Assembly: GCF_031458235.1 (NCBI RefSeq)
Contig: NZ_JAVDYB010000001.1
Span: forward strand, 7,465,001 to 7,529,000
Direction: 5' to 3'
Origin: Catenuloplanes atrovinosus
GTDB lineage: Bacteria; Actinomycetota; Actinomycetes; Mycobacteriales; Micromonosporaceae
Length of the DNA: 64,000 nucleotides
The position numbers were made by a program, and so were the translations under genes. The notes below the pieces were generated by a model. The model saw only the letters and a list, made by a program, of their open reading frames with translations, had not been told where the DNA came from and did no database searches. Positions 1 to 64,000 of the stretch are shown piece after piece; position 1 is the stretch's first letter; every line of letters begins with the position of its first letter.

Positions 1-1860
1 CGCGGCCGCGCGCGGCACCCGGATCAGCGCCTGCTCCAGATCGAACGGCCACGGCGTCCAGCCCTCGGCCTCGGCCCGGCTCAGCCGCGCGAGCAGCACC
101 TCGGCGTCGAGCGAGCCGGTCACGTGAGTGGGCGTCGCCATCAGGAACGGCACCGGCTCACGCCGGAGCCTGACGGAGAGCTCGGAGATCCGCAGCGCCA
201 GCAGGTCGGCGGGTGAGCCGGTGACGCCGGCGCGCTGCGCGAGTGATGCGTCCTGCCACGCGTCGCGGATCGCAGTGATCATCCGCTGCCAGGCGCGACC
301 CTGGCGGTCGCCCCGGTCGCTGATCAGCTGGCGGAGCGCGACCCCGAGCAGGACCGTGCGAGGCAGGCGGTTCCACCCGGCGTCCGAGAACGCATGGGCG
401 TACCGCTCGAGCACCGGCAGCACCGCGTCGGTGAGCGCCGCCCGGTCGCCGGCGGCGTTGAGCGTCACGATCGCGGCGAGGAGCCGCTCCCAGCCGACCG
501 CGGTTTCCTTCCCCGGCTGCACGAGGGTGACGAGTTCCTCCGCCAGCTCGGCGACGCCGGCGATCGGCGGCGGCATCTCCGCGACCGGCGGTGGCGGCGG
601 CAACGCGCCGGCGGCCTCGTCGGGGCCGGGGTCCGGCGGCGCGCTGCCGAAGATCTCGGCGGCGCGGCCGGGCAGGTCGCCGCCGAGCGCGACGGCGTGA
701 CCGGCGAGCAGCGCCACGTCGTCCGGGTGGAGCCGCGGCACCTGCCGGGCGATCAGCGTGAGCGCGCGCTCCTGGATGTCGAGCGCGGGGTGGCCGAACG
801 CCACCGCGACCGTCTCCAGGATCTCGGCGCGCCGGTCCGGCACCCGGCGGGTCACCTTCTCCAGCCAGGAGAGCTGCGCCTTGACGAGCACCTTTTCCTT
901 GCGGAGCAGGACGCCGGCGCTGGCGTCGAGCAGCGTCTCCAACTTCAGCCGGCCGGCCTCGTCGACGGTGCGGAGCATGCGCTGCGCGAGGCCGGCGACC
1001 GGGGAACCGGCGGCGGGGAGGAGTTGCGCGTAGTCGTGCGCGTGCGCGGTGAGCTCGTCGAGCGTGGGCGCCAGGGCCTCGTGCAGCGCGGTGAACGTGC
1101 GCAACGCGGTCGGCTTGTCGCCGCGCAGCAGCCGGTCGAGCGTGCCGGACAGCAGCTCGCCGCGGTCGAGGCGGCCCTCCGCGGCGAGCCGGGCCAGCGC
1201 GAGCGGGAAGTCCGGGGTGTCGTCCCCATCGCCGTCGCCGGTGGCCGCGCCCAGACCGTCGAGCTCGAAGAACGCCGGGAGCAGCAGGTCCAGGTACGGA
1301 CTGTCGCGGAGCCGGTCGACGAGCGGGGCCGGGATCTCCCGGCGGCGGGGCGGGGTGAGCTCGCTGAGCCAGCCGCGCGCCACCGCCTCGGTGACCGGCG
1401 GCATGGTGCCGGACTCCCGCAGCATCGCCTCGACGAACGTCCACTCGCCGGACCATTCGACCGTCTGCGCGTTGATGTCGCCGGCCAGGCGGGTGGCGAG
1501 ATCGCCGAGCCACGGTGGGCGGCGGGCGCGCACCAGGTCGAGCAGGTGCGGCAGCGGCACACCGCCCCAGCCGTCGCGCATGGTGCGGCGGGTGAGCAGC
1601 GCCGCGGCCTTGGCGGCGGACGGCGCGGTGCCGATCACGATCAGGCCGAGGCCGGCCGGCTGTGGTGGCAGCGCCGGTTTCCACCAGTCGTCGCCCTTGA
1701 GCGACCTGATGTGCGCGTCGACCAGCGGTGCGACCGCGAGTCGGCGCTCCTCGGGCATCTTGGTGAGCAGGCGGACCACGCCGGTGAAGTCGTTGTTGCG
1801 CTGGCGGCGGTCGAGCCACTCGAGGAGCGTGCCGGCGTCGGTGGGGAGCTCGGCGGTCAT
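1..1860 (-). CDS. DUF6493-like protein, 3' end outside window
   Basis: An open frame of 620 codons runs from an ATG at 1860 off the left edge without a stop, so the C terminus is missing. The protein starts MTAELPTDAGTLLEWLDRR and is made of Leu/Ala/Arg-rich helical segments, as expected for a repeat-type scaffold, with a Pro-rich stretch near residue 420. The start ATG overlaps the TGA of the upstream SWIM zinc-finger gene (ATGA), so the two are probably translationally coupled. DUF6493 proteins next to SWIM zinc-finger proteins are common in actinomycetes. No enzyme motif is visible and the role is unknown. The family name comes from sequence feel and context, not from a search. Confidence 0.7.
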   Translation of the reverse strand, partial: MTAELPTDAGTLLEWLDRRQRNNDFTGVVRLLTKMPEERRLAVAPLVDAHIRSLKGDDWWKPALPPQPAGLGLIVIGTAPSAAKAAALLTRRTMRDGWGGVPLPHLLDLVRARRPPWLGDLATRLAGDINAQTVEWSGEWTFVEAMLRESGTMPPVTEAVARGWLSELTPPRRREIPAPLVDRLRDSPYLDLLLPAFFELDGLGAATGDGDGDDTPDFPLALARLAAEGRLDRGELLSGTLDRLLRGDKPTALRTFTALHEALAPTLDELTAHAHDYAQLLPAAGSPVAGLAQRMLRTVDEAGRLKLETLLDASAGVLLRKEKVLVKAQLSWLEKVTRRVPDRRAEILETVAVAFGHPALDIQERALTLIARQVPRLHPDDVALLAGHAVALGGDLPGRAAEIFGSAPPDPGPDEAAGALPPPPPVAEMPPPIAGVAELAEELVTLVQPGKETAVGWERLLAAIVTLNAAGDRAALTDAVLPVLERYAHAFSDAGWNRLPRTVLLGVALRQLISDRGDRQGRAWQRMITAIRDAWQDASLAQRAGVTGSPADLLALRISELSVRLRREPVPFLMATPTHVTGSLDAEVLLARLSRAEAEGWTPWPFDLEQALIRVPRAAA

Positions 1861-3215
1861 GCGCGCGTCTCCGCGGGCTCGTCGAGGTCGGCCGCCTCGC
1901 CGGTGCGGACCATGCGGACGGCCAGCGCGTGCTTGCACGGGCCGCGGTCGCCGCGGTGCTTGGCCCACCAGGCGCAGGTGCAGGTGAACGTGTCGTCGGA
2001 GACCACGCGCACCCGGTAGGTCTCGGCACCGCTTCGTACCGCCGCGGTCTCGCCGTCGATGGTCACGGCGCCGGAGGTGACCAGCGCCCGCGCGTGCACG
2101 AGCCGCGGGTTCATCGACGCGGCCGCGGCGGCGTCGTAAGGGAGCGTGCGGTGGAAGTAGCCGGCCTCGGCCACGTCGTAGCCGACCCGGCCGGCGGTGC
2201 CGAGCTGGGTGAGCGCGTCGCGGACGCGCGAGGCGGGCAGGCCGGACGCGACCGCGAGCGCGTCCACGTCGACGGTCGGGTCCCAGGAGAGCAGCGCGCT
2301 GATCAGGTCTGCGTCGTCGGCCGCGTCGTCCGCGGCGAGCGACTCCAGGACCGCGCCCTCGCCGGAAAACCCACGGTACGGCTCCGGGGAGAGCGTGAGC
2401 GACAGGCGCATGGCCGGCGAGCTGAGCTCCCAGGTGCTGGCGACCGGGCCGCTGCCCGTGGCGACCGGCGGGCCGTAGACGCGCAGCGTGGTGGCGAAGC
2501 GCAGGAACGGTCGGAGCGCGACGAGCCGGCCGGCGCCGGGGAGGCAGACCGCGCCGGGCACCGGGCGGGAGGTCAGGCGCAGCGAGCGGCCGGCCGGGAC
2601 GGCCCAGAGCACGCCGCGCTCCGCCACCGGCAGGCGGTGCAGCAGCGCACGGGCCTCGGCGGCACCCACCTCGGCGCGCGGGTCGAACCGGGACGTGATC
2701 ACCTGGGCCTCGGCGAAGCCGCGCAGCCAGCGGGACGGCAACGGCACCTTCCGCTCGACCAGCGACCCGTCGAACGTGGTCACGGTGAGGTCGTCCGGGC
2801 CGACCGCGAGGTGCATCGGGTCGGCGCGGCCCACTCGCGAGAGCGCGCGCTGGAGCGGCACGTTGACGTCGACGTTGGTGGTGCCGTGGGCGATGATGCT
2901 GCCGTCGACGCCGGCCGGCAGCACGTCGAGCCGCGCGTAGACGCCGCAGCAGCCGGAGAACGACTCGAACCGCAGCCGGTCGGAGCCGGCCGTGACGACC
3001 GGGTCGAGGCTCGCGGGGCTGACCGGCCGGAAGTATCGGGTGCGCGCGACCTCGGCGACGGCCAGCAGGCCGACGGCGGCGGCACCGGGCTGGGTGAGGA
3101 ACCCGTCGAAGAACCGGGGGTGGGCGGACGGTCCGCCGGACGTCTGAAGCGTGAGCCCGCCGTCCGGCACGAGCGCCGAGTGATCGAGGTAGGCGTATGC
3201 CGCCGCGTTGGCCAT
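1857..3215 (-). CDS. SWIM zinc finger family protein
   Basis: This 452-residue protein carries a C-terminal SWIM finger near residues 418-436: the CxC pair in FTCTCAWW followed by CKH. SWIM fingers bind Zn and mediate contacts with DNA or protein. Most of the chain is uncharacterised but typical of the actinobacterial SWIM proteins encoded with a DUF6493 partner. Its stop overlaps the start of the downstream gene by ATGA, which indicates one operon and probably one complex. The start is the ATG at 3215. The molecular function is not known. Confidence 0.85.
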   Translation of the reverse strand: MANAAAYAYLDHSALVPDGGLTLQTSGGPSAHPRFFDGFLTQPGAAAVGLLAVAEVARTRYFRPVSPASLDPVVTAGSDRLRFESFSGCCGVYARLDVLPAGVDGSIIAHGTTNVDVNVPLQRALSRVGRADPMHLAVGPDDLTVTTFDGSLVERKVPLPSRWLRGFAEAQVITSRFDPRAEVGAAEARALLHRLPVAERGVLWAVPAGRSLRLTSRPVPGAVCLPGAGRLVALRPFLRFATTLRVYGPPVATGSGPVASTWELSSPAMRLSLTLSPEPYRGFSGEGAVLESLAADDAADDADLISALLSWDPTVDVDALAVASGLPASRVRDALTQLGTAGRVGYDVAEAGYFHRTLPYDAAAAASMNPRLVHARALVTSGAVTIDGETAAVRSGAETYRVRVVSDDTFTCTCAWWAKHRGDRGPCKHALAVRMVRTGEAADLDEPAETRA

Positions 3216-3398
3216 GCGGTCACGCTAATAGTGGGGTACGACACTTCCAGGCCACGTCGGCGGGCTCGATTCCGTCTACTCCTCGCAACGACGTACCGCT
3301 GGGCAGTTTTTGAGCTGGTCTTGAGCAGTCGGTCCAGGGATCGTCGACCAGGGTTTGGCGCCCGCGGAGGGTGGGCGCCGTATGGGGGGAGTCGGCCG

Positions 3399-4205
3399 GT
3401 GCGGATGCGTGCGGGTCTGGTCGTCGGGGTGTTCGCCCTGGTCACATCGTTGTCCGCGTGCGGAACCGCCTCGTCCGCGGAGAGCGAGTGGCGGGTCGGG
3501 GACGTGACTACGGCGCCGGAGACCCCCAGCTCCAGCCCGAGCCCGTCGCCGAGCCCGAAGGCGGTGACCGACGAGCAGGTCCCGGACAGCGGCGAGGGCG
3601 CCTACGACACCGCCCGCGGCTCGCAGCACGTGATCGGCACGGGCCGGACGCTGATCACGTACCGGGTGGAGGTGGAGCGCGGCGTCGACTGGGGCGAGCT
3701 GACGCCGGTGATGACGGACGACTTCGCGGCCTCGATCGAGGACGTGCTGGAGCACCCGCAGGGCTGGATCGGGTCGGCCGAGAACCCGGTCACCGAGCCG
3801 GAGCACGGCGTGCACAACCAGTCGTGGCGCTTCCAGCGGGTCAGCGGGCCGCAGTACAGCGTGCGCATCCGGCTGGCCTCGCCGGGCACGGTGGACAACG
3901 TGTGCCGGTCGGTCGGGCTGGACACCGAGGGCAAGTTCTCCTGCAAGGTCGGCAACATCATCATGATCAACCTGCGGCGCTGGTTGCAGGGCTCGGGCGT
4001 CGCGACGGTGGACGAGTACCCGGCCGCGGTCATCAACCACGAGATGGGGCACTACCTCGGGTTCGACCACCAGGGCTGCTCCGGCCCGGGCGAACTCGCG
4101 CCCATCATGATGCAGCAGTCGCTCGATCTCGCGGGATGCAAGCCGAACGTCTACCCGTTCACGAAGGACGGCGAGTTCGTCACCGGGCCGTACCTGCCGA
4201 GCTAG
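3399..4205 (+). CDS. DUF3152 lipoprotein, metzincin-like putative Zn protease
   Basis: The 268-residue protein begins with a lipoprotein signal (hydrophobic residues 5-18, lipobox LSAC with Cys21), so it should be anchored outside the membrane. A Ser/Pro-rich linker follows. The DUF3152 domain contains NHEMGHYLGFDHQGC at about residue 213, an HExxHxxGxxH zinc site as in metzincins, and Cys residues that may form disulfides. I chose GTG 3399 because a GGGGGAG stretch lies about 7 bases upstream; an in-frame ATG at 3405 is the alternative. The gene converges on htpG with only 3 bp between the stops. The substrate is unknown. Confidence 0.85.
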   Translation: MRMRAGLVVGVFALVTSLSACGTASSAESEWRVGDVTTAPETPSSSPSPSPSPKAVTDEQVPDSGEGAYDTARGSQHVIGTGRTLITYRVEVERGVDWGELTPVMTDDFAASIEDVLEHPQGWIGSAENPVTEPEHGVHNQSWRFQRVSGPQYSVRIRLASPGTVDNVCRSVGLDTEGKFSCKVGNIIMINLRRWLQGSGVATVDEYPAAVINHEMGHYLGFDHQGCSGPGELAPIMMQQSLDLAGCKPNVYPFTKDGEFVTGPYLPS

Positions 4206-4208
4206 GGC

Positions 4209-6107
4209 TTAGAGCGTCGACGCGAGCCGGTCGGCGAGCAGCCGGGTGAACCGGGACGGGTCGGACAGTTCGCCGCCCTCGGCCAGCAGCGCCATGCCGT
4301 AGATCAGCTCCGCGGTGTCCCGCAGGCCGGCCGCGTCCGGCGACGCCGCGTGGGCGGTGCGCAGGCCGGTGACCAGCGGGTGCGTCGGGTTCAGCTCCAG
4401 GATGCGCTTGACGTGCGGCACGTCCTGGCCCATCGCCCGGTACATCTTCTCCAGCGTCGGCGTCACGTCGTGGTCGTCGCCGACGATGCACGCGGCCGAC
4501 GTGGTCAGCCGGGAGGAGAGCCGGACCTCCTTGACGTTCTCGTCCAGCACGCCGGCCATCCAGCCGAGCAGCTCCGCGAAGTCCTTCTTCCGCTGCTCCT
4601 GCTCCGGCTTGGCGGCCTCCTTCTCCTCCTCGGACTCGAGGTCGACCTGCCCCTTCGCGATCGACTGGAGCGGCTTGCCGTCGAACTCGGTGACCCGCTC
4701 CACCCAGACCTCGTCGACCGGGTCGGTGAGCAGCAGCACCTCGTACCCCTTGGCGCGGAACGCCTCCATGTGCGGCGAGTTCTCGATCATCGCGCGGGAC
4801 TCGCCGGTCATGTAGTAGATGTGCTGCTGACCGTCCTTCATCCGGCCGACGTAGTCGCGCAGCGTGGTCACGCCGTCCTCGGAGTGCGTGGACGCCGCGG
4901 ACACGATGTCCAGGATCGCGCCCTGGTTGTCCGTGTCGTTGATCAGGCCTTCCTTCACCGCGCGGCCGAACTCGCGCCAGAAGGTCTGGTACTTGTCGTT
5001 CTCCTTCTCCTGCAGATCCTTGATCGTCGACAGGATCTTCTTGACCAGGCGCCGGCGTACGGCCTGGATCTGCCGGTCCTGCTGGAGGATCTCCCGGGAG
5101 ATGTTCAGCGACAGGTCGTGCGCGTCGACGACACCCTTGATGAAGCGCAGGTAGTCGGGGAGCAGCGCCTCCGCGTCGTCCATGATGAAGACGCGCTTCA
5201 CGTACAGCTGCGGGCCGCGCTTGCCCTCGCGCATGAACAGGTCGAACGGCGCGTGCGACGGGATGAACAGCAGGGCCTCGTACTCGAACGTGCCCTCGGC
5301 CCGCATGTGGATCGTCTCCAGCGGGTCGGTCCAGTCGTGGCTGATGTGGCGGTAGAAGTCGTTGTACTCGGACTGCTCCACCTCCTTGCGGGGGCGGGCC
5401 CACAGCGCCTTCATCGAGTTGAGCGTCTGCGTCTCGTACTCGACGGTCTCGTCCTCGCCGGTCTTCTCCGTGGTCATCCGGATCGGCCAGGAGATGAAGT
5501 CCGAGTACCGCTTGACGATCTCGCGGATCTTCCACTCGGAGGTGTAGTCGTACAGGTGGTCCTCGCTGTCCTCCGGCTTGAGGTGCAGCGTGACGCTCGT
5601 GCCCTGCGGCGCGTCCTCGACCGCCTCGATCGTGTACGTGCCCTCGCCGGCGGACTCCCACCTCGTACCCTCGGACTCCCCTGCCTTCCGGGTCGTCAGC
5701 GTGACCCGGTCGGCGACCATGAAGGTCGAGTAGAAGCCCACGCCGAACTGGCCGATCAGCTCCGCGTTCTCCTTCGCCTCGCGCAGCTTCGCCAGCACCT
5801 CCGCGGTGCCGGACTTGGCGATCGTGCCGATCAGCCGGACGACGTCCTCCCGCGACATGCCGATGCCGTTGTCGCGCACGGTCAGCGTGCGCGCCTCCCG
5901 GTCGGCCTCGATCGCGATGTGCAGGTCCGTCGTGTCCGCGCCGAGCTCCTTGTCGACCAGCGACTCCAGGCGCAGCTTGTCGAGGGCGTCGGACGCGTTC
6001 GAGATGAGCTCCCGCAGGAAGATGTCCTTGTTCGAGTAGATCGAGTGGACCATCAGCTGCAGCAGCTGGCGCGCCTCGGCCTGAAACTCCAGCGTCTCGG
6101 TGCTCAT
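4209..6107 (-). CDS. htpG: Chaperone HtpG (Hsp90)
   Basis: A 632-residue Hsp90-family cytosolic ATPase chaperone of normal bacterial length. The N-terminal GHKL ATPase motifs are clear: ELISNASDALDKLR (N box), DNGIGMS (G1) and GQFGVGFYSTF (G2). The middle domain with LFIPSHAPFDLF and the conserved RVFIMDD follows, then the C-terminal dimerisation domain. The start ATG at 6107 gives the canonical MSTETLEFQAEARQLLQLM. It is transcribed divergently from the M48 protease gene. No HAIR or CIRCE operator was recognised upstream, unlike hsp20 nearby. Confidence 0.97.
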   Translation of the reverse strand: MSTETLEFQAEARQLLQLMVHSIYSNKDIFLRELISNASDALDKLRLESLVDKELGADTTDLHIAIEADREARTLTVRDNGIGMSREDVVRLIGTIAKSGTAEVLAKLREAKENAELIGQFGVGFYSTFMVADRVTLTTRKAGESEGTRWESAGEGTYTIEAVEDAPQGTSVTLHLKPEDSEDHLYDYTSEWKIREIVKRYSDFISWPIRMTTEKTGEDETVEYETQTLNSMKALWARPRKEVEQSEYNDFYRHISHDWTDPLETIHMRAEGTFEYEALLFIPSHAPFDLFMREGKRGPQLYVKRVFIMDDAEALLPDYLRFIKGVVDAHDLSLNISREILQQDRQIQAVRRRLVKKILSTIKDLQEKENDKYQTFWREFGRAVKEGLINDTDNQGAILDIVSAASTHSEDGVTTLRDYVGRMKDGQQHIYYMTGESRAMIENSPHMEAFRAKGYEVLLLTDPVDEVWVERVTEFDGKPLQSIAKGQVDLESEEEKEAAKPEQEQRKKDFAELLGWMAGVLDENVKEVRLSSRLTTSAACIVGDDHDVTPTLEKMYRAMGQDVPHVKRILELNPTHPLVTGLRTAHAASPDAAGLRDTAELIYGMALLAEGGELSDPSRFTRLLADRLASTL

Positions 6108-6230
6108 GTGACTCCGTGACTCCTCGGGTCGAATCGGTCGCGGAAAAGTCCCGCAGAAATGAAGAATAAAGCCGATTGTGCGCCGGCCCCGGCACCGGTA
6201 GCTTCCCGTGCCGACACGGGGAGGAATCCA

Positions 6231-8087
6231 ATGACGACAGCGTTCCGGGCGCTGATCTCCATCATCATGCTGGCCGGCTTCTACCTGGTGGCGCTGCTGC
6301 TGTTCGTGGCCGGCACCGCGCTCGCCATCTGGGTCGGCAGCAACACCAGCGGCACCGCGGCCGCCAAGTTCGGCTTCTTCGTCTTCGCCGCCACGGTGTG
6401 GGCCGTCGGCTACGGCACCTGGAAGGCGCTGCGCGCGCAGAACGGCGACCCGCACGGCATCCCGCTCAGCCGGCAGCAGGCGCCGTACCTCTGGGCCACC
6501 GTGGACGAGTTGGCGCAGGCGGTCGGCACCCGCACGCCGGACGAGATCTTCCTGGTGCCGGCGGTCAACGCGGCGGTCTCCGAGAAGAGCCGGCTGATGG
6601 GCCTGATCGGCGGGCGCCGCACGCTGCAGATCGGCATGCCGCTGTTGCAGACCTTCACGGTGGCGCAGCTGCGCTCCGTGCTCGCGCACGAACTCGGCCA
6701 CTTCTCCGGCTCGCACACGCGGCTCGCGGCGGTGTCGTACCGGGGCCGGATGGCGATGGGCCGCACCATCGAGCATCTCGGCGCCGGCAACCTGGTCGGC
6801 TACGTCTACCGCGGGTACGGCCGACTGTTCCTCCTGGTCGACAACGCGGTCAGCCGCCGCCAGGAGCTGGAGGCCGACCTCGCGTCCGTGCGCGTCGCGG
6901 GCCGGGACGCGGCAGCGAGCGCGCTGGAGGAGGTGCGCGTGCTCGCCGCCGCCTTCGACTTCTACCTCTCCCGGTACGTCGGCCCGGGCCTGGACGCCGG
7001 CGCCGCGCCGGACGACCTGTTCGCCGGGTTCCGCGAGCTGCTCACCGCGCGCGCGGACGAGATCGCCGCGCTGCGCCAGGCCGAGTTCGAGGAGCGGCAG
7101 TCCCGGTGGGACAGCCACCCGCCGATCGGGGTGCGCGTCGCCGCCATCCAGGCCGCGCCCGAGCCCGCGGTCACCCCGGACGACCGGCCCGCCGAGGTGC
7201 TGCTCCCCGGCATCGGGCAGGCCGGGCTGGCGCTCCAGCAGCACATCTTCGGCGGCCGGAACCTGACCGTGATGCCCTGGCAGCAGTTCATCGGGCACGG
7301 CGCCAGCGGACGCCTGCAGGAGAACATGGACGGCCTGCTCCGCGCGCTGACCCGGGCGGTCGGCACGCCGGTCACCGACGTCGGCGTGGTCCTGGACCAG
7401 ATCGAGGCCGGCCGGCTGTCCGTGATGGCCGCCGCGATCTTCCCGTCCGCCTCGCCGGAGGAGGCCGCGAAGCTCTTCGCCGACCCGCTCGACGCGCTGT
7501 TCTCGCTGGCCGCGGTCCGGTCCGGGGTGGCGCGATGGGATCACTCGTGGACCGGCGCGCCGCGGCTGCTCGACGCGCAGGGCGCGGAGCTGGACCTCGC
7601 GCCGGTCGCGCTGCTGGCCGTCGACCCGGGCACGCTGGGCGAGGCGCGGGCCCGGCTGGCCGCGCTGGGCATCGACGTGACCGCCGCGAAGCAGGTGGCC
7701 GCCACGGTGCCGCTGCGCCGCGCGTCCGTGCTGGCCGGCGTGATCAACATGAGGGTGGCGGGCGCGCGTACCGATGTGATCGTGCTGGACACCGGCCTGG
7801 CGCTGGTCCCGTCGTTCGGCCGGATGACGATGGCGCACAAGATGCGCGGCCGGGTGATGGACTGGGTGCAGAAGGGCGACGCGGAGGCCGTGGTGTCCAC
7901 GCCCGGCACGCGGTACCTGCCGCTGGAGGAGATCGCCTCGGGCGGGCAGATCCGCACGTTCCCGAAGCGGTTCGAGGTGGTGCTGCGCAGCGGGGAGCGG
8001 GTGTACCTGGACTGGTCGTTCCAGGCGGAGGACCAGAACAACGCCTATGCCCGCCTCCGCGAGCTGCTCAAGGCCGCGTCATCCTAA
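6231..8087 (+). CDS. M48 family membrane metallopeptidase (HtpX-like)
   Basis: A 618-residue protein with two N-terminal transmembrane segments (about residues 8-32 and 40-60) followed by an M48 peptidase domain. The zinc site is LAHELGHFSG at about residues 152-160, and the downstream glutamate ligand is probably in RRQELEADLASVRVAG. M48 enzymes of the HtpX/Ste24 type degrade or process membrane proteins. The C-terminal half is longer than in HtpX and has no motif I recognise. ATG 6231 is preceded by GGGGAGGA at good spacing, which rules out the longer upstream reading. Its neighbourhood with htpG and hsp20 suggests a role in protein quality control (inference). Confidence 0.9.
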   Translation: MTTAFRALISIIMLAGFYLVALLLFVAGTALAIWVGSNTSGTAAAKFGFFVFAATVWAVGYGTWKALRAQNGDPHGIPLSRQQAPYLWATVDELAQAVGTRTPDEIFLVPAVNAAVSEKSRLMGLIGGRRTLQIGMPLLQTFTVAQLRSVLAHELGHFSGSHTRLAAVSYRGRMAMGRTIEHLGAGNLVGYVYRGYGRLFLLVDNAVSRRQELEADLASVRVAGRDAAASALEEVRVLAAAFDFYLSRYVGPGLDAGAAPDDLFAGFRELLTARADEIAALRQAEFEERQSRWDSHPPIGVRVAAIQAAPEPAVTPDDRPAEVLLPGIGQAGLALQQHIFGGRNLTVMPWQQFIGHGASGRLQENMDGLLRALTRAVGTPVTDVGVVLDQIEAGRLSVMAAAIFPSASPEEAAKLFADPLDALFSLAAVRSGVARWDHSWTGAPRLLDAQGAELDLAPVALLAVDPGTLGEARARLAALGIDVTAAKQVAATVPLRRASVLAGVINMRVAGARTDVIVLDTGLALVPSFGRMTMAHKMRGRVMDWVQKGDAEAVVSTPGTRYLPLEEIASGGQIRTFPKRFEVVLRSGERVYLDWSFQAEDQNNAYARLRELLKAASS

Positions 8088-8097
8088 GATCAAGATC

Positions 8098-8131
8098 ATC
8101 CGGGGGTACGGCGGGCGCCGCACCCCCGGAT
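8098..8131. terminator. Strong hairpin between M48 gene and hsp20
   Basis: A perfect 10-bp stem, ATCCGGGGGT and ACCCCCGGAT, encloses a 14-base loop. It lies between two convergent stops and probably terminates from both sides. No long T tract follows. Confidence 0.6.
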
Positions 8132-8146
8132 GTTTCATGTGAAACA
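8131..8146. promoter_or_regulatory. parS: parS-like centromere site
   Basis: TGTTTCATGTGAAACA differs at one position from the near-universal ParB site TGTTTCACGTGAAACA. The change (C to T at base 8) slightly breaks the central CACGTG symmetry. It lies in the short convergent gap beside the hairpin. parS sites cluster near the chromosome origin, so a real one would place this window in the origin-proximal part of the chromosome. dnaA, gidB and parAB are not in the window. Binding by ParB has not been shown. Confidence 0.6.
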
Positions 8147-8153
8147 GGGCGGT

Positions 8154-8579
8154 TCAGCCCTTGATCTGCTGCCGGCCGCTGTTGCCGGACCCGATCTCGA
8201 TCCGGCGCGGCTTGGCCCGGTCGGACACCGGGATGGTCAGCGTCAGCACGCCGTTGTCGTACACGGCCTCCAGCTTCTCGGTGTTCAGCGTGTCGCCGAG
8301 GAACAGCTGCCGGCTGAACACGCCCATCGGCCGCTCGCTGATCACGGACTCGGTGCCGTCCTTGGTGCGGCGCTGCCGCTGCGCCCGCACCTGGAGCACG
8401 TTGCGCTCGACGGTCACGTCGATGGAGCCGGGGTCGACGCCCGGCAGGTCGAAGTAGACGTAGAAGGTGTCGCCGTCACGCTCGGCGTCGACGTGCATCA
8501 CCGCAGGGCGGGCACTGGTGCCGGTCAGCTGCTCGAACACGCGGTCGAGGTCGCGGAACGGGTCGGTACGCAGAAGCAT
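8154..8579 (-). CDS. Small heat-shock protein Hsp20
   Basis: A 141-residue alpha-crystallin-type holdase. The domain spans roughly residues 25-130, with FDLPGVDPGSIDVTVERNVL and GVFSRQLFLGDTLN typical of the family, and ends with a short C-terminal IEIGSG-type tail. Two ATGs occur at 8585 and 8579. AAGGAG directly abuts the first and is 6 bases from the second, so 8579 is the better start (MLLRTDPFRDL). An HspR-type HAIR operator lies about 50 bp upstream, so it is expected to be repressed until heat or unfolding stress. Confidence 0.93.
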   Translation of the reverse strand: MLLRTDPFRDLDRVFEQLTGTSARPAVMHVDAERDGDTFYVYFDLPGVDPGSIDVTVERNVLQVRAQRQRRTKDGTESVISERPMGVFSRQLFLGDTLNTEKLEAVYDNGVLTLTIPVSDRAKPRRIEIGSGNSGRQQIKG

Positions 8580-8631
8580 GGTCATCTCCTCCTTGGTGCC
8601 CCTTCACCAAAGCCTCGGTCGGGTCCGCTTA

Positions 8632-8652
8632 CTTGAGTGTCCCCGACTCAAC
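8632..8652. promoter_or_regulatory. HAIR operator (HspR binding site) of hsp20
   Basis: CTTGAGT, a 7-base spacer, then ACTCAAC. This matches the HAIR consensus CTTGAGT-N7-ACTCAAG with one mismatch in the last base. It lies just upstream of hsp20. HspR represses heat-shock genes through HAIR in actinomycetes. hspR itself is not in the window. Confidence 0.85.
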
Positions 8653-8703
8653 TCCCTCTTCAGAGATACAACGCGGCACGGCGGCCGTCAAGCCCTTCGC
8701 CCG

Positions 8704-9957
8704 TCATGAGCTGGTAAGACGCCCGATCATGGAATGCGCCGCGGCCGTGACCAGCGACCGGTCGTAGCTGACCACGAACTCGAACTGCCGATCGCCGTCC
8801 GGCCCGGTGTCGCCGAGATCCCGGGCCATCAGCGCCGCCGCGGTATGCGCACCGAGAACCACCACGGTCCACTCGCTCGCCAGCGGATCCTGGATCTCCA
8901 GAGCGCCGCCGTGCACGCCCGGCGCCGGCCACCGCGGCATGTCCACGCCCAGCGCCGCCACGAACGGCAACTGCGCCGCCAGCTCCGTGAACCGCCGAAT
9001 CGTGGACGGCCGGAAGAACTGCACATGCTCGAACGCCGCGAACAGCACCGGCGGCACCGGCGCCTGCAACGCCATCAGCTCCAGCGTCTTCGACAGCGGC
9101 ACCAGCAGATGCTTCGGCGCATGCCGGATATGCCGCCCCGAGCCGATCAGCTCATACGGAGTCGCACACAGCGCCGCGCCGATCGGCCGGCCCGCGAACC
9201 GCTCCGGCCGGAACGTCGACGGCGTGAACCGCCGCTCCCCACGGCTCCACAACCAGCCCTGCCCGAGCGTGGCACCCAGCACCAGCGCGCGCGTCAAATC
9301 CTCGGCCGTCTCGATCCCCTCCGCAACCACCTCCGCACCGGTCTGCTCCGCGTACGCCCGGACCGCCCCCGCGACCACCACCGTCTCCGGATCCTTGACC
9401 GTGCGCAGCAGCTTCAGATCGAGCTTCACCACCTCCGGCCGCAGCAGCGGAATGAACGCCAGCGACTCCGGATGCACCCCCACGTCGTCCAGCGCGATCG
9501 CGCAGCCGGCCGCGCGCAGCTGCTCGGCCCCGGTCAGCACCGCCGCGAGATCCTCCGCCAGCGCGCGCTCGGTAATCTCGACCACCACCTGCACGTGCGG
9601 GGCACGGGTGGCGAGCGCCTCCAGCACGAGGTCGAGCCGCTGAGTCAGGGTGGTCGGCTCAAGGTTGACGAACAGCGTCACAGGGCGGCCCTGCGACAAC
9701 TCCTTCGCGTCCGTCAGCGACGCGCGCAGGGAGGCGCGCTCCAGATCCGCGAGCCGGCCGGCGGCCCGGGCCGCGTCCAGCAAGGCCATCGGGGAGCGCA
9801 GGGCCGAGTCCTCCGGCCCGCGGAGCAGCGCCTCGAAGGCCAGCACCGCACCGGTGTCCAGATCGACGAACGGCTGGTACACGCAGTGCACACCACCACC
9901 GGCCAGCACCTCATCGACCCCGGCTGTCGCGCCGTCCCGCGTGTCCATGAACCCCAT
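8704..9957 (-). CDS. EAL domain c-di-GMP phosphodiesterase with C-terminal DICT sensor domain
   Basis: A 417-residue protein. The N-terminal EAL domain (about 20-245) keeps the expected catalytic set: EALLRG (42-47), N98 in FVNLEP, E127 of EITE, DD157-158, K178, E213 in AEGIE and GQGWLW near 236. It is therefore probably an active phosphodiesterase that degrades c-di-GMP. The C-terminal half (about 260-415) resembles the DICT domain found with GGDEF, EAL and two-component proteins, a proposed light or signal sensor. No transmembrane segment is visible, so it should be cytosolic. ATG 9957 is used; ATG 9948 is a second candidate and neither has a clear Shine-Dalgarno. Confidence 0.85.
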   Translation of the reverse strand: MGFMDTRDGATAGVDEVLAGGGVHCVYQPFVDLDTGAVLAFEALLRGPEDSALRSPMALLDAARAAGRLADLERASLRASLTDAKELSQGRPVTLFVNLEPTTLTQRLDLVLEALATRAPHVQVVVEITERALAEDLAAVLTGAEQLRAAGCAIALDDVGVHPESLAFIPLLRPEVVKLDLKLLRTVKDPETVVVAGAVRAYAEQTGAEVVAEGIETAEDLTRALVLGATLGQGWLWSRGERRFTPSTFRPERFAGRPIGAALCATPYELIGSGRHIRHAPKHLLVPLSKTLELMALQAPVPPVLFAAFEHVQFFRPSTIRRFTELAAQLPFVAALGVDMPRWPAPGVHGGALEIQDPLASEWTVVVLGAHTAAALMARDLGDTGPDGDRQFEFVVSYDRSLVTAAAHSMIGRLTSS

Positions 9958-10278
9958 AACGATCCATTCGGCACCCCAGCCGCTCTGCTGAGCCCCTCAC
10001 CCCAAGCGTCGCGTGCCGCCCATGCCACGGCGAAGCCCCGATATCCGGTCATGCGGCGACGCGGCCAGCATGGGGATGGCCGGGTCGTGATAGTCGTGGA
10101 CCTCGACGCGGTCCTTGTGCCCTGCGGGAGGCCGAGAAGGGGCCGGCGTTCGGCATCCTGATCAACAGCCGGTACAGCAGGCACTACCTCGGTCTTCCAG
10201 GCTCGGGGATCGCTTCTGCCGCCGCGACGGCGAAAGCTCGGTGGTGTCAGCTCCACAGCACGCCGCAGGGAGAGCCCG
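9958..10278. other. Intergenic region with no supported gene
   Basis: About 320 bp between divergent genes. One frame near 10140-10220 reads like coding sequence (EAEKGPAFGILINSRYSRHYLG) but has no start and no family I recognise. It could be a gene relic. The serine hydrolase promoter should lie here; I could not identify it. Confidence 0.3.
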
Positions 10279-11472
10279 ATGCCGAGTACCTCGACCGCTG
10301 CCGTACCGTCCCCCGCCCGATCACCGAAGCGCCGCCGTGTGGTCGTATCGCTTGCCGCCGCCGGCGGGATCGCGCTGAGCAGCATTTTCGCGGCGCCCGT
10401 GGCGCACGCGGAATTGACCGGCGGCCATCGCTCGGACACCGTCCAGCAGAGCGCGGACAGGCTGGTCAAAGACGCCCAGTTCCCCGGCGCGCTGATCTCG
10501 GTACGCGAGCCCGGCGGCCGGGTCCAGAACTACACGGCCGGCGTCGCGGACCTCAAGACGAAGACGAAGATGCCGGTCGACGGCCGCATCCGGATCGGCA
10601 GCAACACCAAGATGTTCACCTCCACGGTGCTGCTCCAGCTCGTCGGTGAAGGCAAGGTCAAGCTCGACGAGCCGGTCGAGACGTACCTGCCCGGCCTCGT
10701 CCGGGGGCCCGGCATCGACGGCAAGAAGATCACTGTTCGCCACCTGCTGCAGCAGACCAGCGGACTGCAAGACTACGACGACGTGATCTTCGAGGACTTC
10801 CTCAACGCGCTCGGCACGTTCTACGAGCCGCACGACCTACTGGACATCGCGCTCGCCCGCCAGCCCGAGTCCGCACCGGGTGAGAAGTTCGCCTACTCGA
10901 ACACCAACTACATTCTGGCCGGCCTGATCGTGCAGAAGGTGACCGGGCGGCCGGTCGCCGAACAGATCACCAAGCGCGTCATCGAACCGCTTCGCCTGCG
11001 GGACACCTATTGGCCGGCCGAGGGAGACAAGACGATCCGGGGCACCCACCCGCGCGGCTACTTCCCGGCCAACGACGGCAAACCGCCGGTCGACATCACC
11101 GAGTCGGAGGCCTCGCCCGCCTGGTCCGCCGGTGCCCTGATCGGCACGCCGAGCGACATCAACCGATTCCTCACCGGGCTGCTCGGCGGCAAGCTGCTCA
11201 AGCCGGCCCAGCTGGCGGAGATGAAGAAGACGGTGGACGCCCCCGGCTTCGACACCGTGGGCGGCTCGCGCTACGGCCTCGGCATCGCCACCTTCAAACT
11301 AAGCTGCGGCGGCTTCTCCTGGGGCCACGGCGGCATCGCGCCCGGGTACGTCTCCCAGGTCGGCATCACGTCCTCCGGCAAAACCGCCACGGTCGCCGTG
11401 ACCTCGCTGATCGGATCCGAGGAGCAGGCCGCGGCCATCGACAAGGCGCTGGACGCCGCGCTCTGCAGCTGA
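10279..11472 (+). CDS. Secreted serine hydrolase, beta-lactamase class C / DD-peptidase family
   Basis: A 397-residue exported protein. Residues 1-44 form a long signal peptide (KRRR, a hydrophobic core, AHA cleavage before Glu45). The beta-lactamase fold follows with the three motifs of class C enzymes and Streptomyces R61 DD-carboxypeptidase: SNTK at 108-111 (nucleophile Ser108), YSN at 206-208, and HGG near residue 355 in place of KTG. Likely acts on D-Ala-D-Ala peptides or an ester outside the cell. Substrate and true lactamase activity cannot be read from sequence. It is followed by a GC-rich hairpin at 11488-11519. Confidence 0.88.
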   Translation: MPSTSTAAVPSPARSPKRRRVVVSLAAAGGIALSSIFAAPVAHAELTGGHRSDTVQQSADRLVKDAQFPGALISVREPGGRVQNYTAGVADLKTKTKMPVDGRIRIGSNTKMFTSTVLLQLVGEGKVKLDEPVETYLPGLVRGPGIDGKKITVRHLLQQTSGLQDYDDVIFEDFLNALGTFYEPHDLLDIALARQPESAPGEKFAYSNTNYILAGLIVQKVTGRPVAEQITKRVIEPLRLRDTYWPAEGDKTIRGTHPRGYFPANDGKPPVDITESEASPAWSAGALIGTPSDINRFLTGLLGGKLLKPAQLAEMKKTVDAPGFDTVGGSRYGLGIATFKLSCGGFSWGHGGIAPGYVSQVGITSSGKTATVAVTSLIGSEEQAAAIDKALDAALCS

Positions 11473-11487
11473 TCCAGCCCTATCCCT

Positions 11488-11519
11488 GGTGCCGCCCGCC
11501 GCTTGGCGCGGGCGGCACC
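11488..11519. terminator. GC-rich hairpin after serine hydrolase
   Basis: A perfect 12-bp stem, GGTGCCGCCCGC and GCGGGCGGCACC, with an 8-base loop, begins 16 bp after the stop. No T tract follows, which is usual for actinobacterial terminators. Confidence 0.55.
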
Positions 11520-11775
11520 GTCCAGATCCGGCACGCCCGCGGCAACCGCAACGACATCATCCAACTGCTGCCATTCTCGCCAGTCGTGGCTGAGCGGGGA
11601 CTGCCCGGGTTTAGTTGCCTCGCGGATTGAGTGGTTCAGACCGCGGTCGCGCGCCTGTTAACTGGCTCAAATTCGATCGGGGCGAGCCGGCCAAGCCGGT
11701 AGCGACCGGGAGCTCATGACGCCGTTGCCGACGGCGTAGGTGCAGTAGCCCTGCCAGCGCTGTTCGTGGGTGAGG

Positions 11776-12224
11776 TCAGTCGGCCTGGACGACGATGCCG
11801 GTCCTTGGTCGTGGCCGCCGCGGCGAGATACCGCGGATGCGCGGCATCGGCGTGCCGAGGTCGTCGACGCCGGGCGTCGCCGTGACGTACGACGTGCCGT
11901 AGCCGAGCGCGGCCCGGTGAATCGCGGACCACCGAGCGTCCCAGGCCGTTGGCCTGCCACCAACGCCACGCCGGCGCCTGAGCGCTGAAATCCAACCGCC
12001 GGTACCCCTCGATGTAGCACGCCGTTGACGACCTGGGGCAGCAGATTCGTCCGTAAGCGTTCGGCGAGCAGCTTGTATTCGGTGGTCGCGGTCTTCGGCA
12101 TGTACGGGCCGTCGTGGTCACCGCGCAGGTACCGGTCGATACGGTCAAGGCAGGCCCGCTCACTGCGAAACCTGGACAAGATCGACCTAGCTATAGCCGC
12201 GGCATCCGATTGACTGAGTGGCAC
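11776..12224 (-). pseudogene. Phage portal protein (SPP1 Gp6-like) N-terminal remnant
   Basis: The first frame begins MPLSQSDAAAIARSILSRF and contains DRIDRYLRGDHDGPYMPKTA and KLLAERLRTNLLPQVVN, characteristic of Gp6-like portal proteins of actinophages. After a frameshift near 12015 it continues in a second frame (YIEGYRRLDFSAQAPAWRWWQANGL), then in a third (DARWSAIHRAALGYGTSYVTATPG) ending at a stop at 11776. At least two frameshifts and loss of most of the C terminus make it dead. The portal ring is the DNA entry and exit channel of the capsid. It lies downstream of the terminase remnants, the order expected for a phage head module. Confidence 0.75.
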
Positions 12225-12252
12225 TCTTCACTACCTCGGATACATTGAGAGA

Positions 12253-12698
12253 ATGCCGAGCGAGCACACCCGACGGACACGGCCCGGCGGACCGCCTCCG
12301 ATGGATCTTGGCCCCATCATCTGGGCGGCCGAGAACGCAAAAGACATTGCCGTGTACGTAGGCAGTTCGATCGTTGCCGGCGTGGCGGCAATTCTGCCTA
12401 CGAATATCTGCGCGCCGCACTAGCCCGCAGGTGGGCGCGAACTGGTAAGTCCACTCCGGCCGACCACAACGACGTAGTCGCTTTCGCCATATCTGCGGTC
12501 CACGAGAGGTGCGGACAACTCGGCATATCGCGGCCATCCAATGACACTCTCCGTGAGGTAAAAGCCGCCCGCAACGCGGACGATTCCTGGACTGTCGATC
12601 TCGACTGGGGAGCCGTGGCTGCGAATTTGATCATCAGGCAGGACCCTGAGGGACTTCCCTACGAGAAGGTCCATTTCGTCAAGCATCCCGAGCTCTAA
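12253..12698 (+). pseudogene. Small hypothetical membrane protein, probably frameshifted
   Basis: An ATG at 12253 opens 56 codons with a hydrophobic stretch (DIAVYVGSSIVAGVAAIL). The frame then stops, but a second frame reads on smoothly as AYEYLRAALARRWARTGKS through to EKVHFVKHPEL and a TAA at 12696. Together they resemble one protein of about 145 residues with an N-terminal membrane helix and a soluble C-terminal part. The break is near 12395. The 3' end overlaps the decayed terminase region on the other strand. No family recognised. A sequencing error rather than a mutation is possible. Confidence 0.4.
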
Positions 12699-12719
12699 AG
12701 TGCCCACACTCCTCCCAGA

Positions 12720-13741
12720 GCGTTCGCGCTTGCTGGAGCCGGCGGCGAGCACGTCGGCGCGGGCGAGAGGGGCGAGCACCGGGGCGGCGAGCGCGTTGAC
12801 TTTCCGCGGGGACTCGCGGTGTTCCTTGCCGAACGACACGCCCAGCGGCTTGGCCGGCGGCGGGCGTTGAGCACGTGTCGGCGGATGACCGATGTGGCGC
12901 AGGGTCTTGTCGACGATCGCAGCGTTCATGCTCTCGGTGCCGCGGCTGCTGAAGTCGCCCGTGCGGGCGCGCATGTCCCAGCCGACCGCCGAGCGCGGGG
13001 GGCGAGCACCTGCACAACGCGTCGCGGTAGCGCTCGCTCCACACGTCGATGTATGACTTCCAGCCGTACACATCGGCGAACATGGCGACGACGTGGTACC
13101 GGCCGAACACGTGGCCGCACACGTCGTCGACGAGCTCGCGCTGCACCTCCCAGCCGTCGCCGGCCGGACCGTCCGGGCCTTCCCAGACCGCGGCCAGGTC
13201 GAGCAGGCCGTCGCTGATGCGGCACAGTATGAGCGCGGTCGCGTCGTCGGAGCGGGAGCCGTCGAAGCCGACCGCGACGGTCTCGCCCGGGGCGATGAGG
13301 TCATCGACGGCGCACGCGTCCCATTCCGGGGCGGTGATCCATGCGTCCTCGGCCGCCACGATCTGATTGAGGTAGAAGCGGCGCGCCTCGCTCGGCAGGG
13401 TGATCGGGTCGTAGATCTCCTCCACGAGCCGGTCCAGGTCGGCCCACGTGCTGTCGCCGTACGCGGGTGCCAGGCCGGCGCGCAGGCTCACGGGGTCTGC
13501 CATGTCGGTCTCGGGTGGAGCCTCGCGGGAGTCGTAGCCCGCTGGTGCGGCCCTCGGCCATCCCCTGCCACGCCTCGTAGGACTACTCCGCGACGGAGTC
13601 CAAGCCGGGCTCGTGGGCGTTGGTCAGCTCGACCAGGCGGGCCGCGCCGTCGCGGGACTTGCCGAGGTTGCGCCGGATGACTCTCGCCATCGCGTGCCCC
13701 TCGTTGTTCGCCATCCACTGCTGCGCCTCCCCGGCGATCAC
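12720..13741 (-). pseudogene. Phage terminase large subunit remnant, ATPase half missing
   Basis: From about 13741 the frame reads GEAQQWMANNEGHAMARVIRR and ELTNAHEPGLDSVAE, hits an amber TAG at 13582-13584, and resumes with SYEAWQGMAEGRTSG. After a shift it continues as DMADPVSLRAGLAPAYGDSTWADLDRLVEEIYDP and the nuclease-domain strand VAVGFDGSRSDDATALI. A further frameshift near 13010 leads to FGKEHRESPRKVNALAAPVLA. These are conserved features of TerL proteins of actinobacterial siphophages. The N-terminal ATPase region with Walker A and B is absent: the TerL sequence starts directly against the TerS stop, so an internal deletion removed it. Confidence 0.75.
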
Positions 13742-14086
13742 CAGGGCTGGCCGGCCACCCTCCAACGCGCGGCCTCGGTGGTGATCAGGTCGTTCATCGC
13801 TGACCACAGGGCGGCGAGCATCTGCGCGGAGACCCGCCCGGAGTGGAGGTGTCGGGTCAGGTCGAATGCGATCAACTTTGCAGCGGCCCAGTCGGACGGC
13901 TCGTAGAACACGGCCTGCCCGGACTCGGCCAGAGACCGATACCAGTGCGCGGCGACCTGGTGGGCGGGGAAGTCGAGCGGCGGCTGCTCCACCGGCGCGC
14001 GGGGCGGCCACGACGGTGGCCGGGTCGGACTTGTTGCGCCGGCGGCGCTGAGCGTCGCGCTTCGGCACCGGGCCACTGGTACCCAT
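13738..14086 (-). pseudogene. Phage terminase small subunit remnant
   Basis: ATG 14086 starts MGTSGPVPKRDAQRRRRNKSD, the typical N terminus of actinophage small terminases. A frameshift near 13980 moves into a frame with HWYRSLAESGQAVFYEPSDWAAAK and SAQMLAALWSAMNDLITTE, ending with a TGA at 13738-13740. TerS recognises viral DNA for packaging. The frameshift and the adjacent TerL deletion show the module is not functional. Confidence 0.75.
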
Positions 14087-14106
14087 CCGATCACCCCCTT
14101 CCGGCG

Positions 14107-14922
14107 TCAGGTCCAGCAGGCGCCGTTGTCACAGGTGATGTCGTCGGCCGGGGAGTCGAACCCGGGAAGTATGTCGGGCGCCGGCGGTATCGCCTCGGCC
14201 AGAGGCCGGGCGTAGCGGGTCAGCCAGACCGAGTCGCGGCCAAGCTCGGCGCAGCGCGCGTTGAGCGAGTCCTCGAGGTGGCATGCGCGCGCGAACAACT
14301 CCGGGTCGTCGCGCCGGCGCTCGGCTCACGTCGCCGGCCGTGTGAACGGGCAGAACCAGCACGCCGACTTGCCCGGGACAGGTAGGCCGGCCTCCCGGAT
14401 GATCCGCAGGCACGCCGACCGGTCCAGGCGCAGATCCAGCAGCGGATACGTCACCCGCTCGTAGCGGTGCTCACGCCGGTTGTGCACGCGGTGCAACTCG
14501 TCGAGCGAGATCCCCACCGCCACCGTCGCCGGCCGCGCTGGCGTCGCGCCGTTCTCCCGCAACCACCCGGCCAACACCTTGATCTTGAAATCCGCCGTAC
14601 AGCTCCGGGTGCCCGGAGCACCGTTCGACATCCGAACCGATATCGGCAACGACCGCGAGCCGGCCCGGGTTAGCCGACCGCACAGCGTCTCCGTCGTCCC
14701 GTCACGGCGGGTCCGCCGGCGCTCGACCAGCTCGATACCGTGCCGGCGCGCGTACGGGCCGGCCACGTCGCGTATGTAGGCGAGGGTCGACGGATGCTCG
14801 GAGTCGGCGCCCACATTGGCGAACACGAGCGTACGGAAGTCGATGCGGTCAGCCGCGGCGAGCGCCAAGAGCGCGGTCGACTGCACACCGCCGCCGTAGG
14901 AGACCACTCGGAGCGTGGACAC
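14107..14922 (-). pseudogene. Phage-type phosphoadenosine phosphosulfate reductase-like protein, frameshifted
   Basis: ATG 14922 starts MSTLRVVSYGGGVQSTALLALA, a PP-loop like that of PAPS reductases and DndC-type sulfurtransferases. The frame runs to KSACWFCPFTR, where a CxxC pair could bind metal, then stops near 14326. The next frame continues in register with ELFARACHLEDSLNARCAELG and ends at 14107. One frameshift therefore splits the gene. Such genes lie just upstream of terminases in many actinophages, as here; their biochemical role there is unproven. Confidence 0.7.
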
Positions 14923-14972
14923 GCTGACCCCCTTACCGTCTTACTGACAGGTTCTGGTCAGGGGGTTTGTGT

Positions 14973-15614
14973 GTGGCGGCTAGCGTCAATGGGATGGACG
15001 GATGGGCTCTTGTCGTCTCCATTGCGGCGCTCGGGATTTCGATCCTGGCGGCTTGGTATACGCGAGAGACGGCGCGACGTGACCGCGAGCGTCGGCATGA
15101 CGAACTTGCCCCACGGTTCCGCCTGACCTGCCGACCTTGGGGCTCCGGTATGCAGACGCTACGGCTGGGCGTAACACTGATCGGGCCACCGTCGCTTCGA
15201 CGACTGCACGCCTTCCAGCTCTCGATTCGAGACCCGAATCCCCATCGCGGCGGACCGAAGCCCGAGGACGGCGGGCCGGTGTGGTCTCCGTACAAGTTGC
15301 AGCCTCACGCCGGCCCGATCTTCAATCCACCGCACGACCCGGGAGCCGATTCGGCCGGTGTGACGTGCCCAACCAGCGGGATGGCGCAAGGCCAGGAGTT
15401 GGTATTCCAGCTCATCCCAACCACGCCAGCCCGTGAGGGGCAGACCGACGAAGCCTGGCGCGCGGAAATCGGCACGGTAGTCCGTTTCACATTTGAGTCT
15501 CGGCATAAAGACTGGGAGCAGGCTTGGATTCTCACGCCGGAAATCGACGTGGGGGCGGGCGGCGAGGAGCTAGCAGGACTCCACCAGCGCGAGATTCGAG
15601 CGGATTTTCCCTAA
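14973..15614 (+). CDS. Hypothetical protein with one N-terminal membrane helix
   Basis: A protein of about 213 residues with a single transmembrane helix (WALVVSIAALGISILAAWYT), then a charged segment (RETARRDRERRHDE) and a soluble domain rich in Pro and Trp with no recognised family. GTG 14973 has a GGGGG stretch 7 bases upstream; the ATG at 14994 is an alternative. It is intact, unlike its phage-derived neighbours. Proteins of this layout often accompany phage-defence or signalling genes, but nothing in the sequence shows a function. Confidence 0.55.
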   Translation: MAASVNGMDGWALVVSIAALGISILAAWYTRETARRDRERRHDELAPRFRLTCRPWGSGMQTLRLGVTLIGPPSLRRLHAFQLSIRDPNPHRGGPKPEDGGPVWSPYKLQPHAGPIFNPPHDPGADSAGVTCPTSGMAQGQELVFQLIPTTPAREGQTDEAWRAEIGTVVRFTFESRHKDWEQAWILTPEIDVGAGGEELAGLHQREIRADFP

Positions 15615-15727
15615 ATGCGAGTGGTTGATCGGGGTTGCTTCTTGATCGACTGGCTTCAGCACAAACGATCGGATAGCTTGCTGCTCACTCGACAGTGCAG
15701 TCGAGCAACGTTCGCATTGGAGTATCG

Positions 15728-16363
15728 ATGGAAACCGAAGACAAGCGGAAGCTGCGTACAGCCTTTATGAACTGGCTGTTCGAGGTGACCGGCGGTAGCG
15801 AATCGGAAGGGATGCACGCTGCGGGCTTTAAGGTCCCGGATGGCTGGACCGGGGCGCAGCCAAACGAGAATGATGTCTGGGACGCGCTGAAGTTCCTAGA
15901 AGGCGAGCGGCTCATTCGCGCGCATTGGCCGTTGGGTGGACTGCCGACCGTTATGCTGACGCACCGCGGCATCCGCGAGATGGAAAAGGCGATCGAGGAG
16001 CCGAAGAAGAGAACCGAGCACTTCGTTCCGCTGATCAATATCATGCACGTCGGGACGATCGTTGGCTCGCAGATCTCGCAAGGGAGTCCTGGGGCTCACC
16101 AGTCCGGCACGTTCAACGTCAATCAGCGCGAGAGCGCCGAGAGCTTCGTCGCCGCCGTGCGCAAGATTCTCGACGAGAACGAGGTCGATCCGACGGTCAA
16201 ACGCCGCACAGAGCGGGACCTGACGATGATGAACGATGAGCTTGCCGAGGCAGAGCCCCGGTGGCGGATTCTTCGCACCATGGCCGAATCCGTCAGTGAC
16301 GCTCTCGTCAAGGCCGTTGGGACTTCCGTAGCGGGTGAGCTTCTCAGCTCATGGCCGATTTGA
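15728..16363 (+). CDS. Hypothetical protein, winged-helix-like N terminus with Gly/Gln-rich centre
   Basis: A 211-residue protein. Residues 1-90 look like a winged-helix fold ending in MLTHRGIREMEKAIEEP. A short polar strand region, MHVGTIVGSQISQGSPG followed by GTFNVNQ, comes next, then a predicted helical C terminus (AAVRKILDENEVDPTVKRR). ATG 15728 has GGAG 5 bases upstream, better than an upstream in-frame start. This combination of a helix-turn-helix part, a GSQI-Q-G strand and a helical tail recurs in unannotated bacterial proteins. I do not know its function. It lies alone between a hypothetical gene and an IS630 remnant. Confidence 0.6.
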   Translation: METEDKRKLRTAFMNWLFEVTGGSESEGMHAAGFKVPDGWTGAQPNENDVWDALKFLEGERLIRAHWPLGGLPTVMLTHRGIREMEKAIEEPKKRTEHFVPLINIMHVGTIVGSQISQGSPGAHQSGTFNVNQRESAESFVAAVRKILDENEVDPTVKRRTERDLTMMNDELAEAEPRWRILRTMAESVSDALVKAVGTSVAGELLSSWPI

Positions 16364-17507
16364 GCTGCGGGTAGTCAGCAGATACTTCACTCTGCGTGTA
16401 AGCCGGCAAGCCGTAAACCCGTACAGGATCCCAGGTGCTATGACGTTCCGGTGTCGGCGCCCTCAGAAGGACGTCGGGGTGGCGGGCGTTGGCGTTCCGC
16501 CAGCGCAGGTATTTGTGTAGTTGGCGGCTTTGGGCGGTGTGGTTGGGGTGGTTGGAGCCGGCCATGACGAACGTGCGGAGCGGTCCGAACTGGGCCTCGA
16601 TCGGGTTGGCCCAGGACGCGCTGGTCGGCGTCAGGCACAACTCGACCTTGTTCCGGGCCACCCATGCGCGGATCTTCGCGGTCTTGTTCGCCGAGAGGTT
16701 GTCGAGGATTACGTAGATCGGTGCGCCGTCCGGCCGCGCGGCTCGGATCGATTTCAGTGCGGCGAGGCTGTGGTCTGCGCCTTTGCGGTGGCGAACGACT
16801 CCCCAGAGCTAATCGTCGCCGAGGCTGTAGCAGCCGTGGAAGTAGCGGATGCCGTGCGTGCGGTGATAGGTGGCAGGCAGCCGGCCAGGCTCACCGGCCA
16901 GCGCCCATCTCGCTCCCTGCTGCGGCCGGATCGCCAGCGGCCCGAACTGGTCGAAGGCGAAACATCGGTCCGGGAATGCGTTCGTGACGTGCTCTATCCG
17001 GCCGAGTTTCGCGTCGAAGTCAGGGTCAGTCGATTCCTTCCAGGTCCTCGTCCGCTGCCAGGACACGTCGTTGGCGTGCAAGAGCTGCCGGAGTCGTTCC
17101 GGGCTGAGGACCACTCGCCGGTTGCTGTCCCGGCCAGCGAGGTAATCGGCAAGTTTCCGCAGGCTCCAGCGGGTGAAAGGCCGGCCGAGCCGACGCGGAT
17201 GAGATGTGGCCGTCGCGACGATGAATGCCTCATCGTCTTCACTGATCTGGCGGGGACGGCCGCCCGCCCACTGAGGGTTTAAGCAGGCCAAGCCCATCTG
17301 GTTGAACATGTGGATCACATCCCGGACCGTGTCCTCGTGCGCGGCGACCAGCCGGGCGATCGCCGGGACCGGCGTCCCGGACGCCGACGCCATGATGATC
17401 AACGCCCGACGCACCCGGACCGAGTCGTGTTTGCCGCGCCGGACGAGTTGTTGCAGCCTGCGGCCCTCGTCCTGGGTCAACCGCCGTGCCCGTAACGGCT
17501 CGGCCAC
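16344..17507 (-). pseudogene. IS630-family transposase interrupted by an in-frame amber stop
   Basis: From ATG 17507 the frame encodes an N-terminal helix-turn-helix (RRLTQDEGRRLQQLVRR to DTVRDVIHMFNQMG) and a DDE domain: first Asp in FAFDQFGPLAIRP, second in YVILDNLSANK, Glu in ANPIEAQFGPLR. A TAG at 16809-16811 interrupts it between the first and second catalytic blocks, with the reading frame unchanged on both sides. The C terminus after HPDVLLR departs from the usual IS630 ending and probably holds a frameshift. Terminal inverted repeats were not found. The element should be immobile unless the amber codon is read through. Confidence 0.85.
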
Positions 17508-18020
17508 CCCACACCACCCACCCTCATCAACAACAATGCTGACGAGACTGCCCTCGGTCTACCGCCAGGCGGCGCAAGCCGCCCGGCGTGTCTCAGACCC
17601 GGTGAACGTTCGTGGACAGCCCACTAGCCACGGCGCGAAGGCCCAGACGCCACGACTTGACATTGCCAGGCAACAGAGCGCGGATATCTAGGACATACAA
17701 CTCAGGCAAAATTCGCGAAGCCGTAATCCGGGCCATAACGAACCACGGACCTGTCGGTTGATCTTGTGCGGACTTGTGCCTGGCACGGAAGTTCGCACAG
17801 TCGCGCCAACCAGTCTGAAGGCATCGAGGTCAATCGAATGTTCAGTCCACGCAGCGAGCAACCTTCCCGGCCGCGCTCGGACGAAACCGCGACGGCCGCT
17901 GACCGCTCTACTGTCTCTCCCTCGAGAGGTCACCCTCGCCAGGTGTATACCCTTCCTCCATCATCAAGTTGGCTAGAGGCAGCATCCGCTGGCCTCATCG
18001 CCCGTGGAGGTACGGACAAG
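17508..18020. other. Intergenic region upstream of the BcgI-like operon
   Basis: About 510 bp with no supported gene. The right half is visibly less GC-rich than the backbone, like the following operon. It should contain that operon's promoter. A possible IS630 end may lie near 17510-17540 but no clear inverted repeat was seen. Confidence 0.3.
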
Positions 18021-19889
18021 ATGCCGAACGAGCGCACAACGGAAGACATCGTCCGGGAGCACCTCAAGCGGACCGCGACTGAGGGCCAGCAGGTCGACGA
18101 GCAGACGTCAGGACTACCTCGGATCAAGCAAGCACTTGCCGCAGCCAGTAAGGCCGGCGCCGGGGCAGGTAAGCCCGAGTTCATCATCACATTTCCCACG
18201 GAGGCGCCGGACCTCGTCATCGTGGTCGAATGCAAAGCTGACGTTAGAAAGCACGAAAGTTCAGATAGATCAAAGCCCGCCGAGTATGCCGTGGATGGCG
18301 TTCTTCACTACTCACGCCACCTGGCTAGCTACTACGATGTCATCGCCTTGGCTGTCAGCGGGACCACTAATGACCAACTTCAGGTGTCCACTTTTAGGCA
18401 GCTTAAAGGAAGCCCTCAACCTGAACTGCTGCAGTCTCCGCATGGAACACCAACGTCCCTGATACCAGTCCGCGATTACATCGACTTGCTCACGTTTGAC
18501 CCGGCCGTGAAGGCAAGGACCGAAGCGGAGTTGATCGCCTTCAGTCGTGACCTCCACAACTATATGCGGGACTATGCCAAGCTTTCTGAATCCGAGAAGC
18601 CACTCGTCGTTTCGGGAATCCTTCTAGCCTTAAGAGATGATGCATTTTCCCGAACATGGAGCCGACTTAAGGCGCGACACTTGGCTACGGAGCTCTATGC
18701 TGCTATCGAGCGCGTAGCCATTGATGCCGACATTCCAGAAAAGAAGCGAGTGACTATGCTCGCGCCATACCAGTTTGTGAAGACACACCCGGAACTTACC
18801 CGCCAGAATAGTCAAGGTGAAACCCCGCTTAACCGCCTGATTGGTGACATCGATCGCCATGTTCGGCCCTTCCTCCAGGCTTACCATGATGTAGATGTAA
18901 TCGGTCAATTCTACGGCGAGTTTCTCCGGTACACGGGCGGAGACAAAAAGGGCCTTGGAATCGTCCTCACCCCACGGCATTTGACTGAGCTTTTTGTTCG
19001 GATCGCCAACGTAAGCCCTCTCGATACAGTTGTGGATACATGCGCCGGCACTGGCGGATTCCTTATTTCTGCGATGATGGAGATGGACCGCCGAGCGGGA
19101 GCAGACATGGAACGACGAATTGAAATCCGCAGACGGCAACTTGTGGGTGTCGAGCAACAGCCGCATATGTTCGCCCTAGCTGCTTCAAACATGATCCTTC
19201 GAGGTGATGGTAAAGCGAATCTCTACCAGGCATCTTGCTTCGATGCCGATGTAGTCGCTTTGCTGAAAAACTCCGAGGGAAATCATCGCCGACCAACTAT
19301 CGGGTTGATCAATCCTCCTTTTTCCCAGAAGGGCGAGGGCCTCCATGAACTAAACTTTGTACTCCAACTGCTCGACATACTTGCACCCGGCGGGACCGCG
19401 GTGGTCGTGCTTCCCATGTCATGCGCAATTGAACCGCATCCCGTGAAGAAGACTCTGCTGGAAAGACATACCCTTGTTGCACAAATGTCTTTGCCGAACG
19501 ACCTCTTTCACCCCGTGGGCGTCATCACCTGTGCCATGGTTTTCAAAGCGCACGAGCCACATCAATACTCGCCGCAGCCCACCTGGTTCGGCTACTGGAA
19601 GGACGACGGCTTCGTCAAGACAAAGGACCGGGGCCGCATCGACCTTAACGGGAAGTGGTCCGCCACCGCGGATAGTTGGGTGGCCGCGTACCATGCAAAA
19701 TTAGTGCAGCCCGGCCTGAGCATAGCCCGCAAAGTTGATCACAAAGACGAGTGGTGCGCTGAGGCATACATGGAGACCGACTACTCAACTATATCGCGTA
19801 GCGATTTTGAGGCATCCTTGAGAAATTATGCGATCTTCCGCCTCGTTCACGGCGGCCCCGAAAGCGCAGACCACGAAGGCCAGGACTAG
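18021..19889 (+). CDS. BcgI-like restriction-modification protein: nuclease fused to N6-adenine methyltransferase
   Basis: A 622-residue fusion. The N terminus has a PD-(D/E)xK-type nuclease signature: E53, PD at 63-64, and ECK at 70-72 within APDLVIVVECKAD. A helical region follows, then an N6-adenine methyltransferase domain with the SAM motif VDTCAGTGGFL and catalytic NPPFSQ. This domain order, with a separate specificity subunit encoded next, is that of BcgI-type (type IIB/IIG) enzymes, which methylate and cut DNA in one complex. ATG 18021 is preceded by GGAGG at 10 bases. The operon is clearly AT-richer than the backbone, which indicates transfer. It appears intact. Confidence 0.85.
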   Translation: MPNERTTEDIVREHLKRTATEGQQVDEQTSGLPRIKQALAAASKAGAGAGKPEFIITFPTEAPDLVIVVECKADVRKHESSDRSKPAEYAVDGVLHYSRHLASYYDVIALAVSGTTNDQLQVSTFRQLKGSPQPELLQSPHGTPTSLIPVRDYIDLLTFDPAVKARTEAELIAFSRDLHNYMRDYAKLSESEKPLVVSGILLALRDDAFSRTWSRLKARHLATELYAAIERVAIDADIPEKKRVTMLAPYQFVKTHPELTRQNSQGETPLNRLIGDIDRHVRPFLQAYHDVDVIGQFYGEFLRYTGGDKKGLGIVLTPRHLTELFVRIANVSPLDTVVDTCAGTGGFLISAMMEMDRRAGADMERRIEIRRRQLVGVEQQPHMFALAASNMILRGDGKANLYQASCFDADVVALLKNSEGNHRRPTIGLINPPFSQKGEGLHELNFVLQLLDILAPGGTAVVVLPMSCAIEPHPVKKTLLERHTLVAQMSLPNDLFHPVGVITCAMVFKAHEPHQYSPQPTWFGYWKDDGFVKTKDRGRIDLNGKWSATADSWVAAYHAKLVQPGLSIARKVDHKDEWCAEAYMETDYSTISRSDFEASLRNYAIFRLVHGGPESADHEGQD

Positions 19890-19892
19890 GCA

Positions 19893-20843
19893 ATGTACGT
19901 ACCTCTTTCGGAACACTTTTTGATTGAGTACGGGACATCCTTGGCGCTCAACAAGCTGACGATGTCAGACGGTGACAGCGGCATCGCTTTTGTTTCCCGA
20001 ACCGCCAAAAACAATGGTGTGTCCGCCTGGGTCGAGAAATTGCCTGCAACGCCGCCCCTGCCAGCTGGCCTTCTAACCGTCTCTCTGCGCTCCCGGAACC
20101 ACGCTCTCGCCACTTTTGTTCAACCCCGCGACTTTTACACAGGATTTCACGTATTTGTGCTACGCCCAAGGCATGCGATGTCAATCAATGAAAAGATCTG
20201 GTGGGCGCAATGCATCGAACACAACCGATATCGTTACAATTTCGGACGGCAGGCCAACAGGAGTTTGGCTGATCTTTTGGTACCCAATTCGGCACCAGAA
20301 TGGGTTAGCCTAGTTGTCCCTCCGCGTTTAACGTCAACCTCGACGGAGGACCTAGCCGACCTGAATCAGGTGCCATGGTCGAAGATTTCTCTGACCGACG
20401 TATTTGACATCAAACGCGGCAGCGGTGGCACCACCCGAGATCTACGCGAGGGCGCCACTCCCTTTGTAAGCGCAATCGCTCACTCGAATGGCATCTCCGC
20501 CCGCGTTGACCGGCTGGCCGCTCACCCAGCAGGTTCCATCTCGGTCGTCAGCAACGGCAACGGCGGGATGGGTTTCGCCTTCTACCAACCTGAGGCCTTC
20601 GTGGCCTCAGGTGATGTCTCCGTACTGGAACCTCACGAGCCGTTAACAGTAGGCGCGGCACTCTTCATATGTACCGTCATCAAGAACGAGCGGTACAGGT
20701 GGCACTTCAACCGAAAATGGACTACTTCGCGCCTAAAAGATTCTGGGATCTATCTACCAGTCGATGGTAACGGAAAGCCGTATTGGGCATTAATGGAGAA
20801 GTACATGCGCTCATTGCCCTTGGCGGATCTAGCGTTAGAATAG
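19893..20843 (+). CDS. Specificity subunit of the BcgI-like system
   Basis: A 316-residue protein starting 3 bp after the upstream stop. It contains two similar halves, each about 150 residues and resembling a target-recognition domain: repeated features are GDSGIAFVSRTAKNNGVSA / GATPFVSAIAHSNGISA, then SLRSRNHALATFVQPRDFY / SVVSNGNGGMGFAFYQPEAF. This repetition is typical of HsdS and BcgI B subunits, in which each half reads one part of a bipartite DNA site. It should direct the fused nuclease-methyltransferase. The target site cannot be deduced. GC is low, as in its partner. Confidence 0.82.
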   Translation: MYVPLSEHFLIEYGTSLALNKLTMSDGDSGIAFVSRTAKNNGVSAWVEKLPATPPLPAGLLTVSLRSRNHALATFVQPRDFYTGFHVFVLRPRHAMSINEKIWWAQCIEHNRYRYNFGRQANRSLADLLVPNSAPEWVSLVVPPRLTSTSTEDLADLNQVPWSKISLTDVFDIKRGSGGTTRDLREGATPFVSAIAHSNGISARVDRLAAHPAGSISVVSNGNGGMGFAFYQPEAFVASGDVSVLEPHEPLTVGAALFICTVIKNERYRWHFNRKWTTSRLKDSGIYLPVDGNGKPYWALMEKYMRSLPLADLALE

Positions 20844-21091
20844 TGTTAGCGCCGGCCGGACAAAGCGGGCGCAATGGCAGCCTGCGAGGAAGTTGCGATC
20901 CAGAAAGGCCGCGCCATCGAGGGGCCCTTCTCGAGGCTCGTAGGCTGGCTCCGCTGGTACGCCCACGCCGTCGCGCTTGCTCCGTAGGACAGACTTAAGG
21001 TTGTCCCGTGCGCCGGCACGCAGATGCAGTGCGGGTCGCCACTGATACCGGGGGTGTGTCGGGCGCCAGGCCCCGCCGTGGCCGGCACGGC

Positions 21092-21302
21092 AGCGGCATT
21101 CCGGGCGGCTGTCGACCAACAGCGGCGGGGGGACGATCGCCGAAGGCGGGCCGGAGGAGTCAGCCACCGAGCTCGTCATGCGAATCTTCGAGCGTCTTCA
21201 CCACGTGGGTCAGGTGGTGTGCCGTAGCCCAGGCTCGGCCATCCTGCCGCGTTCCCGGGGCCGCCGACCATGGCGGTTCGTTGCGCGATCTCGGCATCAC
21301 CC
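21092..21302 (-). pseudogene. 3' remnant of a Beta-protein gene (copy of 35843-36052)
   Basis: About 211 bp match the 3' end and downstream flank of the intact Beta-family gene at 35911-36966, at roughly 90% identity by eye. The minus-strand frame reads EIAQRTAMVGGPGNAAGW as in the intact gene, then shifts because of one extra base. The remnant lies convergent to, and about 250 bp past, the BcgI-like operon, just as the intact copy lies convergent to the type I operon. The rest of the gene is gone. Confidence 0.75.
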
Positions 21303-21594
21303 CCGGCAGCCCGGTTTCCCCGTCGCACGGACTCGTCACAGGCGACGGTCAGAAAGGGAAGCGTTCGGCTGCCAACAGCAACGCGAGATCCTGACTGCGG
21401 TCAGGGCCTCGGCGCTCCCCTGGCACCCGAACCAGACAACAGTGGCAATGTCCGCTCCCCTTGCCGGTCACATACAGCCCGGTCTCGATCTTGTCGCGTC
21501 CGCTAGCTGTAGCTGGATACTCTTGCACGGGCACTCGTAATAATGGGCAGCCTGCTGATTCGCACAGTTGATCTTAAGTAGGCAGGGAGGCTCT

Positions 21595-22365
21595 GTGCAG
21601 CTGAGTAGGGTGCACATCCGAAACTTTCGGAACTTCGCCAACCTCAAGATCGACCCGTTCCCGAATCCCGCGGTGATCGTCGGTGAAAACGGCGTCGGGA
21701 AGAGCAATCTGTTGTTCGCTCTGAGGCTGGTCTTGGACCCCGACTTCCCTGACCGGCGTCGGTGGCTACAACCGGACGACATCCATGACGGCGGCCCACC
21801 GATGACGGACGATGCCGAGGTCTCGGTCCAATTCGAGCTGACCGATTTCGACGAGGGCGACGACGCACGAAGCGAACTCGACGGAGCGATCGTCGACACG
21901 GATCCCTTGGTGGCACGGCTGACCTATCTCTTCAAGCCGAAGACCTCATTGGCAGCGGTGCTGGGCACCGCAGCGAGGCCGCCGCTGACGCCGGATGACT
22001 ATCAGTGGACGATCTATGGCGCCGACGATCCGTCCAACGCGATGCTGGCCGCCAAACGCTACGCGGCCTTGTCGGTGCTGCCCCCGCTCCGCGATGCCGA
22101 GGGAGACCTCGACCGACCCGAGCGCAGCCCGCTCACCCGGCTGCTTCGAGAGCTGCCCCCATCGGACGCGAATCTCGGCGATGCGTTGCGCGCGATGCAG
22201 GCGGCCCGCGACAAACTGGGCCGGGATCCGAACTTACGAAAAGTTCGAGGCATGATCCATGACCGCATTGCCGATATGGCCGGTCCGCAGCTTGTCCTGG
22301 CCCCGTCGCTGGCGTTCGCCGGCCGCCAGGAGGACTTGATACAGCAAGGGCAACCCGCAGTCACC
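21595..22365 (+). pseudogene. OLD/RecF-like ATPase, 3' truncated
   Basis: GTG 21595, with GGGAGG 4 bases upstream, starts VQLSRVHIRNFRNFANLKID, then a Walker A GENGVGKSNLLFALR near residues 35-50. This is the N-terminal half-site of an ABC-type ATPase of the OLD/RecF/SMC kind, as in OLD nucleases and several phage-defence proteins. About 257 codons of coherent sequence remain. At about 22363 the DNA switches to the 3' part of an integrase gene, so Walker B and any TOPRIM nuclease domain are lost. The frame continues as meaningless Arg-rich sequence. Confidence 0.75.
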
Positions 22366-23325
22366 GTCGGCACTCCACCACCTGCGCACCACCTTGCGCG
22401 CGGCGCTGAACCTAGCCGTACGCGAGGAGCTGATCGCATCGAACCCGGCCCGGCACGTCGAGATCGTCGGCTACCGGCGCCCGCACGCCCAGGTCTGGAC
22501 GGAAGGCCGCGTCGAGCAGTGGGAGCTCACCGGGGAACACCCGACGGTCGCCGTGTGGATCGCCGCACAACTCGCGTCGTTCTTAGAGGGCGTCGTCGAG
22601 GACTCCCTGTTCGCGTTCTGGTGGCTCGCGGCGCTACGCGGGCTGCGCCGCGGCGAGCTCTGCGGGCTGCGATGGGCGGCTGTCGACCTTGACCGCGGAC
22701 TGCTGTTCGTCGAACGCCAGCGCACCACCGCCGGCTACACCGTCATCGAAGGCGAACCCAAGACCGCCGCCGGCCGCCGGGCCGTCGCCCTGGACAAGCA
22801 CACCGTCACGATCCTGCGTCCACACCGCAGCCGCCAGCTCACCCACCGAGACAACGCCACGGCAACAACCAGGTATGGATCGACTCCGGCTACGTCTTCA
22901 CCCGCAAGGACGGCGAATCGATCAACCCGAGCTACGCCACCACCCGGTTCCGGAAACTCACCAACCGCGCTGGCCTACCCCCGGTCCGGCTCCACGACCT
23001 CCGCCACGGCGCCGCCTCCCTCGCCCACGAAGCCGGCGCGGACCTCAAGACGCTCCAGGACCTGCTCGGGCACTCCAGCATCGTGGTCACCGCCGACACC
23101 TACACCAGCGTCCTACCCGATTCCCAGCGCCGCTGCGCCGACGCCACCGCCGCCCTGGTCCTGGCCGCGGCCCGGCATACCCGCAAACGCATCAAGGAAA
23201 AGGCCGCCAAGAACCGGTCAGCGGGGCGCGGCGAAGAAGAGACACCTTCGGAGGAACGGCCCACCGGCAAGAAGCGAAGCCACAGGTCACGCAGCCGCCG
23301 CCACCCGTTCCGCCACGTAAAGTGA
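22363..23325 (+). pseudogene. Tyrosine integrase remnant (5' truncated and frameshifted)
   Basis: The sequence corresponds to residues from about 152 to the end of the intact integrase at 47858-49273, for example LFAFWWLAALRGLRRGELCGLRW. A frameshift near 22858 moves it to a frame with VWIDSGYVFTRKDGE, HDLRHGAASLAHEAG and TADTYTSVLPD, ending at 23325. The 5' part with the arm-binding and core-binding regions is missing. It was the integrase of an older element whose att end is at 23420-23469. Confidence 0.9.
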
Positions 23326-23419
23326 CGACACCCATGTGCCACCCACACGCCACCCAACCTGCACAAAGGCTGGACAACGAAAAAGGCCCGAACTGCGTTT
23401 CCGCAGCTCAGGCCTTAAA

Positions 23420-23469
23420 CGAAGAAGTGCGCCCGAAGGGACTCGAACCCCTAACCTTCTGATCCGTAG
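23420..23469. repeat. att copy: 3' half of tRNA-Arg(ACG), left end of the inner element
   Basis: These 50 bp are identical to 49368-49417. They include the last 42 bases of the tRNA-Arg gene, from the anticodon loop to the discriminator base, plus 8 bp of 3' flank. The tRNA sequence is not continued to the right, so this is an attachment-site duplicate, not a gene. It marks the junction between two stacked elements. Confidence 0.9.
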
Positions 23470-23852
23470 CACGTTTCCGCAGGTCCAGGCCGAGTACATG
23501 AGCTGAGCGCCTCGCCGATCGATAGCCGCCACTCGGACGTGCTGATGCGGTCGCGCCCGTGCTGAAACGGTCGCCGACATCCGATCACCACCGGATCACC
23601 ACGCGACGCCATCACGCTGCGTAGGAACCGCTTAATCAGTACGGCTCAAGCGAAGAGCCAAGGCCCCCTGCCGCCGAGGCTACTGCGTCATGACATCCCG
23701 CCGTTGCGACATGCGATCACCTACGGATCACCATCCTCGACGCGGCTGCGACCCATCACCCCGAGCCGCCGCCGAGGACAGTAACCCTGAAGGAAGGCAT
23801 CCGATCCATAGATCAGACCGCCTGATCACTCGCCGCTTGACCGTAGGAGTTG
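23470..23852. other. Non-coding left end of the inner element
   Basis: About 380 bp without a supported gene. Several near-copies of GGATCACC occur (around 23590, 23605 and 23717), which could be arm-type integrase sites, though this is a guess. No excisionase gene was recognised. Confidence 0.3.
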
Positions 23853-24104
23853 TCACCCCTGGTCCCGCAGCTCTTCGAGGCTGATGCCGAGGGCCGTCGC
23901 CAGGGACAAGACGGTGAAGTAGCCGGGCTCGATCACATGTCCTCGTTCGATCTTTCTGAGCGTTGACACAGCGACCTGTGCAAGAGCTGCGAGCTGCTCC
24001 TGGGTCATTCCATGCTCGTCACGCAACGAGCGCAGCCTCGTTCCGAGCCGCTTCGCTTCCTCACGGAACCGGCTCTCCTCTCGCTTCGCGCGCCCCGCTG
24101 GCAT
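23853..24104 (-). CDS. XRE-family helix-turn-helix repressor
   Basis: An 83-residue protein with an HTH of the XRE/Cro type (about residues 20-75: LRSLRDEHGMTQEQLAALAQVAVSTLRKIERG). It is divergent from the ATPase-subtilase pair, separated by about 170 bp, and a 34-bp palindrome covers its own promoter. ATG 24104 is preferred: TTGACC (24134-24139, minus strand), 16 bp, then TACGCT (24112-24117) would place transcription start almost at the ATG, giving a leaderless message. A longer in-frame reading would start inside the operator. It probably autoregulates and may control the divergent pair. Confidence 0.85.
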   Translation of the reverse strand: MPAGRAKREESRFREEAKRLGTRLRSLRDEHGMTQEQLAALAQVAVSTLRKIERGHVIEPGYFTVLSLATALGISLEELRDQG

Positions 24105-24116
24105 GTCAACCAGCGT

Positions 24117-24150
24117 AGTGATAAATTTTGAGCGGTCAAGATTTATCACT
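24117..24150. promoter_or_regulatory. Palindromic operator overlapping the XRE promoter
   Basis: Two 15-base arms, AGTGATAAATTTTGA and TCAAGATTTATCACT, are inverted copies with one mismatch around a 4-base centre. The palindrome covers the likely -35 (TTGACC, minus strand) and the spacer of the XRE gene. It is strikingly AT-rich for this genome. Most likely the binding site of the XRE protein itself. Confidence 0.8.
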
Positions 24151-24276
24151 TAGGCCCTCAGTCGCGGACGAGGCGCTTTCGCGTCGCTACAGGGGTCAGC
24201 TCGACGGCTCCTCGTCAGGCAGGATGGACCCAGGGGAACCGGACAGCGGCAAGCGAAGGGCGGGTGTGAGGCTCAC

Positions 24277-25266
24277 GTGGCAACGGCAGACCAAGTGAAA
24301 GCACTCGTCAAGAGCCATGGCGAGGGCGACAGCGCACGCTTCTACTCTGTGGCGTTGCAGGTAGCCGCAAGTGCAGCGCGTAGCGGGCAAGGCCGATTCG
24401 CTCAGGAGCTACGCGACCTCGTGGACGGCCTTCAAACCCGGCCAAGTCGTATCACTAATGCTGGTCGACCGGTTCCTGTTGCCCGTCCGCGAGGTGAGCT
24501 CGCCGACCTTCTGACCGTCGCATATCCCGATAGCCGACTCGCGGACTTGTGTCTTGAGGATGGTGTGCGGCAGCGGCTAGATCGGGCGTTGCTCGAGCAG
24601 CGTCAGCAAGACCGCCTCCGGGAGCGAGGTTTTCATCCGCTGCGTCGGCTATTGCTGCTCGGCCCTCCCGGGACCGGCAAGACGATGACCGCCAACGTGC
24701 TCGCCGGTGAGCTGCGCCTGCCCTTGTTCACCATCCGGCTTGACGGCCTGATCACGAAGATGATGGGCGAGACGGCCGCCAAGTTGCGCCTAGTCTTCGA
24801 CGCCCTGGCGGAGACGCGCGGGGTGTACTTGTTCGACGAATTGGACGCCCTAGCCGGCGAACGCACGCTGGGCAACGACGTCGGGGAAATCCGGCGAGTC
24901 CTCAACTCGTTCCTTCAGTTCCTCGACCAGCCCGACTCGCCAAGTCTCTTAATCGGCGCGTCGAATCACCCGCAGCTACTCGACCGGGCACTGTTCCGAC
25001 GATTCGATCTGGTAGTGGACTACCCACTACCAACACGCGACGTCGCCCGAGCGGTCATTCGCAACCGATTGGCTACGATGAGTCCGCGGCGTTGGGCGTG
25101 GGAACGAGTTGACGAGGCTGCAGCCGGCCTGAGCCACGCAGAGATCACCGTCGCCTGCGAGTTGGCAGCGAAGGAGGCCATCCTGTCCGAGCAGCAGCAC
25201 GTCACGATCGCCTCGCTGATCGTCGCACTGAAAGAACGGCGACGCGCAGCGCCTGGCGTCCGATAA
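24277..25266 (+). CDS. IetA-like AAA+ ATPase
   Basis: A 329-residue AAA+ protein. A helical N-terminal domain (1-110) is followed by Walker A GPPGTGKT (129-136), Walker B YLFDELD (184-190), a sensor-1 Asn (GASNHPQ) and RRFD with the arginine finger, then a small helical lid. The start is GTG 24277. Its stop is 3 bp before the subtilase gene, so they form one operon. An AAA ATPase followed by a subtilisin-like protease is the layout of IetA/IetS, first reported as a stability and incompatibility pair of Agrobacterium plasmids and later listed among predicted antiphage systems. By analogy the ATPase would restrain or load the protease. The family link is made from architecture. Confidence 0.85.
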   Translation: MATADQVKALVKSHGEGDSARFYSVALQVAASAARSGQGRFAQELRDLVDGLQTRPSRITNAGRPVPVARPRGELADLLTVAYPDSRLADLCLEDGVRQRLDRALLEQRQQDRLRERGFHPLRRLLLLGPPGTGKTMTANVLAGELRLPLFTIRLDGLITKMMGETAAKLRLVFDALAETRGVYLFDELDALAGERTLGNDVGEIRRVLNSFLQFLDQPDSPSLLIGASNHPQLLDRALFRRFDLVVDYPLPTRDVARAVIRNRLATMSPRRWAWERVDEAAAGLSHAEITVACELAAKEAILSEQQHVTIASLIVALKERRRAAPGVR

Positions 25267-25269
25267 CCC

Positions 25270-27828
25270 ATGCAACCTCGCAACCGCGTACATCTCATCC
25301 TCCGCGCCCGCGCATCCGCCGAGCCGTATACCCGTCCCCCGGGCGGCGGGGGAGGCGCACAAATTCCTGCCCCGACGGACCGGCAGTCGCACATCCAGCA
25401 CCTCCGCGACCAACTTGAGGAAGTCGAAGCCACCGCCGCCAGTTCCCGCACTGATCGGCCCTACGCCGTCGACGGCGCTATTGACGGCGTCTACCTGGGG
25501 TTCGACAGCTTCCCGGGCATTCATCTGGCTCTCGAATCACTCGATCCACGCGCCGGTCGGCAGCACCCTGAACTCATTTCCGTCCAGGAGGTCGCCACTG
25601 CATCAGGCGTAGTGGAGCACGCGACGGTGTTCGTGCCCGACGGAACAATGGGATACTTCATCTCGCGGCTGCAGGAATACGCAGAGACAGCGGCACAAGA
25701 CAACCCCCGCCATCGCAACCTCATCGACCGCATCCACCAGATCAGTCTGGCGACGATCGAAACGCTATGGACTGATCCACCTGGTGAGTTCCCCGAACCG
25801 ACCACCGTGGTGTGGTGGGAGGTCTGGCTACGCCGACGCGATGGCGAAGAGCTGACTCGGTTCAGACACTTCGCTTCCCAGGCCGATATCCAGGTCAGCG
25901 GGCAAACGCTCGGCTTCGGTGAACGCGTCGTCGTCTTGGCCCACGCTACGGCAGAGCAACTCGCCGGGGCCCTTGACGTCCTCGACGATCTTGCTGAGCT
26001 CCGTCGTGCGCACGAGCTGACACCGATCATTGCGTTGGAGCCCGCCGCTGAGCAGGCCGACTGGGTCACACAACTGGCGACGAGAACCCGACCAGCCGAC
26101 ACGGATGCTCCCACGGTCTGCGTTCTCGATACCGGAGTACACCGCACCCACCCGCTGCTCGCGGGCTCGCTATCGGAATCCGACAGCCACGCCAGCGACG
26201 CCAGCTGGGGCATCCATGATCACGACGGGCACGGCACCGAAATGGCCGGCCTGGCGCTGTACGGGCCGTTCGGCGACGAACTCCTTTCGAACCGCGAGAT
26301 TCGACTCCGCCATCGACTCGAGTCCGTGAAACTGCGGCCGCCACCACCGCGGTTTAACCCGCCAGAGCTCTACGCCGCCGTCACCGCCACTGCAACCAGC
26401 CGGGTCGAGATCGCCGCACCCGAGAGACGGCGGGTCTTCTCGCTGGCCATGACCGCCAGCGACTCCACCGGGCCCGACGGAGCCTCTGCAATCATGATCG
26501 GCCAGCCGACATCCTGGTCCGCGTCCATCGACGCACTGGCCGCGGGCCGATCCGTCGCCACAACCAGCGAAGGGCTGGTCTTCGTCGAGGCACCAGACAA
26601 CGACGGACGCCGACTGTTCCTCGTCTCGGCCGGAAATGTCGATTCATCACGCTTCGAGACAGACCACCTGCAGCGAAGCGATCTTGAAGCGGTCCAGGAT
26701 CCCGCACAGGCATGGAACGCTCTGACAGTCGGTGCCTACACCCGCAAAGACAGCCTCGCCACAGCCCGCCGGGACTGGAACGGCTGGACACCCGTCGCGT
26801 CACGAGGCGAACTGTCGCCCCACTCACGCACGTCGGTCGCGTACCACTCCGCATGGCCCGTCAAACCGGATGTGGTATTCGAGGGCGGCAACATCGCCCG
26901 TTCTCCGGACGGCACCAGCTTCGACACCCCCGAAGAACTCCAACTGCTTACCACCAGGGCTCCGTTGAGAGACTCCCGACTACTGTCGGTTACCTGCGCC
27001 ACCAGCGCCGCGACCGCGCAGGCCGCACACCTCGCCGCATCCATCATGGCGGACTACCCGTCGCTGTGGCCTGAAACGGTGCGCGCCTTAATCGTGCACT
27101 CCGCCGAGTGGACCGACGCCATGCGCATACACGTAGACGACGCCACCAAGAAAGCCGATCTCCGTGCCGTTCACCGCCGCTACGGCATGGGCGTACCCGA
27201 CCTGGAACGCGCCACCCGCAGCGCGGGCGATGCGCTTACCCTCATCGCCCAGGATGTCATACACCCGTTCCGTAATGGTGAGACATGCGAGATGCACCTG
27301 CACGATCTTCCGTGGCCGGCTGACATCCTCGCCGACCTGGGTGACGCGACGGTCAGACTCCGGGTCACCCTGTCTTATTTCATCGAGCCGAACCCCGGAC
27401 GTCGAGGCTGGAAAGGCCGATACAGCTACGCCTCCCACAACCTGCGCTTCGACATACGCCGGGCAACGGAGTCCACCGACGATTTCCGTAAGCGCCTCAA
27501 CCGACGCGCTCTCGCCGAGGAGGAAAACCGGCCTCGCAGTGCCGACGACACCGGACGCTGGACTCTGGGCCCTACCCTGCGCACCGCAGGCTCACTACAC
27601 ACGGATATTTGGGAGGGCACCGCAGCCGACCTGGCAAATCGCGGCGCCATCGCGGTCTACCCGGTAACCGGCTGGTGGAAGGACAATAAGCGCCGTGACG
27701 GCAGCGACCTCGGCGCCCGTTACGCGCTCGTGGTATCGATCGAGACTCCGGAGTCAGAGGTGGACATCTGGACACCCGTCGCACAACAGATCGGCGTGCC
27801 AGTTTTGATCGAGATCTCCCACCACTGA
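25270..27828 (+). CDS. IetS-like subtilisin-family (S8) protease
   Basis: An 852-residue protein. The first 280 residues are a non-catalytic region, rich in Gln/Glu near 40-55. The S8 domain carries the full triad: Asp287 in CVLDTGVHRTHP, His321 in DHDGHGTEMAG, and Ser579 in CATSAATAQAA, with oxyanion Asn456 in SAGN. A C-terminal domain of about 200 residues (beta-rich, LRVTLSYFIEPNPG) follows. No signal peptide or propeptide cleavage site is obvious, so it should act inside the cell. It is encoded directly behind the AAA+ gene. In the Agrobacterium pair the protease is the toxic partner. The substrate here is unknown. Confidence 0.85.
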   Translation: MQPRNRVHLILRARASAEPYTRPPGGGGGAQIPAPTDRQSHIQHLRDQLEEVEATAASSRTDRPYAVDGAIDGVYLGFDSFPGIHLALESLDPRAGRQHPELISVQEVATASGVVEHATVFVPDGTMGYFISRLQEYAETAAQDNPRHRNLIDRIHQISLATIETLWTDPPGEFPEPTTVVWWEVWLRRRDGEELTRFRHFASQADIQVSGQTLGFGERVVVLAHATAEQLAGALDVLDDLAELRRAHELTPIIALEPAAEQADWVTQLATRTRPADTDAPTVCVLDTGVHRTHPLLAGSLSESDSHASDASWGIHDHDGHGTEMAGLALYGPFGDELLSNREIRLRHRLESVKLRPPPPRFNPPELYAAVTATATSRVEIAAPERRRVFSLAMTASDSTGPDGASAIMIGQPTSWSASIDALAAGRSVATTSEGLVFVEAPDNDGRRLFLVSAGNVDSSRFETDHLQRSDLEAVQDPAQAWNALTVGAYTRKDSLATARRDWNGWTPVASRGELSPHSRTSVAYHSAWPVKPDVVFEGGNIARSPDGTSFDTPEELQLLTTRAPLRDSRLLSVTCATSAATAQAAHLAASIMADYPSLWPETVRALIVHSAEWTDAMRIHVDDATKKADLRAVHRRYGMGVPDLERATRSAGDALTLIAQDVIHPFRNGETCEMHLHDLPWPADILADLGDATVRLRVTLSYFIEPNPGRRGWKGRYSYASHNLRFDIRRATESTDDFRKRLNRRALAEEENRPRSADDTGRWTLGPTLRTAGSLHTDIWEGTAADLANRGAIAVYPVTGWWKDNKRRDGSDLGARYALVVSIETPESEVDIWTPVAQQIGVPVLIEISHH

Positions 27829-28206
27829 TCGTTGGGAGATAGCCTGGATCGTTCTTCTGCCAAGGCCACCACCCCGCCCCTGGCTGGTAGGTCCACCACG
27901 TCGGGAACTGCAACCACCGACCGCAACCGACCCACCCGGTGTGCGGGCTGGCAGCGCCCCGGACTGACATCACCACGGTATTTGTCAGACTTCCGACCTA
28001 GCTATGCCACTCCTCGGTTTACGACCGTGACTGCTTTGCCCGTATACCGCCCGGCCGAGTAGGCGCGAGGGTCTAGCCGGATGATTCTCTTCGGCGACTC
28101 GCGTCGCGGTCGACGTACCCCGCAACGCGCGGGTGACTCCGGTCGGGGCAACCGGCCGCATGGGCCTAGGCTGGGCGCTTGCACGGCACACGGTTGAGCG
28201 CAGAGG
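27829..28206. other. Intergenic region before the type I restriction operon
   Basis: About 380 bp with no supported gene. It separates two cargo modules and should hold the hsdM promoter, which I could not pin down. Confidence 0.3.
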
Positions 28207-30618
28207 GTGGAGCGGGTGCGGAAGTTGACGTTGCCGCAGTTGGAGCGGCATCTGTTCGCGGCGGCGGACATCCTGCGGGGCAAGATGGATGCCTCCGAGT
28301 TCAAGGAGTACATCTTCGGGATGCTGTTCCTGAAGCGCGCATCGGACATGTTCGACGCCGAACGGGAACGGGTCCTGGCACGCTACGCCAGCCGCGGCGA
28401 GCAGGACGCCGAGCACCGCGCCGAGCAGCCCGAGTCGTACCGGGAGGCGTTCTTCGTCCCGAAGACCGCCCGCTGGCACCACCTGCGCCGGCTGCACGAC
28501 AACGTCGGCGACGGCATCAACAAGGCGCTCTCGGCACTGGAACAGGCCAACCCGGAGTCGCTGGAGGGCGTGGTCCAACACATCGACTTCAACCGGCAGG
28601 TCGGCAACTCCCGCATCCCCGACAAGAAGCTGCGCGACCTGATCGCCCACTTCAGCCATTACCGGCTGCGCACCGAGGACTTCGAGTTCCCCGACCTGCT
28701 TGGCGCGGCCTACGAATATCTAATCAAGGAGTTCGCGGACTCGGCCGGCAAGAAGGGCGGCGAGTTTTATACCCCGCGCGCCGTGGTCCGAATGATGGTG
28801 CGGCTCGTCAAGCCGACCGAAGCCATGAGCGTGTACGACCCGTGCTCCGGCTCAGGCGGCATGCTCATCCACGCCAAGGAGTATGTCGAGGAGCACGGCG
28901 GTAACCCGCGCAATCTGCTCCTGGCCGGGCAAGAGAACGCAGGCAGCGTCTGGTCCATCTCGAAGATGAACCTTCTGCTGCACGGCATCCCCGACGCGAA
29001 GATCGAAAACGACGACACCCTGGCCAACCCGCGCCACGCCCACAGCGGCCAACTCGACCTGTTCGACCGGGTACTGTCCAACCCGCCGTTCTCGCTGAAC
29101 TACTCGAGCGACGGCATGAAGTACAGCAACCGCTTCCGGTGGGGTTGGGCGCCCGAGGGCGGCAAGAAGGCCGACCTCATGTTCGTCCAGCACATGGTTG
29201 CCGTCCTCAAGAACAGCGGCGTCGCCGCCACCGTCATGCCGCACGGCGTGCTGTTCCGCGGCGGCGCCGAGCGGGAGATCCGCACCAACCTGCTCAACGA
29301 CGACGTCATCGAGGCCATCATCGGGCTGCCGCCGAACCTGTTCTACGGCACAGGCATTCCCGCCTGCGTGCTGGTGCTGCGTGCCCCCAAGAGTAAGCCA
29401 GCCGCCCGGACGAACAGGGTGCTGTTCATCAATGCCGACCACGAGTATGCTACCGGCCGCGCACAGAACTACCTGCTGCCCGAGCACATCGAAAAGATCG
29501 TGTACGCGTACGAGGCATTCACGGACATCCCCGGCTACGCCCGCGTGGCAACCCGCGACGAGCTGCGCGACAACGACGACAACCTCAACATCCGCCGCTA
29601 CGCCGACAACGCCCCACCGCCGGAGCCGCACGACGTGCGCGCCCACCTTCACGGCGGCGTACCGAAGTCCGAGGTCGCTGACAAGGCCGACCTGTTTGCC
29701 GCGCACGGCTTCACTTCCAACGCCGTGTTCGTCGACCGAGACGACGCCTACTACGACTTCGCGCCGGGCGTCGACCGTGCGGCGCTCGACACCCTGGTCA
29801 TCGACCATGCCGGGGTACGCGGCCGGGAGGCGACGCTGGCCACCGCGCAGCGCGAGTGGTGGGACGAGCACCATAAGCTCGTTGTCGAACTGCCGTCGAC
29901 GAAGCGGCTGATGGCCGCCCGGACCGAGCTGATCGACTCCTTCACCACGGCGCTGCTGCCGGTCGGGCTACTTGACCGGTTCCAGATCGCGGGCGTGATC
30001 GTACGCTGGTGGGACTCCAACCAGTATGATTTGCGCACTTTGACCACGCACGGTTTCGGTGGCGTGGTTGACGGCTGGGTCACAACTATCGGCGCCGCGC
30101 TGGAAGACGAGCGGTCGAAGATCGACCCGCTGGAACACCGGCTGGTGCCGAAGCTGGTTCCCGAGTATCTGGAGGAGTTGGCCTCTGTCGAGGCACAACG
30201 CGCCGAGCTCGACGCGCAAATCAAGGCGGCTACAGCCCCGGCCGACGAGGATGACGAGCCGGCGGAGGAGGACGCCGAGGATGGGGTCAGCCCGGCGGAG
30301 CTGAAACGGCTCAAGGTGGAGCTGACCAAGGTGCGCAAGCGGCAGCGGGAGCTGAAGGCCGACTTCGTCGCCACCCTGAATCGGGCGCGGGCTGCGCTGG
30401 CCGGCCCCCAGGAGCAGGACCTCGTGATAGAGATCTGGAACGAGGACCTGACCGCGCACCTGGACGGGTACGTGGCTGCCCACCGTCGCCAGGTGGTCGC
30501 CGCGTGCCAGCACTGGTGGGACCAGTACGCCGTCTCCCTAGCCGACGTTGAAGCCCAGTGCGTCGCCGCCAGTGTCCAGCTCACCACCTACCTCAAGGAG
30601 CTGGGCTATGCAAAGTGA
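28207..30618 (+). CDS. hsdM: Type I restriction-modification methyltransferase HsdM with long C-terminal extension
   Basis: An 803-residue N6-adenine methyltransferase. The HsdM N-terminal helical domain (about 5-150) precedes the catalytic domain with SAM motif [10 protein letters not shown] and catalytic NPPFS. After about residue 480 comes an extension of more than 300 residues that includes a charged, Glu/Asp-rich segment ([16 protein letters not shown]) and coiled-coil-like helices ([19 protein letters not shown]). Typical HsdM proteins are near 500-550 residues. The first candidate start is GTG 28207; GTG 28216 is also possible. The 3' end overlaps hsdS by 11 bp. Confidence 0.92.
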
Positions 30619-31828
30619 GGATCGCCGCCAACCTTGGCCGATGAGGCGACTTGGAGACCTTGCAACCAAGATCCAGGACGGTACTCACTTCTCACCGTCG
30701 TCGAAGACCGGCCCTTTCCGGTACTTGACGTCTCAGAATGTGAGGTTGGGCTATCTAGACCTCAGCAAGTCGGGTTGGATTTCCGCGGCGGAGCACGGTC
30801 AAATCTACCGTCGTTGCGATCCCCAGCGCGGAGACCTCCTACTGACGAAGGATGGCGCAAACACCGGCAACGTGGCGCTAAACACACTGAACGAGCAGTT
30901 CAGCTTGCTGTCAAGTGTGGCAATGATTCGGTTTGACGAGGCTAGAGCGCATCCTTCGTTCTTTCTTCAGTACCTTGCCTCACCGGAAGGTCAGGCAAGG
31001 CTGAAGGATCAAGTGTCGGGTAACGCAATTACCCGACTTACGCTTGCCAAAATCCGGAACTTCGTCGTGCCTGCACCGCCGACTAGAGTACAGCGGCAAA
31101 TCGCGGAAGTCTTGAACTCGGTAGACGAGTCCATCCGCTCCACCGAGCGCGCGATCGCTAAATTGGGACGAACGTCCAGCGCTATGCTCGCAGATCTATT
31201 GCGAGCAGGTGACGGATGGAGGCGGCTGCGGTTGAGAGAACTGCTTGCTGGTGCGCCGAAGAACGGCTATAGCCCAAGGGAAGCTGAGACGCCGACGGGG
31301 ACCTTGATGCTCGGCCTGGGTTGCCTGACGCCCCGAGGATTTGTTCCACGTCAACTCAAGCATGCGCCATCTGGTGACTCCGCACTGCGGCGGGCGATTC
31401 TGGTTGACGGAGACTTGCTTATGTCCAGGGCGAACACTCGGGAGCTAGTTGGTTTAGTCGGTCGCTATAAAAGCGTTGGATTTCCGTGCATATACCCTGA
31501 CTTAATGATGCGGCTTACGCCTACGAATGAGATGCGTGCAGCTTTTCTTGAACTGATTTTGAGGTCGCCGTCCGTTCGTAAGCAGATTCAAGCGTATGCG
31601 GTGGGAACATCAGAGAGCATGGTAAAGATCAGTGCTGCCGTGGTTCTCAACTTGCGTGTGGCAGTGCCTTGTCTCGAAGAGCAGGATCGGATAGTTGCTA
31701 CCTTTCTACGCTGCGACGCGCAGCTAAACGCGCTTACCCAGAAACAAGAAAAGCTGCAGCGGGTAAAGCGGGGGCTGATGGAAGATTTGCTAACAGGGCG
31801 GGTACGGCTTCCGGTGGAGAGGACTTAG
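30608..31828 (+). CDS. hsdS: Type I restriction specificity subunit HsdS
   Basis: A 406-residue DNA-recognition subunit with two target-recognition domains (about 10-170 and 215-375), each followed by a conserved helix: [27 protein letters not shown] and [27 protein letters not shown]. These act as the ruler between the two half-sites and bind HsdM. ATG 30608 lies inside the hsdM end, with AAGGAG 7 bases upstream, so translation is coupled. The gene is noticeably AT-richer than hsdM and hsdR, consistent with exchange of specificity genes. Confidence 0.92.
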
Positions 31829-31832
31829 CGGC

Positions 31833-34800
31833 GTGGCGTCGGAATACGAGCGGGTCGAGCGCCCGCTGGCTGAGCAACTCGTGCGGATGGGCTGGCGGCA
31901 TATCGAGGGCACCAAGGCCGACCCGCCAACCGTCACGGGCCGCGAGAATTTCCACGACGTACTGTTGCTCGACCGGCTCCGCACGGCCCTGCGCCGGATC
32001 AACCTCAACGACGAGGGCCGGGAGTGGCTCGACGACGGTCGGATCAGGCAGGCCATCTCTCAGCTCACCCGGCCGCAGGCCACCTCGCTGCTGGAGATCA
32101 ACGAGGAGCTGACCGAGAAGCTGCTGCACGGCGTCACCGTCGAGGGCGTGCCGGGCTGGCACGGCGGCCGGGACCGTACCGTCCACTTCATCGACTGGAC
32201 GAGCCCTGACCCGCTGGAACGCAATGACTTTCTGGTGGTCAATCAGTTCCGGGTCGACCCGCCCGGGGGGCGTACTCCGATCTGGCCGGACGCCGTACTG
32301 TTCGTTAACGGCATACCGGTCGTTGTGGTGGAGGCGAAATCCCCGACGAAGGCCGACCCGATGGGCGACGCGATCGACCAGCTCCGGCGGTACGCCAACC
32401 AGCGCGGCTCGGTCGAGCCAGAGGGCAGCGAGCGGCTGTTCCATACCAGCCAGTTCCTGGTCGCCACCTCGTTCGACGAGGCGAAGGTGGGCACGTTCAC
32501 CTCGTTAGGCGAGCACTTCGCGGAGTGGAAGACGACGGCGCCCCTACCGGAGAAGGCCGTAGCGGGCGAACTGAGCGTGGCGCGGTTGTCGCCGCAGCAG
32601 CGCTTGGTCGCGGGGATGCTGCACCCAGCCCGGCTGCTAGACATGGTGCGGCACTTTACGCTGTTCATGCAGCCTGAGGACCGGAGAATCAAGGTGATCG
32701 CGCGGTACCAGCAGTACCGGGCGGTGCAGGCCACCGTCGACCGGCTGGTCACCGCGCCGACCCGGGCGCAGGACGGCACGCACGACCGGCGGGGCGGGAT
32801 CATCTGGCACACCCAGGGCTCCGGCAAGAGCCTGACCATGGTGTTCCTGGTCCGGGCAATGCGTTCGCGCCCGGCGCTGGTTGGGTTCAAGGTCGTTGTG
32901 GTTACCGACCGGCGCGATCTGCAGCGCCAGCTTGCGGCGACTGCCGAGCTGACTGGCGAGACAGTGCACACCGCCACTAGCGTGGCCCAGGCGAAGGATT
33001 TGCTCGCCACGCCGGGCAAGGCGCTGACCTTCGTGATGATCCAGAAGTACCGCAACCCGGAGGTCGGCAAGGATGCCGACCCGGAGCTGAAGACCATCGG
33101 TGAGTTGGACGCCTCGCCCGAGGTGCTGGTGCTGGTGGACGAGGCGCACCGCTCGCACGCCAGTGCGCTGCATGCCGCGTTACGCACGGCCCTCCCGAAC
33201 GCCGCGCGGGTTGGCTTCACCGGTACGCCGATCATCATGGGTGCGAAGAAGAAGACCCACGCGGTCTTCGGCGACTACCTAGACCGGTATGACATCCGCC
33301 AGTCGCAGGCGGACGGCGCCACCGTGCCGATCGTGTACGAGGGCCGCACCACCCGCGGCGGCGTCGCAGACGCCGACGACATCGACGAGTTCATCGATCT
33401 GTACGGCCTCACCCCCGAGGAGACCGAGCAGGTCAAGCAGCGCTACGCCACCAAAGCGCACGTCAACGAGGCCGAGCAGCTCATCGCCGCCAAGGCACGT
33501 AACATGCTCCGCCACTACGTCGACGTGGTGCTGCCCAACGGGTTCAAGGCGCAGGTGGTGGCCAGCAGCCGGCGGGCCACCGTCCGCTATCGCACCGCGT
33601 TCCTGGCCGCCCGCGACCAGCTGGTGGCCGAGCTGGACGCCCTGGACCCGGTGTGGCGCGAACCCGGGGCCCTGGCCCGAGTTGACCGGCTGCCGGCCAA
33701 GCGAGCCACGCTGGTGCGCGCCTGGCCCTACCGGGACGTCATCGCCGCCCTGGACTTCGTCCCGATCATCTCCGGTGCGCAGAACGACCCGGCCGAGCTG
33801 GCCGCGTGGACCAGCGGCTACGAACAGGCCATCGAGGATTTCAAGGCCAAGAAGCTGCCCATGCCGGGCGTGCCAGCCGAACAGATTAGCCCGGTCGCCA
33901 TGCTGATCGTCAACGCAATGCTGCTGACCGGCTTCGACGCCCCCCGCGAACAGGTCCTCTACCTCGACAAGGCGCTGCGCGAGGCCGACCTGCTCCAGGC
34001 CATCGCCCGGGTCAACCGCACCGCGCCCGGCAAGACGGCCGGATACGTCGTGGACTACTACGGCGTCGCCCACCACCTCGCGCAAGCGCTGGAGGCATAC
34101 GCCCCGGACGACATCGAGGGCGCGCTGACCAGCCTGGATGATGAGGTGCCGCGGCTGGCCGCCGCGCATGCCGCCGTCCGGCAACTCTTCGCCGGCATCC
34201 AGAACTTCAGCGCCGTAGCTGCGCAGGACGCCTGCGTGGATGCTCTCGCGGACGAACGGCTGCGAGCGAGGTTCGAGACCGCGCTCAAGACGTTCACCCG
34301 CAGCCTGGAGATTGTGCTGCCGGCGGAGAAGGCGCTGCCGTACGTGGCCGACGCCAAGGCGTTCGGGACCATCGCCCACCTCGCTCGGCGCCGCTACCGC
34401 GACCACACGCTGTTCGACGTGCGGGTCTACGGCGAGAAGGTACGGGCGCTGATCGACGCGCATGTGCGCGCGCTGGGCATCGAACAGAAGATCCCGCCGA
34501 TCTCTATCACCGCCGCCGACTACGCCGAGAAGGTCAGCGGACTGAACAGCCCACGCGCCAAGGCGTCGGAGATGGAACATGCCATCCGCCACCACATCAG
34601 CGAACATATGGACAGCGACCCCGCCCACTACCAGCGGCTGTCCGAACACCTGGAGCAGATCCTCACCGAGCTGAAGGACCAGTGGGAGCAGCTCGCCCTC
34701 GCCCTGGCCGACTTCCTGCCAGTGGCGACCGCTGGGCGCACCGAGGCCACCCACGGGCTCGACCCGCGCACCGAGGCGCCGTTCCACGACCTCATCGCCC

Positions 34801-35087
34801 AGGCCCTGGCCGACAACGGCCGGCCCATCACCCCCGAGCGTGCGGGACCACTGCGGCAGGCCACCATCGACGTCGTGCACCTCATCCGCGACGACGTACG
34901 CTTGGTCGGCTTCTGGGACAACCCCCACAAGCGCGAACAGCTCCGCCGCGCGGTCTTCGCCCGCCTCGACGATACCCGGCTGGAGGACGGCAGCGACCTG
35001 TTCGACTATGCCACGCTGCGCCCACTGGCCGACCGGCTCCTGGAACTGGCCAAGCACAACCATCGCCGGCTGGTGTCGCCGACGTGA
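31833..35087 (+). CDS. hsdR: Type I restriction endonuclease subunit HsdR
   Basis: A 1084-residue motor-nuclease. The N-terminal nuclease domain has PDAVLFVNGIPVVVVEAKSP (PD...ExK). The translocase follows with Walker A HTQGSGKSLT, DEAHRSH (Walker B/DEAH), GFTGTPI (motif III) and later ARVNRTAPGK. The C-terminal helical region binds the methylase complex. GTG 31833 starts 4 bp after the hsdS stop. With HsdM and HsdS it forms the complete restriction complex that cuts unmodified foreign DNA. The gene looks intact and of normal length. Confidence 0.95.
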   Translation: MASEYERVERPLAEQLVRMGWRHIEGTKADPPTVTGRENFHDVLLLDRLRTALRRINLNDEGREWLDDGRIRQAISQLTRPQATSLLEINEELTEKLLHGVTVEGVPGWHGGRDRTVHFIDWTSPDPLERNDFLVVNQFRVDPPGGRTPIWPDAVLFVNGIPVVVVEAKSPTKADPMGDAIDQLRRYANQRGSVEPEGSERLFHTSQFLVATSFDEAKVGTFTSLGEHFAEWKTTAPLPEKAVAGELSVARLSPQQRLVAGMLHPARLLDMVRHFTLFMQPEDRRIKVIARYQQYRAVQATVDRLVTAPTRAQDGTHDRRGGIIWHTQGSGKSLTMVFLVRAMRSRPALVGFKVVVVTDRRDLQRQLAATAELTGETVHTATSVAQAKDLLATPGKALTFVMIQKYRNPEVGKDADPELKTIGELDASPEVLVLVDEAHRSHASALHAALRTALPNAARVGFTGTPIIMGAKKKTHAVFGDYLDRYDIRQSQADGATVPIVYEGRTTRGGVADADDIDEFIDLYGLTPEETEQVKQRYATKAHVNEAEQLIAAKARNMLRHYVDVVLPNGFKAQVVASSRRATVRYRTAFLAARDQLVAELDALDPVWREPGALARVDRLPAKRATLVRAWPYRDVIAALDFVPIISGAQNDPAELAAWTSGYEQAIEDFKAKKLPMPGVPAEQISPVAMLIVNAMLLTGFDAPREQVLYLDKALREADLLQAIARVNRTAPGKTAGYVVDYYGVAHHLAQALEAYAPDDIEGALTSLDDEVPRLAAAHAAVRQLFAGIQNFSAVAAQDACVDALADERLRARFETALKTFTRSLEIVLPAEKALPYVADAKAFGTIAHLARRRYRDHTLFDVRVYGEKVRALIDAHVRALGIEQKIPPISITAADYAEKVSGLNSPRAKASEMEHAIRHHISEHMDSDPAHYQRLSEHLEQILTELKDQWEQLALALADFLPVATAGRTEATHGLDPRTEAPFHDLIAQALADNGRPITPERAGPLRQATIDVVHLIRDDVRLVGFWDNPHKREQLRRAVFARLDDTRLEDGSDLFDYATLRPLADRLLELAKHNHRRLVSPT

Positions 35088-35100
35088 CGCAGGACAAGCC

Positions 35101-35817
35101 ATGAGCGTGAGCGAAGCGCTGCCCGACACACTGCTCATCGGGGACCTCCACTTTGCGGTCCGCGAGTCGCCGCGCCGATCCACCGTCGGCATCACCGTCG
35201 ACCGGGACGGGTCGCTGCAGCTACACGCCCCAGCTGGGTGCCCGCCGGACGCTTTAGCCGCGTGGGCGCACTCTAAACGCATATGGGTCTACCGCAAGCT
35301 GGCCGAGAAGGACGTGCTGCTATCAGCCTGGCCGGTCAAGGAGTTCGTCAGCGGCGAAGGGTTTGCCTACTTGGGGCGTAGCCATCGCCTGCTGATTACC
35401 GACACCGACCAAGTACGCATGGAACGCGGCAGACTGCTATTGTCCCGCGCCATAGCGGCCGGACCGGACCCGGGCGCCGCGCTGGTCCGATGGTACCGCG
35501 GCCGGGGCCAGCGTTGGCTTCCTGGCAGGATTCGTCCCTGGGCGGACCGAATGGGACTAATCCCCGCCAGGGTGGACGTGCGGGACCTTGGCTACCGGTG
35601 GGGATCGCTAAGCGCCAACCGGCGTCTCAACATCCACTGGGCAACGCTGCAGCTCCCGCCGTCCCTAATTGACTACGTCCTCGTGCACGAGTTGACCCAC
35701 CTGGCACATTCGCAGCACACATCCGCATTCTGGGCCACGGTCGAACGCGCCATGCCCGACTACGAACGCCGCAAAGCCGACCTCCTCCGGGCGGGCGCCA
35801 GGTTGTGGATGGGCTGA
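35101..35817 (+). CDS. YgjP-like (M48-related) metallopeptidase domain protein
   Basis: A 238-residue cytosolic protein of the YgjP/DUF45 family. The zinc motif is HELTHLAHSQHTSAFW near residue 195, with the typical upstream strand RWGSLSANRRLNIHW. It starts 13 bp after hsdR and is the last gene of the restriction operon. YgjP-like genes recur at the end of type I restriction operons in many bacteria, but their role there is not established. A regulatory or proteolytic control function is possible. Confidence 0.88.
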   Translation: MSVSEALPDTLLIGDLHFAVRESPRRSTVGITVDRDGSLQLHAPAGCPPDALAAWAHSKRIWVYRKLAEKDVLLSAWPVKEFVSGEGFAYLGRSHRLLITDTDQVRMERGRLLLSRAIAAGPDPGAALVRWYRGRGQRWLPGRIRPWADRMGLIPARVDVRDLGYRWGSLSANRRLNIHWATLQLPPSLIDYVLVHELTHLAHSQHTSAFWATVERAMPDYERRKADLLRAGARLWMG

Positions 35818-35842
35818 CAATCGGTGACGATGGTACACCATA

Positions 35843-36052
35843 AGCGGCATTCCGGGCGGCCGTCGACGAACGGCGACGGGATGACGATCGGCGAAGTGGC
35901 GCCGGAGGAGTCAGCCGCCGAGTTGGTCGTGCGAATCTTCAAGCATCTTCACCACGTGGGTCAGGTGGTGTGCCGTACCCCAGGCTCGCCATCCTGCCGC
36001 GTTCCCGGGGCCGCCGACCATGGCGGCTCGTTGCGCGATCTCGGCATCACCC
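35843..36052. repeat. Direct repeat shared with 21092-21302
   Basis: About 210 bp cover the last 47 codons of the Beta-family gene and 68 bp beyond its stop. The second copy lies after the BcgI-like operon in the same orientation. The copies differ by scattered substitutions and small indels. Confidence 0.8.
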
Positions 36053-36966
36053 CAGGAGTACGCGGCGCCTTCTGCCGGCCAGTGATCCGCCGCCACCAGC
36101 GATGCGCAGAGGTCGTACATGCCCTTGTGGCCGTTGCCGTCTCGCGCCCACCGATATATCCACCACACGTCCTCGTCGGTGTACCGAAGGTTCGGAGGCG
36201 GAGGCCATCCCTTGACCTTCATCTTGGGATGGGCGATGCCGTAGTCCCCGAAGACGATGTCGGGTTCTTGGAGGCGCCTCCAGAGAGCCAGGTCGCGTCT
36301 GGGTATGGGGGTCGCGATGTTGTACGGAAGGTCACCGATCGATTCCGGCATTGCCCCTGAAGCCACCGTGATGGATTCCCACGGATAGCGCCGCGCCCAC
36401 ACCAGGCACTTCCGTGCCAGCGCTTCGACTCTGCCGATGTCACGTTCGGAGCGAACGTCGAAGAAGTCAAGAACAAGTGCTGACTTCTCGATAGTCGTCC
36501 CCGCTCGCCGGCAGAGCTTGGCCAGCGACGCTTCGGCTTCATCTTCATCAGGATCGGCGATGTCACCGCCGAGCCGGATGACAACCTGCCCATCATGCAT
36601 CTCCGCAGCCTGTCCAGCCTCGACCAACCGGCGCTCGGAGTCGTTCAGATGGAGAACCGGCCGGATGGGGACACACCAGTCGGCGAAATCGTCGGCGATA
36701 GCTTGCAGCGGTCCTCGCCAGGCTCCGTCCGGATCATCCAGGTAACGAGCGTCGACTGCCGCGGCCATACCCCGCGGTATTACGTCACGGGCCTTCTCGG
36801 CGAAGCTGTGGGCGTCCTTGATCGGATCCCCGCTCGTGGGCGGCACCTCGAAGACCGGCATTACCTTCGCCGCCAGCGCTTCTGGCAGATGGTCGATGGC
36901 TTTGAGTTCACCTTCCCGGCCCTTAAGTATGGGCATGTAGACCACGGCGCACCCTTCGCTGGCCAT
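35911..36966 (-). CDS. Beta-family protein (phage T4 Beta-protein-like)
   Basis: A 351-residue protein with the layout of the T4-like Beta protein family: YMPILKGREGELKAI at the N terminus, MPVFEVPPTSGDP, and a C-terminal VWWIYRWARDG region with EIAQRAAMVGGPGNAAGW. The repeated barrel-like strands PVLHL, LVLDFFDV and ESITVASGAMP suggest a TIM-barrel-like fold, which is an inference. It is convergent with the type I restriction operon. A decayed second copy lies in the same position next to the BcgI-like system. The function is unknown; its company suggests a part in defence. Confidence 0.8.
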   Translation of the reverse strand: MASEGCAVVYMPILKGREGELKAIDHLPEALAAKVMPVFEVPPTSGDPIKDAHSFAEKARDVIPRGMAAAVDARYLDDPDGAWRGPLQAIADDFADWCVPIRPVLHLNDSERRLVEAGQAAEMHDGQVVIRLGGDIADPDEDEAEASLAKLCRRAGTTIEKSALVLDFFDVRSERDIGRVEALARKCLVWARRYPWESITVASGAMPESIGDLPYNIATPIPRRDLALWRRLQEPDIVFGDYGIAHPKMKVKGWPPPPNLRYTDEDVWWIYRWARDGNGHKGMYDLCASLVAADHWPAEGAAYSWGDAEIAQRAAMVGGPGNAAGWRAWGTAHHLTHVVKMLEDSHDQLGG

Positions 36967-37328
36967 CCACGCTTATTCCTCAATAGTGCACTCTAAGTAG
37001 CCTTCCAACAACAGCCGGTACTCGCTCTGCTACGTAAAGGCGGCTACCGCAGAGATCAGCGGGCCCCACAGTGATTACCTTCGCCGTGCTGACCGCCAGA
37101 GCGAGGGTGGTCACCTACTCGGCTGACGGAGGTGGTCGAGACCGTCGTGATCCAGTCACGCCACAGCCCCGGACGTGGCGGACGAGTCCCCAGTCAGAGA
37201 CCTGGCAGCCGACGGCGCTCACCCGATCCGACGCTGGTCCAGACGGGGCAAGCTGGGCTGGCCGAGTCCTCGCGAGTGCCAGTCGCGACGCGCAACAGGT
37301 CGGGTGGGTCAGTGAGACGTAGCCGGAG
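36967..37328. other. Intergenic region before the IS5 remnant
   Basis: About 360 bp with short out-of-frame pieces that may belong to the degraded 5' part of the IS5 transposase, but none is recognisable. Confidence 0.3.
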
Positions 37329-37740
37329 GTTGCGTTCGTCCTACAGGACCGCGACGGCGCCAGATCGACTCTGCTCGCCGCCTACGCGGCGACCCCGATC
37401 CGGCATGTCTTCGCCGACCAGGGCTTCGCCGGGAAGCCCATCGAGTGGGCCAAGAATCTGCTGCACACCACGATCGAGATCGTCCGCAAGCCCGCTGATC
37501 AGGTCGGCTTCGCCGTCCACCCCCGGCGGTGGGTGGTCGAGCGGACCCTGGCCCGGCTCACCGCCTACCGAACGGCTGGCCCGAGACTACGAACGGCACC
37601 CGGAGACCTCTGAAGCCATGATCCGCGGGGCTGCCATCGCCGACACTGCCCGCCGCATCACCCGCGGTGAACCCGCCCAGCGACAGGCCCGCCACATCTT
37701 CGACTGGACCGGATCAGCCCCTCCCAAAACACGCAGTTAG
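37329..37740 (+). pseudogene. IS5-family transposase C-terminal remnant
   Basis: The frame reads VAFVLQDRDGARSTLL, RHVFADQGFAGKPIEW (an IS5-type catalytic Asp context) and HPRRWVVERTLARLTAYR (the conserved Glu region). After a frameshift near 37570 it continues as LARDYERHPETSEAMIRGAAIADTARRI to a stop at 37740. The N-terminal half is absent. It is a dead copy and may mark an insertion point inside the inner element. Confidence 0.8.
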
Positions 37741-38042
37741 ACCGAAAGTCACACAAATTCCGGTAAGGCGATCTCGGTGTATGGTCCGAGGCCCGTTCGG
37801 TATCGCTGAGTTTTGTGACGGAGACTCTCCATAGTTGGCACGTGTGATTCAAAGCACAAGTTTGGCTGCGTAAATTTGGTTTGGAACTAACACCCGCCAT
37901 CTGCGCTGCATTTTGATCAACCAATTCGGAGCGACATTCCCCGGACCGCCGACCCTAATGGTGACCGGGTGTATTCGGGGTCGCGCGCTGCGCGTTCGGC
38001 TGCGAAGAATGACGCCGTCCAAGTTGGACAGCAGGGGCAACG
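37741..38042. other. Upstream region of the RHS gene
   Basis: About 300 bp without a gene. It is AT-richer than the backbone, as expected of a promoter region. No clear -10/-35 pair is assigned. Confidence 0.3.
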
Positions 38043-41000
38043 ATGGGGGTGCCTGTAATGAGTCGTACCCATTTTTGGGTCGGCAAACAGTCGATGGCGC
38101 GATTGAGTATCGCGATGTCGGCCGTGCTGACGGCTGGAGTCCTTCCGGTGCTGACCGCCGGAGCGGCGTCCGCCGTGCCGGCGGCCGTACCGGAGCAGGG
38201 CTCGGCGGCCGTCGACTGCTCGGCACAGCCGGACGAGGCGCGGGCCATGGCAGCGGCCCGAGCCTGTGCGAAGCCGATCGAGAATCTCGCGGCGCGCACG
38301 GAGACGCAGGACGTCGTCGCGAATCCGGACGGCACCTGGACCGCGAAGATCTATGCGGGTCAGGTGCGGATGCGCGACGAGAAGAACCAGCTCGTCGACA
38401 TCGACACCACGCTGCGTGCCGCGGCTGACGGCTCGGTCGCGCCGGTCGCGCACCCGGGCGGCCTGAAGCTGTCCGGCACGGTCGGGGACGGCGAGCACGA
38501 GCTGCTCGGCATCGACGTCGGCGGCAAGCGGGTGAGTCTCGGCTGGACCGGGGCGCTGCCCACGCCGGTGCTCGACGGTAACCGGGCGATCTACCCGGAG
38601 ATCCGGCCCGGTGTCGACCTGGCGATCCAGGCCGACCGTACCGGTGTGGAGCAGTTCTTCATCGTGAAGAACAGGGACGCGGCCGACCAGGTCGCCGGGA
38701 TCGAGGTACCGATCACGGCGGACGGCCTGACCATCGCCAAGGACGGTGGTGGTGGCCTGGTGTTCAAGGAGAAGGACACCGTCGTCGGCACGTCGCCGAC
38801 GCCGGAGATGTGGGACTCCTCGATCGACCCGGCCACCGGTGACCCGAGGCGCATCGCCCGCGTCGACACGCAGCAGACCATCCCGGCGGCTGGTCGGGCG
38901 ACCGTGGCGCTGAACCCGGCCCAGGCGTTCTTCGACGATCCGGCCACCGTCTACCCGGTCATCGTCGACCCGCAGATCAACCCGCTCGGCATCACCTTCG
39001 ACACCTACGTCAAGGAGACCGAGACGATCGACCGCTCCGGTGCGAACGACCTGGAGATCGGCCTGACGACGGGCAACCGTACCCGGTCCTTCATCCAGTG
39101 GGACACCAGCGGCCTGATCGGCAAGCACGTCACCGCGGCGACGGTCAACCTCTACAACTGGTACTCGCAGTCCTGCACGGCCGCCCAGTGGGAGGTCTGG
39201 ACCACCGGTGCCGCCAGCTCGGCGACCCGTTGGGACAACCAGCCGGCCTGGCTCACCCGGGAGGTGACCAGCACCGCGACGAAGGGGCACAACTCCTCCT
39301 GCGCGGACGGCTGGGTGTCGGTCAACGGCACGTCGTTCATCCAGCGGGCCGTGAACGCCGGGCAGTCCCGCGCGCACATGGGTCTGCGGGCCACGGACGA
39401 GACGTCGTTCGACAGCATCGGCTTCAAACAGTTCCGCTCCAGCCAGCCGTCCGCGCCGGACCAGCAGGGCCAGCAGCCGTACGCGGTCGTCACCTACAAC
39501 AGCTACCCGAACGCGCTCGACCCGCTGAAGCTTCAGCCCGGCGACGCCGCGGAGACCGGCACCCGTACCCCCGCCATGAAGGGTGTCTTCAGCGACCCGG
39601 ACGGCGGGACCGGCCGGGTCGACTTCGAGGTCTACGACCGCACCGGCGCCACGCTGCTGACCAACGGCTCCGGCGGCACGGTCGGCAACGGCGCCGAGTC
39701 CGCCTGGACCGTGCCGAACGACAAGCTGACCGCGAATACCACGTACAAGTGGCGGGCTCGCGGGCACGACGGCACGCTGGCCGGGCCGTGGTCGGAGTGG
39801 CGTTTCATGACGACCTCGGACGGGTCACCGACCGGTGAGCAGGGCCGCTTCTCGTTCCAGGAGCAGAAGCTCACCGACCGGCAGGAACTCAAGGTCAACG
39901 TCGCCAACGGCAACCTGTTGCTGAAGGCCACCGACCTGCAGATCCGCGGTACCGGCACCGACCTGGTGCTGGACCGCTACTACAACTCCCGGTCCACCGC
40001 GGTGTCCACGCTGGGCAAGGGCTGGACGCTCGGCACCGGCCAGGACGTCAAGCTCGCGTTCTCCAAGGCGGACCACGCCACGGCCGACATCACCTTCCAC
40101 GCGCCCAGCGGGTTCACCGCGACGTTCGTCAACGACGGCGCCGGAAAGTGGCGCACGCCGCCGGCCATCGACGCCGATCTCACCCGCGACACCGGCACCG
40201 GCGAGCTGCGGCTCAAGTTCGACAAGAGCGAGGGCAGTTTCTACTTCGCCGACTCCACCGGGCGCCTGCTGCGCAGCGTGGACAAGAACAACAACAAGAT
40301 CACCTTTGGGTACGACGGGTCCGGCAACGTCACGACGATCACCGACACGCAGGGTCGCGTGGTCCGGCTCGCCTACGCCAACGACCGGCTCGCCACGATC
40401 ACCGATTCGGCGGGCCGGGAAGTCCGCCTCACCTACACCACCGCGAACAACCTGCAGACCGTCACGGACACGGACGGCGGCCTGACCCGTTACGACTACA
40501 CGTCCGACCGGCTGACGAAGATCACCACCCCCGAAGGGCGGGTCGTCAACCTCGGCTACGAGCCGGACACGTCGCGGATGCTCGACTTCTACGAGCAGAC
40601 CAACCCGGGCGGTACGCCGAGCGCGGCGCGGTACACGTTCACGTACCACGCCGGGCGGACCGAGGTGACCGACCCGAACGGCTCGGCCACGTCGTCCACC
40701 ACGGATGGAATCACGACGCACACCTACGAGGTGCGGGACCGGGTCAAGGAGGTCAAGGACGCGCTCGGTCACAAGCAGTCCAAGGAGTACAACGCGAACG
40801 ACAACGTCACGACCATGACCGACGCGCTGACGAACGTCACCACGTTCGCCTACGACGCCAACACGAACAACCTGACGTCGGTGGGCATCATGACCGGGGC
40901 GACGTCGAAACTGGCCTACGGCGACACGTCGCACCCGCACTCCGTCTCCGAGCAGGAGGACCCGCAGGGCAACAAGATGAGCTACTCCTACGACGCGGCC

Positions 41001-42851
41001 GGGAACAAGACCGCGACGGAGAGCTCACAGTTCCCCGGTCAGAAGATCGAGGAGTCGGACTACAACGACAACGGCACGGTCAACTGGCGCGAGGACGCGA
41101 AGGACGTCCGCACGAGCTACAGCTACGACGCCAAGGGCAACCTGACCAAGGTCGACAACCCGGCGCCGCTCGGCGACATCACGATCGAGCCGGACGAGCT
41201 GTCACGGATGACGGCGCAGACCGACGGCAAGGGTCAGGAGACCCGCTACGAGTACGACGACCTGGACCGGGTCGACAAGATCGTGTTCGAGGGCGGCAAG
41301 GTGGTGGACTACACCTACGACCGGGACGGCAACCTGACACAGATCGCCGACCCGACCGGCATCACCACGCTGACCTACGACCGATTCGGCCGGATGACCG
41401 GGAAGACGGCCCCGAACGCGGCGCCGATGAGCTACACGTACGACGCGAACGGCAACCTGACGACGTACACCGACGGCGGCGGCACCGTGACCTACGCGTA
41501 CAACGCGGTCAACCTGGTCACCTCGGTCACCGAGCCGGGTGCGTCCGGGCCGATCACCATGACGTACGACGACAACAACCGGCGCACGTTCATGTACCTG
41601 CCGACCACGCCGCGCATCACGGTCGAGATGAAGTACGACAAGTCCGGCCGGCAGACGTCGATCGTGGCGACGAACGACTCGACCAAGGCGAAGCTGACGT
41701 CCTTCTCGTACACGTACACCAAGGACGGCAAGGACACCGCGCTGCGGCAGTCGGTGACCGACCTGACCGGCACCACCAACTACACCTACGACAAGCTGAA
41801 CCGGCTGACCGGCGCGTCGGGTGCACTCTCCCGCAGCTACAGCTACGACGAGAACTTCAACCGGACCTCCAAGACGGAGAACGGCACGCAGACGTCGTAC
41901 ACCTACAACGACGCGCACCAGCTCACCAAGGCCGGCGCCACCACCTACTCCTACGACGCGAACGGCAACACCACCGGCTCGTCCACGGGCTGGGCGTTCG
42001 ACTACAACGCGGTCAACAACCAGACCACGTCGATCACCGCACCTGGCGGTGACCCGCTGGTGCCGACCTACGGCGGCGCCGACCAGACCGAACGCCGCAG
42101 CGTCGGCCTGGTGACCTACGCCACCTCGGCCCTCGGCGTCTCGTCGGCCAAGGGCGCCGCGGCCGGCACGGGTGCGCCCCTCACGCCCGACACGGTGCAC
42201 CCCAGCGCCGGACAGACCCACTACTACACCAGGGACAACAGCGGCAGCCTGCTCGGTTTGCGCAACGGAGGCGAGCGGTACTACTACCTCGTCGACGGCC
42301 TTGGATCGGTGGTGGCATTGGTGGACAGCAGTGCCCAGAAGGTCAACTCGTACAGCTACGACCCGTACGGCATCCAGCTCTCCGCCACCCAGCGGGGAGT
42401 CGCCAACCCCTGGCGCTACGCCTCCGGCTACTTCGACGGCGGCACCGGCCTCACCAAGTTCGGCGCCCGCTACTACGACCCGTCCCTCGGCCGCTTCACC
42501 CAACGCGACCCCAGCGGCCAGGACCTGCCGTACACCTACGCCGGATGCGATCCGGCCAACAATACCGACCCGACCGGCCTGTCTTTTTCCTGTGATGCTA
42601 TGGGTTGGGCTACCAGTGCTGTTGGGATTGCGGTCGGAGGAGCTCTCGGCTTCTCCGCTGGTCTTGGTGTAGGTAGTGGGCCCGGAGCGGCCCTCGGTGC
42701 TGTAATCGGGGCCGGAGTGGGCCCGGCAGTAACTTCTATGTGCAGTAATTACCAGGACGGCAAACCGGTGAATTGGGGTGACGCTGCATCGGCTAGTGGA
42801 TTCACTATATTTACCGGTCTGATCGGTCTTTTGCCGTCCACCTTCGTATAG
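38043..42851 (+). CDS. Secreted RHS/YD-repeat protein with polymorphic C-terminal tip
   Basis: A 1602-residue exported protein. A signal sequence (about 1-45, ending ASAVPA) is followed by beta-rich N-terminal domains including a DNRLRE-like region (NDLEIGLTTGNRTRSFIQWD) and a fibronectin-like part. YD repeats of the type GRVVRLAYANDRLATITDSAG and GNLTTYTDGGGTVTYAYN fill about 650-1400. The RHS core is YYYLVDGLGSVVALVDSS through GARYYDPSLGRFTQRDP to NNTDPTGL near 1512. The last 90 residues differ: a Gly-rich hydrophobic segment with third codon positions much richer in A/T than the core. This is the pattern of a toxin tip on an RHS cage. ATG 38043 has AGGGG 5 bases upstream. Confidence 0.92.
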   Translation: MGVPVMSRTHFWVGKQSMARLSIAMSAVLTAGVLPVLTAGAASAVPAAVPEQGSAAVDCSAQPDEARAMAAARACAKPIENLAARTETQDVVANPDGTWTAKIYAGQVRMRDEKNQLVDIDTTLRAAADGSVAPVAHPGGLKLSGTVGDGEHELLGIDVGGKRVSLGWTGALPTPVLDGNRAIYPEIRPGVDLAIQADRTGVEQFFIVKNRDAADQVAGIEVPITADGLTIAKDGGGGLVFKEKDTVVGTSPTPEMWDSSIDPATGDPRRIARVDTQQTIPAAGRATVALNPAQAFFDDPATVYPVIVDPQINPLGITFDTYVKETETIDRSGANDLEIGLTTGNRTRSFIQWDTSGLIGKHVTAATVNLYNWYSQSCTAAQWEVWTTGAASSATRWDNQPAWLTREVTSTATKGHNSSCADGWVSVNGTSFIQRAVNAGQSRAHMGLRATDETSFDSIGFKQFRSSQPSAPDQQGQQPYAVVTYNSYPNALDPLKLQPGDAAETGTRTPAMKGVFSDPDGGTGRVDFEVYDRTGATLLTNGSGGTVGNGAESAWTVPNDKLTANTTYKWRARGHDGTLAGPWSEWRFMTTSDGSPTGEQGRFSFQEQKLTDRQELKVNVANGNLLLKATDLQIRGTGTDLVLDRYYNSRSTAVSTLGKGWTLGTGQDVKLAFSKADHATADITFHAPSGFTATFVNDGAGKWRTPPAIDADLTRDTGTGELRLKFDKSEGSFYFADSTGRLLRSVDKNNNKITFGYDGSGNVTTITDTQGRVVRLAYANDRLATITDSAGREVRLTYTTANNLQTVTDTDGGLTRYDYTSDRLTKITTPEGRVVNLGYEPDTSRMLDFYEQTNPGGTPSAARYTFTYHAGRTEVTDPNGSATSSTTDGITTHTYEVRDRVKEVKDALGHKQSKEYNANDNVTTMTDALTNVTTFAYDANTNNLTSVGIMTGATSKLAYGDTSHPHSVSEQEDPQGNKMSYSYDAAGNKTATESSQFPGQKIEESDYNDNGTVNWREDAKDVRTSYSYDAKGNLTKVDNPAPLGDITIEPDELSRMTAQTDGKGQETRYEYDDLDRVDKIVFEGGKVVDYTYDRDGNLTQIADPTGITTLTYDRFGRMTGKTAPNAAPMSYTYDANGNLTTYTDGGGTVTYAYNAVNLVTSVTEPGASGPITMTYDDNNRRTFMYLPTTPRITVEMKYDKSGRQTSIVATNDSTKAKLTSFSYTYTKDGKDTALRQSVTDLTGTTNYTYDKLNRLTGASGALSRSYSYDENFNRTSKTENGTQTSYTYNDAHQLTKAGATTYSYDANGNTTGSSTGWAFDYNAVNNQTTSITAPGGDPLVPTYGGADQTERRSVGLVTYATSALGVSSAKGAAAGTGAPLTPDTVHPSAGQTHYYTRDNSGSLLGLRNGGERYYYLVDGLGSVVALVDSSAQKVNSYSYDPYGIQLSATQRGVANPWRYASGYFDGGTGLTKFGARYYDPSLGRFTQRDPSGQDLPYTYAGCDPANNTDPTGLSFSCDAMGWATSAVGIAVGGALGFSAGLGVGSGPGAALGAVIGAGVGPAVTSMCSNYQDGKPVNWGDAASASGFTIFTGLIGLLPSTFV

Positions 42852-42945
42852 CAATAAGGTGCTGCACGTGGGTTCGTGAGAACGACTCGCGGCACCGATT
42901 TGTGAACCGCGTCTATTCCGGAGATGACTTTCAATTCGCTTGATC

Positions 42946-42977
42946 GAGGCCGGGGTGTCGTCATGAGCCCCGGCCTC
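42946..42977. terminator. Hairpin downstream of the RHS gene
   Basis: A perfect 10-bp stem, GAGGCCGGGG and CCCCGGCCTC, with a 12-base loop, lies about 95 bp after the RHS stop. No T tract. Confidence 0.5.
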
Positions 42978-43149
42978 CTGCGTGATGACCCCGCATGATT
43001 CAAGCGGGCGGAGGTCGGCGTGTCCGTGTCGATCGGGCTGATCGATTCGGTCGCCGTCTACGGTGTCGGCCGTTGCCCGAGTGGATCGCCGCCGTAAGGT
43101 GGCCGTCTACTGTGTATGGTCGAGGACCAGAGAGGGTAGGTCCAAGGGC

Positions 43150-43479
43150 GTGAGACCGCGCCAAGTGCTGACGACGATGGCCGCAAGCTGCCCGGCAGTG
43201 TCTCCGTTCCTGTTCACCCCTCCAACGACCAGCCACGGGACCATCGCACGCGCGTCGTGCTGGTGGTGCCGGCCGCCCCTCTATTCGCCGCGTCCGGGGT
43301 GTTCGGGTTCGACGTCGTGGCGCGGCGTCGACACAGGCTACCCTCCGACGTGCGGAGCGGCGGAATCTTCGTCGATCGGACCCGGCGAACTCGTGGTGTT
43401 CACGTTGTACTCGACCGTGGCGCTCGTCATCCGGTCCAAGACCGGCCGCGCCGACCAAGAAAGGCAGGACCGGTTGTGA
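43150..43479 (+). CDS. Possible small protein with C-terminal hydrophobic segment
   Basis: A doubtful gene. The frame opens at GTG 43150 (or ATG 43177) and ends GELVVFTLYSTVALVIRSKTGRADQERQDRL, with a plausible membrane segment. Its TGA overlaps the GTG of the next gene in a GTGA arrangement, which favours it being translated. The middle, rich in Cys, Trp and Ser, looks poor as protein sequence, so a frameshift may be present. Lying just after an RHS gene, it is one of two candidates for an immunity protein. Confidence 0.35.
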   Translation: MRPRQVLTTMAASCPAVSPFLFTPPTTSHGTIARASCWWCRPPLYSPRPGCSGSTSWRGVDTGYPPTCGAAESSSIGPGELVVFTLYSTVALVIRSKTGRADQERQDRL

Positions 43480-43988
43480 AGAATCGTCGAAGAGTGATTC
43501 TTGCATCAGTGGGCTTCGGCGCATATCTCGTTCTTCTGCTCGCCGCCGACTCCATATCAGCGCCTCGGTGGGCACCGGTCGCGGCTGGTCTGTTCATCGT
43601 GGGGCTGCTTGTCGGGTGGACGGTGATGCACTTCGTGAACACGTCCAGGGCGGCACGCGGGCGGCGCTTCCTCGAGGACGGGCGCGGAGATGTCGCGGGC
43701 ACCCTCGTGCTGAGGCGGGGCGGGCTCGCCGAAGTTGGCTTCCTGCGGCGGATGAAGGTGAGGGTCGACGGGACCCTGGTGGCCATGCTCCCGCACAACG
43801 GTGAGGTCTCTGTAGATCTCGCGCCGGGGGAGTATGAGATCTCCGCCCAGATCGGTTCGTTCGGCGGCGAACCGTTGCGGGTCCCGATCAACGAGGGCGA
43901 GACCGTCGCCGTGCGTCTGTCGACCGAGATCCCCGCGGACCTCGCGCTCGGCGTGCCTCGCGCCTCGATCCGCGCCGAGTTGATCTAG
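43476..43988 (+). CDS. Small membrane protein after the RHS gene, candidate immunity protein
   Basis: A 170-residue protein with two N-terminal transmembrane helices (RVILASVGFGAYLVLLLAA and APVAAGLFIVGLLVGWTVMHF), then a soluble beta-rich domain (LVAMLPHNGEVSVDLAPGEYEIS) like the PEGA-type carbohydrate-binding sandwich. GTG 43476 overlaps the preceding stop. It follows the RHS toxin gene by about 600 bp on the same strand. A membrane protein would suit immunity to a membrane-acting toxin tip, but this is inference only. Confidence 0.65.
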   Translation: MKNRRRVILASVGFGAYLVLLLAADSISAPRWAPVAAGLFIVGLLVGWTVMHFVNTSRAARGRRFLEDGRGDVAGTLVLRRGGLAEVGFLRRMKVRVDGTLVAMLPHNGEVSVDLAPGEYEISAQIGSFGGEPLRVPINEGETVAVRLSTEIPADLALGVPRASIRAELI

Positions 43989-44117
43989 CTTTGTCAATCC
44001 TGGCAAGGCCTGAAGGTCGATGTCGCATGAAACGTTCGCGGTCACACCGACCTTGGCCGCTATCGAGCAAGTGCGTCTGCATTAGAAGTGCGCTGGCTGT
44101 GAGCGCTTGAGATTAGA

Positions 44118-44151
44118 GCGAGGTCGGCAGTCTTATCACTGCCGACCTCGC
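44118..44151. terminator. Perfect 14-bp hairpin between convergent genes
   Basis: GCGAGGTCGGCAGT and ACTGCCGACCTCGC pair perfectly around a 6-base loop (CTTATC). It lies between the ends of the genes at 43988 and 44256, so it is probably a bidirectional terminator. Confidence 0.65.
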
Positions 44152-44255
44152 CGTTCGAGAGTTGAGAATTAAGGAAACCGGTCGCTCGATCGAATCCGCT
44201 GTTGCGGAGCACGAGGATAGTGATGTCGCCGTGGGCTCGTCGACCGGCGAGTAGG

Positions 44256-45050
44256 TCAGTCCAGGAGGACGTGGTGGACCTGGTTGGAGATGACGGTGGT
44301 CCCGGCTGGGAGGGCGCGTCGGCGGTCATTCCATGTCGGGTCGCTGAGGTGGGCGACGTAGTCGCGCAGCGCGAGGTCCCCGCTCGGGGTGGCGCACACT
44401 ACCGAGATCCGGCGGCTGCTTCCGATCTGCGGAGCCTCGCCGAGTTCGACGGTCGTGTGATGGTCCCCTGGTGAGGTGAGCGTTGATGCCAGCGGCTGTC
44501 GTTGCGGGAAGTACATCTGTGGGGTGCTGCGCTCGGCGAAGACGACGAGCCAGAACGTCTCCTTCGGTACCGCGGGTCCGTCGACGGCGAGTTGTGCGGT
44601 AGGGCGGCGTCCCGCGCCGGAGATCGTGAGGTGGACGCGTTGGCCGCGGCTCGTGGCGCACGGGTCGTAGCTGAACAGGTTCGACCTGATGCCTTGCCAA
44701 CTGTAGGCGGGCACTGTCTGTGGGAAGAGCAGGTTGATCGGGGTTAGCGCGGCCAGGGCTGCGCTCACCCCGGCGGCGACGTGACTCGGCCGGGGCCGGC
44801 CGCGCCACCACTGCACGATGAAGAATCCGAGTAGACCGGTGACGGCTGCCGCTTCCGTACACAGCAGGACTCCTTTCGCCGGTGGTGGGAGTAGGGAATT
44901 CAGCAGCGGCGCCGCCACGATGAGCGCACAGGCGGCGGTGAAGGCGAGGATCTGCCGGCGTTTATTGCCCGGTCGGTCGCCGGAGCCGGGTGGTGCCGAT
45001 GGCTGGTCGCCGACGGCTCCGAGTGCCGTCGATGGCTGGTGGTCCGTCAT
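44256..45050 (-). CDS. Hypothetical membrane protein
   Basis: A 264-residue protein. A Pro/Gly-rich cytosolic N terminus is followed by three hydrophobic segments (ILAFTAACALIVAAPLLNSLL, GVLLCTEAAAVTGLLGFFIVQWW, VAAGVSAALAALTPINLLFP), then a soluble C-terminal domain of about 150 residues with SNLFSYDPCATSRGQRVHLTISG and FWLVVFAERSTPQMYFPQ. Similar C-terminal domains occur in actinobacterial HTH-membrane proteins. No function recognised. It lies about 75 bp downstream of the GH16 gene on the same strand. Confidence 0.7.
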   Translation of the reverse strand: MTDHQPSTALGAVGDQPSAPPGSGDRPGNKRRQILAFTAACALIVAAPLLNSLLPPPAKGVLLCTEAAAVTGLLGFFIVQWWRGRPRPSHVAAGVSAALAALTPINLLFPQTVPAYSWQGIRSNLFSYDPCATSRGQRVHLTISGAGRRPTAQLAVDGPAVPKETFWLVVFAERSTPQMYFPQRQPLASTLTSPGDHHTTVELGEAPQIGSSRRISVVCATPSGDLALRDYVAHLSDPTWNDRRRALPAGTTVISNQVHHVLLD

Positions 45051-45126
45051 GAGTCCTCCCAGGGTGTACCGGGCGGGCCGGGCCGCGGACCAGGGTCAGC
45101 GGCCCGGCGCGCCGGGAAGAGATGGG

Positions 45127-46362
45127 TCAGACGCGGGACCAGATCGCGACCCAGTCGATCTGGACGTTGCCCGCGGCGGTGTCCGACGGGCCGGAGGACG
45201 TGGTTTCCGTCTGCAGCACCCAGTGCATCGGCGTGTTGGGCAGGTACGCGGTGTTGGTGTCGTTGCCGATGGTGACGCCGTCGAGGATGAACCGGACGCT
45301 CTGCGGGGTCCACTCGATGACGGCGGTGTGCCAGGTCGCGTAGGTGGCCTGAGTGGAGTAGGCCTCCTGCGCCTGCGGGTTGCCCCGGTGGTGCATGAAG
45401 GCGTTCATGGTGCCGCTGAGGTTGCCCTCGGGGAAGTCGATCTCCCCCTCGTTCCAGTCGTTGGAGTCCGGCCAGAGCAGCCAGGCGGTCTTGTAACCGG
45501 TCAGGTTCGCGGTCTGCTGAGCCCGGAACCGCACGGCGTAGCGACCGTAGGTGAGCCCCTCGTAGGCGCTGGCGTGTCCTGGGATCTTGGGTAGCGGTGC
45601 GGCGACGAGGTGGGTGCCGTTCTCGGTGTGCAGGTGCATGTTCATCAGCCCGCCGTTGACGCTGATCACCTTGCCGGGGCTGTATGTGCCGTGGCCCGAG
45701 GTGTCGCTGAACCCGTTGTAGGCGGTCCACTTGCTCGAGACGGCGGCGGGAAAGCTGCCCAGCGGCACGTTGGTGGCGAAGTCGTCGACGAACACCTGGT
45801 CCCAGCCGGGAAGGTCACCGACGGGCAGTGGCTCTCCCGACGGGTCCTTCGGGAAGGCCCCGGTGCTCCACAACTGCGCCGGTCCGGCGTTGCAGGTGTA
45901 CACCCAGATCGGGTTGCCGTTGGTCGTGACGCCGCCCTTGTCCGCCAGACAGAGACCGGAGTTGTTGTTGACGATCGTGCCGTTGGCCTTCACGGTCCAG
46001 ATCTGCGCCGGACCGCCGTCGCAGTTCCACAGCCACACCGGCGTGGTCGAGACCGTGCCCGCGTTCTTCACCGCCAGACAGTGATTGCCCTGCACGCGGA
46101 TCGTGCCGTCGCCGGGAAAGGACCACTGCTGCCGCGCGAGCCCGCTGCAGTCCCACAGTTGGATGGGATTTCCGTTAGCGGTATTTCCTTCTTTGTTGTC
46201 GAGGCATTTGCCTCCGATTCCGACGATGGGGCCGGTCGGGCCCGCCGCCGCCGACGCGGCGACCGGCTGCATCACCGCCACCGCGGCGATCAACAGCAGG
46301 GCCGACAATGCCCCGATACGCCGCCAACTCGCGGAACGGTGAAGCCGTTCGTACGGTCGCAT
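45127..46362 (-). CDS. Secreted GH16 glycoside hydrolase with N-terminal ricin-type lectin domain
   Basis: A 411-residue secreted enzyme. A signal peptide (1-39, ending ASAAA) precedes a ricin B-type beta-trefoil (about 43-170, with three CLxxxxG...W/QxW-type repeats such as GKCLDNKEGNTANGNPIQLWDC). The GH16 domain (about 185-411) has the catalytic motif NEGEIDFPEG, with nucleophile Glu307, Asp309 and acid/base Glu312. The enzyme should cleave a beta-glucan such as laminarin, or a related polymer. The lectin domain would anchor it to the substrate. In most such enzymes the lectin is C-terminal, so the order is less usual. Confidence 0.92.
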   Translation of the reverse strand: MRPYERLHRSASWRRIGALSALLLIAAVAVMQPVAASAAAGPTGPIVGIGGKCLDNKEGNTANGNPIQLWDCSGLARQQWSFPGDGTIRVQGNHCLAVKNAGTVSTTPVWLWNCDGGPAQIWTVKANGTIVNNNSGLCLADKGGVTTNGNPIWVYTCNAGPAQLWSTGAFPKDPSGEPLPVGDLPGWDQVFVDDFATNVPLGSFPAAVSSKWTAYNGFSDTSGHGTYSPGKVISVNGGLMNMHLHTENGTHLVAAPLPKIPGHASAYEGLTYGRYAVRFRAQQTANLTGYKTAWLLWPDSNDWNEGEIDFPEGNLSGTMNAFMHHRGNPQAQEAYSTQATYATWHTAVIEWTPQSVRFILDGVTIGNDTNTAYLPNTPMHWVLQTETTSSGPSDTAAGNVQIDWVAIWSRV

Positions 46363-46526
46363 AGCGCCATCCTTCCGTCAGGAGATGAGTGATCGGCCTT
46401 TTCACCCTGACGCGTATTGCCGCCTCTCGTCCCGACTGGAACGATCCGAAACACATCTCGGAACCGTCCCACGCGCGCAGCCGGAACGTCCCAGACATGA
46501 AACGGACTCACCGAAGGTCTGACGTG

Positions 46527-47453
46527 ATGACCGAACCCTCGCGGCGGCGCCGCCCCGCCCCGTTACAGCCTCTCGACAGCGCTCTCCCACCCGAGATCTT
46601 CGCCCTCGCTCAAGAGCTGCGCCTCGGTCGCGACAAGACGGGGCTGACCGTGAAGAAGCTGGCCATCGTAACCCGATCCTCGTCGACTTCGGTGAGCCGA
46701 TGGCTCAACGGCCTAGACATTCCCGGCGTGGACCAGGCACTGGGTTGGGCCGAGGCATGTGGCACGGACACCTCACGCATGCACCATCTCTGGCAACGAG
46801 CATCCAGCGCCCGAGGACCGCAACGGGAGACCACACCCGACCACGGGCCCGCACCCGCACCCGCACCCGAACCTGAGCGTGAGTCGGCATCCGTCTCTCC
46901 CGTTGCCACTCCTCGGCGCCGCCAAGTTCTTCCCCGGCGCGGAGTTCGCCTTGCGGCCCTGCCAGCAGGTCTGGTAGCTGTCGCCACCGTCGCCGCGCTT
47001 ACGCAGATGCGGGGCGAACACCAGACTCCCCCGGTAACCGAACCGCCGGCAACGACTACCGCTGTGGCGCCGGAATCCGCCACTCCCTGCGCCGAGCCGC
47101 GCCTCAGCGTGCCACCGGATTCCAGCGTCGCGTTCGATATCGTCGTGGACCCGGGTTGCCCACCGGCCCCGGGTCGTGAGCGGTGGATCGTGGTGCAGCT
47201 AGATGAAGTCGGCCACGACTTTCACACACTCTATTATCTGAAATGGCGAATCGAATATCCAACCGGACGATACCGAATCCATTCAAAGCCCGCCAACGTG
47301 GGTGTTCCCCGCATCTATTTCGTCATCGAGGTCACCAGTCAACGCTACGCCGAGCTAATCGCTCAACGGCAGACAGAAGACGGCGGCCTCTTCGAGCTGT
47401 CCGGCGTGCAAATCGTCTCCAATCGCGCCCCGAACACAAGGACAAAACGCTAG
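46527..47453 (+). CDS. HTH-transmembrane putative regulator
   Basis: A 308-residue protein. An XRE-like HTH occupies about residues 20-80 (LRLGRDKTGLTVKKLAIVTRSSSTSVSRWLNG). A Pro-rich linker with an alternating Pro-Ala run follows, then one transmembrane segment (LAALPAGLVAVATVAALTQM) and an extracytoplasmic C-terminal domain with RWIVVQLDEVGHDFHTLYYLKWRIE. The layout suggests a membrane-tied DNA-binding protein sensing something outside. ATG 46527 has AAGG 9 bases upstream; an ATG at 46497 is possible. It is divergent from the GH16 gene and may regulate it. Confidence 0.75.
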   Translation: MTEPSRRRRPAPLQPLDSALPPEIFALAQELRLGRDKTGLTVKKLAIVTRSSSTSVSRWLNGLDIPGVDQALGWAEACGTDTSRMHHLWQRASSARGPQRETTPDHGPAPAPAPEPERESASVSPVATPRRRQVLPRRGVRLAALPAGLVAVATVAALTQMRGEHQTPPVTEPPATTTAVAPESATPCAEPRLSVPPDSSVAFDIVVDPGCPPAPGRERWIVVQLDEVGHDFHTLYYLKWRIEYPTGRYRIHSKPANVGVPRIYFVIEVTSQRYAELIAQRQTEDGGLFELSGVQIVSNRAPNTRTKR

Positions 47454-47857
47454 ACCGCGCCTCGCCCGGACCATTCACGGCAGGTCAGCCGTATCACCGA
47501 CGGTCATCACCGCCGACGTCGTGGTCACCGCCCGCCCGCGCGCCAGCTCCGACAGGTTGATTCGTGGCACCGGCCCGGCGAGTCGGCCGCCGCCGGTCTC
47601 GAGCCGCTCACTATGCGTCCCACCGGCAGGTCAGTAGCGTCGCCCGGATCGACGCGGGCACCCCGGACACGTCGATCCCGGACACCGTGTCCCGACTTTC
47701 AACGGGTCCGGCCGCTCGACGCACCAGGGCGACACCGTGCTCAACCTGATCGGTCAGCCGTCGATACGCGCGCCTTATCCCTCCGCCGGGTGACCCTCCG
47801 GCCGCGTATCTCCCCTCACCATCAAAGGCAGCAGTCGATGGCGAAGGAGACCGGGCT
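47454..47857. other. Intergenic region upstream of the integrase
   Basis: About 400 bp with no supported gene. An excisionase would be expected here in many integrative elements; none is visible on either strand. Confidence 0.35.
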
Positions 47858-49273
47858 ATGACCAACACCAGCGCAACATTCAAGCGATGCGGATGCCGCA
47901 ACAGCCACGGAAAACGCCTGGAACAGAACTGTCCCCGGCTCACCGAGCGCGGCCACGGCTCCTGGTACTTCCAGTGCTTCGCGCCGAACCTGTTCGGCCG
48001 ATCCGCACGCATCCGTCGCGGCGGTTTCTCGTCGCAGGCCGCTGCCCGGCAGGCGCGGGAAGAACGCTTGGCCGACAACACCGCCCGGCGCCGCGGTGAC
48101 GGCTGGACCGCCGAACGGTGGCTACGGCACTGGCTCGACACCCGCACCCGGATCCGGCCGACCACCCGGCTGCACTACACCCGCGACGTCGAACTCGTCC
48201 TCATCCCACGCATCGGCCACTACCGGCTCTCTGATCTCGACGGTCCGCTGCTGCGGGCGGTGTTCGCCGAGATCGCCCAGACCACCAACGCCAAGGGCCT
48301 TCCACAATCCCCGTCGGCGCTCAATCACCTGCGCACCACCCTGCGCGCCGCGCTCAACCTCGCCGTCCGCGAGGAGCTGATCGAGTCGAACCCGGCCCGG
48401 CACATCGAGATTCACGGCTACCGGCGCCCGCACGCCCAAGTCTGGACCGACGGACGCGTCGAGGAATGGCAGCGCACCGGCGAACACCCATCGGTCGCGG
48501 TATGGACCGCGAAACAACTCTCCACGTTCCTGGAAGCCAACGTCGAGGACTCGCTGTTCGCGTTCTGGTGGCTCGCCGCCCTACGCGGCCTCCGTCGTGG
48601 TGAACTCTGCGGCCTACGGTGGGCCGCCGTCGACCTCGACCGCGGGCTGCTGTTCGTCGAACGGCAACGCACCACCGCCGGCTACGACGTCGTCGAAGGC
48701 GACCCCAAGACCGCTGCCGGCCGCAGAGCCGTCGCTCTGGACAAGCACACCGTCGCGATCCTGCGCCAGCACCGCCGCCGCCAACTCGACCGCCGCGACC
48801 GCCGACACGCCGCCAACATGACGTGGGCCGACTCCGGCTACGTGTTCACCCGCAAGGACGGCCAGCCGATCAACCCGAACTACGCTACCACCCGGTTCCG
48901 GAAACTGACCGAACGCGCCGGATTGCCGCCGGTCCGGCTGCACGACCTGCGACACGGCGCCGCGTCGCTGGCCCACGAGGCCGGCGCCGACCTGAAGACC
49001 CTGCAGGACCTGCTCGGACACTCCAGCATCGTCGTCACCGCCGACACCTACACCAGCGTCCTGCCCGACGCCCAACGCCGCTGCGCCGACGCCACCGCAG
49101 CCCTGGTCCTCGCGGCAGCCCACCACACCCGGAAACGAATCAAGCAGAAAGCGGCGAAGAACCGGCCCGCCGGACGCGACGAAAAACAAACCACCCCAGC
49201 CGACAAGCCCGATCAGACCACGCACCGCCGCAGGTCACGAGGCCACAAACACCCGCGCCGTCACGGAAAGTAG
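47858..49273 (+). CDS. int: Tyrosine integrase of the tRNA-Arg island
   Basis: A 471-residue site-specific recombinase. The N terminus has a Cys cluster (C11, C13, C25, C40) and an AP2-like strand region (SWYFQCFAPN), then a SAM-like core-binding domain. The catalytic domain has Arg246 in GLRRGEL, HDLR with His362 and Arg365, His388 in LLGHSS and the nucleophile Tyr398 in TADTYTSVLP. The C-terminal tail is very basic. It ends about 100 bp from the tRNA-Arg 3' end, facing it, as integrases of tRNA-targeting elements do. A 5'-truncated relative lies at 22363-23325, also just before an att copy. Confidence 0.96.
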   Translation: MTNTSATFKRCGCRNSHGKRLEQNCPRLTERGHGSWYFQCFAPNLFGRSARIRRGGFSSQAAARQAREERLADNTARRRGDGWTAERWLRHWLDTRTRIRPTTRLHYTRDVELVLIPRIGHYRLSDLDGPLLRAVFAEIAQTTNAKGLPQSPSALNHLRTTLRAALNLAVREELIESNPARHIEIHGYRRPHAQVWTDGRVEEWQRTGEHPSVAVWTAKQLSTFLEANVEDSLFAFWWLAALRGLRRGELCGLRWAAVDLDRGLLFVERQRTTAGYDVVEGDPKTAAGRRAVALDKHTVAILRQHRRRQLDRRDRRHAANMTWADSGYVFTRKDGQPINPNYATTRFRKLTERAGLPPVRLHDLRHGAASLAHEAGADLKTLQDLLGHSSIVVTADTYTSVLPDAQRRCADATAALVLAAAHHTRKRIKQKAAKNRPAGRDEKQTTPADKPDQTTHRRRSRGHKHPRRHGK

Positions 49274-49367
49274 TGACACCCATGTGCCACCCACACGCCA
49301 CCCAACCTCTACAAAGGTCGGACAACGACAAAGGCCCGAACCACGTTTCCGCAGTTCAGGCCCCGAT

Positions 49368-49417
49368 CGAAGAAGTGCGCCCGAAGGGACTCGAACCCCT
49401 AACCTTCTGATCCGTAG
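49368..49417. repeat. att site within tRNA-Arg(ACG), right end of the inner element
   Basis: Identical over 50 bp to 23420-23469. The shared core ends inside the anticodon loop of the tRNA, the usual crossover region for tyrosine integrases. It keeps the tRNA gene whole after integration. Confidence 0.9.
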
Positions 49418-49448
49418 TCAGATGCTCTATCCATTGAGCTACGGGCGC
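49376..49448 (-). tRNA. tRNA-Arg (anticodon ACG)
   Basis: 73 nt with full cloverleaf: acceptor GCGCCCG/CGGGCGC, D arm GCTC/GAGC, anticodon arm TCTGA/TCAGA around CTACGGA (anticodon ACG), T arm AGGGG/CCCTT with TTCGAGT. No CCA is encoded. It is the integration target of the island. Confidence 0.97.
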
Positions 49449-49492
49449 TTGCTCGTTGCTTGCTCAGTCAGCATACACACCTGACTTTCGCG

Positions 49493-49582
49493 CGGAGACT
49501 CCGGGATTCGAACCCGGGAGGGGCGGTTAACCCCAACCGCATTAGCAGTGCGGCGCCATAGACCAGACTAGGCGAAGTCTCC
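49493..49582 (-). tRNA. tRNA-Ser (anticodon GCT)
   Basis: 90 nt with the long variable arm of class II tRNAs. Acceptor GGAGACT/AGTCTCC, anticodon stem CCGCA/TGCGG around CTGCTAA (anticodon GCT), T arm CCGGG/CCCGG with TTCGAAT. It lies 44 bp upstream of tRNA-Arg on the same strand. Confidence 0.97.
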
Positions 49583-49736
49583 TCGGCGGCCCCAGGGCCA
49601 CCGCCGGTTGAGGATACCGTGCCCGTCCCCGTGCGGGCAAAGCAACCTCCCTGGCCACGCCGGAAGGGGGTGCGACGAAGATCCTGGCACGGTCTCCGAG
49701 CTGCAAAATCGTGGTCAACAGCTAGGCTACCTGGGC

Positions 49737-51308
49737 ATGGAGGACCATGCGGAGGGCACTGAGCGCGGCACCGAACCGCGGCGGCCGGCGAAGCGGGTGA
49801 AACCTCGGGCGCGGCCCTCGCAGGCGCCGTTCCGAGCCGCGGAATCGGACCGGGCGGAGGCGGAGCGCGAGAAGTCGCCGCGCAAGGCGCCGCCGCCGGC
49901 GGTCACGTTCCGGCCGCCGGTTCCGCCGCAGGTCACGGCGGGTGATGAGGCTAAAGATCAAGAGCCTTCGGGGGTACGGAACGAGCACGCGGACCCGCCG
50001 GAAATCAGTGATGTGACGGTGCCCACGCCGCCGGTGCGTAAATCGCCGGCGCGGAAGGCGGCCGCTGGGGGCAAGTCCGCGGGGGCGGGCCCGAAGGCGC
50101 CGGCTCCGCGCAGGGCGTCGTCAGCGGCGAAGGCCTCGCCGGCGCAGAGTCCGGAGGCGGCGGACGGTGGAGCGACCGCGCCGGGCCGGGAGGCCGAGGC
50201 GGACCCGGTCGAGCCGGTCGAGCCGATCAAGCCGATCAAGGCAGCCAAAGCGGCCAAGGCGGCCAAGGCGGCGCGGAAGGCGGTCTCGCCTCGCAGAGCC
50301 AGCACGGCGAAGCGCTCCGAGCCGGTCCTCGTGCAGCCGGAGAGCCCGGCCGAGGCCGAGGTTGCCGAAGTGGCGGGGCTGACCGGGGCGACGGGGTCGC
50401 CCGTGGAGTCCCCGGTCGCGGGTGTGCCCCAGGCGGAGTCTCCGGTGGTGGAGTCTCGAACGGTGGAACCCGAGGATGCCTCGCGCGGGGAGGACTCCGC
50501 GTCAGAGACGCTAGTCACAGCGGCCTCGGCTGATGCGCTGGTGGAAGCTGAGGGCATGCCCACAGAGGACGTACTGGTTCCGGAGTCGGACGAGAAACGA
50601 ATGGAAGACACGGCCGAGGCGGAAACCTCGGCTCTGGTTCAGGCGCGGCCCGAGGCGGAGGCTCCGGTCCACGCCCAGGTCACGGCGGCGGGGGTGCGGG
50701 CGAGCATTCTGGAGCGGCCGGGGCACGCCGGGGAACTGCTGGCGCTGGCGGCGGTGGAGACGCTGGGGCCGCGGGCGCGCGAGTGGGCGCAGCGGACGCG
50801 GGAGCTCTATCCGGCGGCGGACGCGGACGGGCTGGCGCGCCTGGCCACGATGCGGTCGGCACGGATCTCCGCCGCGACCGGCGTGCTGGCGGGTACGACC
50901 GGTGGGTACGCGCCGTTCGTCGAGTACGCGTCCGTGGCGTGGGTGCAGGCGTCGGCGGTGTTGCGGGTGGCCGCGGCCTACGGTGCCGACCCGGTCGATC
51001 CGGAGCGGGCGGTGGACCTGCTGGTGCTGCTGCGCCTGCACGCGAGCCGGGAGAGCGCCCGCGCGGCGCTGGACAACGCGGCCGGCGAGCACGGCGGCGG
51101 GCTGCTGCGCGCGCATCCACTCGAGGGCGTGTGGCGGCTGGCCACGCCGTTGGCCGCCCGGATCGGCGGCTGGCTGGCCCTCCGGACGGCGGCCCGGCTG
51201 ATCCCGGGCGCAGCGGTCCTGGTGGCCGCGCTGACCGACGCCGCGGCCACCGATCTGCTGGCCGCTCGCGCGATCGCCCACTACCGAGGGCTGACCCGCA
51301 CGATGTGA
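49737..51308 (+). CDS. EcsC-like protein with long low-complexity N terminus
   Basis: A 523-residue protein. Residues 1-325 are disordered and rich in Ala, Pro, Glu and Lys, with short tandem runs (VEPVEPIKPIKAAKAAKAAKAA). The folded C-terminal 190 residues (ELLALAAVETLGPRAREWAQRTRELYP; VDLLVLLRLHASRESARAALDN) resemble the EcsC family, with hydrophobic helices near the end. ATG 49737 is chosen over an upstream start near the tRNA-Ser because the longer version has no RBS. Role unknown. EcsC-type proteins are often membrane-associated. Confidence 0.75.
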   Translation: MEDHAEGTERGTEPRRPAKRVKPRARPSQAPFRAAESDRAEAEREKSPRKAPPPAVTFRPPVPPQVTAGDEAKDQEPSGVRNEHADPPEISDVTVPTPPVRKSPARKAAAGGKSAGAGPKAPAPRRASSAAKASPAQSPEAADGGATAPGREAEADPVEPVEPIKPIKAAKAAKAAKAARKAVSPRRASTAKRSEPVLVQPESPAEAEVAEVAGLTGATGSPVESPVAGVPQAESPVVESRTVEPEDASRGEDSASETLVTAASADALVEAEGMPTEDVLVPESDEKRMEDTAEAETSALVQARPEAEAPVHAQVTAAGVRASILERPGHAGELLALAAVETLGPRAREWAQRTRELYPAADADGLARLATMRSARISAATGVLAGTTGGYAPFVEYASVAWVQASAVLRVAAAYGADPVDPERAVDLLVLLRLHASRESARAALDNAAGEHGGGLLRAHPLEGVWRLATPLAARIGGWLALRTAARLIPGAAVLVAALTDAAATDLLAARAIAHYRGLTRTM

Positions 51309-51414
51309 AGCCCCTCCGCGAACCGAAGACCGCGTCCGCATAGCGACTGCGACCGATGTGCGGTGCGCCATGGCCGCGAGCGGCGCCGGGGTGCGACTGC
51401 GGTTGTATCCCCCG

Positions 51415-51660
51415 GCCGCAGCCGGACCGAGGCCGCAGCCGGACCGAGGCCGCAGCCGGACCGAGGCCGGACCGAGGCCGCAGCCGGACCGAGGCCGGAC
51501 CAAGGCCGCAGCCGAACCAAGGGCGGACCGAGGCCGCAGCCGAACCAAGGCCGCAGCCGGACCAAGGCTGCAGCTGAATTGAGGCCGCAGCCGGACCGAG
51601 GCCGCAGCCGGACCGAGCCCGCAGCCGAACCGAGCCCGCAGCCGAACCGAGCCCGCAGCC
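51415..51660. repeat. 17-bp tandem repeat array
   Basis: About 14 imperfect units of GCCGCAGCCGGACCGAG with some shortened units and drifted copies (GCCGAACCAAG, GCTGCAGCTGAATTGAG). Because 17 is not a multiple of 3, all three frames cycle through the same peptide, so it is not a coding repeat. Confidence 0.9.
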
Positions 51661-52039
51661 GGGTCCGGTCCACGATCGGGCAACCGCGGCTCGCGGACCG
51701 CTCCCCGCGATCCGCGGTGCCGCTCTTCGGCCGGCCAGCGATAGCCGTCGCCGTCAGCCGCGACGAGGACGACGAGCTTTGCCCATATCCGAAATATCAG
51801 ACAGGGCGGCGGGGGACTACAGATGTCCACGTCGCCGGTCATGGCTTGGGAATCGCTCGATGAGAGTGCAGCGCAAGGCGAGTGACGTCCGTGGCAGGTG
51901 GGACGGGGGAGCAGCGCCTCGATGCCGGTGGGCGTGCACGGCAGCGGGCCGGGCAGGCCGAGCGGGGGCGAAGCGACGACGGGGCCGGGACGCGCGGCCG
52001 GGTGTGGCGGGGCGGCGTGGCGGGCGTGGGGTTGGGGAA

Positions 52040-52145
52040 CCAACGACGGGACCGGCTCCGATGCGGCGGTGGAGCGGCGGCGGAGCCGGCGCGAGGTTTG
52101 CCCGCGGGAGCAAGCCCACAGCGACCACGCCGGTAGTGGGAAAAG
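52040..52145. repeat. Dispersed GC-rich repeat, copy 1
   Basis: Contains GGGACCGGCTCCG, several GGAGC-type blocks, then GGTTTGCCCGCGGGAGCA and GGGAAAA. Copy 2 (about 62198-62310) has the same blocks in the same order. Both sit about 30 bp or less beyond the 3' end of a minus-strand membrane-protein gene. Confidence 0.6.
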
Positions 52146-52171
52146 CGGCTTTTGCGCAGTTTCTATAGGCC

Positions 52172-52960
52172 TCAGATCCAGGAGACGTGAGGGGCCAGGA
52201 GGGCGTAGCCGACGAAGGCGACGATGTCGAGCAGCGTGTGGGCGACGATCAGTGGCATGACGCGCTTGACGCGGAGGTAGAAGAGGGAGAAGACGACGCC
52301 CATCACGATGTTGCCGATGAAGCCGCCGAAGCCCTGGTAGAGGTGGTAGGAGCCGCGGAGGACGGAGCTGGTGAGGATGATGGCGGGGATGCGCCAGCGC
52401 AGGTGTTCGAGGCGGCGCATCAGGTAGCCAACGACCAGGACCTCTTCGAGGATGGCGTTCTTGGCGGCGGCGAGGATGAGCACGGGGACGGTCCACCAGG
52501 TGTCGTTCAGCGCGGAGGCGACGACCGTGGTGTTGAGACCGAGTTCGCGGGCGACCAGGTAGAGGCCGAGGCCGGGGATGCCGATGCCGGCGGCGAGTGC
52601 GGCGCCGGAGCCGAGGTCGAAAAGCGGGCGGCGGAAGTCGAGGCCGAGTGAGGCGGCGCGTTCGCGGGCGAGCAGGTGGAGGGCGAGCGCGACCGGCATC
52701 AGGGCGAAGACGATCCGCAGCAGCTGGAGGGTGAGGTCCAGGTATGGGCGGTCGGACGCGGCGGGGTTGAGCGTGGACGTCTGCGCGGACAGCGGCGTGG
52801 ACGCGGTGAGCCGGGCGACGATGTTGACCAGGGAGAAGACCGCGGACTGGCCGAGGGAGAGGCCGAAGACGATCAGCAGCTCCGCCTTGATCGTCCGGTC
52901 GCGGTGGGCGAGGTCGTCGGGGGCGGTGAGCGGCGCGGTCACCCACATACTGTGCCCCAT
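52172..52960 (-). CDS. CPBP (CAAX-type) intramembrane metalloprotease
   Basis: A 262-residue polytopic membrane protein with about seven hydrophobic segments. The family signature is present: LEEVLVVGYLMRRL (EExxxxxx-R motif) near residue 170, RGSYHLYQG with the conserved His, and VAHTLLD. CPBP proteases in bacteria are linked to bacteriocin immunity, secretion and protein maturation. The start is ATG 52960; ATG 52948 is an alternative. It diverges from the flavohemoprotein gene. Confidence 0.88.
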   Translation of the reverse strand: MGHSMWVTAPLTAPDDLAHRDRTIKAELLIVFGLSLGQSAVFSLVNIVARLTASTPLSAQTSTLNPAASDRPYLDLTLQLLRIVFALMPVALALHLLARERAASLGLDFRRPLFDLGSGAALAAGIGIPGLGLYLVARELGLNTTVVASALNDTWWTVPVLILAAAKNAILEEVLVVGYLMRRLEHLRWRIPAIILTSSVLRGSYHLYQGFGGFIGNIVMGVVFSLFYLRVKRVMPLIVAHTLLDIVAFVGYALLAPHVSWI

Positions 52961-53049
52961 CCGTGTCCGGTCGCACAGTGCGTCCGGCCGGGCCGCCGCG
53001 CGAGGTCAGACGATCGCGGGCAGGCCGGCTGAGGGAGCACGGAGGGCCG

Positions 53050-54162
53050 ATGGGTGACCTGTCGCACCTGCTGAAGGAGAGCTGGGCCCTGGTCGAGGAG
53101 CGGCAGGACAAGCTCGCGGGGTACTTCTACGCGCGGATCTTCCTCTCCTGTCCGGGGCTTCGGGACCTGTTCCCGGTGCAGATGGACGTGCAGCGGGCGC
53201 GGCTGCTGGGCGCGATAGTGACGGCGGTGCAGAACCTGGACGAGCCGGAGCGGCTGGACGGGTATCTGCGGGATCTGGGCCGGGACCATCGGAAGTACCA
53301 GGTGGAGGCGGAGCACTACGCGGTGGTCGGCGACGCGCTGCTGGAGTCGTTGCGGACGTTCGCGGGGGAACGGTGGACGCCGGAGTTCGAGCGGGCGTGG
53401 CGGGACGGGTACGAGCTGATCGCGCGAAAGATGATCGAGGCGGCCGCAGCGGAGACCAGTCCGGCGTTCTGGGTGGCGGAGGTGCTCAGTCACGAGCGGC
53501 GCGGGCGGGACGTGGCGGTGATCACGGTGCTGCCCGGGCAGGCGCTGGAGTACCGGGCCGGTCAGTACGTGAGCGTGGAGTGCCCGGCGTACCAGCCGAG
53601 GGTGTGGCGGAACTATTCGATGGCGAACGCGCCGCGCCGGGATCAGACGCTGGAGTTCCACGTGCGGGCACGCAGCACCGGGTGGGTGTCCGGCGCGCTG
53701 GTCCGCCGGGTGCGCGCCGGTGACCTGCTGCGGCTGGCGGCGCCGATGGGCTCGATGACGCTGGACCGCCGGTCGACCCGGGACATCGTGTGCGTGGCGG
53801 GCAGCACCGGGCTGGCGCCGATCAAGGCGCTGCTGGAGGAGTTGACCCGGTACAACCGGACGCGCTGGGTGCACGTGTTCTTCGGCGGCGGCACCCGGGA
53901 GGATCTCTACGACCTGCCGGAGCTGCGCGCGATCGCGGCCCAGCATCCGTGGGTGTCACTGGTGCCGGCGTGCAGCCGGGACGCGGGCTTCGACGGTGAG
54001 CACGGGAACGTGTCGGAGATCGTCGGACGGTACGGGCCGTGGAGCGACCACGACTTCTACGTGGCCGGCTCGTCCGGGATGGTGCACGCCACGCTGGCCA
54101 CGCTCGCCACGCTGGACGTGCCGGCGGCCCGCATCCGGTATGACGCGTTCGGCGTTCAATAG
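53050..54162 (+). CDS. Flavohemoprotein-like globin-reductase
   Basis: A 370-residue two-domain protein. The N-terminal globin (1-135) has DLFPVQM and the proximal His probably in GRDHRKY, before HYAVVGDALLESL. The reductase part has the FAD motif WRNYSMAN (RxYS) and the NAD(P)H motif GSTGLAPI, ending with YDAFGVQ. Such proteins oxidise nitric oxide to nitrate or act as globin-coupled reductases. ATG 53050 is preceded by GGAGGG at 5 bases. It converges on and overlaps the deformylase fusion gene end by 7 bp. Length is a little below classical Hmp. Confidence 0.9.
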   Translation: MGDLSHLLKESWALVEERQDKLAGYFYARIFLSCPGLRDLFPVQMDVQRARLLGAIVTAVQNLDEPERLDGYLRDLGRDHRKYQVEAEHYAVVGDALLESLRTFAGERWTPEFERAWRDGYELIARKMIEAAAAETSPAFWVAEVLSHERRGRDVAVITVLPGQALEYRAGQYVSVECPAYQPRVWRNYSMANAPRRDQTLEFHVRARSTGWVSGALVRRVRAGDLLRLAAPMGSMTLDRRSTRDIVCVAGSTGLAPIKALLEELTRYNRTRWVHVFFGGGTREDLYDLPELRAIAAQHPWVSLVPACSRDAGFDGEHGNVSEIVGRYGPWSDHDFYVAGSSGMVHATLATLATLDVPAARIRYDAFGVQ

Positions 54163-55682
54163 CGCCAGGGCAGCCCGCCGTCCTGGTACTCCTCGATCGC
54201 GACCGGGCGGGCGCCGGGCGGCATGCGGTCCAGGTAGAGCCGGCCGTCCAGGTGGTCGATCTCGTGCGCGACCAGGCGCGCCATCGCCCGCTCGAACGTG
54301 CTGACCACGCGGGTGCCGTCCCAGCGGTCGTGCTCGACCTGGATGCGCAGCGGGCGGCGGACCGCGCCGCGCTCGTCGAAGAAGGACAGGCATCCCTCGT
54401 ACTGCACGTCGGTCTCCGCCGACTCGATGACCACCCGGGGGTTGAGCAGCACCAGCGGTTCCGCGCCCGGGTTCGGCGGCCGGATCAGCGCGACCGCGAC
54501 CGGCAGGCCGAGCTGCGGCGCGGCGAGCCCCATGCCCTTGCGGAAGTCGTGCAGCGCTTCGATCCGGCCGGCCGCCCGGTGCAGCTGCTCGACCACGTCA
54601 CGCGCCTCCCTGCCCTGCTCCGGCAGGACGAGCTGGCGGGCGGGCTCGGTGAGCCGCGGGTCGCCGCGCTGCACGATGCCGGCCGCGCGCATGCGGTCAC
54701 CGGCCCGGTCGCCGACGGCCGGCGCGGCGCTGCCGCGGAACCGCCAGGACAGCTTGTAGCGCGCGTTGAGCGGCGGCTCCTCGGTGGACCACTCGAAGAC
54801 CGCGCGGCCGTCCTCCTCGTGCCGGGTGAACGGCGTGCGCAGCGGCGCCTCCTCCGCGGACAGCGACGTCTCCTCGCCCCACACGGTGGGGTCGAGGTCG
54901 GCGGGGAAGTCCAGCCGGACCGTGAGCTGCCGGGTGGGCAGCCGGACCGCGCGCTGGAACCACTGGCCCCACTTCTCCTCGGCGACCGAGTACGCGTACT
55001 CGATGGTGGTCCGCTGGCCGGGGTAGAGCGGGAACCGGCCGTTGTCGTTCTCGAACAGCAGCCACAGCTCCTTGTCCGCGTCCCGGTCGCGCTTCTTCCG
55101 CCAGCGCATCGGCTCCCGCGCGTACGGCGCACCCCAGAACGCGGTGAGGCGCAGCTCCTCGAAGGAGAGCGGGTGGTCGCGGTGGTGCCGGTTGGAGCGG
55201 TCCGGGTCGCCGGGATAGCGGTCGACCGCGACCTTGACCATGTAGCGGGTGACCGGCTCGGTGCCGGCGTTGTAGAGCGCGCGGCGGATCACGCACCGGT
55301 ACTCGCCGTCGGCGTAGCGCAGCTCGGCGATCTCCTGCTCGACGACCAGGCCGGTGCCGGGCGGCAGCCACTGCTCGGGCACGGGCGGGTCGCGGTGGGT
55401 CAGGCCGCTGCTGCGGACGTGGCGGAGCTCGTCGTACTCCTGGAAGCGCTGCCAGATGCGGCCGCCGGCGTCGAGCACGGCCTCGGCGCGGCGCGCGAAG
55501 TCCTCGGTGGGGCGGTGGCGGCGGCCCTCGACGTGGCTGACGTAGGACGGGTCGAAGCCCATCCGCGCGGCCAGCTGCTTCTTCGTCATCCCACGGTCGG
55601 CACGCCACTGGGACAGTTCGGCGGCGAACGAGTCGGCCGCCCGCTCCAGCGGCGAGGTCGGCGATGTCGGCTGTGCAGTCAT
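54156..55682 (-). CDS. XRE helix-turn-helix / peptide deformylase fusion protein
   Basis: A 508-residue protein. Residues 15-75 form an XRE HTH (WRADRGMTKKQLAARMGFDPSYVSHVEGRR). A central domain of about 250 residues (LRYADGEYRCVIRRALYNAG, FWGAPYAREPMRW) is shared with other actinobacterial HTH regulators. The C-terminal deformylase domain keeps all three motifs: GMGLAAPQLG (383-392), EGCLS (429-433) and HEIDH (473-477), so the Cys and two His metal ligands and the catalytic Glu are present. Deformylases remove N-formyl from Met. Fusion to an HTH domain suggests a specialised, perhaps regulatory, enzyme. ATG 55682 has GAAGGA 7 bases upstream. Confidence 0.88.
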   Translation of the reverse strand: MTAQPTSPTSPLERAADSFAAELSQWRADRGMTKKQLAARMGFDPSYVSHVEGRRHRPTEDFARRAEAVLDAGGRIWQRFQEYDELRHVRSSGLTHRDPPVPEQWLPPGTGLVVEQEIAELRYADGEYRCVIRRALYNAGTEPVTRYMVKVAVDRYPGDPDRSNRHHRDHPLSFEELRLTAFWGAPYAREPMRWRKKRDRDADKELWLLFENDNGRFPLYPGQRTTIEYAYSVAEEKWGQWFQRAVRLPTRQLTVRLDFPADLDPTVWGEETSLSAEEAPLRTPFTRHEEDGRAVFEWSTEEPPLNARYKLSWRFRGSAAPAVGDRAGDRMRAAGIVQRGDPRLTEPARQLVLPEQGREARDVVEQLHRAAGRIEALHDFRKGMGLAAPQLGLPVAVALIRPPNPGAEPLVLLNPRVVIESAETDVQYEGCLSFFDERGAVRRPLRIQVEHDRWDGTRVVSTFERAMARLVAHEIDHLDGRLYLDRMPPGARPVAIEEYQDGGLPWRY

Positions 55683-55940
55683 CACGCGTCCTTCTCGGCT
55701 CCCGGGGCTCCAGTGTCCGTTGCACGACCGAACACCCGTGAGTGAGTAGCGCGTTACGGACAGAAGTCTTGACAAAACCGGCGCAGTCGTACACACATCG
55801 CAGCAAGTCGAATACCGACAGTGACCTGGCCGGAGCCTAAATGCCGATTTAGCGGGAATGATCAGGCCGTTGGCGGAGACGCGCAAAGTGTCACCGGTAT
55901 GGTCATCGTGAGTAACCACGCGGGCGAACTGGCCGCCAAG

Positions 55941-55959
55941 TCTGGTTAGGCTATCCTTA
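55941..55959. promoter_or_regulatory. Iron box (IdeR/DmdR-type operator)
   Basis: TCTGGTTAGGCTATCCTTA matches 16 of 19 positions of the consensus TWAGGTTAGSCTWACCTWA. It lies 8 bp upstream of a small ORF and about 165 bp upstream of the FhuF-like gene. Iron-loaded IdeR should repress here, so the operon is induced by iron starvation. Confidence 0.8.
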
Positions 55960-55966
55960 GCGAGCT

Positions 55967-56128
55967 ATGGTGAACCGTCGGTCCGACGGCGAACGATTCA
56001 ACGAGGTGGCGGCGGCTATGCGGCGATGCATCCGGCTCACCGGCTCCGGTGTGGAGCCACCGCGGAGCACTCCCGCGCCGATCACCGACGGTTATTCATT
56101 CATCACCCAGGTCGGCGACGCCGAGTGA
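55967..56128 (+). CDS. Small ORF overlapping the FhuF-like gene start
   Basis: ATG 55967 opens 53 codons (MVNRRSDGERFNEVAAAMRR...), ending FITQVGDAE with a TGA that overlaps the GTG of the next gene (GTGA). An internal ATG at 56018 gives a 36-residue version, with a GAGGTGG stretch upstream. It lies right after the iron box, so it would be the first cistron of an iron-regulated message. No Cys cluster or family is recognised. It could be a translated leader that couples FhuF synthesis to itself. Confidence 0.45.
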   Translation: MVNRRSDGERFNEVAAAMRRCIRLTGSGVEPPRSTPAPITDGYSFITQVGDAE

Positions 56129-56922
56129 CCACGCTCGTCCATCACCGGCCGGCAGCGGCCGAGCCGTTCGCGCCGATCACCGCGACGCTCCGGGCCGCGT
56201 TCGGTGCGGCGTACCCGCTGCCCAGCCTGCTGCCCGGCCTGCTGGCGCACCGGCGGCCCGACGGCTGGATCTCCGGCGCGGACCTGATCACCGGCGACGC
56301 GCTGCCCTCGCTGCTCGACGCGGCCCGCCGGCTCTGGCACGCGCAGCCGCACGCGGCCGCGGCGCTGGCCTGGAAGCACTACACGTACTGGGTGGCGCTG
56401 CCGGCCGTGGTGGGCTGGGCGGGCGCGCGCCGCGTCCCGCTGCTGCGGCCCGCGGACACGCTGATCCGGGTGGACGACCGGGCGCCGCTGCTGCGCGTCG
56501 GACTGTCCCCGTCGATCGAGGTCGCGGTGCTGCCGACCGACCCGCTGGCGGTCTCCGGCCGGCCGGGCGTCCGGGTCGCGGCCGACGAGACCGACCTGCT
56601 GGCGATGCTGCGCGGCGCCCTGCTGGACCAGCACCTCACGCCGCTGCTCGACCGGGTGCGTGGCCAGGCCCGGGTGGGCGCGCGCACGCTGCTCGGCTCG
56701 CTCGCGTCCGGCGTGGCCCAGGGCGTGCTGCGCACCGCGGACGTGCTGCCCGGCCGCACCGTGGACAACATCGAGACGCTGCTGGGCGCGCTCGGCGTCG
56801 ACGACCTGGTGGAGCTGGCCCCGGACGCGGACGGCCGGCTGACGGTCCAGCGCCGCACCTGCTGCCTGGCCTTCACGCTGCCGGCGCCCAAGGTGTGCTC
56901 GGGCTGCTGCATAAAGCAGTGA
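56125..56922 (+). CDS. FhuF-like (2Fe-2S) siderophore-iron reductase
   Basis: A 265-residue cytosolic protein ending in CCLAFTLPAPKVCSGCC: Cys246, Cys247, then 10 residues, Cys258, 2 residues, Cys261 (and Cys262). This CC-x10-C-x2-C pattern binds the unusual 2Fe-2S cluster of FhuF-type reductases, which release iron from imported ferric siderophores by reducing it. A central hydrophobic region (WKHYTYWVALPAVVGWAG) is typical. The start is GTG 56125, overlapping the upstream ORF stop. The iron box upstream supports the role. A perfect terminator follows. Confidence 0.88.
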   Translation: MTTLVHHRPAAAEPFAPITATLRAAFGAAYPLPSLLPGLLAHRRPDGWISGADLITGDALPSLLDAARRLWHAQPHAAAALAWKHYTYWVALPAVVGWAGARRVPLLRPADTLIRVDDRAPLLRVGLSPSIEVAVLPTDPLAVSGRPGVRVAADETDLLAMLRGALLDQHLTPLLDRVRGQARVGARTLLGSLASGVAQGVLRTADVLPGRTVDNIETLLGALGVDDLVELAPDADGRLTVQRRTCCLAFTLPAPKVCSGCCIKQ

Positions 56923-56932
56923 GGAACAAAAG

Positions 56933-56963
56933 CCGGCGGGGGTACGTACCCCCGCCGGTTTTT
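56933..56963 (+). terminator. Rho-independent terminator of the FhuF-like gene
   Basis: A perfect palindrome with 13-base arms (CCGGCGGGGGTAC and GTACCCCCGCCGG) is followed by TTTTT. It starts 11 bp after the stop codon. Confidence 0.9.
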
Positions 56964-57016
56964 CATGCACAGGTCCTGTCCACAGCCTGTGGATAGAACA
57001 TGTGTATGAACGAGTC

Positions 57017-58879
57017 TCAGCTGGTCGTGCTGGTCAGATGCCGCACGTCCCAGATCCACACGCCCTCGACCCAGGTGGGCTGGAAGCCCAGGATGTCGCT
57101 CATCGCGCGCCGCATCTCGATGTCGTGCGTCTGCGGCGGCAGCACGACCAGGCCCGCCTCCCAGAAGCGCAGGTCCTCGAGCGTCTGGGCGCGCCGGGTG
57201 TCGTCGACCTTCGGCACCCAGTAGCCGGCCCACAGGTTGTAGAAGTACTGGCTCGTCGCGGTCGGCGGCGCGGCGAACGCGCCGGTGCCGTCGACCGGGT
57301 TGCGGTAGAGGCCGTAGCCGCGCGGCAGCCGCATGTCGTTGCCGGTGATCGCGGACCAGCGGGCGGCCGCCGGGAACGTGGCGTCCGGTAGCGGCAGCGT
57401 GACCACCGTGTGGTCGGCGTCGACGTACTCCCGCCAGGTGCCGTTCGTGATGAACGCGGGCGTCGGCATCATCGGCTGGGTCAGCAGCGGCGTCGGGAAC
57501 ATCGGGATGAGCGCCAGGGAGAGCAGCACCGTGGTGGCCAGCCGGACCGGCAGCACCGCCTTCGGCCGGTCCAGCACCAGCCCGTTGGCTCGTTGCACAC
57601 CGAGCGCCAGCAGGACCGCGATCACCGGCGCGACCGCGAGCGCCCACCGGGTGGGCACCACCGAGTTGAGGATCGGCACGCCGTGCAGCAGCGACCACGG
57701 GCCGGCCACGCCGGTGTCCTCGCCGATGTAGCGGACCACCGGGCCGAGCGACATCAGCGCGAAGAGCAGCGCGACGGAGGCCAGGCCGATCACCACCCGG
57801 CTGCGGCGCATCCAGACGACCAGGCCCACGAAGAGGACCGGGATGCCCCAGCCGAAGAACGCGTTCTCCTCGGAGGAGTTCTGCGTCATGTACATCGCCG
57901 TCTTCCAGTCACCGGCGATGGAGCGGCGCGAGTAGTTCCAGTACGACGCCAGGTCGGCGCCGAAGTTGCGGATGTCGTGCGCGAGACCGTGGTACGCCTG
58001 CGGGCCGAAGAACTGGATGTACAGCGGGTACGCCAGCAGCGTCAGCGACAGGGCCGCGGTCACGCCCAGCCCGGCGACGAAGGTCTTGAAGTGCCGGCGG
58101 TGCTCCGCCGCGCTCAGGCCCACGATCGTCACGAAGACCCCGACGCCGACCGCGGTCATGAACAGGATCTCGAGGTTGATGAAGGCCTGCCAGACGATCA
58201 GCAGACCGAGCAGCGCGCCGTTACGGACCGCCCGTCCGGATTCCACCAGGCAGAGCGTCCGCCAGATGATCAGCGGGATCAGGAACTGCGAGATGATGTT
58301 GGGGTGGCCGTTGGCGTGCGCCACCATGCTCGGCGCGAACGCGGCGAACAGCGCGCCGACCCAGGCCGCGACCTTCGAGGTGACGAGGTGCCGGGACAGC
58401 ACGTAGTACCAGGAGAGGCCGGTCAGCAGCAGCGCGCCGGTGAGGAAGACGTTGAACGCGATGTGCGGGCCGAAGGCCAGCGTGATCGGCGTCATCGGGA
58501 TGGAGACGGCCAGGACCGACGTGTTCGCCATCAGGTTGATGCCGAACGGCACGTTCACCTGGTACGACACGAACGGGTAGGCGAAGTCGGTGACGACGCG
58601 CGCGCCGTGCGCCAGCATCCACTCGAAGAACGCCTGGTCCTGCGCGTTGACCAGCTCGTGGTCCGGATGGAACCAGACGGTGCGGGTGACCAGGAACGCC
58701 ATCAGCGCGATGCTCGCGACCGCGGCCACATCCAGCAGGCGCGCGCGCCACCGCGGCGAGCGCAGGCCGGAAGACTGTTCCAGATCCTGTTCTAGAAGGA
58801 TCCGCTCGGCTTCGATGTCGACCGAGGGCATGGCCACCCCGAGAGGCCGGTTCGAGGGGTCGATGTCCTGAATAGTCAT
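57017..58879 (-). CDS. Polytopic membrane protein, GT-C-like glycosyltransferase
   Basis: A 620-residue membrane protein with about ten to twelve hydrophobic helices. The first large periplasmic loop follows HPDHELVNAQDQAFFEWMLAHG, an acidic loop position typical of GT-C enzymes that use lipid-linked sugars. A soluble C-terminal domain (NGTWREYVDADHTVVTLPLPD onward) is outside. It probably adds a sugar to a cell-envelope lipid or protein, but the donor and acceptor are unknown. ATG 58879 is preferred to GTG 58885. The neighbouring divergent gene is a methyltransferase. Confidence 0.75.
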   Translation of the reverse strand: MTIQDIDPSNRPLGVAMPSVDIEAERILLEQDLEQSSGLRSPRWRARLLDVAAVASIALMAFLVTRTVWFHPDHELVNAQDQAFFEWMLAHGARVVTDFAYPFVSYQVNVPFGINLMANTSVLAVSIPMTPITLAFGPHIAFNVFLTGALLLTGLSWYYVLSRHLVTSKVAAWVGALFAAFAPSMVAHANGHPNIISQFLIPLIIWRTLCLVESGRAVRNGALLGLLIVWQAFINLEILFMTAVGVGVFVTIVGLSAAEHRRHFKTFVAGLGVTAALSLTLLAYPLYIQFFGPQAYHGLAHDIRNFGADLASYWNYSRRSIAGDWKTAMYMTQNSSEENAFFGWGIPVLFVGLVVWMRRSRVVIGLASVALLFALMSLGPVVRYIGEDTGVAGPWSLLHGVPILNSVVPTRWALAVAPVIAVLLALGVQRANGLVLDRPKAVLPVRLATTVLLSLALIPMFPTPLLTQPMMPTPAFITNGTWREYVDADHTVVTLPLPDATFPAAARWSAITGNDMRLPRGYGLYRNPVDGTGAFAAPPTATSQYFYNLWAGYWVPKVDDTRRAQTLEDLRFWEAGLVVLPPQTHDIEMRRAMSDILGFQPTWVEGVWIWDVRHLTSTTS

Positions 58880-59137
58880 AGCCACGCGAGCCTAACTGAG
58901 CTTGATAACGCGTATGTCTCCATGAGCTGGGGCCGAGATGACCGTTACCCGTCTTGGTGACGATCATGGTCACGACAGCATCACAGTTGCGTTATCTACG
59001 CGTAGCCTGTGCGATACATGTCTCAAATAGGTCATAAATTCATGCTTGCGGCGCCGCTCAACTTTCGATCATCGGCGTTGAGTGGTTAACTCTTGCGGTC
59101 TCGCTGAATCCGGATCACCACATGAGGGAACCCACAC

Positions 59138-59848
59138 ATGGCAGAGCTCACCGGCGACCAGCGCGTCCAGTCCGAGGTGCTTGAGGGTCTTGCGACGGCG
59201 GTCAACCACCGTCGCTGGTTCGTCGAGCTGGCGATCCCGCACCTTGGGGACGACCCGATCGAGATCGGCAGCGGCATCGGTAACTACGCCGCCGAGTGGG
59301 CACCGCACGTGTCGAGGTTCACCGCCACCGAGGCGGAGCCGGACCGCCTGGTGGAGCTCAAGGAGCGCTTCGCCGACACGCCGAACGTCGAGGTGCGCGA
59401 GATGCTCCTGCCGACGTCCGACACCGGCTCGCACAGCGCCCTGGTCAGCTACAACGTGCTCGAGCACATCGAGGACCACGTCGGCGCGCTGCGCTGCATG
59501 AAGGGCCTGGTGCGCCCCGGCGGCAAGATCGTGCTGATCGTCCCGGCGTTCATGTTCGCGATGAGCCCGGTCGACATCGCCACCGGTCACGTGCGCCGCT
59601 ACACGAAGAAGACCATGCGCGCCGCGATGGAGGAGGCGGGTCTCGAGATCGAGATCCTGCACTACGCGAACGCACTGGGCCTGATCGGCTACTACGGCGC
59701 GACCAGCATCTTCAAGCTGACGCCGAAGGAGGGGCCGATGGTGAAGTTCTACGACTCGCTGGTGCTCCCGGTCACCAAGGCGGCCGAGTCGCTGGTGCGC
59801 CCGCCGTTCGGCCAGTCCGTCTTCGTGGTCGCGCGCGTGCCCGAGTAA
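59138..59848 (+). CDS. Class I SAM-dependent methyltransferase
   Basis: A 236-residue methyltransferase with motif I IEIGSGIGNYA, acidic residue in FTATEAEPDR, motif IV VSYNVLEHIEDH and post-motif LVRPGGKIVLIVPAF. The YTKKTMRAAMEEAGLEIEILHYAN region is typical of the Methyltransf_11/23 type acting on small molecules or glycolipids. ATG 59138 gives a normal N terminus. It is divergent from a GT-C-like gene, so both may act on the envelope (inference). A strong terminator follows. Confidence 0.9.
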   Translation: MAELTGDQRVQSEVLEGLATAVNHRRWFVELAIPHLGDDPIEIGSGIGNYAAEWAPHVSRFTATEAEPDRLVELKERFADTPNVEVREMLLPTSDTGSHSALVSYNVLEHIEDHVGALRCMKGLVRPGGKIVLIVPAFMFAMSPVDIATGHVRRYTKKTMRAAMEEAGLEIEILHYANALGLIGYYGATSIFKLTPKEGPMVKFYDSLVLPVTKAAESLVRPPFGQSVFVVARVPE

Positions 59849-59864
59849 ACGGGTTATCGACGAC

Positions 59865-59901
59865 GCCGGGCCGCCCTCTCCGAAGGGCGGCCCGGCTTTT
59901 T
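59865..59901 (+). terminator. Rho-independent terminator after the methyltransferase
   Basis: A 13-bp perfect stem, GCCGGGCCGCCCT and AGGGCGGCCCGGC, is followed by five T residues. It lies 16 bp after the stop codon. Confidence 0.92.
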
Positions 59902-59918
59902 GTGTCCTAGCTCACGGT

Positions 59919-60458
59919 TCAACTCACCCGATACGTGGAACGCAGTGTGGCTCGCGCCAATGTATGGAACGCAAGATTGAAGCCAACCACTGCCGGAGAA
60001 ACGTCCCAAGTGACGTCGAGTGCATCAACGTCTACAGCGTGTACGGCAAAGACGTAACGGTGTTCGCGGTCTCCGGCGGGCGGTGCCGAACCACCATATG
60101 AGAGCGTGCCGTAATCGTTACGGACGTGAAATGCGCCGTCCGGCAGACCGCCCTCGGCCGACCCCGCACCACGCGCCAGCTCGGTCACCGAGGCTGGCAG
60201 GTTCACCGCCACCCAGTGCCAGAAGCCGGAGCCGGTCGGCGCGTCCGGGTCGAAGCAGGTGACCACGAAGCTCTTGGTCTCCGCCGGGAAGCCGGACCAG
60301 CTCAACTGCGGAGAGAGGTTCCCGCCGCCCACGCTGTCGTGCGCGAACGTGTCGTCCAGTGCCTTGCCGTCCTGGATGTCCGTGCTGGTCAGCGTGAAGA
60401 CGGGGACGGCCGGGAGAAGGTCGTACGGATCCGGGGCGACCGGGCGCTCCAGGCTCAT
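59919..60458 (-). CDS. YbhB/YbcL family (PEBP-like) protein
   Basis: A 179-residue phosphatidylethanolamine-binding-protein-like fold with the family signatures LSPQLSWSGFP, CFDPDAPTGSGFWHWVAVNLP and HRYVFAVHAVD. Bacterial members have no settled role; some are described as kinase-inhibitor-like. ATG 60458 overlaps the TGA of the MFS transporter gene (ATGA), so the two are translated together and may work on a shared substrate. Confidence 0.93.
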   Translation of the reverse strand: MSLERPVAPDPYDLLPAVPVFTLTSTDIQDGKALDDTFAHDSVGGGNLSPQLSWSGFPAETKSFVVTCFDPDAPTGSGFWHWVAVNLPASVTELARGAGSAEGGLPDGAFHVRNDYGTLSYGGSAPPAGDREHRYVFAVHAVDVDALDVTWDVSPAVVGFNLAFHTLARATLRSTYRVS

Positions 60459-61648
60459 GATCTGACTCCAATCTCTGATGGGACCTTCAGGACCACGTCG
60501 CGGCCGGCCACGGCACCGGCGGCCGCCATCGGCACCAGCAGGGCGCCGAGCAACAGCAGCGGCCAGGACCATCCACCGGTCGCGTCGTGCACCGCGCCGG
60601 CCAGCACCGGGCCGGCCGCGGCGAGCAGATAACCGATTCCCTGCGCCATCCCGGACATCCGCGCGGCGTGCCCGGCGGACGGCATGCGCAGCAGGATGAG
60701 GGCCAGCGCGAGGCTGATCGTGGTGCCCTGGGCCAGGCCGAGCAGCGTCGCCCAGAGGAAGTCGAGCGGGCCGGGCGCGATCAGCAGGCCACCGAACCCG
60801 GCCGCGTAGAGCACGGCGCTGCCCACCGCGTATCCGCCCTGCCGCCGGGTACGCCCGACCGTGACCGTGAAGGCCAGCGACGCCACGATCCCGACCAGGT
60901 TGAAGACGGACAGCGCATATCCCGCCCGCGCCTGATCACTGCCGGACGCGATCAGGATCTCCGGCAGCCAGGCGACGGTGGCGTAGTAGACCAGCGACTG
61001 CAACCCCATGAAACCGGTCACCGCCCAGGCCAGCGGCGCGCGCCACAGCGGCGTGCCCGGCGCCGCCGTCCCCGGTCGCGGCCCCCGCGAGCCCCGGCTC
61101 AGCAGCGGCAGCCAGACCAGCAGCGCGATCGCGGGCGGCACCGCCCACACCGCGAGCGCCGTCCGCCAGTCGTCGCGCAGCAGCGCGAGCAGCGGCACCG
61201 CGGTACCGGCCGCGAGCGCCGCACCCGCCGACAGCGACACCGAGTAGACCCCCATCATCGTGCCGGCCCGGTCCGGGAACTCGCGCTTGACCAGCACCGG
61301 AAGCAGCACGTTCCCGACCGCGATGGCCGCGCCGAACACCACGGTCCCGGCGAACAGCAGCACGACCGACTCCGGCAGCCGCAGCAGCCCGCCGACGGTC
61401 ATCGCGCCCAGCACCCCCACCAACACCGGAACCAGCCCGACCCGGCGGGCCAACACCGGCGCGAACGGCGCCAGCAGCCCGAAGCACAGCACCGGCACCG
61501 TGGTGAGCAGCGCGGCCCCCGCACTGGACAGGCCGGTCTCCGCGCGAATGTCCGACAGCAGCGGCGAGACCGCCACCACGGCCGGCCGCAGGTTGGCGGC
61601 GAGCAGCACCACGGCGATCACCATGCCGGTGCGGGCGCCTCTGCTCAC
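60455..61648 (-). CDS. MFS transporter, CynX/NimT-type
   Basis: A protein of about 397 residues with 12 hydrophobic segments. The N terminus MVIAVVLLAANLRPAVVAVSPLL and the loop GNVLLPVLVKREFPDRAGTMMGVYS are typical of the CynX/NimT (2-nitroimidazole or cyanate) branch of the major facilitator superfamily. The substrate is not predictable. GTG 61648 is chosen because it adds only a short cytosolic lead; ATG 61624 is the alternative. It is coupled to the downstream YbhB-like gene. Confidence 0.88.
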   Translation of the reverse strand: MSRGARTGMVIAVVLLAANLRPAVVAVSPLLSDIRAETGLSSAGAALLTTVPVLCFGLLAPFAPVLARRVGLVPVLVGVLGAMTVGGLLRLPESVVLLFAGTVVFGAAIAVGNVLLPVLVKREFPDRAGTMMGVYSVSLSAGAALAAGTAVPLLALLRDDWRTALAVWAVPPAIALLVWLPLLSRGSRGPRPGTAAPGTPLWRAPLAWAVTGFMGLQSLVYYATVAWLPEILIASGSDQARAGYALSVFNLVGIVASLAFTVTVGRTRRQGGYAVGSAVLYAAGFGGLLIAPGPLDFLWATLLGLAQGTTISLALALILLRMPSAGHAARMSGMAQGIGYLLAAAGPVLAGAVHDATGGWSWPLLLLGALLVPMAAAGAVAGRDVVLKVPSEIGVRS

Positions 61649-62308
61649 CCCCGCATTCTGCCCGCACGCCCGCCTTGGCGCGATTCCAGCCACATGCGCC
61701 GTTTCCACCAATCCTCCAAACCCCGCCACGGTACGACCGGGAGCTCCCCGCCCCTCCCCCACGCGACGTGCCCTTCGACGCGGCTCTGCTCTGCTTACCA
61801 ACCTGCCGCACCACCTGATGACCCAGCCGCCGGCACAGCTCTCGCAGCGGCTTTGCACTGCTTACCTACCCACCGCATCACCCTCCGGCCGGCGCCGGCC
61901 CGGGCGGCTCTCGGCGCGGCTCTGCTCTGCTTACCTACGCGGGGCGCCACCCACCGAGGCAGGCCTCGGGGGCGGCTTTGCTCTGCTTACCGGCTCGCCG
62001 GCGGGTGTGGGGCGGGCGGCGCGGCGAGGTAGGTAAGCAGAGCAAAGCCGCTGGTGGGAGCGGGCCGAACGGCCGGCGGGAAGTCGCGGGGGGCGGGAGG
62101 GTGCGGAGCGGAGGGCGCCGCGCGGGAAGAGAGCGGAAGGCGCCGAGCGGGAAGGGAGCGGAGGGCCGGGAGGTGGGTCGCGGGTGTGGGCCACGCCGGG
62201 ACCGGCTCCGGCGCGGCGACCGGAGCGGAGCGCCAGCGGAGTCGGAGGGCGCCGCGCGGTTTGCCCGCGGGAGCATGCGGACAGTGAGCCCGCCGGGAGC
62301 GGGAAAAT
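61649..62308. other. Non-coding region with repeat cluster
   Basis: About 660 bp without a supported gene. It contains five copies of a 20-23-bp motif (four direct, one inverted) and, at the right, copy 2 of the dispersed GC-rich repeat. Confidence 0.6.
61780..62051. repeat. Five-copy short interspersed repeat cluster
   Basis: The motif GCGGCTTTGCTCTGCTTACC, often followed by TAC, occurs at 61780-61799, 61847-61869, 61916-61938 and 61972-61991 on the plus strand and inverted at 62029-62051. Spacings are 67, 69, 56 and 57 bp. The spacers are unrelated. The last direct and the inverted copy could fold into a long hairpin. Confidence 0.9.
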
Positions 62309-62310
62309 CT
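62198..62310. repeat. Dispersed GC-rich repeat, copy 2
   Basis: Shares GGGACCGGCTCCG, GGAGCGGAGC-like blocks, GGTTTGCCCGCGGGAGCA and GGGAAAA with 52040-52145, in the same order and again just beyond a minus-strand gene end. Confidence 0.6.
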
Positions 62311-63940
62311 AGAGATGTAGTGATTCGGGGGCGTGCAGGCGGAGCATCGTGGCGCCGACCATGGGTGGGATGTAGCGGCGGGTGGCCAGGGAGACCACGA
62401 TCATGGTGGCGAAGGCGAGTGGGACGGTCCAGGCGGCGGGCTGGGCGACGGCCTCGGCGGGCCAGCCGGACAGTGGTGGGCCGAGCACGGTGATCAGGAC
62501 GGCGGCGACCGCGGCGCCGCCGCCGGTGAGGATGCCCGCGGCGGCGCCGGCGGCGGTGAGGCCGCGCCACCAGATGCCGAGCACGAGCAGCGGGCAGAAG
62601 CTGGACGCGGCGACCGCGAACGCGAGGCCGACGACCTGGGAGACGTCCAGCGAGGCGACGTTGAGCGCGAGCAGCAGCGGTACGGCGCCGCCGATCAGCG
62701 AGGCCAGGCGGAACGTGGGGACGGAGCCGCCGCGGCCGATCACGTCGGTGGCGAGGACGCCGGCGACGCTGGTCAGCAGGCCGGAGCTGGTGGACAGGAA
62801 CGCGGCGAACGCGCCGGCCGCGACCAGGGCGGCGAGCAGCTGGCCGGTCAGTCCGGGGCCGAGGGCGGCGCCGGGCAGCAGCAGCACCACGGCGTCGGTG
62901 TCGCCGGTGAGCAGCAGCTGGGGGGTGTAGACGCGGCCGAGCGCGCCGTAGACCGTGGGCAGCAGGTAGAAGAGGCCGACCAGTGCCAGGACGACGAGCG
63001 TGGTGCGGCGGGCGGCGGCGCCGTCGCGGTTGGTGTAGAAGCGGACCAGCACGTGCGGCAGGCCCATGGTGCCGAGGAACGTGGCGAGGATCAGCGAGTA
63101 CGTGCCGAACAGGCTGCCGCCGCGGCCGGGCAGCAGCCAGTCGAGGCCGGTCGCGACGCCCTCGACGGCCGGGACCGGCGCGCCGGCCGGGAAGGACAGC
63201 TCGTCGCCGGGCGCGACGGTGCGCGTGCCGCCGTCCGCGAACGTGAGCGTGGCCGGCGACTCCACGGTCAGCACCGTGGCCTGCCGGAACGTGAGCCCGT
63301 CCGCGGGCGTGACCTCGGGCCGGCCGTCGGCCTGCCAGACCAGGGCCAGGAAGATCACGGGTACGGCCAGCGCGGTGAGTTTCAGCCAGTACTGGAAGGC
63401 CTGCACGAAGGTGATCGCCCGCATGCCGCCGAGCGCCACGTTCGCGGTGACGACGGCGCTGACCAGCACGGCGCCGAGCGCGTAGGGTGCGCCGGTCACG
63501 GTGGCCAGCGTGAGGCCGGCGCCCTGGAGCTGCGGGACCAGGTAGAGCCAGCCGATGAAGACCACGAACGCGGTGGCGAGCGTGCGCAGCCGGCGGGAGT
63601 CCAGCCGCAGCTCGCAGAAGTCGGGCAGCGTGAACGCGCCGGAGCGGCGCAGCGGCGCGGCCACGAACAGCAGCAGCGCCAGGTATCCGGCCGCGAAGCC
63701 GACCGGGTACCAGAGCACGTCGACGCCGTTCTTCAGGATCAGCCCGGCCACGCCGAGGAACGACGCGGCGGACAGGTACTCGCCACCGATCGCGGCCGCG
63801 TTCCAGGCCGGGCTGACCATGCGCGAGGCGACCAGGAAGTCGGAGGTGGTCCGCGCCAGCCGCAGGCCGTAGAAGCCGATCGCCACGGTGGCGACGGTCA
63901 TCAGGACCACGGTCGGGATCAGGTACGGGTTCGGGGTCAT
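62309..63940 (-). CDS. Sodium:solute symporter, ActP/SSS family
   Basis: A 543-residue protein with about 13 transmembrane segments. Family signatures include DFLVASRMVSPAWNAAAIGGEYLSAASFLG near the N terminus and GLPHVLVRFYTNRD in the middle, as in acetate/cation symporters (ActP). It carries an insert between about 215 and 275 (TFADGGTRTVAPGDELSFPAG), a soluble loop seen in actinobacterial members. It probably imports acetate or another short organic anion with Na+. ATG 63940 overlaps the stop of an upstream frame by ATGA. Confidence 0.88.
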   Translation of the reverse strand: MTPNPYLIPTVVLMTVATVAIGFYGLRLARTTSDFLVASRMVSPAWNAAAIGGEYLSAASFLGVAGLILKNGVDVLWYPVGFAAGYLALLLFVAAPLRRSGAFTLPDFCELRLDSRRLRTLATAFVVFIGWLYLVPQLQGAGLTLATVTGAPYALGAVLVSAVVTANVALGGMRAITFVQAFQYWLKLTALAVPVIFLALVWQADGRPEVTPADGLTFRQATVLTVESPATLTFADGGTRTVAPGDELSFPAGAPVPAVEGVATGLDWLLPGRGGSLFGTYSLILATFLGTMGLPHVLVRFYTNRDGAAARRTTLVVLALVGLFYLLPTVYGALGRVYTPQLLLTGDTDAVVLLLPGAALGPGLTGQLLAALVAAGAFAAFLSTSSGLLTSVAGVLATDVIGRGGSVPTFRLASLIGGAVPLLLALNVASLDVSQVVGLAFAVAASSFCPLLVLGIWWRGLTAAGAAAGILTGGGAAVAAVLITVLGPPLSGWPAEAVAQPAAWTVPLAFATMIVVSLATRRYIPPMVGATMLRLHAPESLHL

Positions 63941-64000
63941 GCCGGGCTCCCGGCCCCGCCGCGGTTCCGGGGTGGTCGGCGCTGCACCGATGGTTTCTCG
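63937..64000 (-). CDS. 3' end of an upstream gene, partial
   Basis: The frame entering from the right edge ends EKPSVQRRPPRNRGGAGSPA and a TGA that overlaps the symporter ATG (ATGA). In actinomycetes ActP-type genes often follow a small DUF485 membrane protein or another partner gene, which this could be. Too short to identify. Confidence 0.4.
   Translation of the reverse strand, partial: EKPSVQRRPPRNRGGAGSPA

What the first reader, a model, noticed from the sequence alone, without database searches (positions are those of the whole stretch)
23853..27828. IetAS-like ATPase-subtilase module with its own XRE repressor and large operator
An AAA+ ATPase with intact Walker motifs is followed 3 bp later by an 852-residue subtilase with full Asp287/His321/Ser579 triad and no export signal. 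A divergent 83-residue XRE protein has a 34-bp near-perfect AT-rich palindrome over its promoter. IetA/IetS pairs are known as a plasmid stability system and listed as predicted antiphage systems. A dedicated repressor suggests the toxic protease is kept low and released on infection or element loss. The 280-residue N-terminal and 200-residue C-terminal parts of the protease are uncharacterised.
Basis: partly seen in the sequence, partly recalled or inferred. Interest (0 to 1): 0.75.

Follow-up and report, generated by a model that had tools for sequence, protein, structure and literature searches.

The report
Protease toxin pair with portable repressor
A bacterial island carries a known ATPase–protease defence/stability pair behind a small repressor and a 36-base operator, and in relatives the same repressor–operator unit stands in front of a different version of the pair or a different candidate defence gene, so it looks like a swappable switch.

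Summary
The pair is IetA/IetS: PADLOC 1e-71 and 4e-42; 53% and 41% identical to the Ti-plasmid pair. The XRE gene and palindrome are real but not part of IetAS in general: 6 of 61 ietAS loci surveyed have the XRE, all in the window's family, where 6 of 9 ietAS genomes have it. Across six loci the operator converges on a perfect 36-bp palindrome, centred 29 bp from the XRE start codon, over a promoter that looks leaderless. In one genome the unit fronts a diverged ietAS allele; in two others it fronts a DUF5131 gene facing TcmP, a candidate defence gene. The window pair lies on a 26-kb tRNA-Arg(ACG) island. In two Micromonospora genomes gene calls show only xre, ietA and ietS between tRNA-Arg repeats 4.8–4.9 kb apart. 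Best reading: a portable autorepressor cassette, probably silencing ietAS. Repression, trigger and phage defence are untested.

The parts
23853..24104 (-). XRE-family (HTH_3) regulator gene, 83 aa, probably leaderless
   Evidence: start codon position kept in six loci
24116..24151 (.). 36-bp operator; the consensus of six loci is a perfect 18/18 palindrome centred 29 bp from the XRE start codon
24134..24139 (-). inferred -35 element of the XRE promoter (TTGACC), in the operator core
   Evidence: hexamer at a fixed 16-nt spacing is TTGACC in 4 of 6 loci
24112..24117 (-). inferred -10 element of the XRE promoter (TACGCT; TANNNT in 6 of 6 loci), ending 7 nt before ATG
24277..25266 (+). ietA: AAA+ ATPase, presumed antitoxin or regulator of IetS
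25270..27828 (+). ietS: subtilase (S8) without export signal, presumed toxin or effector; ferredoxin-like domain about 180-250, catalytic domain about 280-650, C-terminal beta domain about 650-825
23383..23469 (.). left att copy: 3' part of tRNA-Arg (23427-23469 identical over 43 nt; 92% over 88 nt)
49375..49448 (-). tRNA-Arg(ACG), right boundary of the 26-kb island
47858..49273 (+). tyrosine integrase of the island, next to the tRNA
   Evidence: Phage_integrase 6.4e-23
28207..35087 (+). type I restriction-modification genes hsdM, hsdS, hsdR, island cargo next to ietAS
35911..36966 (-). Beta_protein family gene (PD-Lambda-2 C-type), island cargo

Best explanation
A member of the IetAS family, carried as cargo on a tRNA-Arg island of a Micromonosporaceae chromosome and placed under a portable autorepressor cassette. 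Shown by sequence: an XRE protein with a 36-bp near-perfect operator at a fixed distance from its start codon, in the only gap between it and ietA. Inferred: an XRE dimer (or two) binds the operator over its own -35 and spacer, holding its leaderless transcript and the divergent ietAS transcript low. IetA, made in the same transcript, keeps the IetS subtilase in check. A trigger that removes XRE, or loss of the element, raises or unbalances ietAS so that IetS digests cell or phage proteins. Because the cassette is self-contained (gene, promoter, operator), it can be recombined in front of other potentially harmful cargo: it is seen with two IetAS alleles and with a DUF5131 gene facing TcmP.
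For: IetAS identity: PADLOC IetA 1.3e-71 and IetS 3.8e-42; the pTi pair scores 2.6e-71 and 4.8e-25 on the same library. Alignment to pTi IetA 53% over 326 columns and IetS 41% over 840. Cassette: 8 of 354 family genomes hold the XRE gene at E<=1e-14 and 9 of 354 hold IetS at E<=1e-20; 6 hold both, side by side, against 0.2 expected (hypergeometric 9e-10; genomes are related, so this overstates). In the 8 the divergent neighbour is ietA (6) or a DUF5131 gene (2). Operator: 81% mean pairwise identity over 36 bp in six loci, against 35% for the 11 bp on the XRE side and 29% for the 36 bp on the other side (ungapped); the consensus is an 18/18 palindrome. A degenerate operator pattern with up to 3 mismatches hits 4 of 397 order genomes, each at xre-ietAS; the reversed control hits none. 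Promoter: TANNNT in 6 of 6, always 7 nt from ATG/GTG. The stretch VAVST[LV]RKIE (recognition helix by recalled HTH layout) is shared by the six that share the operator; the two with another operator have IGIATLRKIE. Allele exchange: G370 has XRE 73% but IetA 53% and IetS 41-42% identical to the window. Toxicity logic by homology: the SGI1 subtilase is toxic and its ATPase neutralises it (PMC5006074, section 3).
Against: No promoter pointing at ietA was identified; the sigma-70 scan found none on either strand at its threshold, so it does not recognise the inferred XRE promoter either. In the window the operator ends 125 bp before ietA, so control of ietAS is not forced by geometry, though the gap is 43-54 bp in G370, G496 and G479. 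In G496/G479 TcmP runs convergent to DUF5131, so the cassette could control only DUF5131; TcmP matches the PADLOC candidate models only weakly (best 2.4e-05), so the defence label rests on DUF5131. G419/G467 have a diverged XRE (54-55%) and lack the wide palindrome. Three of nine ietAS genomes of the family lack the XRE (G492, G604, G607). SGI1 data were read by their authors as a need for positive activation. I have no binding, expression or phage data.
Confidence: 0.68

Rival explanations
1. XRE represses itself but activates ietAS (dual regulator), so the pair needs XRE to be on.
For: The operator sits about 51-140 bp upstream of ietA in four loci, compatible with activation. In SGI1 the homologous pair did not act from its own promoter and the authors inferred a need for positive activation (PMC5006074, section 3).
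Against: In 55 of 61 ietAS loci this XRE was not found in the upstream stretch searched, so activation by it is not a family requirement; I saw no conserved rightward promoter next to the operator in the six sequences printed.
Confidence: 0.14
2. XRE controls only itself or the mobility of the element; ietAS is a neighbour and not a target.
For: The operator is built round XRE's own promoter. The G264, G370 and G091 cassettes lie beside tRNA-Arg and the window's lies beside its att copy.
Against: Gene calls show no recombination gene between the repeats in G264 or G370. No direct repeats of 22 nt or more were found in the 4.5-6 kb round the G496/G479 cassettes. The divergent neighbour is ietA or DUF5131 in 8 of 8. 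G370 keeps the cassette although its ietAS allele differs.
Confidence: 0.12
3. XRE is a third, protein-binding antitoxin of IetS rather than a transcription factor.
For: Weak XRE similarity to type II antitoxin HTH families (TIGR03070 39.7 bits, below its cut-off of 71.65).
Against: The same XRE faces DUF5131 in two genomes with no IetS hit. The operator is conserved. In the related SGI1 pair the ATPase alone counteracted the toxin (PMC5006074, section 3).
Confidence: 0.03
4. Chance neighbourhood: the XRE gene and palindrome have nothing to do with each other or with ietAS.
For: Not found in most ietAS loci surveyed.
Against: Fixed 29-bp geometry and 81% operator identity in six loci; co-occurrence 6 of 8 XRE with 9 of 354 IetS genomes.
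Confidence: 0.03

Closest known systems
IetAS of Ti plasmids (pTiC58 type; L101, NZ_KY000036.1)
   Same: Adjacent AAA ATPase and subtilase genes; IetA 53%, IetS 41% identical over most of their length; catalytic residues conserved
   Different: The pTi locus has no divergent XRE (a DUF6088 gene lies upstream); the window copy is chromosomal, on a tRNA-Arg island, with an operator and XRE
SgiAT (S026-S025) of Salmonella genomic island 1
   Same: Described as homologous to IetA/IetS; toxic subtilase neutralised by the ATPase; stabilises an integrative element when the helper plasmid is present (PMC5006074, section 3 part 1 and a figure legend)
   Different: No XRE described with it in what I read; regulation stated there to remain to be identified; not compared directly here
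BrxR/CapW (WYL), CapK+CapS and RptR regulators of defence operons
   Same: Regulators encoded next to defence operons; BrxR and CapK+CapS accompany several unrelated systems; CapS binds palindromes and autoregulates (PMC9122601 abstract and outline; PMC13373217 passages; PMC12255303 abstract and outline; PMC9122588 listing only)
   Different: BrxR/CapW carry WYL domains and CapS a STAS domain with a partner kinase; this one is a bare 83-aa HTH_3 protein with a 36-bp operator and an apparently leaderless promoter; RptR's reported minimal site is a 6-bp palindrome
CapH+CapP of CBASS
   Same: Regulator of an immune operon (named in a passage of PMC13373217; HTH + peptidase make-up recalled)
   Different: Only a generic HTH similarity (capH model 6.9e-06); no CapP-like gene was noticed beside XRE in the gene calls, not searched with a CapP model
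Nuclease-protease pairs shared by several immune systems (PMC12799240, abstract and outline)
   Same: A module repeatedly joined to unrelated defence systems
   Different: There the module is an effector; here it is a transcription switch

Membership tests
IetAS (PADLOC IetA/IetS) | Two adjacent genes, AAA ATPase then subtilase | tested here: met
   3 bp apart
IetAS (PADLOC IetA/IetS) | Best PADLOC families are IetA and IetS | tested here: met
   IetA 240 bits, IetS 142 bits; pTi control 239 and 86 bits
IetAS (PADLOC IetA/IetS) | Near full-length homology to the Ti-plasmid pair | tested here: met
IetAS (PADLOC IetA/IetS) | Intact Walker motifs and Asp/His/Ser triad | tested here: met
IetAS (PADLOC IetA/IetS) | Toxicity of IetS and rescue by IetA; plasmid stability or phage resistance | not testable with these tools
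   only by homology (PMC5006074 section 3)
NCBIfam IteA/IteS anti-phage equivalogs (NF042959, NF042956) | Curated equivalog score cut-offs of 510 and 900 bits | tested here: not met
   201.5 and 60.9 bits; the pTi pair also fails, 198.8 and 39.9, so this is a narrower group and the window pair is not filed in it
XRE/HTH_3 regulators | HTH_3 above the Pfam gathering score | tested here: met
   56.7 bits against 23
XRE/HTH_3 regulators | Sequence-specific binding to the palindrome | not testable with these tools
   conservation only
Regulators portable between defence systems (BrxR, CapW, CapK/S kind) | Homologous regulator and operator in front of unrelated defence operons | tested here: met
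   two ietAS alleles and DUF5131 facing TcmP; the defence role of the latter is a PADLOC candidate only
Integrative element at tRNA-Arg(ACG) | Direct repeats of the tRNA 3' end at both ends, and an integrase | tested here: met
   for the window
Integrative element at tRNA-Arg(ACG) | Excision or transfer | not testable with these tools
   no experiment; no empty site of the same species seen

The most novel reading that the evidence does not exclude
The XRE-operator unit is a plug-in licensing switch: a self-contained leaderless autorepressor that silences potentially harmful defence cargo on arrival and can be reassorted between unrelated systems. Together with ietAS it forms a minimal mobile unit (tRNA-Arg repeat - xre - ietA - ietS - repeat, 4.8-4.9 kb, no integrase found) moved in trans by integrases of larger islands at the same tRNA.
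Probability: 0.3. Interest if true: 0.7.

Novelty: new variant of a known kind. Interest (0 to 1): 0.5.

Why it matters
How cells keep toxic defence modules quiet is an open question, and for the IetAS homologue SgiAT the mechanisms of regulation were said to remain to be identified (PMC5006074, section 3). A conserved operator with fixed geometry, found with two IetAS alleles and one other candidate system, gives a directly testable switch in actinomycetes. The repeat-flanked xre-ietAS units without a recognised integrase suggest how such pairs travel. The DUF5131/TcmP genes, only a candidate so far, gain indirect support as defence genes.

Tried and rejected
XRE as a core IetAS component: rejected, 6 of 61 loci. 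The 61 are counted as fetched: L033/L034/L035 and L094/L095 show the same identity figures and are probably near-copies, and L013/L014 are two Lentzea. Dropped before the count: six of the 45 loci with no ietA match at 1e-15 (L005, L036, L039, L042, L044, L047), the duplicate stretches L070 and L098, and the G135 fragments. L080 (IetA 39%, IetS 29%) is counted though it may lie outside IetAS. The stretch searched was 1500 bp, but less was available in L009, L029, L040 and L043. L078 has a weak hit in a 347-aa frame (16.9 bits), not counted.

XRE hit in G008 (43%): looked at. It lies in a frame of about 305 aa on an 8.7-kb contig; the genome has no IetS match, and the 270 bases printed show no operator; not counted as a cassette.

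Operator in viral contigs: none with an exact 20-base core. XRE in plasmids: no match. IetS in phages: 2 of 50,697 records. ietA DNA in E. coli genomes: no match.

Sigma-70 and terminator scan of 23850-24400: nothing; the actinobacterial -35/-10 reading rests on recalled consensus plus conservation, with the 16-nt spacing fixed by me in the script.

The N-terminal 260 residues of IetS alone (model pLDDT 86.4): no Foldseek match at E<=0.001; VIA-align best Z 7.9 (rmsd 3.4, 80 aligned), ferredoxin-like folds, among them the subtilisin inhibitor POIA1 (1v5i_B, Z 6.5, rmsd 3.9, 73 aligned). A retained propeptide-like domain is possible but not shown. Residues about 1-175 were barely tested.

A clean empty tRNA site was sought with flank searches. 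These mainly returned the tRNA 3' end and other loci; four fetched stretches have the tRNA without a second copy inside the stretch (L141-L144), but no flank-by-flank comparison is claimed.

A first script for the XRE set took two loci (L071, L097) in the wrong orientation; it was redone and only the second is used for proteins and profile. The XRE tree has weak internal support (0.15, 0.44) and is not used. One paper search (TcmP/DUF5131) returned unrelated uses of the letters; another returned nothing.
Full report
WHAT IS THERE. The three genes and the palindrome are at the stated places. The window is bases 7,465,001-7,529,000 of an 8.9-Mb single-contig genome. Its family includes a genome (G264) with a contig of 250,473 bases, the same length as the Micromonospora arborensis contig found by name, each holding an IetS 74% identical to the window's, so I take the family to be Micromonosporaceae. 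The genome has one IetS match; the DNA search gives one further hit, a 136-bp stretch in the ietA part.

IDENTITY OF THE PAIR. The best PADLOC families are IetA (1.3e-71) and IetS (3.8e-42). Against the Ti-plasmid locus, IetA is 53% identical over 326 aligned columns and IetS 41% over 840. NCBIfam's IteA/IteS anti-phage equivalogs are hit but far below their cut-offs (201.5 of 510, 60.9 of 900). The Ti-plasmid pair fails them too (198.8 and 39.9) while scoring as IetA/IetS in PADLOC. So the pair is IetAS in the broad sense and is not filed with the narrow NCBIfam group. D287, H321, N456 and S579 are invariant in 29 IetS. IetS relatives occur in 483 of 72,556 plasmid records, 338 of them predicted conjugative (E<=1e-5), and at E<=1e-20 in 14 of 397 genomes of the order and 9 of 354 of the family.

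THE PROTEASE. The model (29 sequences; pLDDT 81.9, pTM 0.72) aligns residues 280-824 with KP-43 (1wmd, Z 25.4, rmsd 2.9, 374 aligned), while subtilisins without the extra domain align about 240 residues and end near 650. The N-terminal 260 residues alone give a confident model (86.4) with a ferredoxin-like domain at about 180-250 just before the catalytic domain, the place of a subtilisin propeptide. The fold matches are generic (best Z 7.9), so an autoinhibitory role is conjecture.

THE REPRESSOR CASSETTE. The XRE gene is found at E<=1e-14 in 8 of 354 family genomes. Six of them (G000, G091, G264, G370, G419, G467) carry ietAS beside it. Two (G496, G479) are not among the 9 genomes with an IetS match. 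There the divergent neighbour is a DUF5131 gene (PADLOC candidates PDC-M41B 1.5e-106 and PDC-M30B 1.3e-101; Pfam DUF5131 1.5e-98), with a convergent TcmP gene beyond it (TIGR04474, 136 bits against a cut-off of 53; but only 2.4e-05 to PDC-M41A). These family scans were run on the G496 copy only; the G479 copy was recognised by eye from its translation. In the order set, XRE at E<=1e-13 is in 5 of 397: four of the above and G008, a 43% hit without IetS match or visible operator. In six of the eight loci (window, G091, G264, G370, G496, G479) an AT-rich palindrome is centred exactly 29 bp from the XRE start codon. Over 36 bp the mean pairwise identity is 81%, against 35% in the 11 bp beside it and 29% in the 36 bp beyond (ungapped, so perhaps understated), and the majority consensus is a perfect palindrome, TAGTGATAAATTTTGACC/GGTCAAAATTTATCACTA. 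The window copy has 15 of 17 dyad matches; none of 1000 shuffles exceeded 13. A degenerate form of the operator with up to 3 mismatches hits 4 of 397 order genomes, each time beside xre-ietAS, with no hits for the reversed control. In the window's own 8.9-Mb genome it hits that one place only, so XRE looks like a local regulator.

PROMOTER LOGIC. Read towards XRE, the six loci have TANNNT ending 7 nt before ATG or GTG; the hexamer 16 nt further up is TTGACC in 4 of 6 (TTGACT in G091, TGGACC in G370). By the recalled actinobacterial consensus this is a promoter whose transcript would begin at the start codon, a leaderless mRNA, and the operator covers its -35 and spacer: the classical layout of autorepression. 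The consensus scan tool does not report it. The rightward genes have Shine-Dalgarno-like sequences in at least four of six loci, but I found no conserved rightward promoter. In G370, G496 and G479 only 43-54 bp separate operator and next gene, so a promoter there would abut or overlap the operator. In the window the gap is 125 bp. G419 and G467 have a diverged XRE and no wide palindrome; the same GATAAA half-site recurs there with 2 bp between half-sites instead of 16 (read), and the stretch IGIATLRKIE stands where the six have VAVST[LV]RKIE.

EXCHANGE OF CARGO. G370 has the cassette at 73% XRE identity but IetA 53% and IetS 41-42%, at the same tRNA and flanking gene as G264, which has XRE 69%, IetA 84% and IetS 74%. 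The cassette is thus combined with two ietAS alleles and one unrelated gene. Most ietAS loci surveyed lack it: 6 of 61 have it. Family loci without it include G604/G607, where a TmtA gene lies upstream of ietAS (TmtA call made on G604), and G492.

THE ISLAND. The 3' end of tRNA-Arg(ACG) (49375-49448) recurs at 23427-23469 (43 nt identical; 92% over 88 nt), and a tyrosine integrase (47858-49273) lies next to the tRNA. The window's ietAS is therefore at the distal end of a 26-kb island that also carries a type I restriction system and a Beta_protein gene. In G264 and G370 the same tRNA has a second repeat 4,937 and 4,775 bp away (83 nt at 86%, 50 nt at 98%), and my gene calls find only xre, ietA and ietS between them. 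In G091 the cassette is at the same tRNA, but no second repeat was found in the 16-kb stretch and the IetS match ends at residue 797. Relative to the tRNA the window's cassette is in the opposite orientation to those three, so it is not simply the same element.

HOW IT PROBABLY WORKS. Shown: sequence conservation, geometry, co-occurrence, exchange. Inferred: XRE binds the operator and represses itself and ietAS; IetA restrains IetS; loss or inactivation of XRE or of the element frees IetS. For the homologous SGI1 pair the subtilase is toxic, the ATPase neutralises it, and the pair stabilises the island when its helper plasmid is present (PMC5006074, section 3, part 1). Its authors inferred a need for positive activation, which keeps the activator rival open. 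The anti-phage label rests on database names and on an association in Pseudomonas (PMC11878078, passages), not on anything tested here.

NOVELTY. Regulators shared between unrelated defence systems are known: BrxR (PMC9122601, abstract and outline), CapK/CapS (PMC13373217, passages); RptR goes with type I restriction systems (PMC12255303, abstract and outline). A bare XRE with a leaderless promoter and a 36-bp operator shared by IetAS and DUF5131 did not appear in my searches. In the listings for 'ietAS', for IetS with IetA, for XRE family with defence, autorepress and operator terms and for three-Cys-motif/DUF5131/PDC names, no title or displayed abstract start described it; I did not read those papers in full. 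Hence: new variant of a known kind.

Noticed in passing
L134 (G386:C20:40500-50000), 1166-7924: Two partial tRNA-Arg repeats 6.7 kb apart enclose hsdM, hsdS and hsdR, and no integrase in the gene calls: another small repeat-flanked defence cassette.
   Followed up: partly
L133-L144: tRNA-Arg(ACG) looks like an integration hotspot: of 12 Micromonospora stretches that I picked from hits (not a random sample, and cut at 6-20 kb), 4 have the tRNA plus a further copy, 4 have two partial copies, 4 have only the tRNA.
   Followed up: partly
window 17766-23320: Left of the att copy lies what looks like a second, decayed element: an integrase fragment (22394-23320, Pfam 20.2 bits, below its cut-off), a RecF/SMC-like AAA fragment (21568-22692) and a type IIG restriction-methylase gene with a specificity gene (17766-20843).
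   Followed up: partly
L099/L100 (G496, G479): DUF5131 and TcmP genes overlap tail to tail by 11 bp; only DUF5131 faces the XRE operator.
   Followed up: partly
L094, L095, L097: Large TmtA (PADLOC 1790 and 1467 bits for L094 and L097) encoded near ietAS; the L095 gene looks the same but was not scanned.
   Followed up: no
L096/L097 upstream of XRE: The GATAAA half-site recurs in a narrow palindrome (2-bp spacing) instead of the wide one (16-bp), reminiscent of the narrow and wide CapS sites in PMC13373217.
   Followed up: no
L069 (G091): The G091 copy looks damaged: the IetS match ends at residue 797 and no second tRNA-Arg repeat was found.
   Followed up: no
window 38043-42851: 1602-residue RHS-repeat protein carried on the same island.
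   Followed up: no
L101 (pTi) 3153-3746: A DUF6088 gene lies directly upstream of the Ti-plasmid ietAS, where the window has XRE.
   Followed up: no
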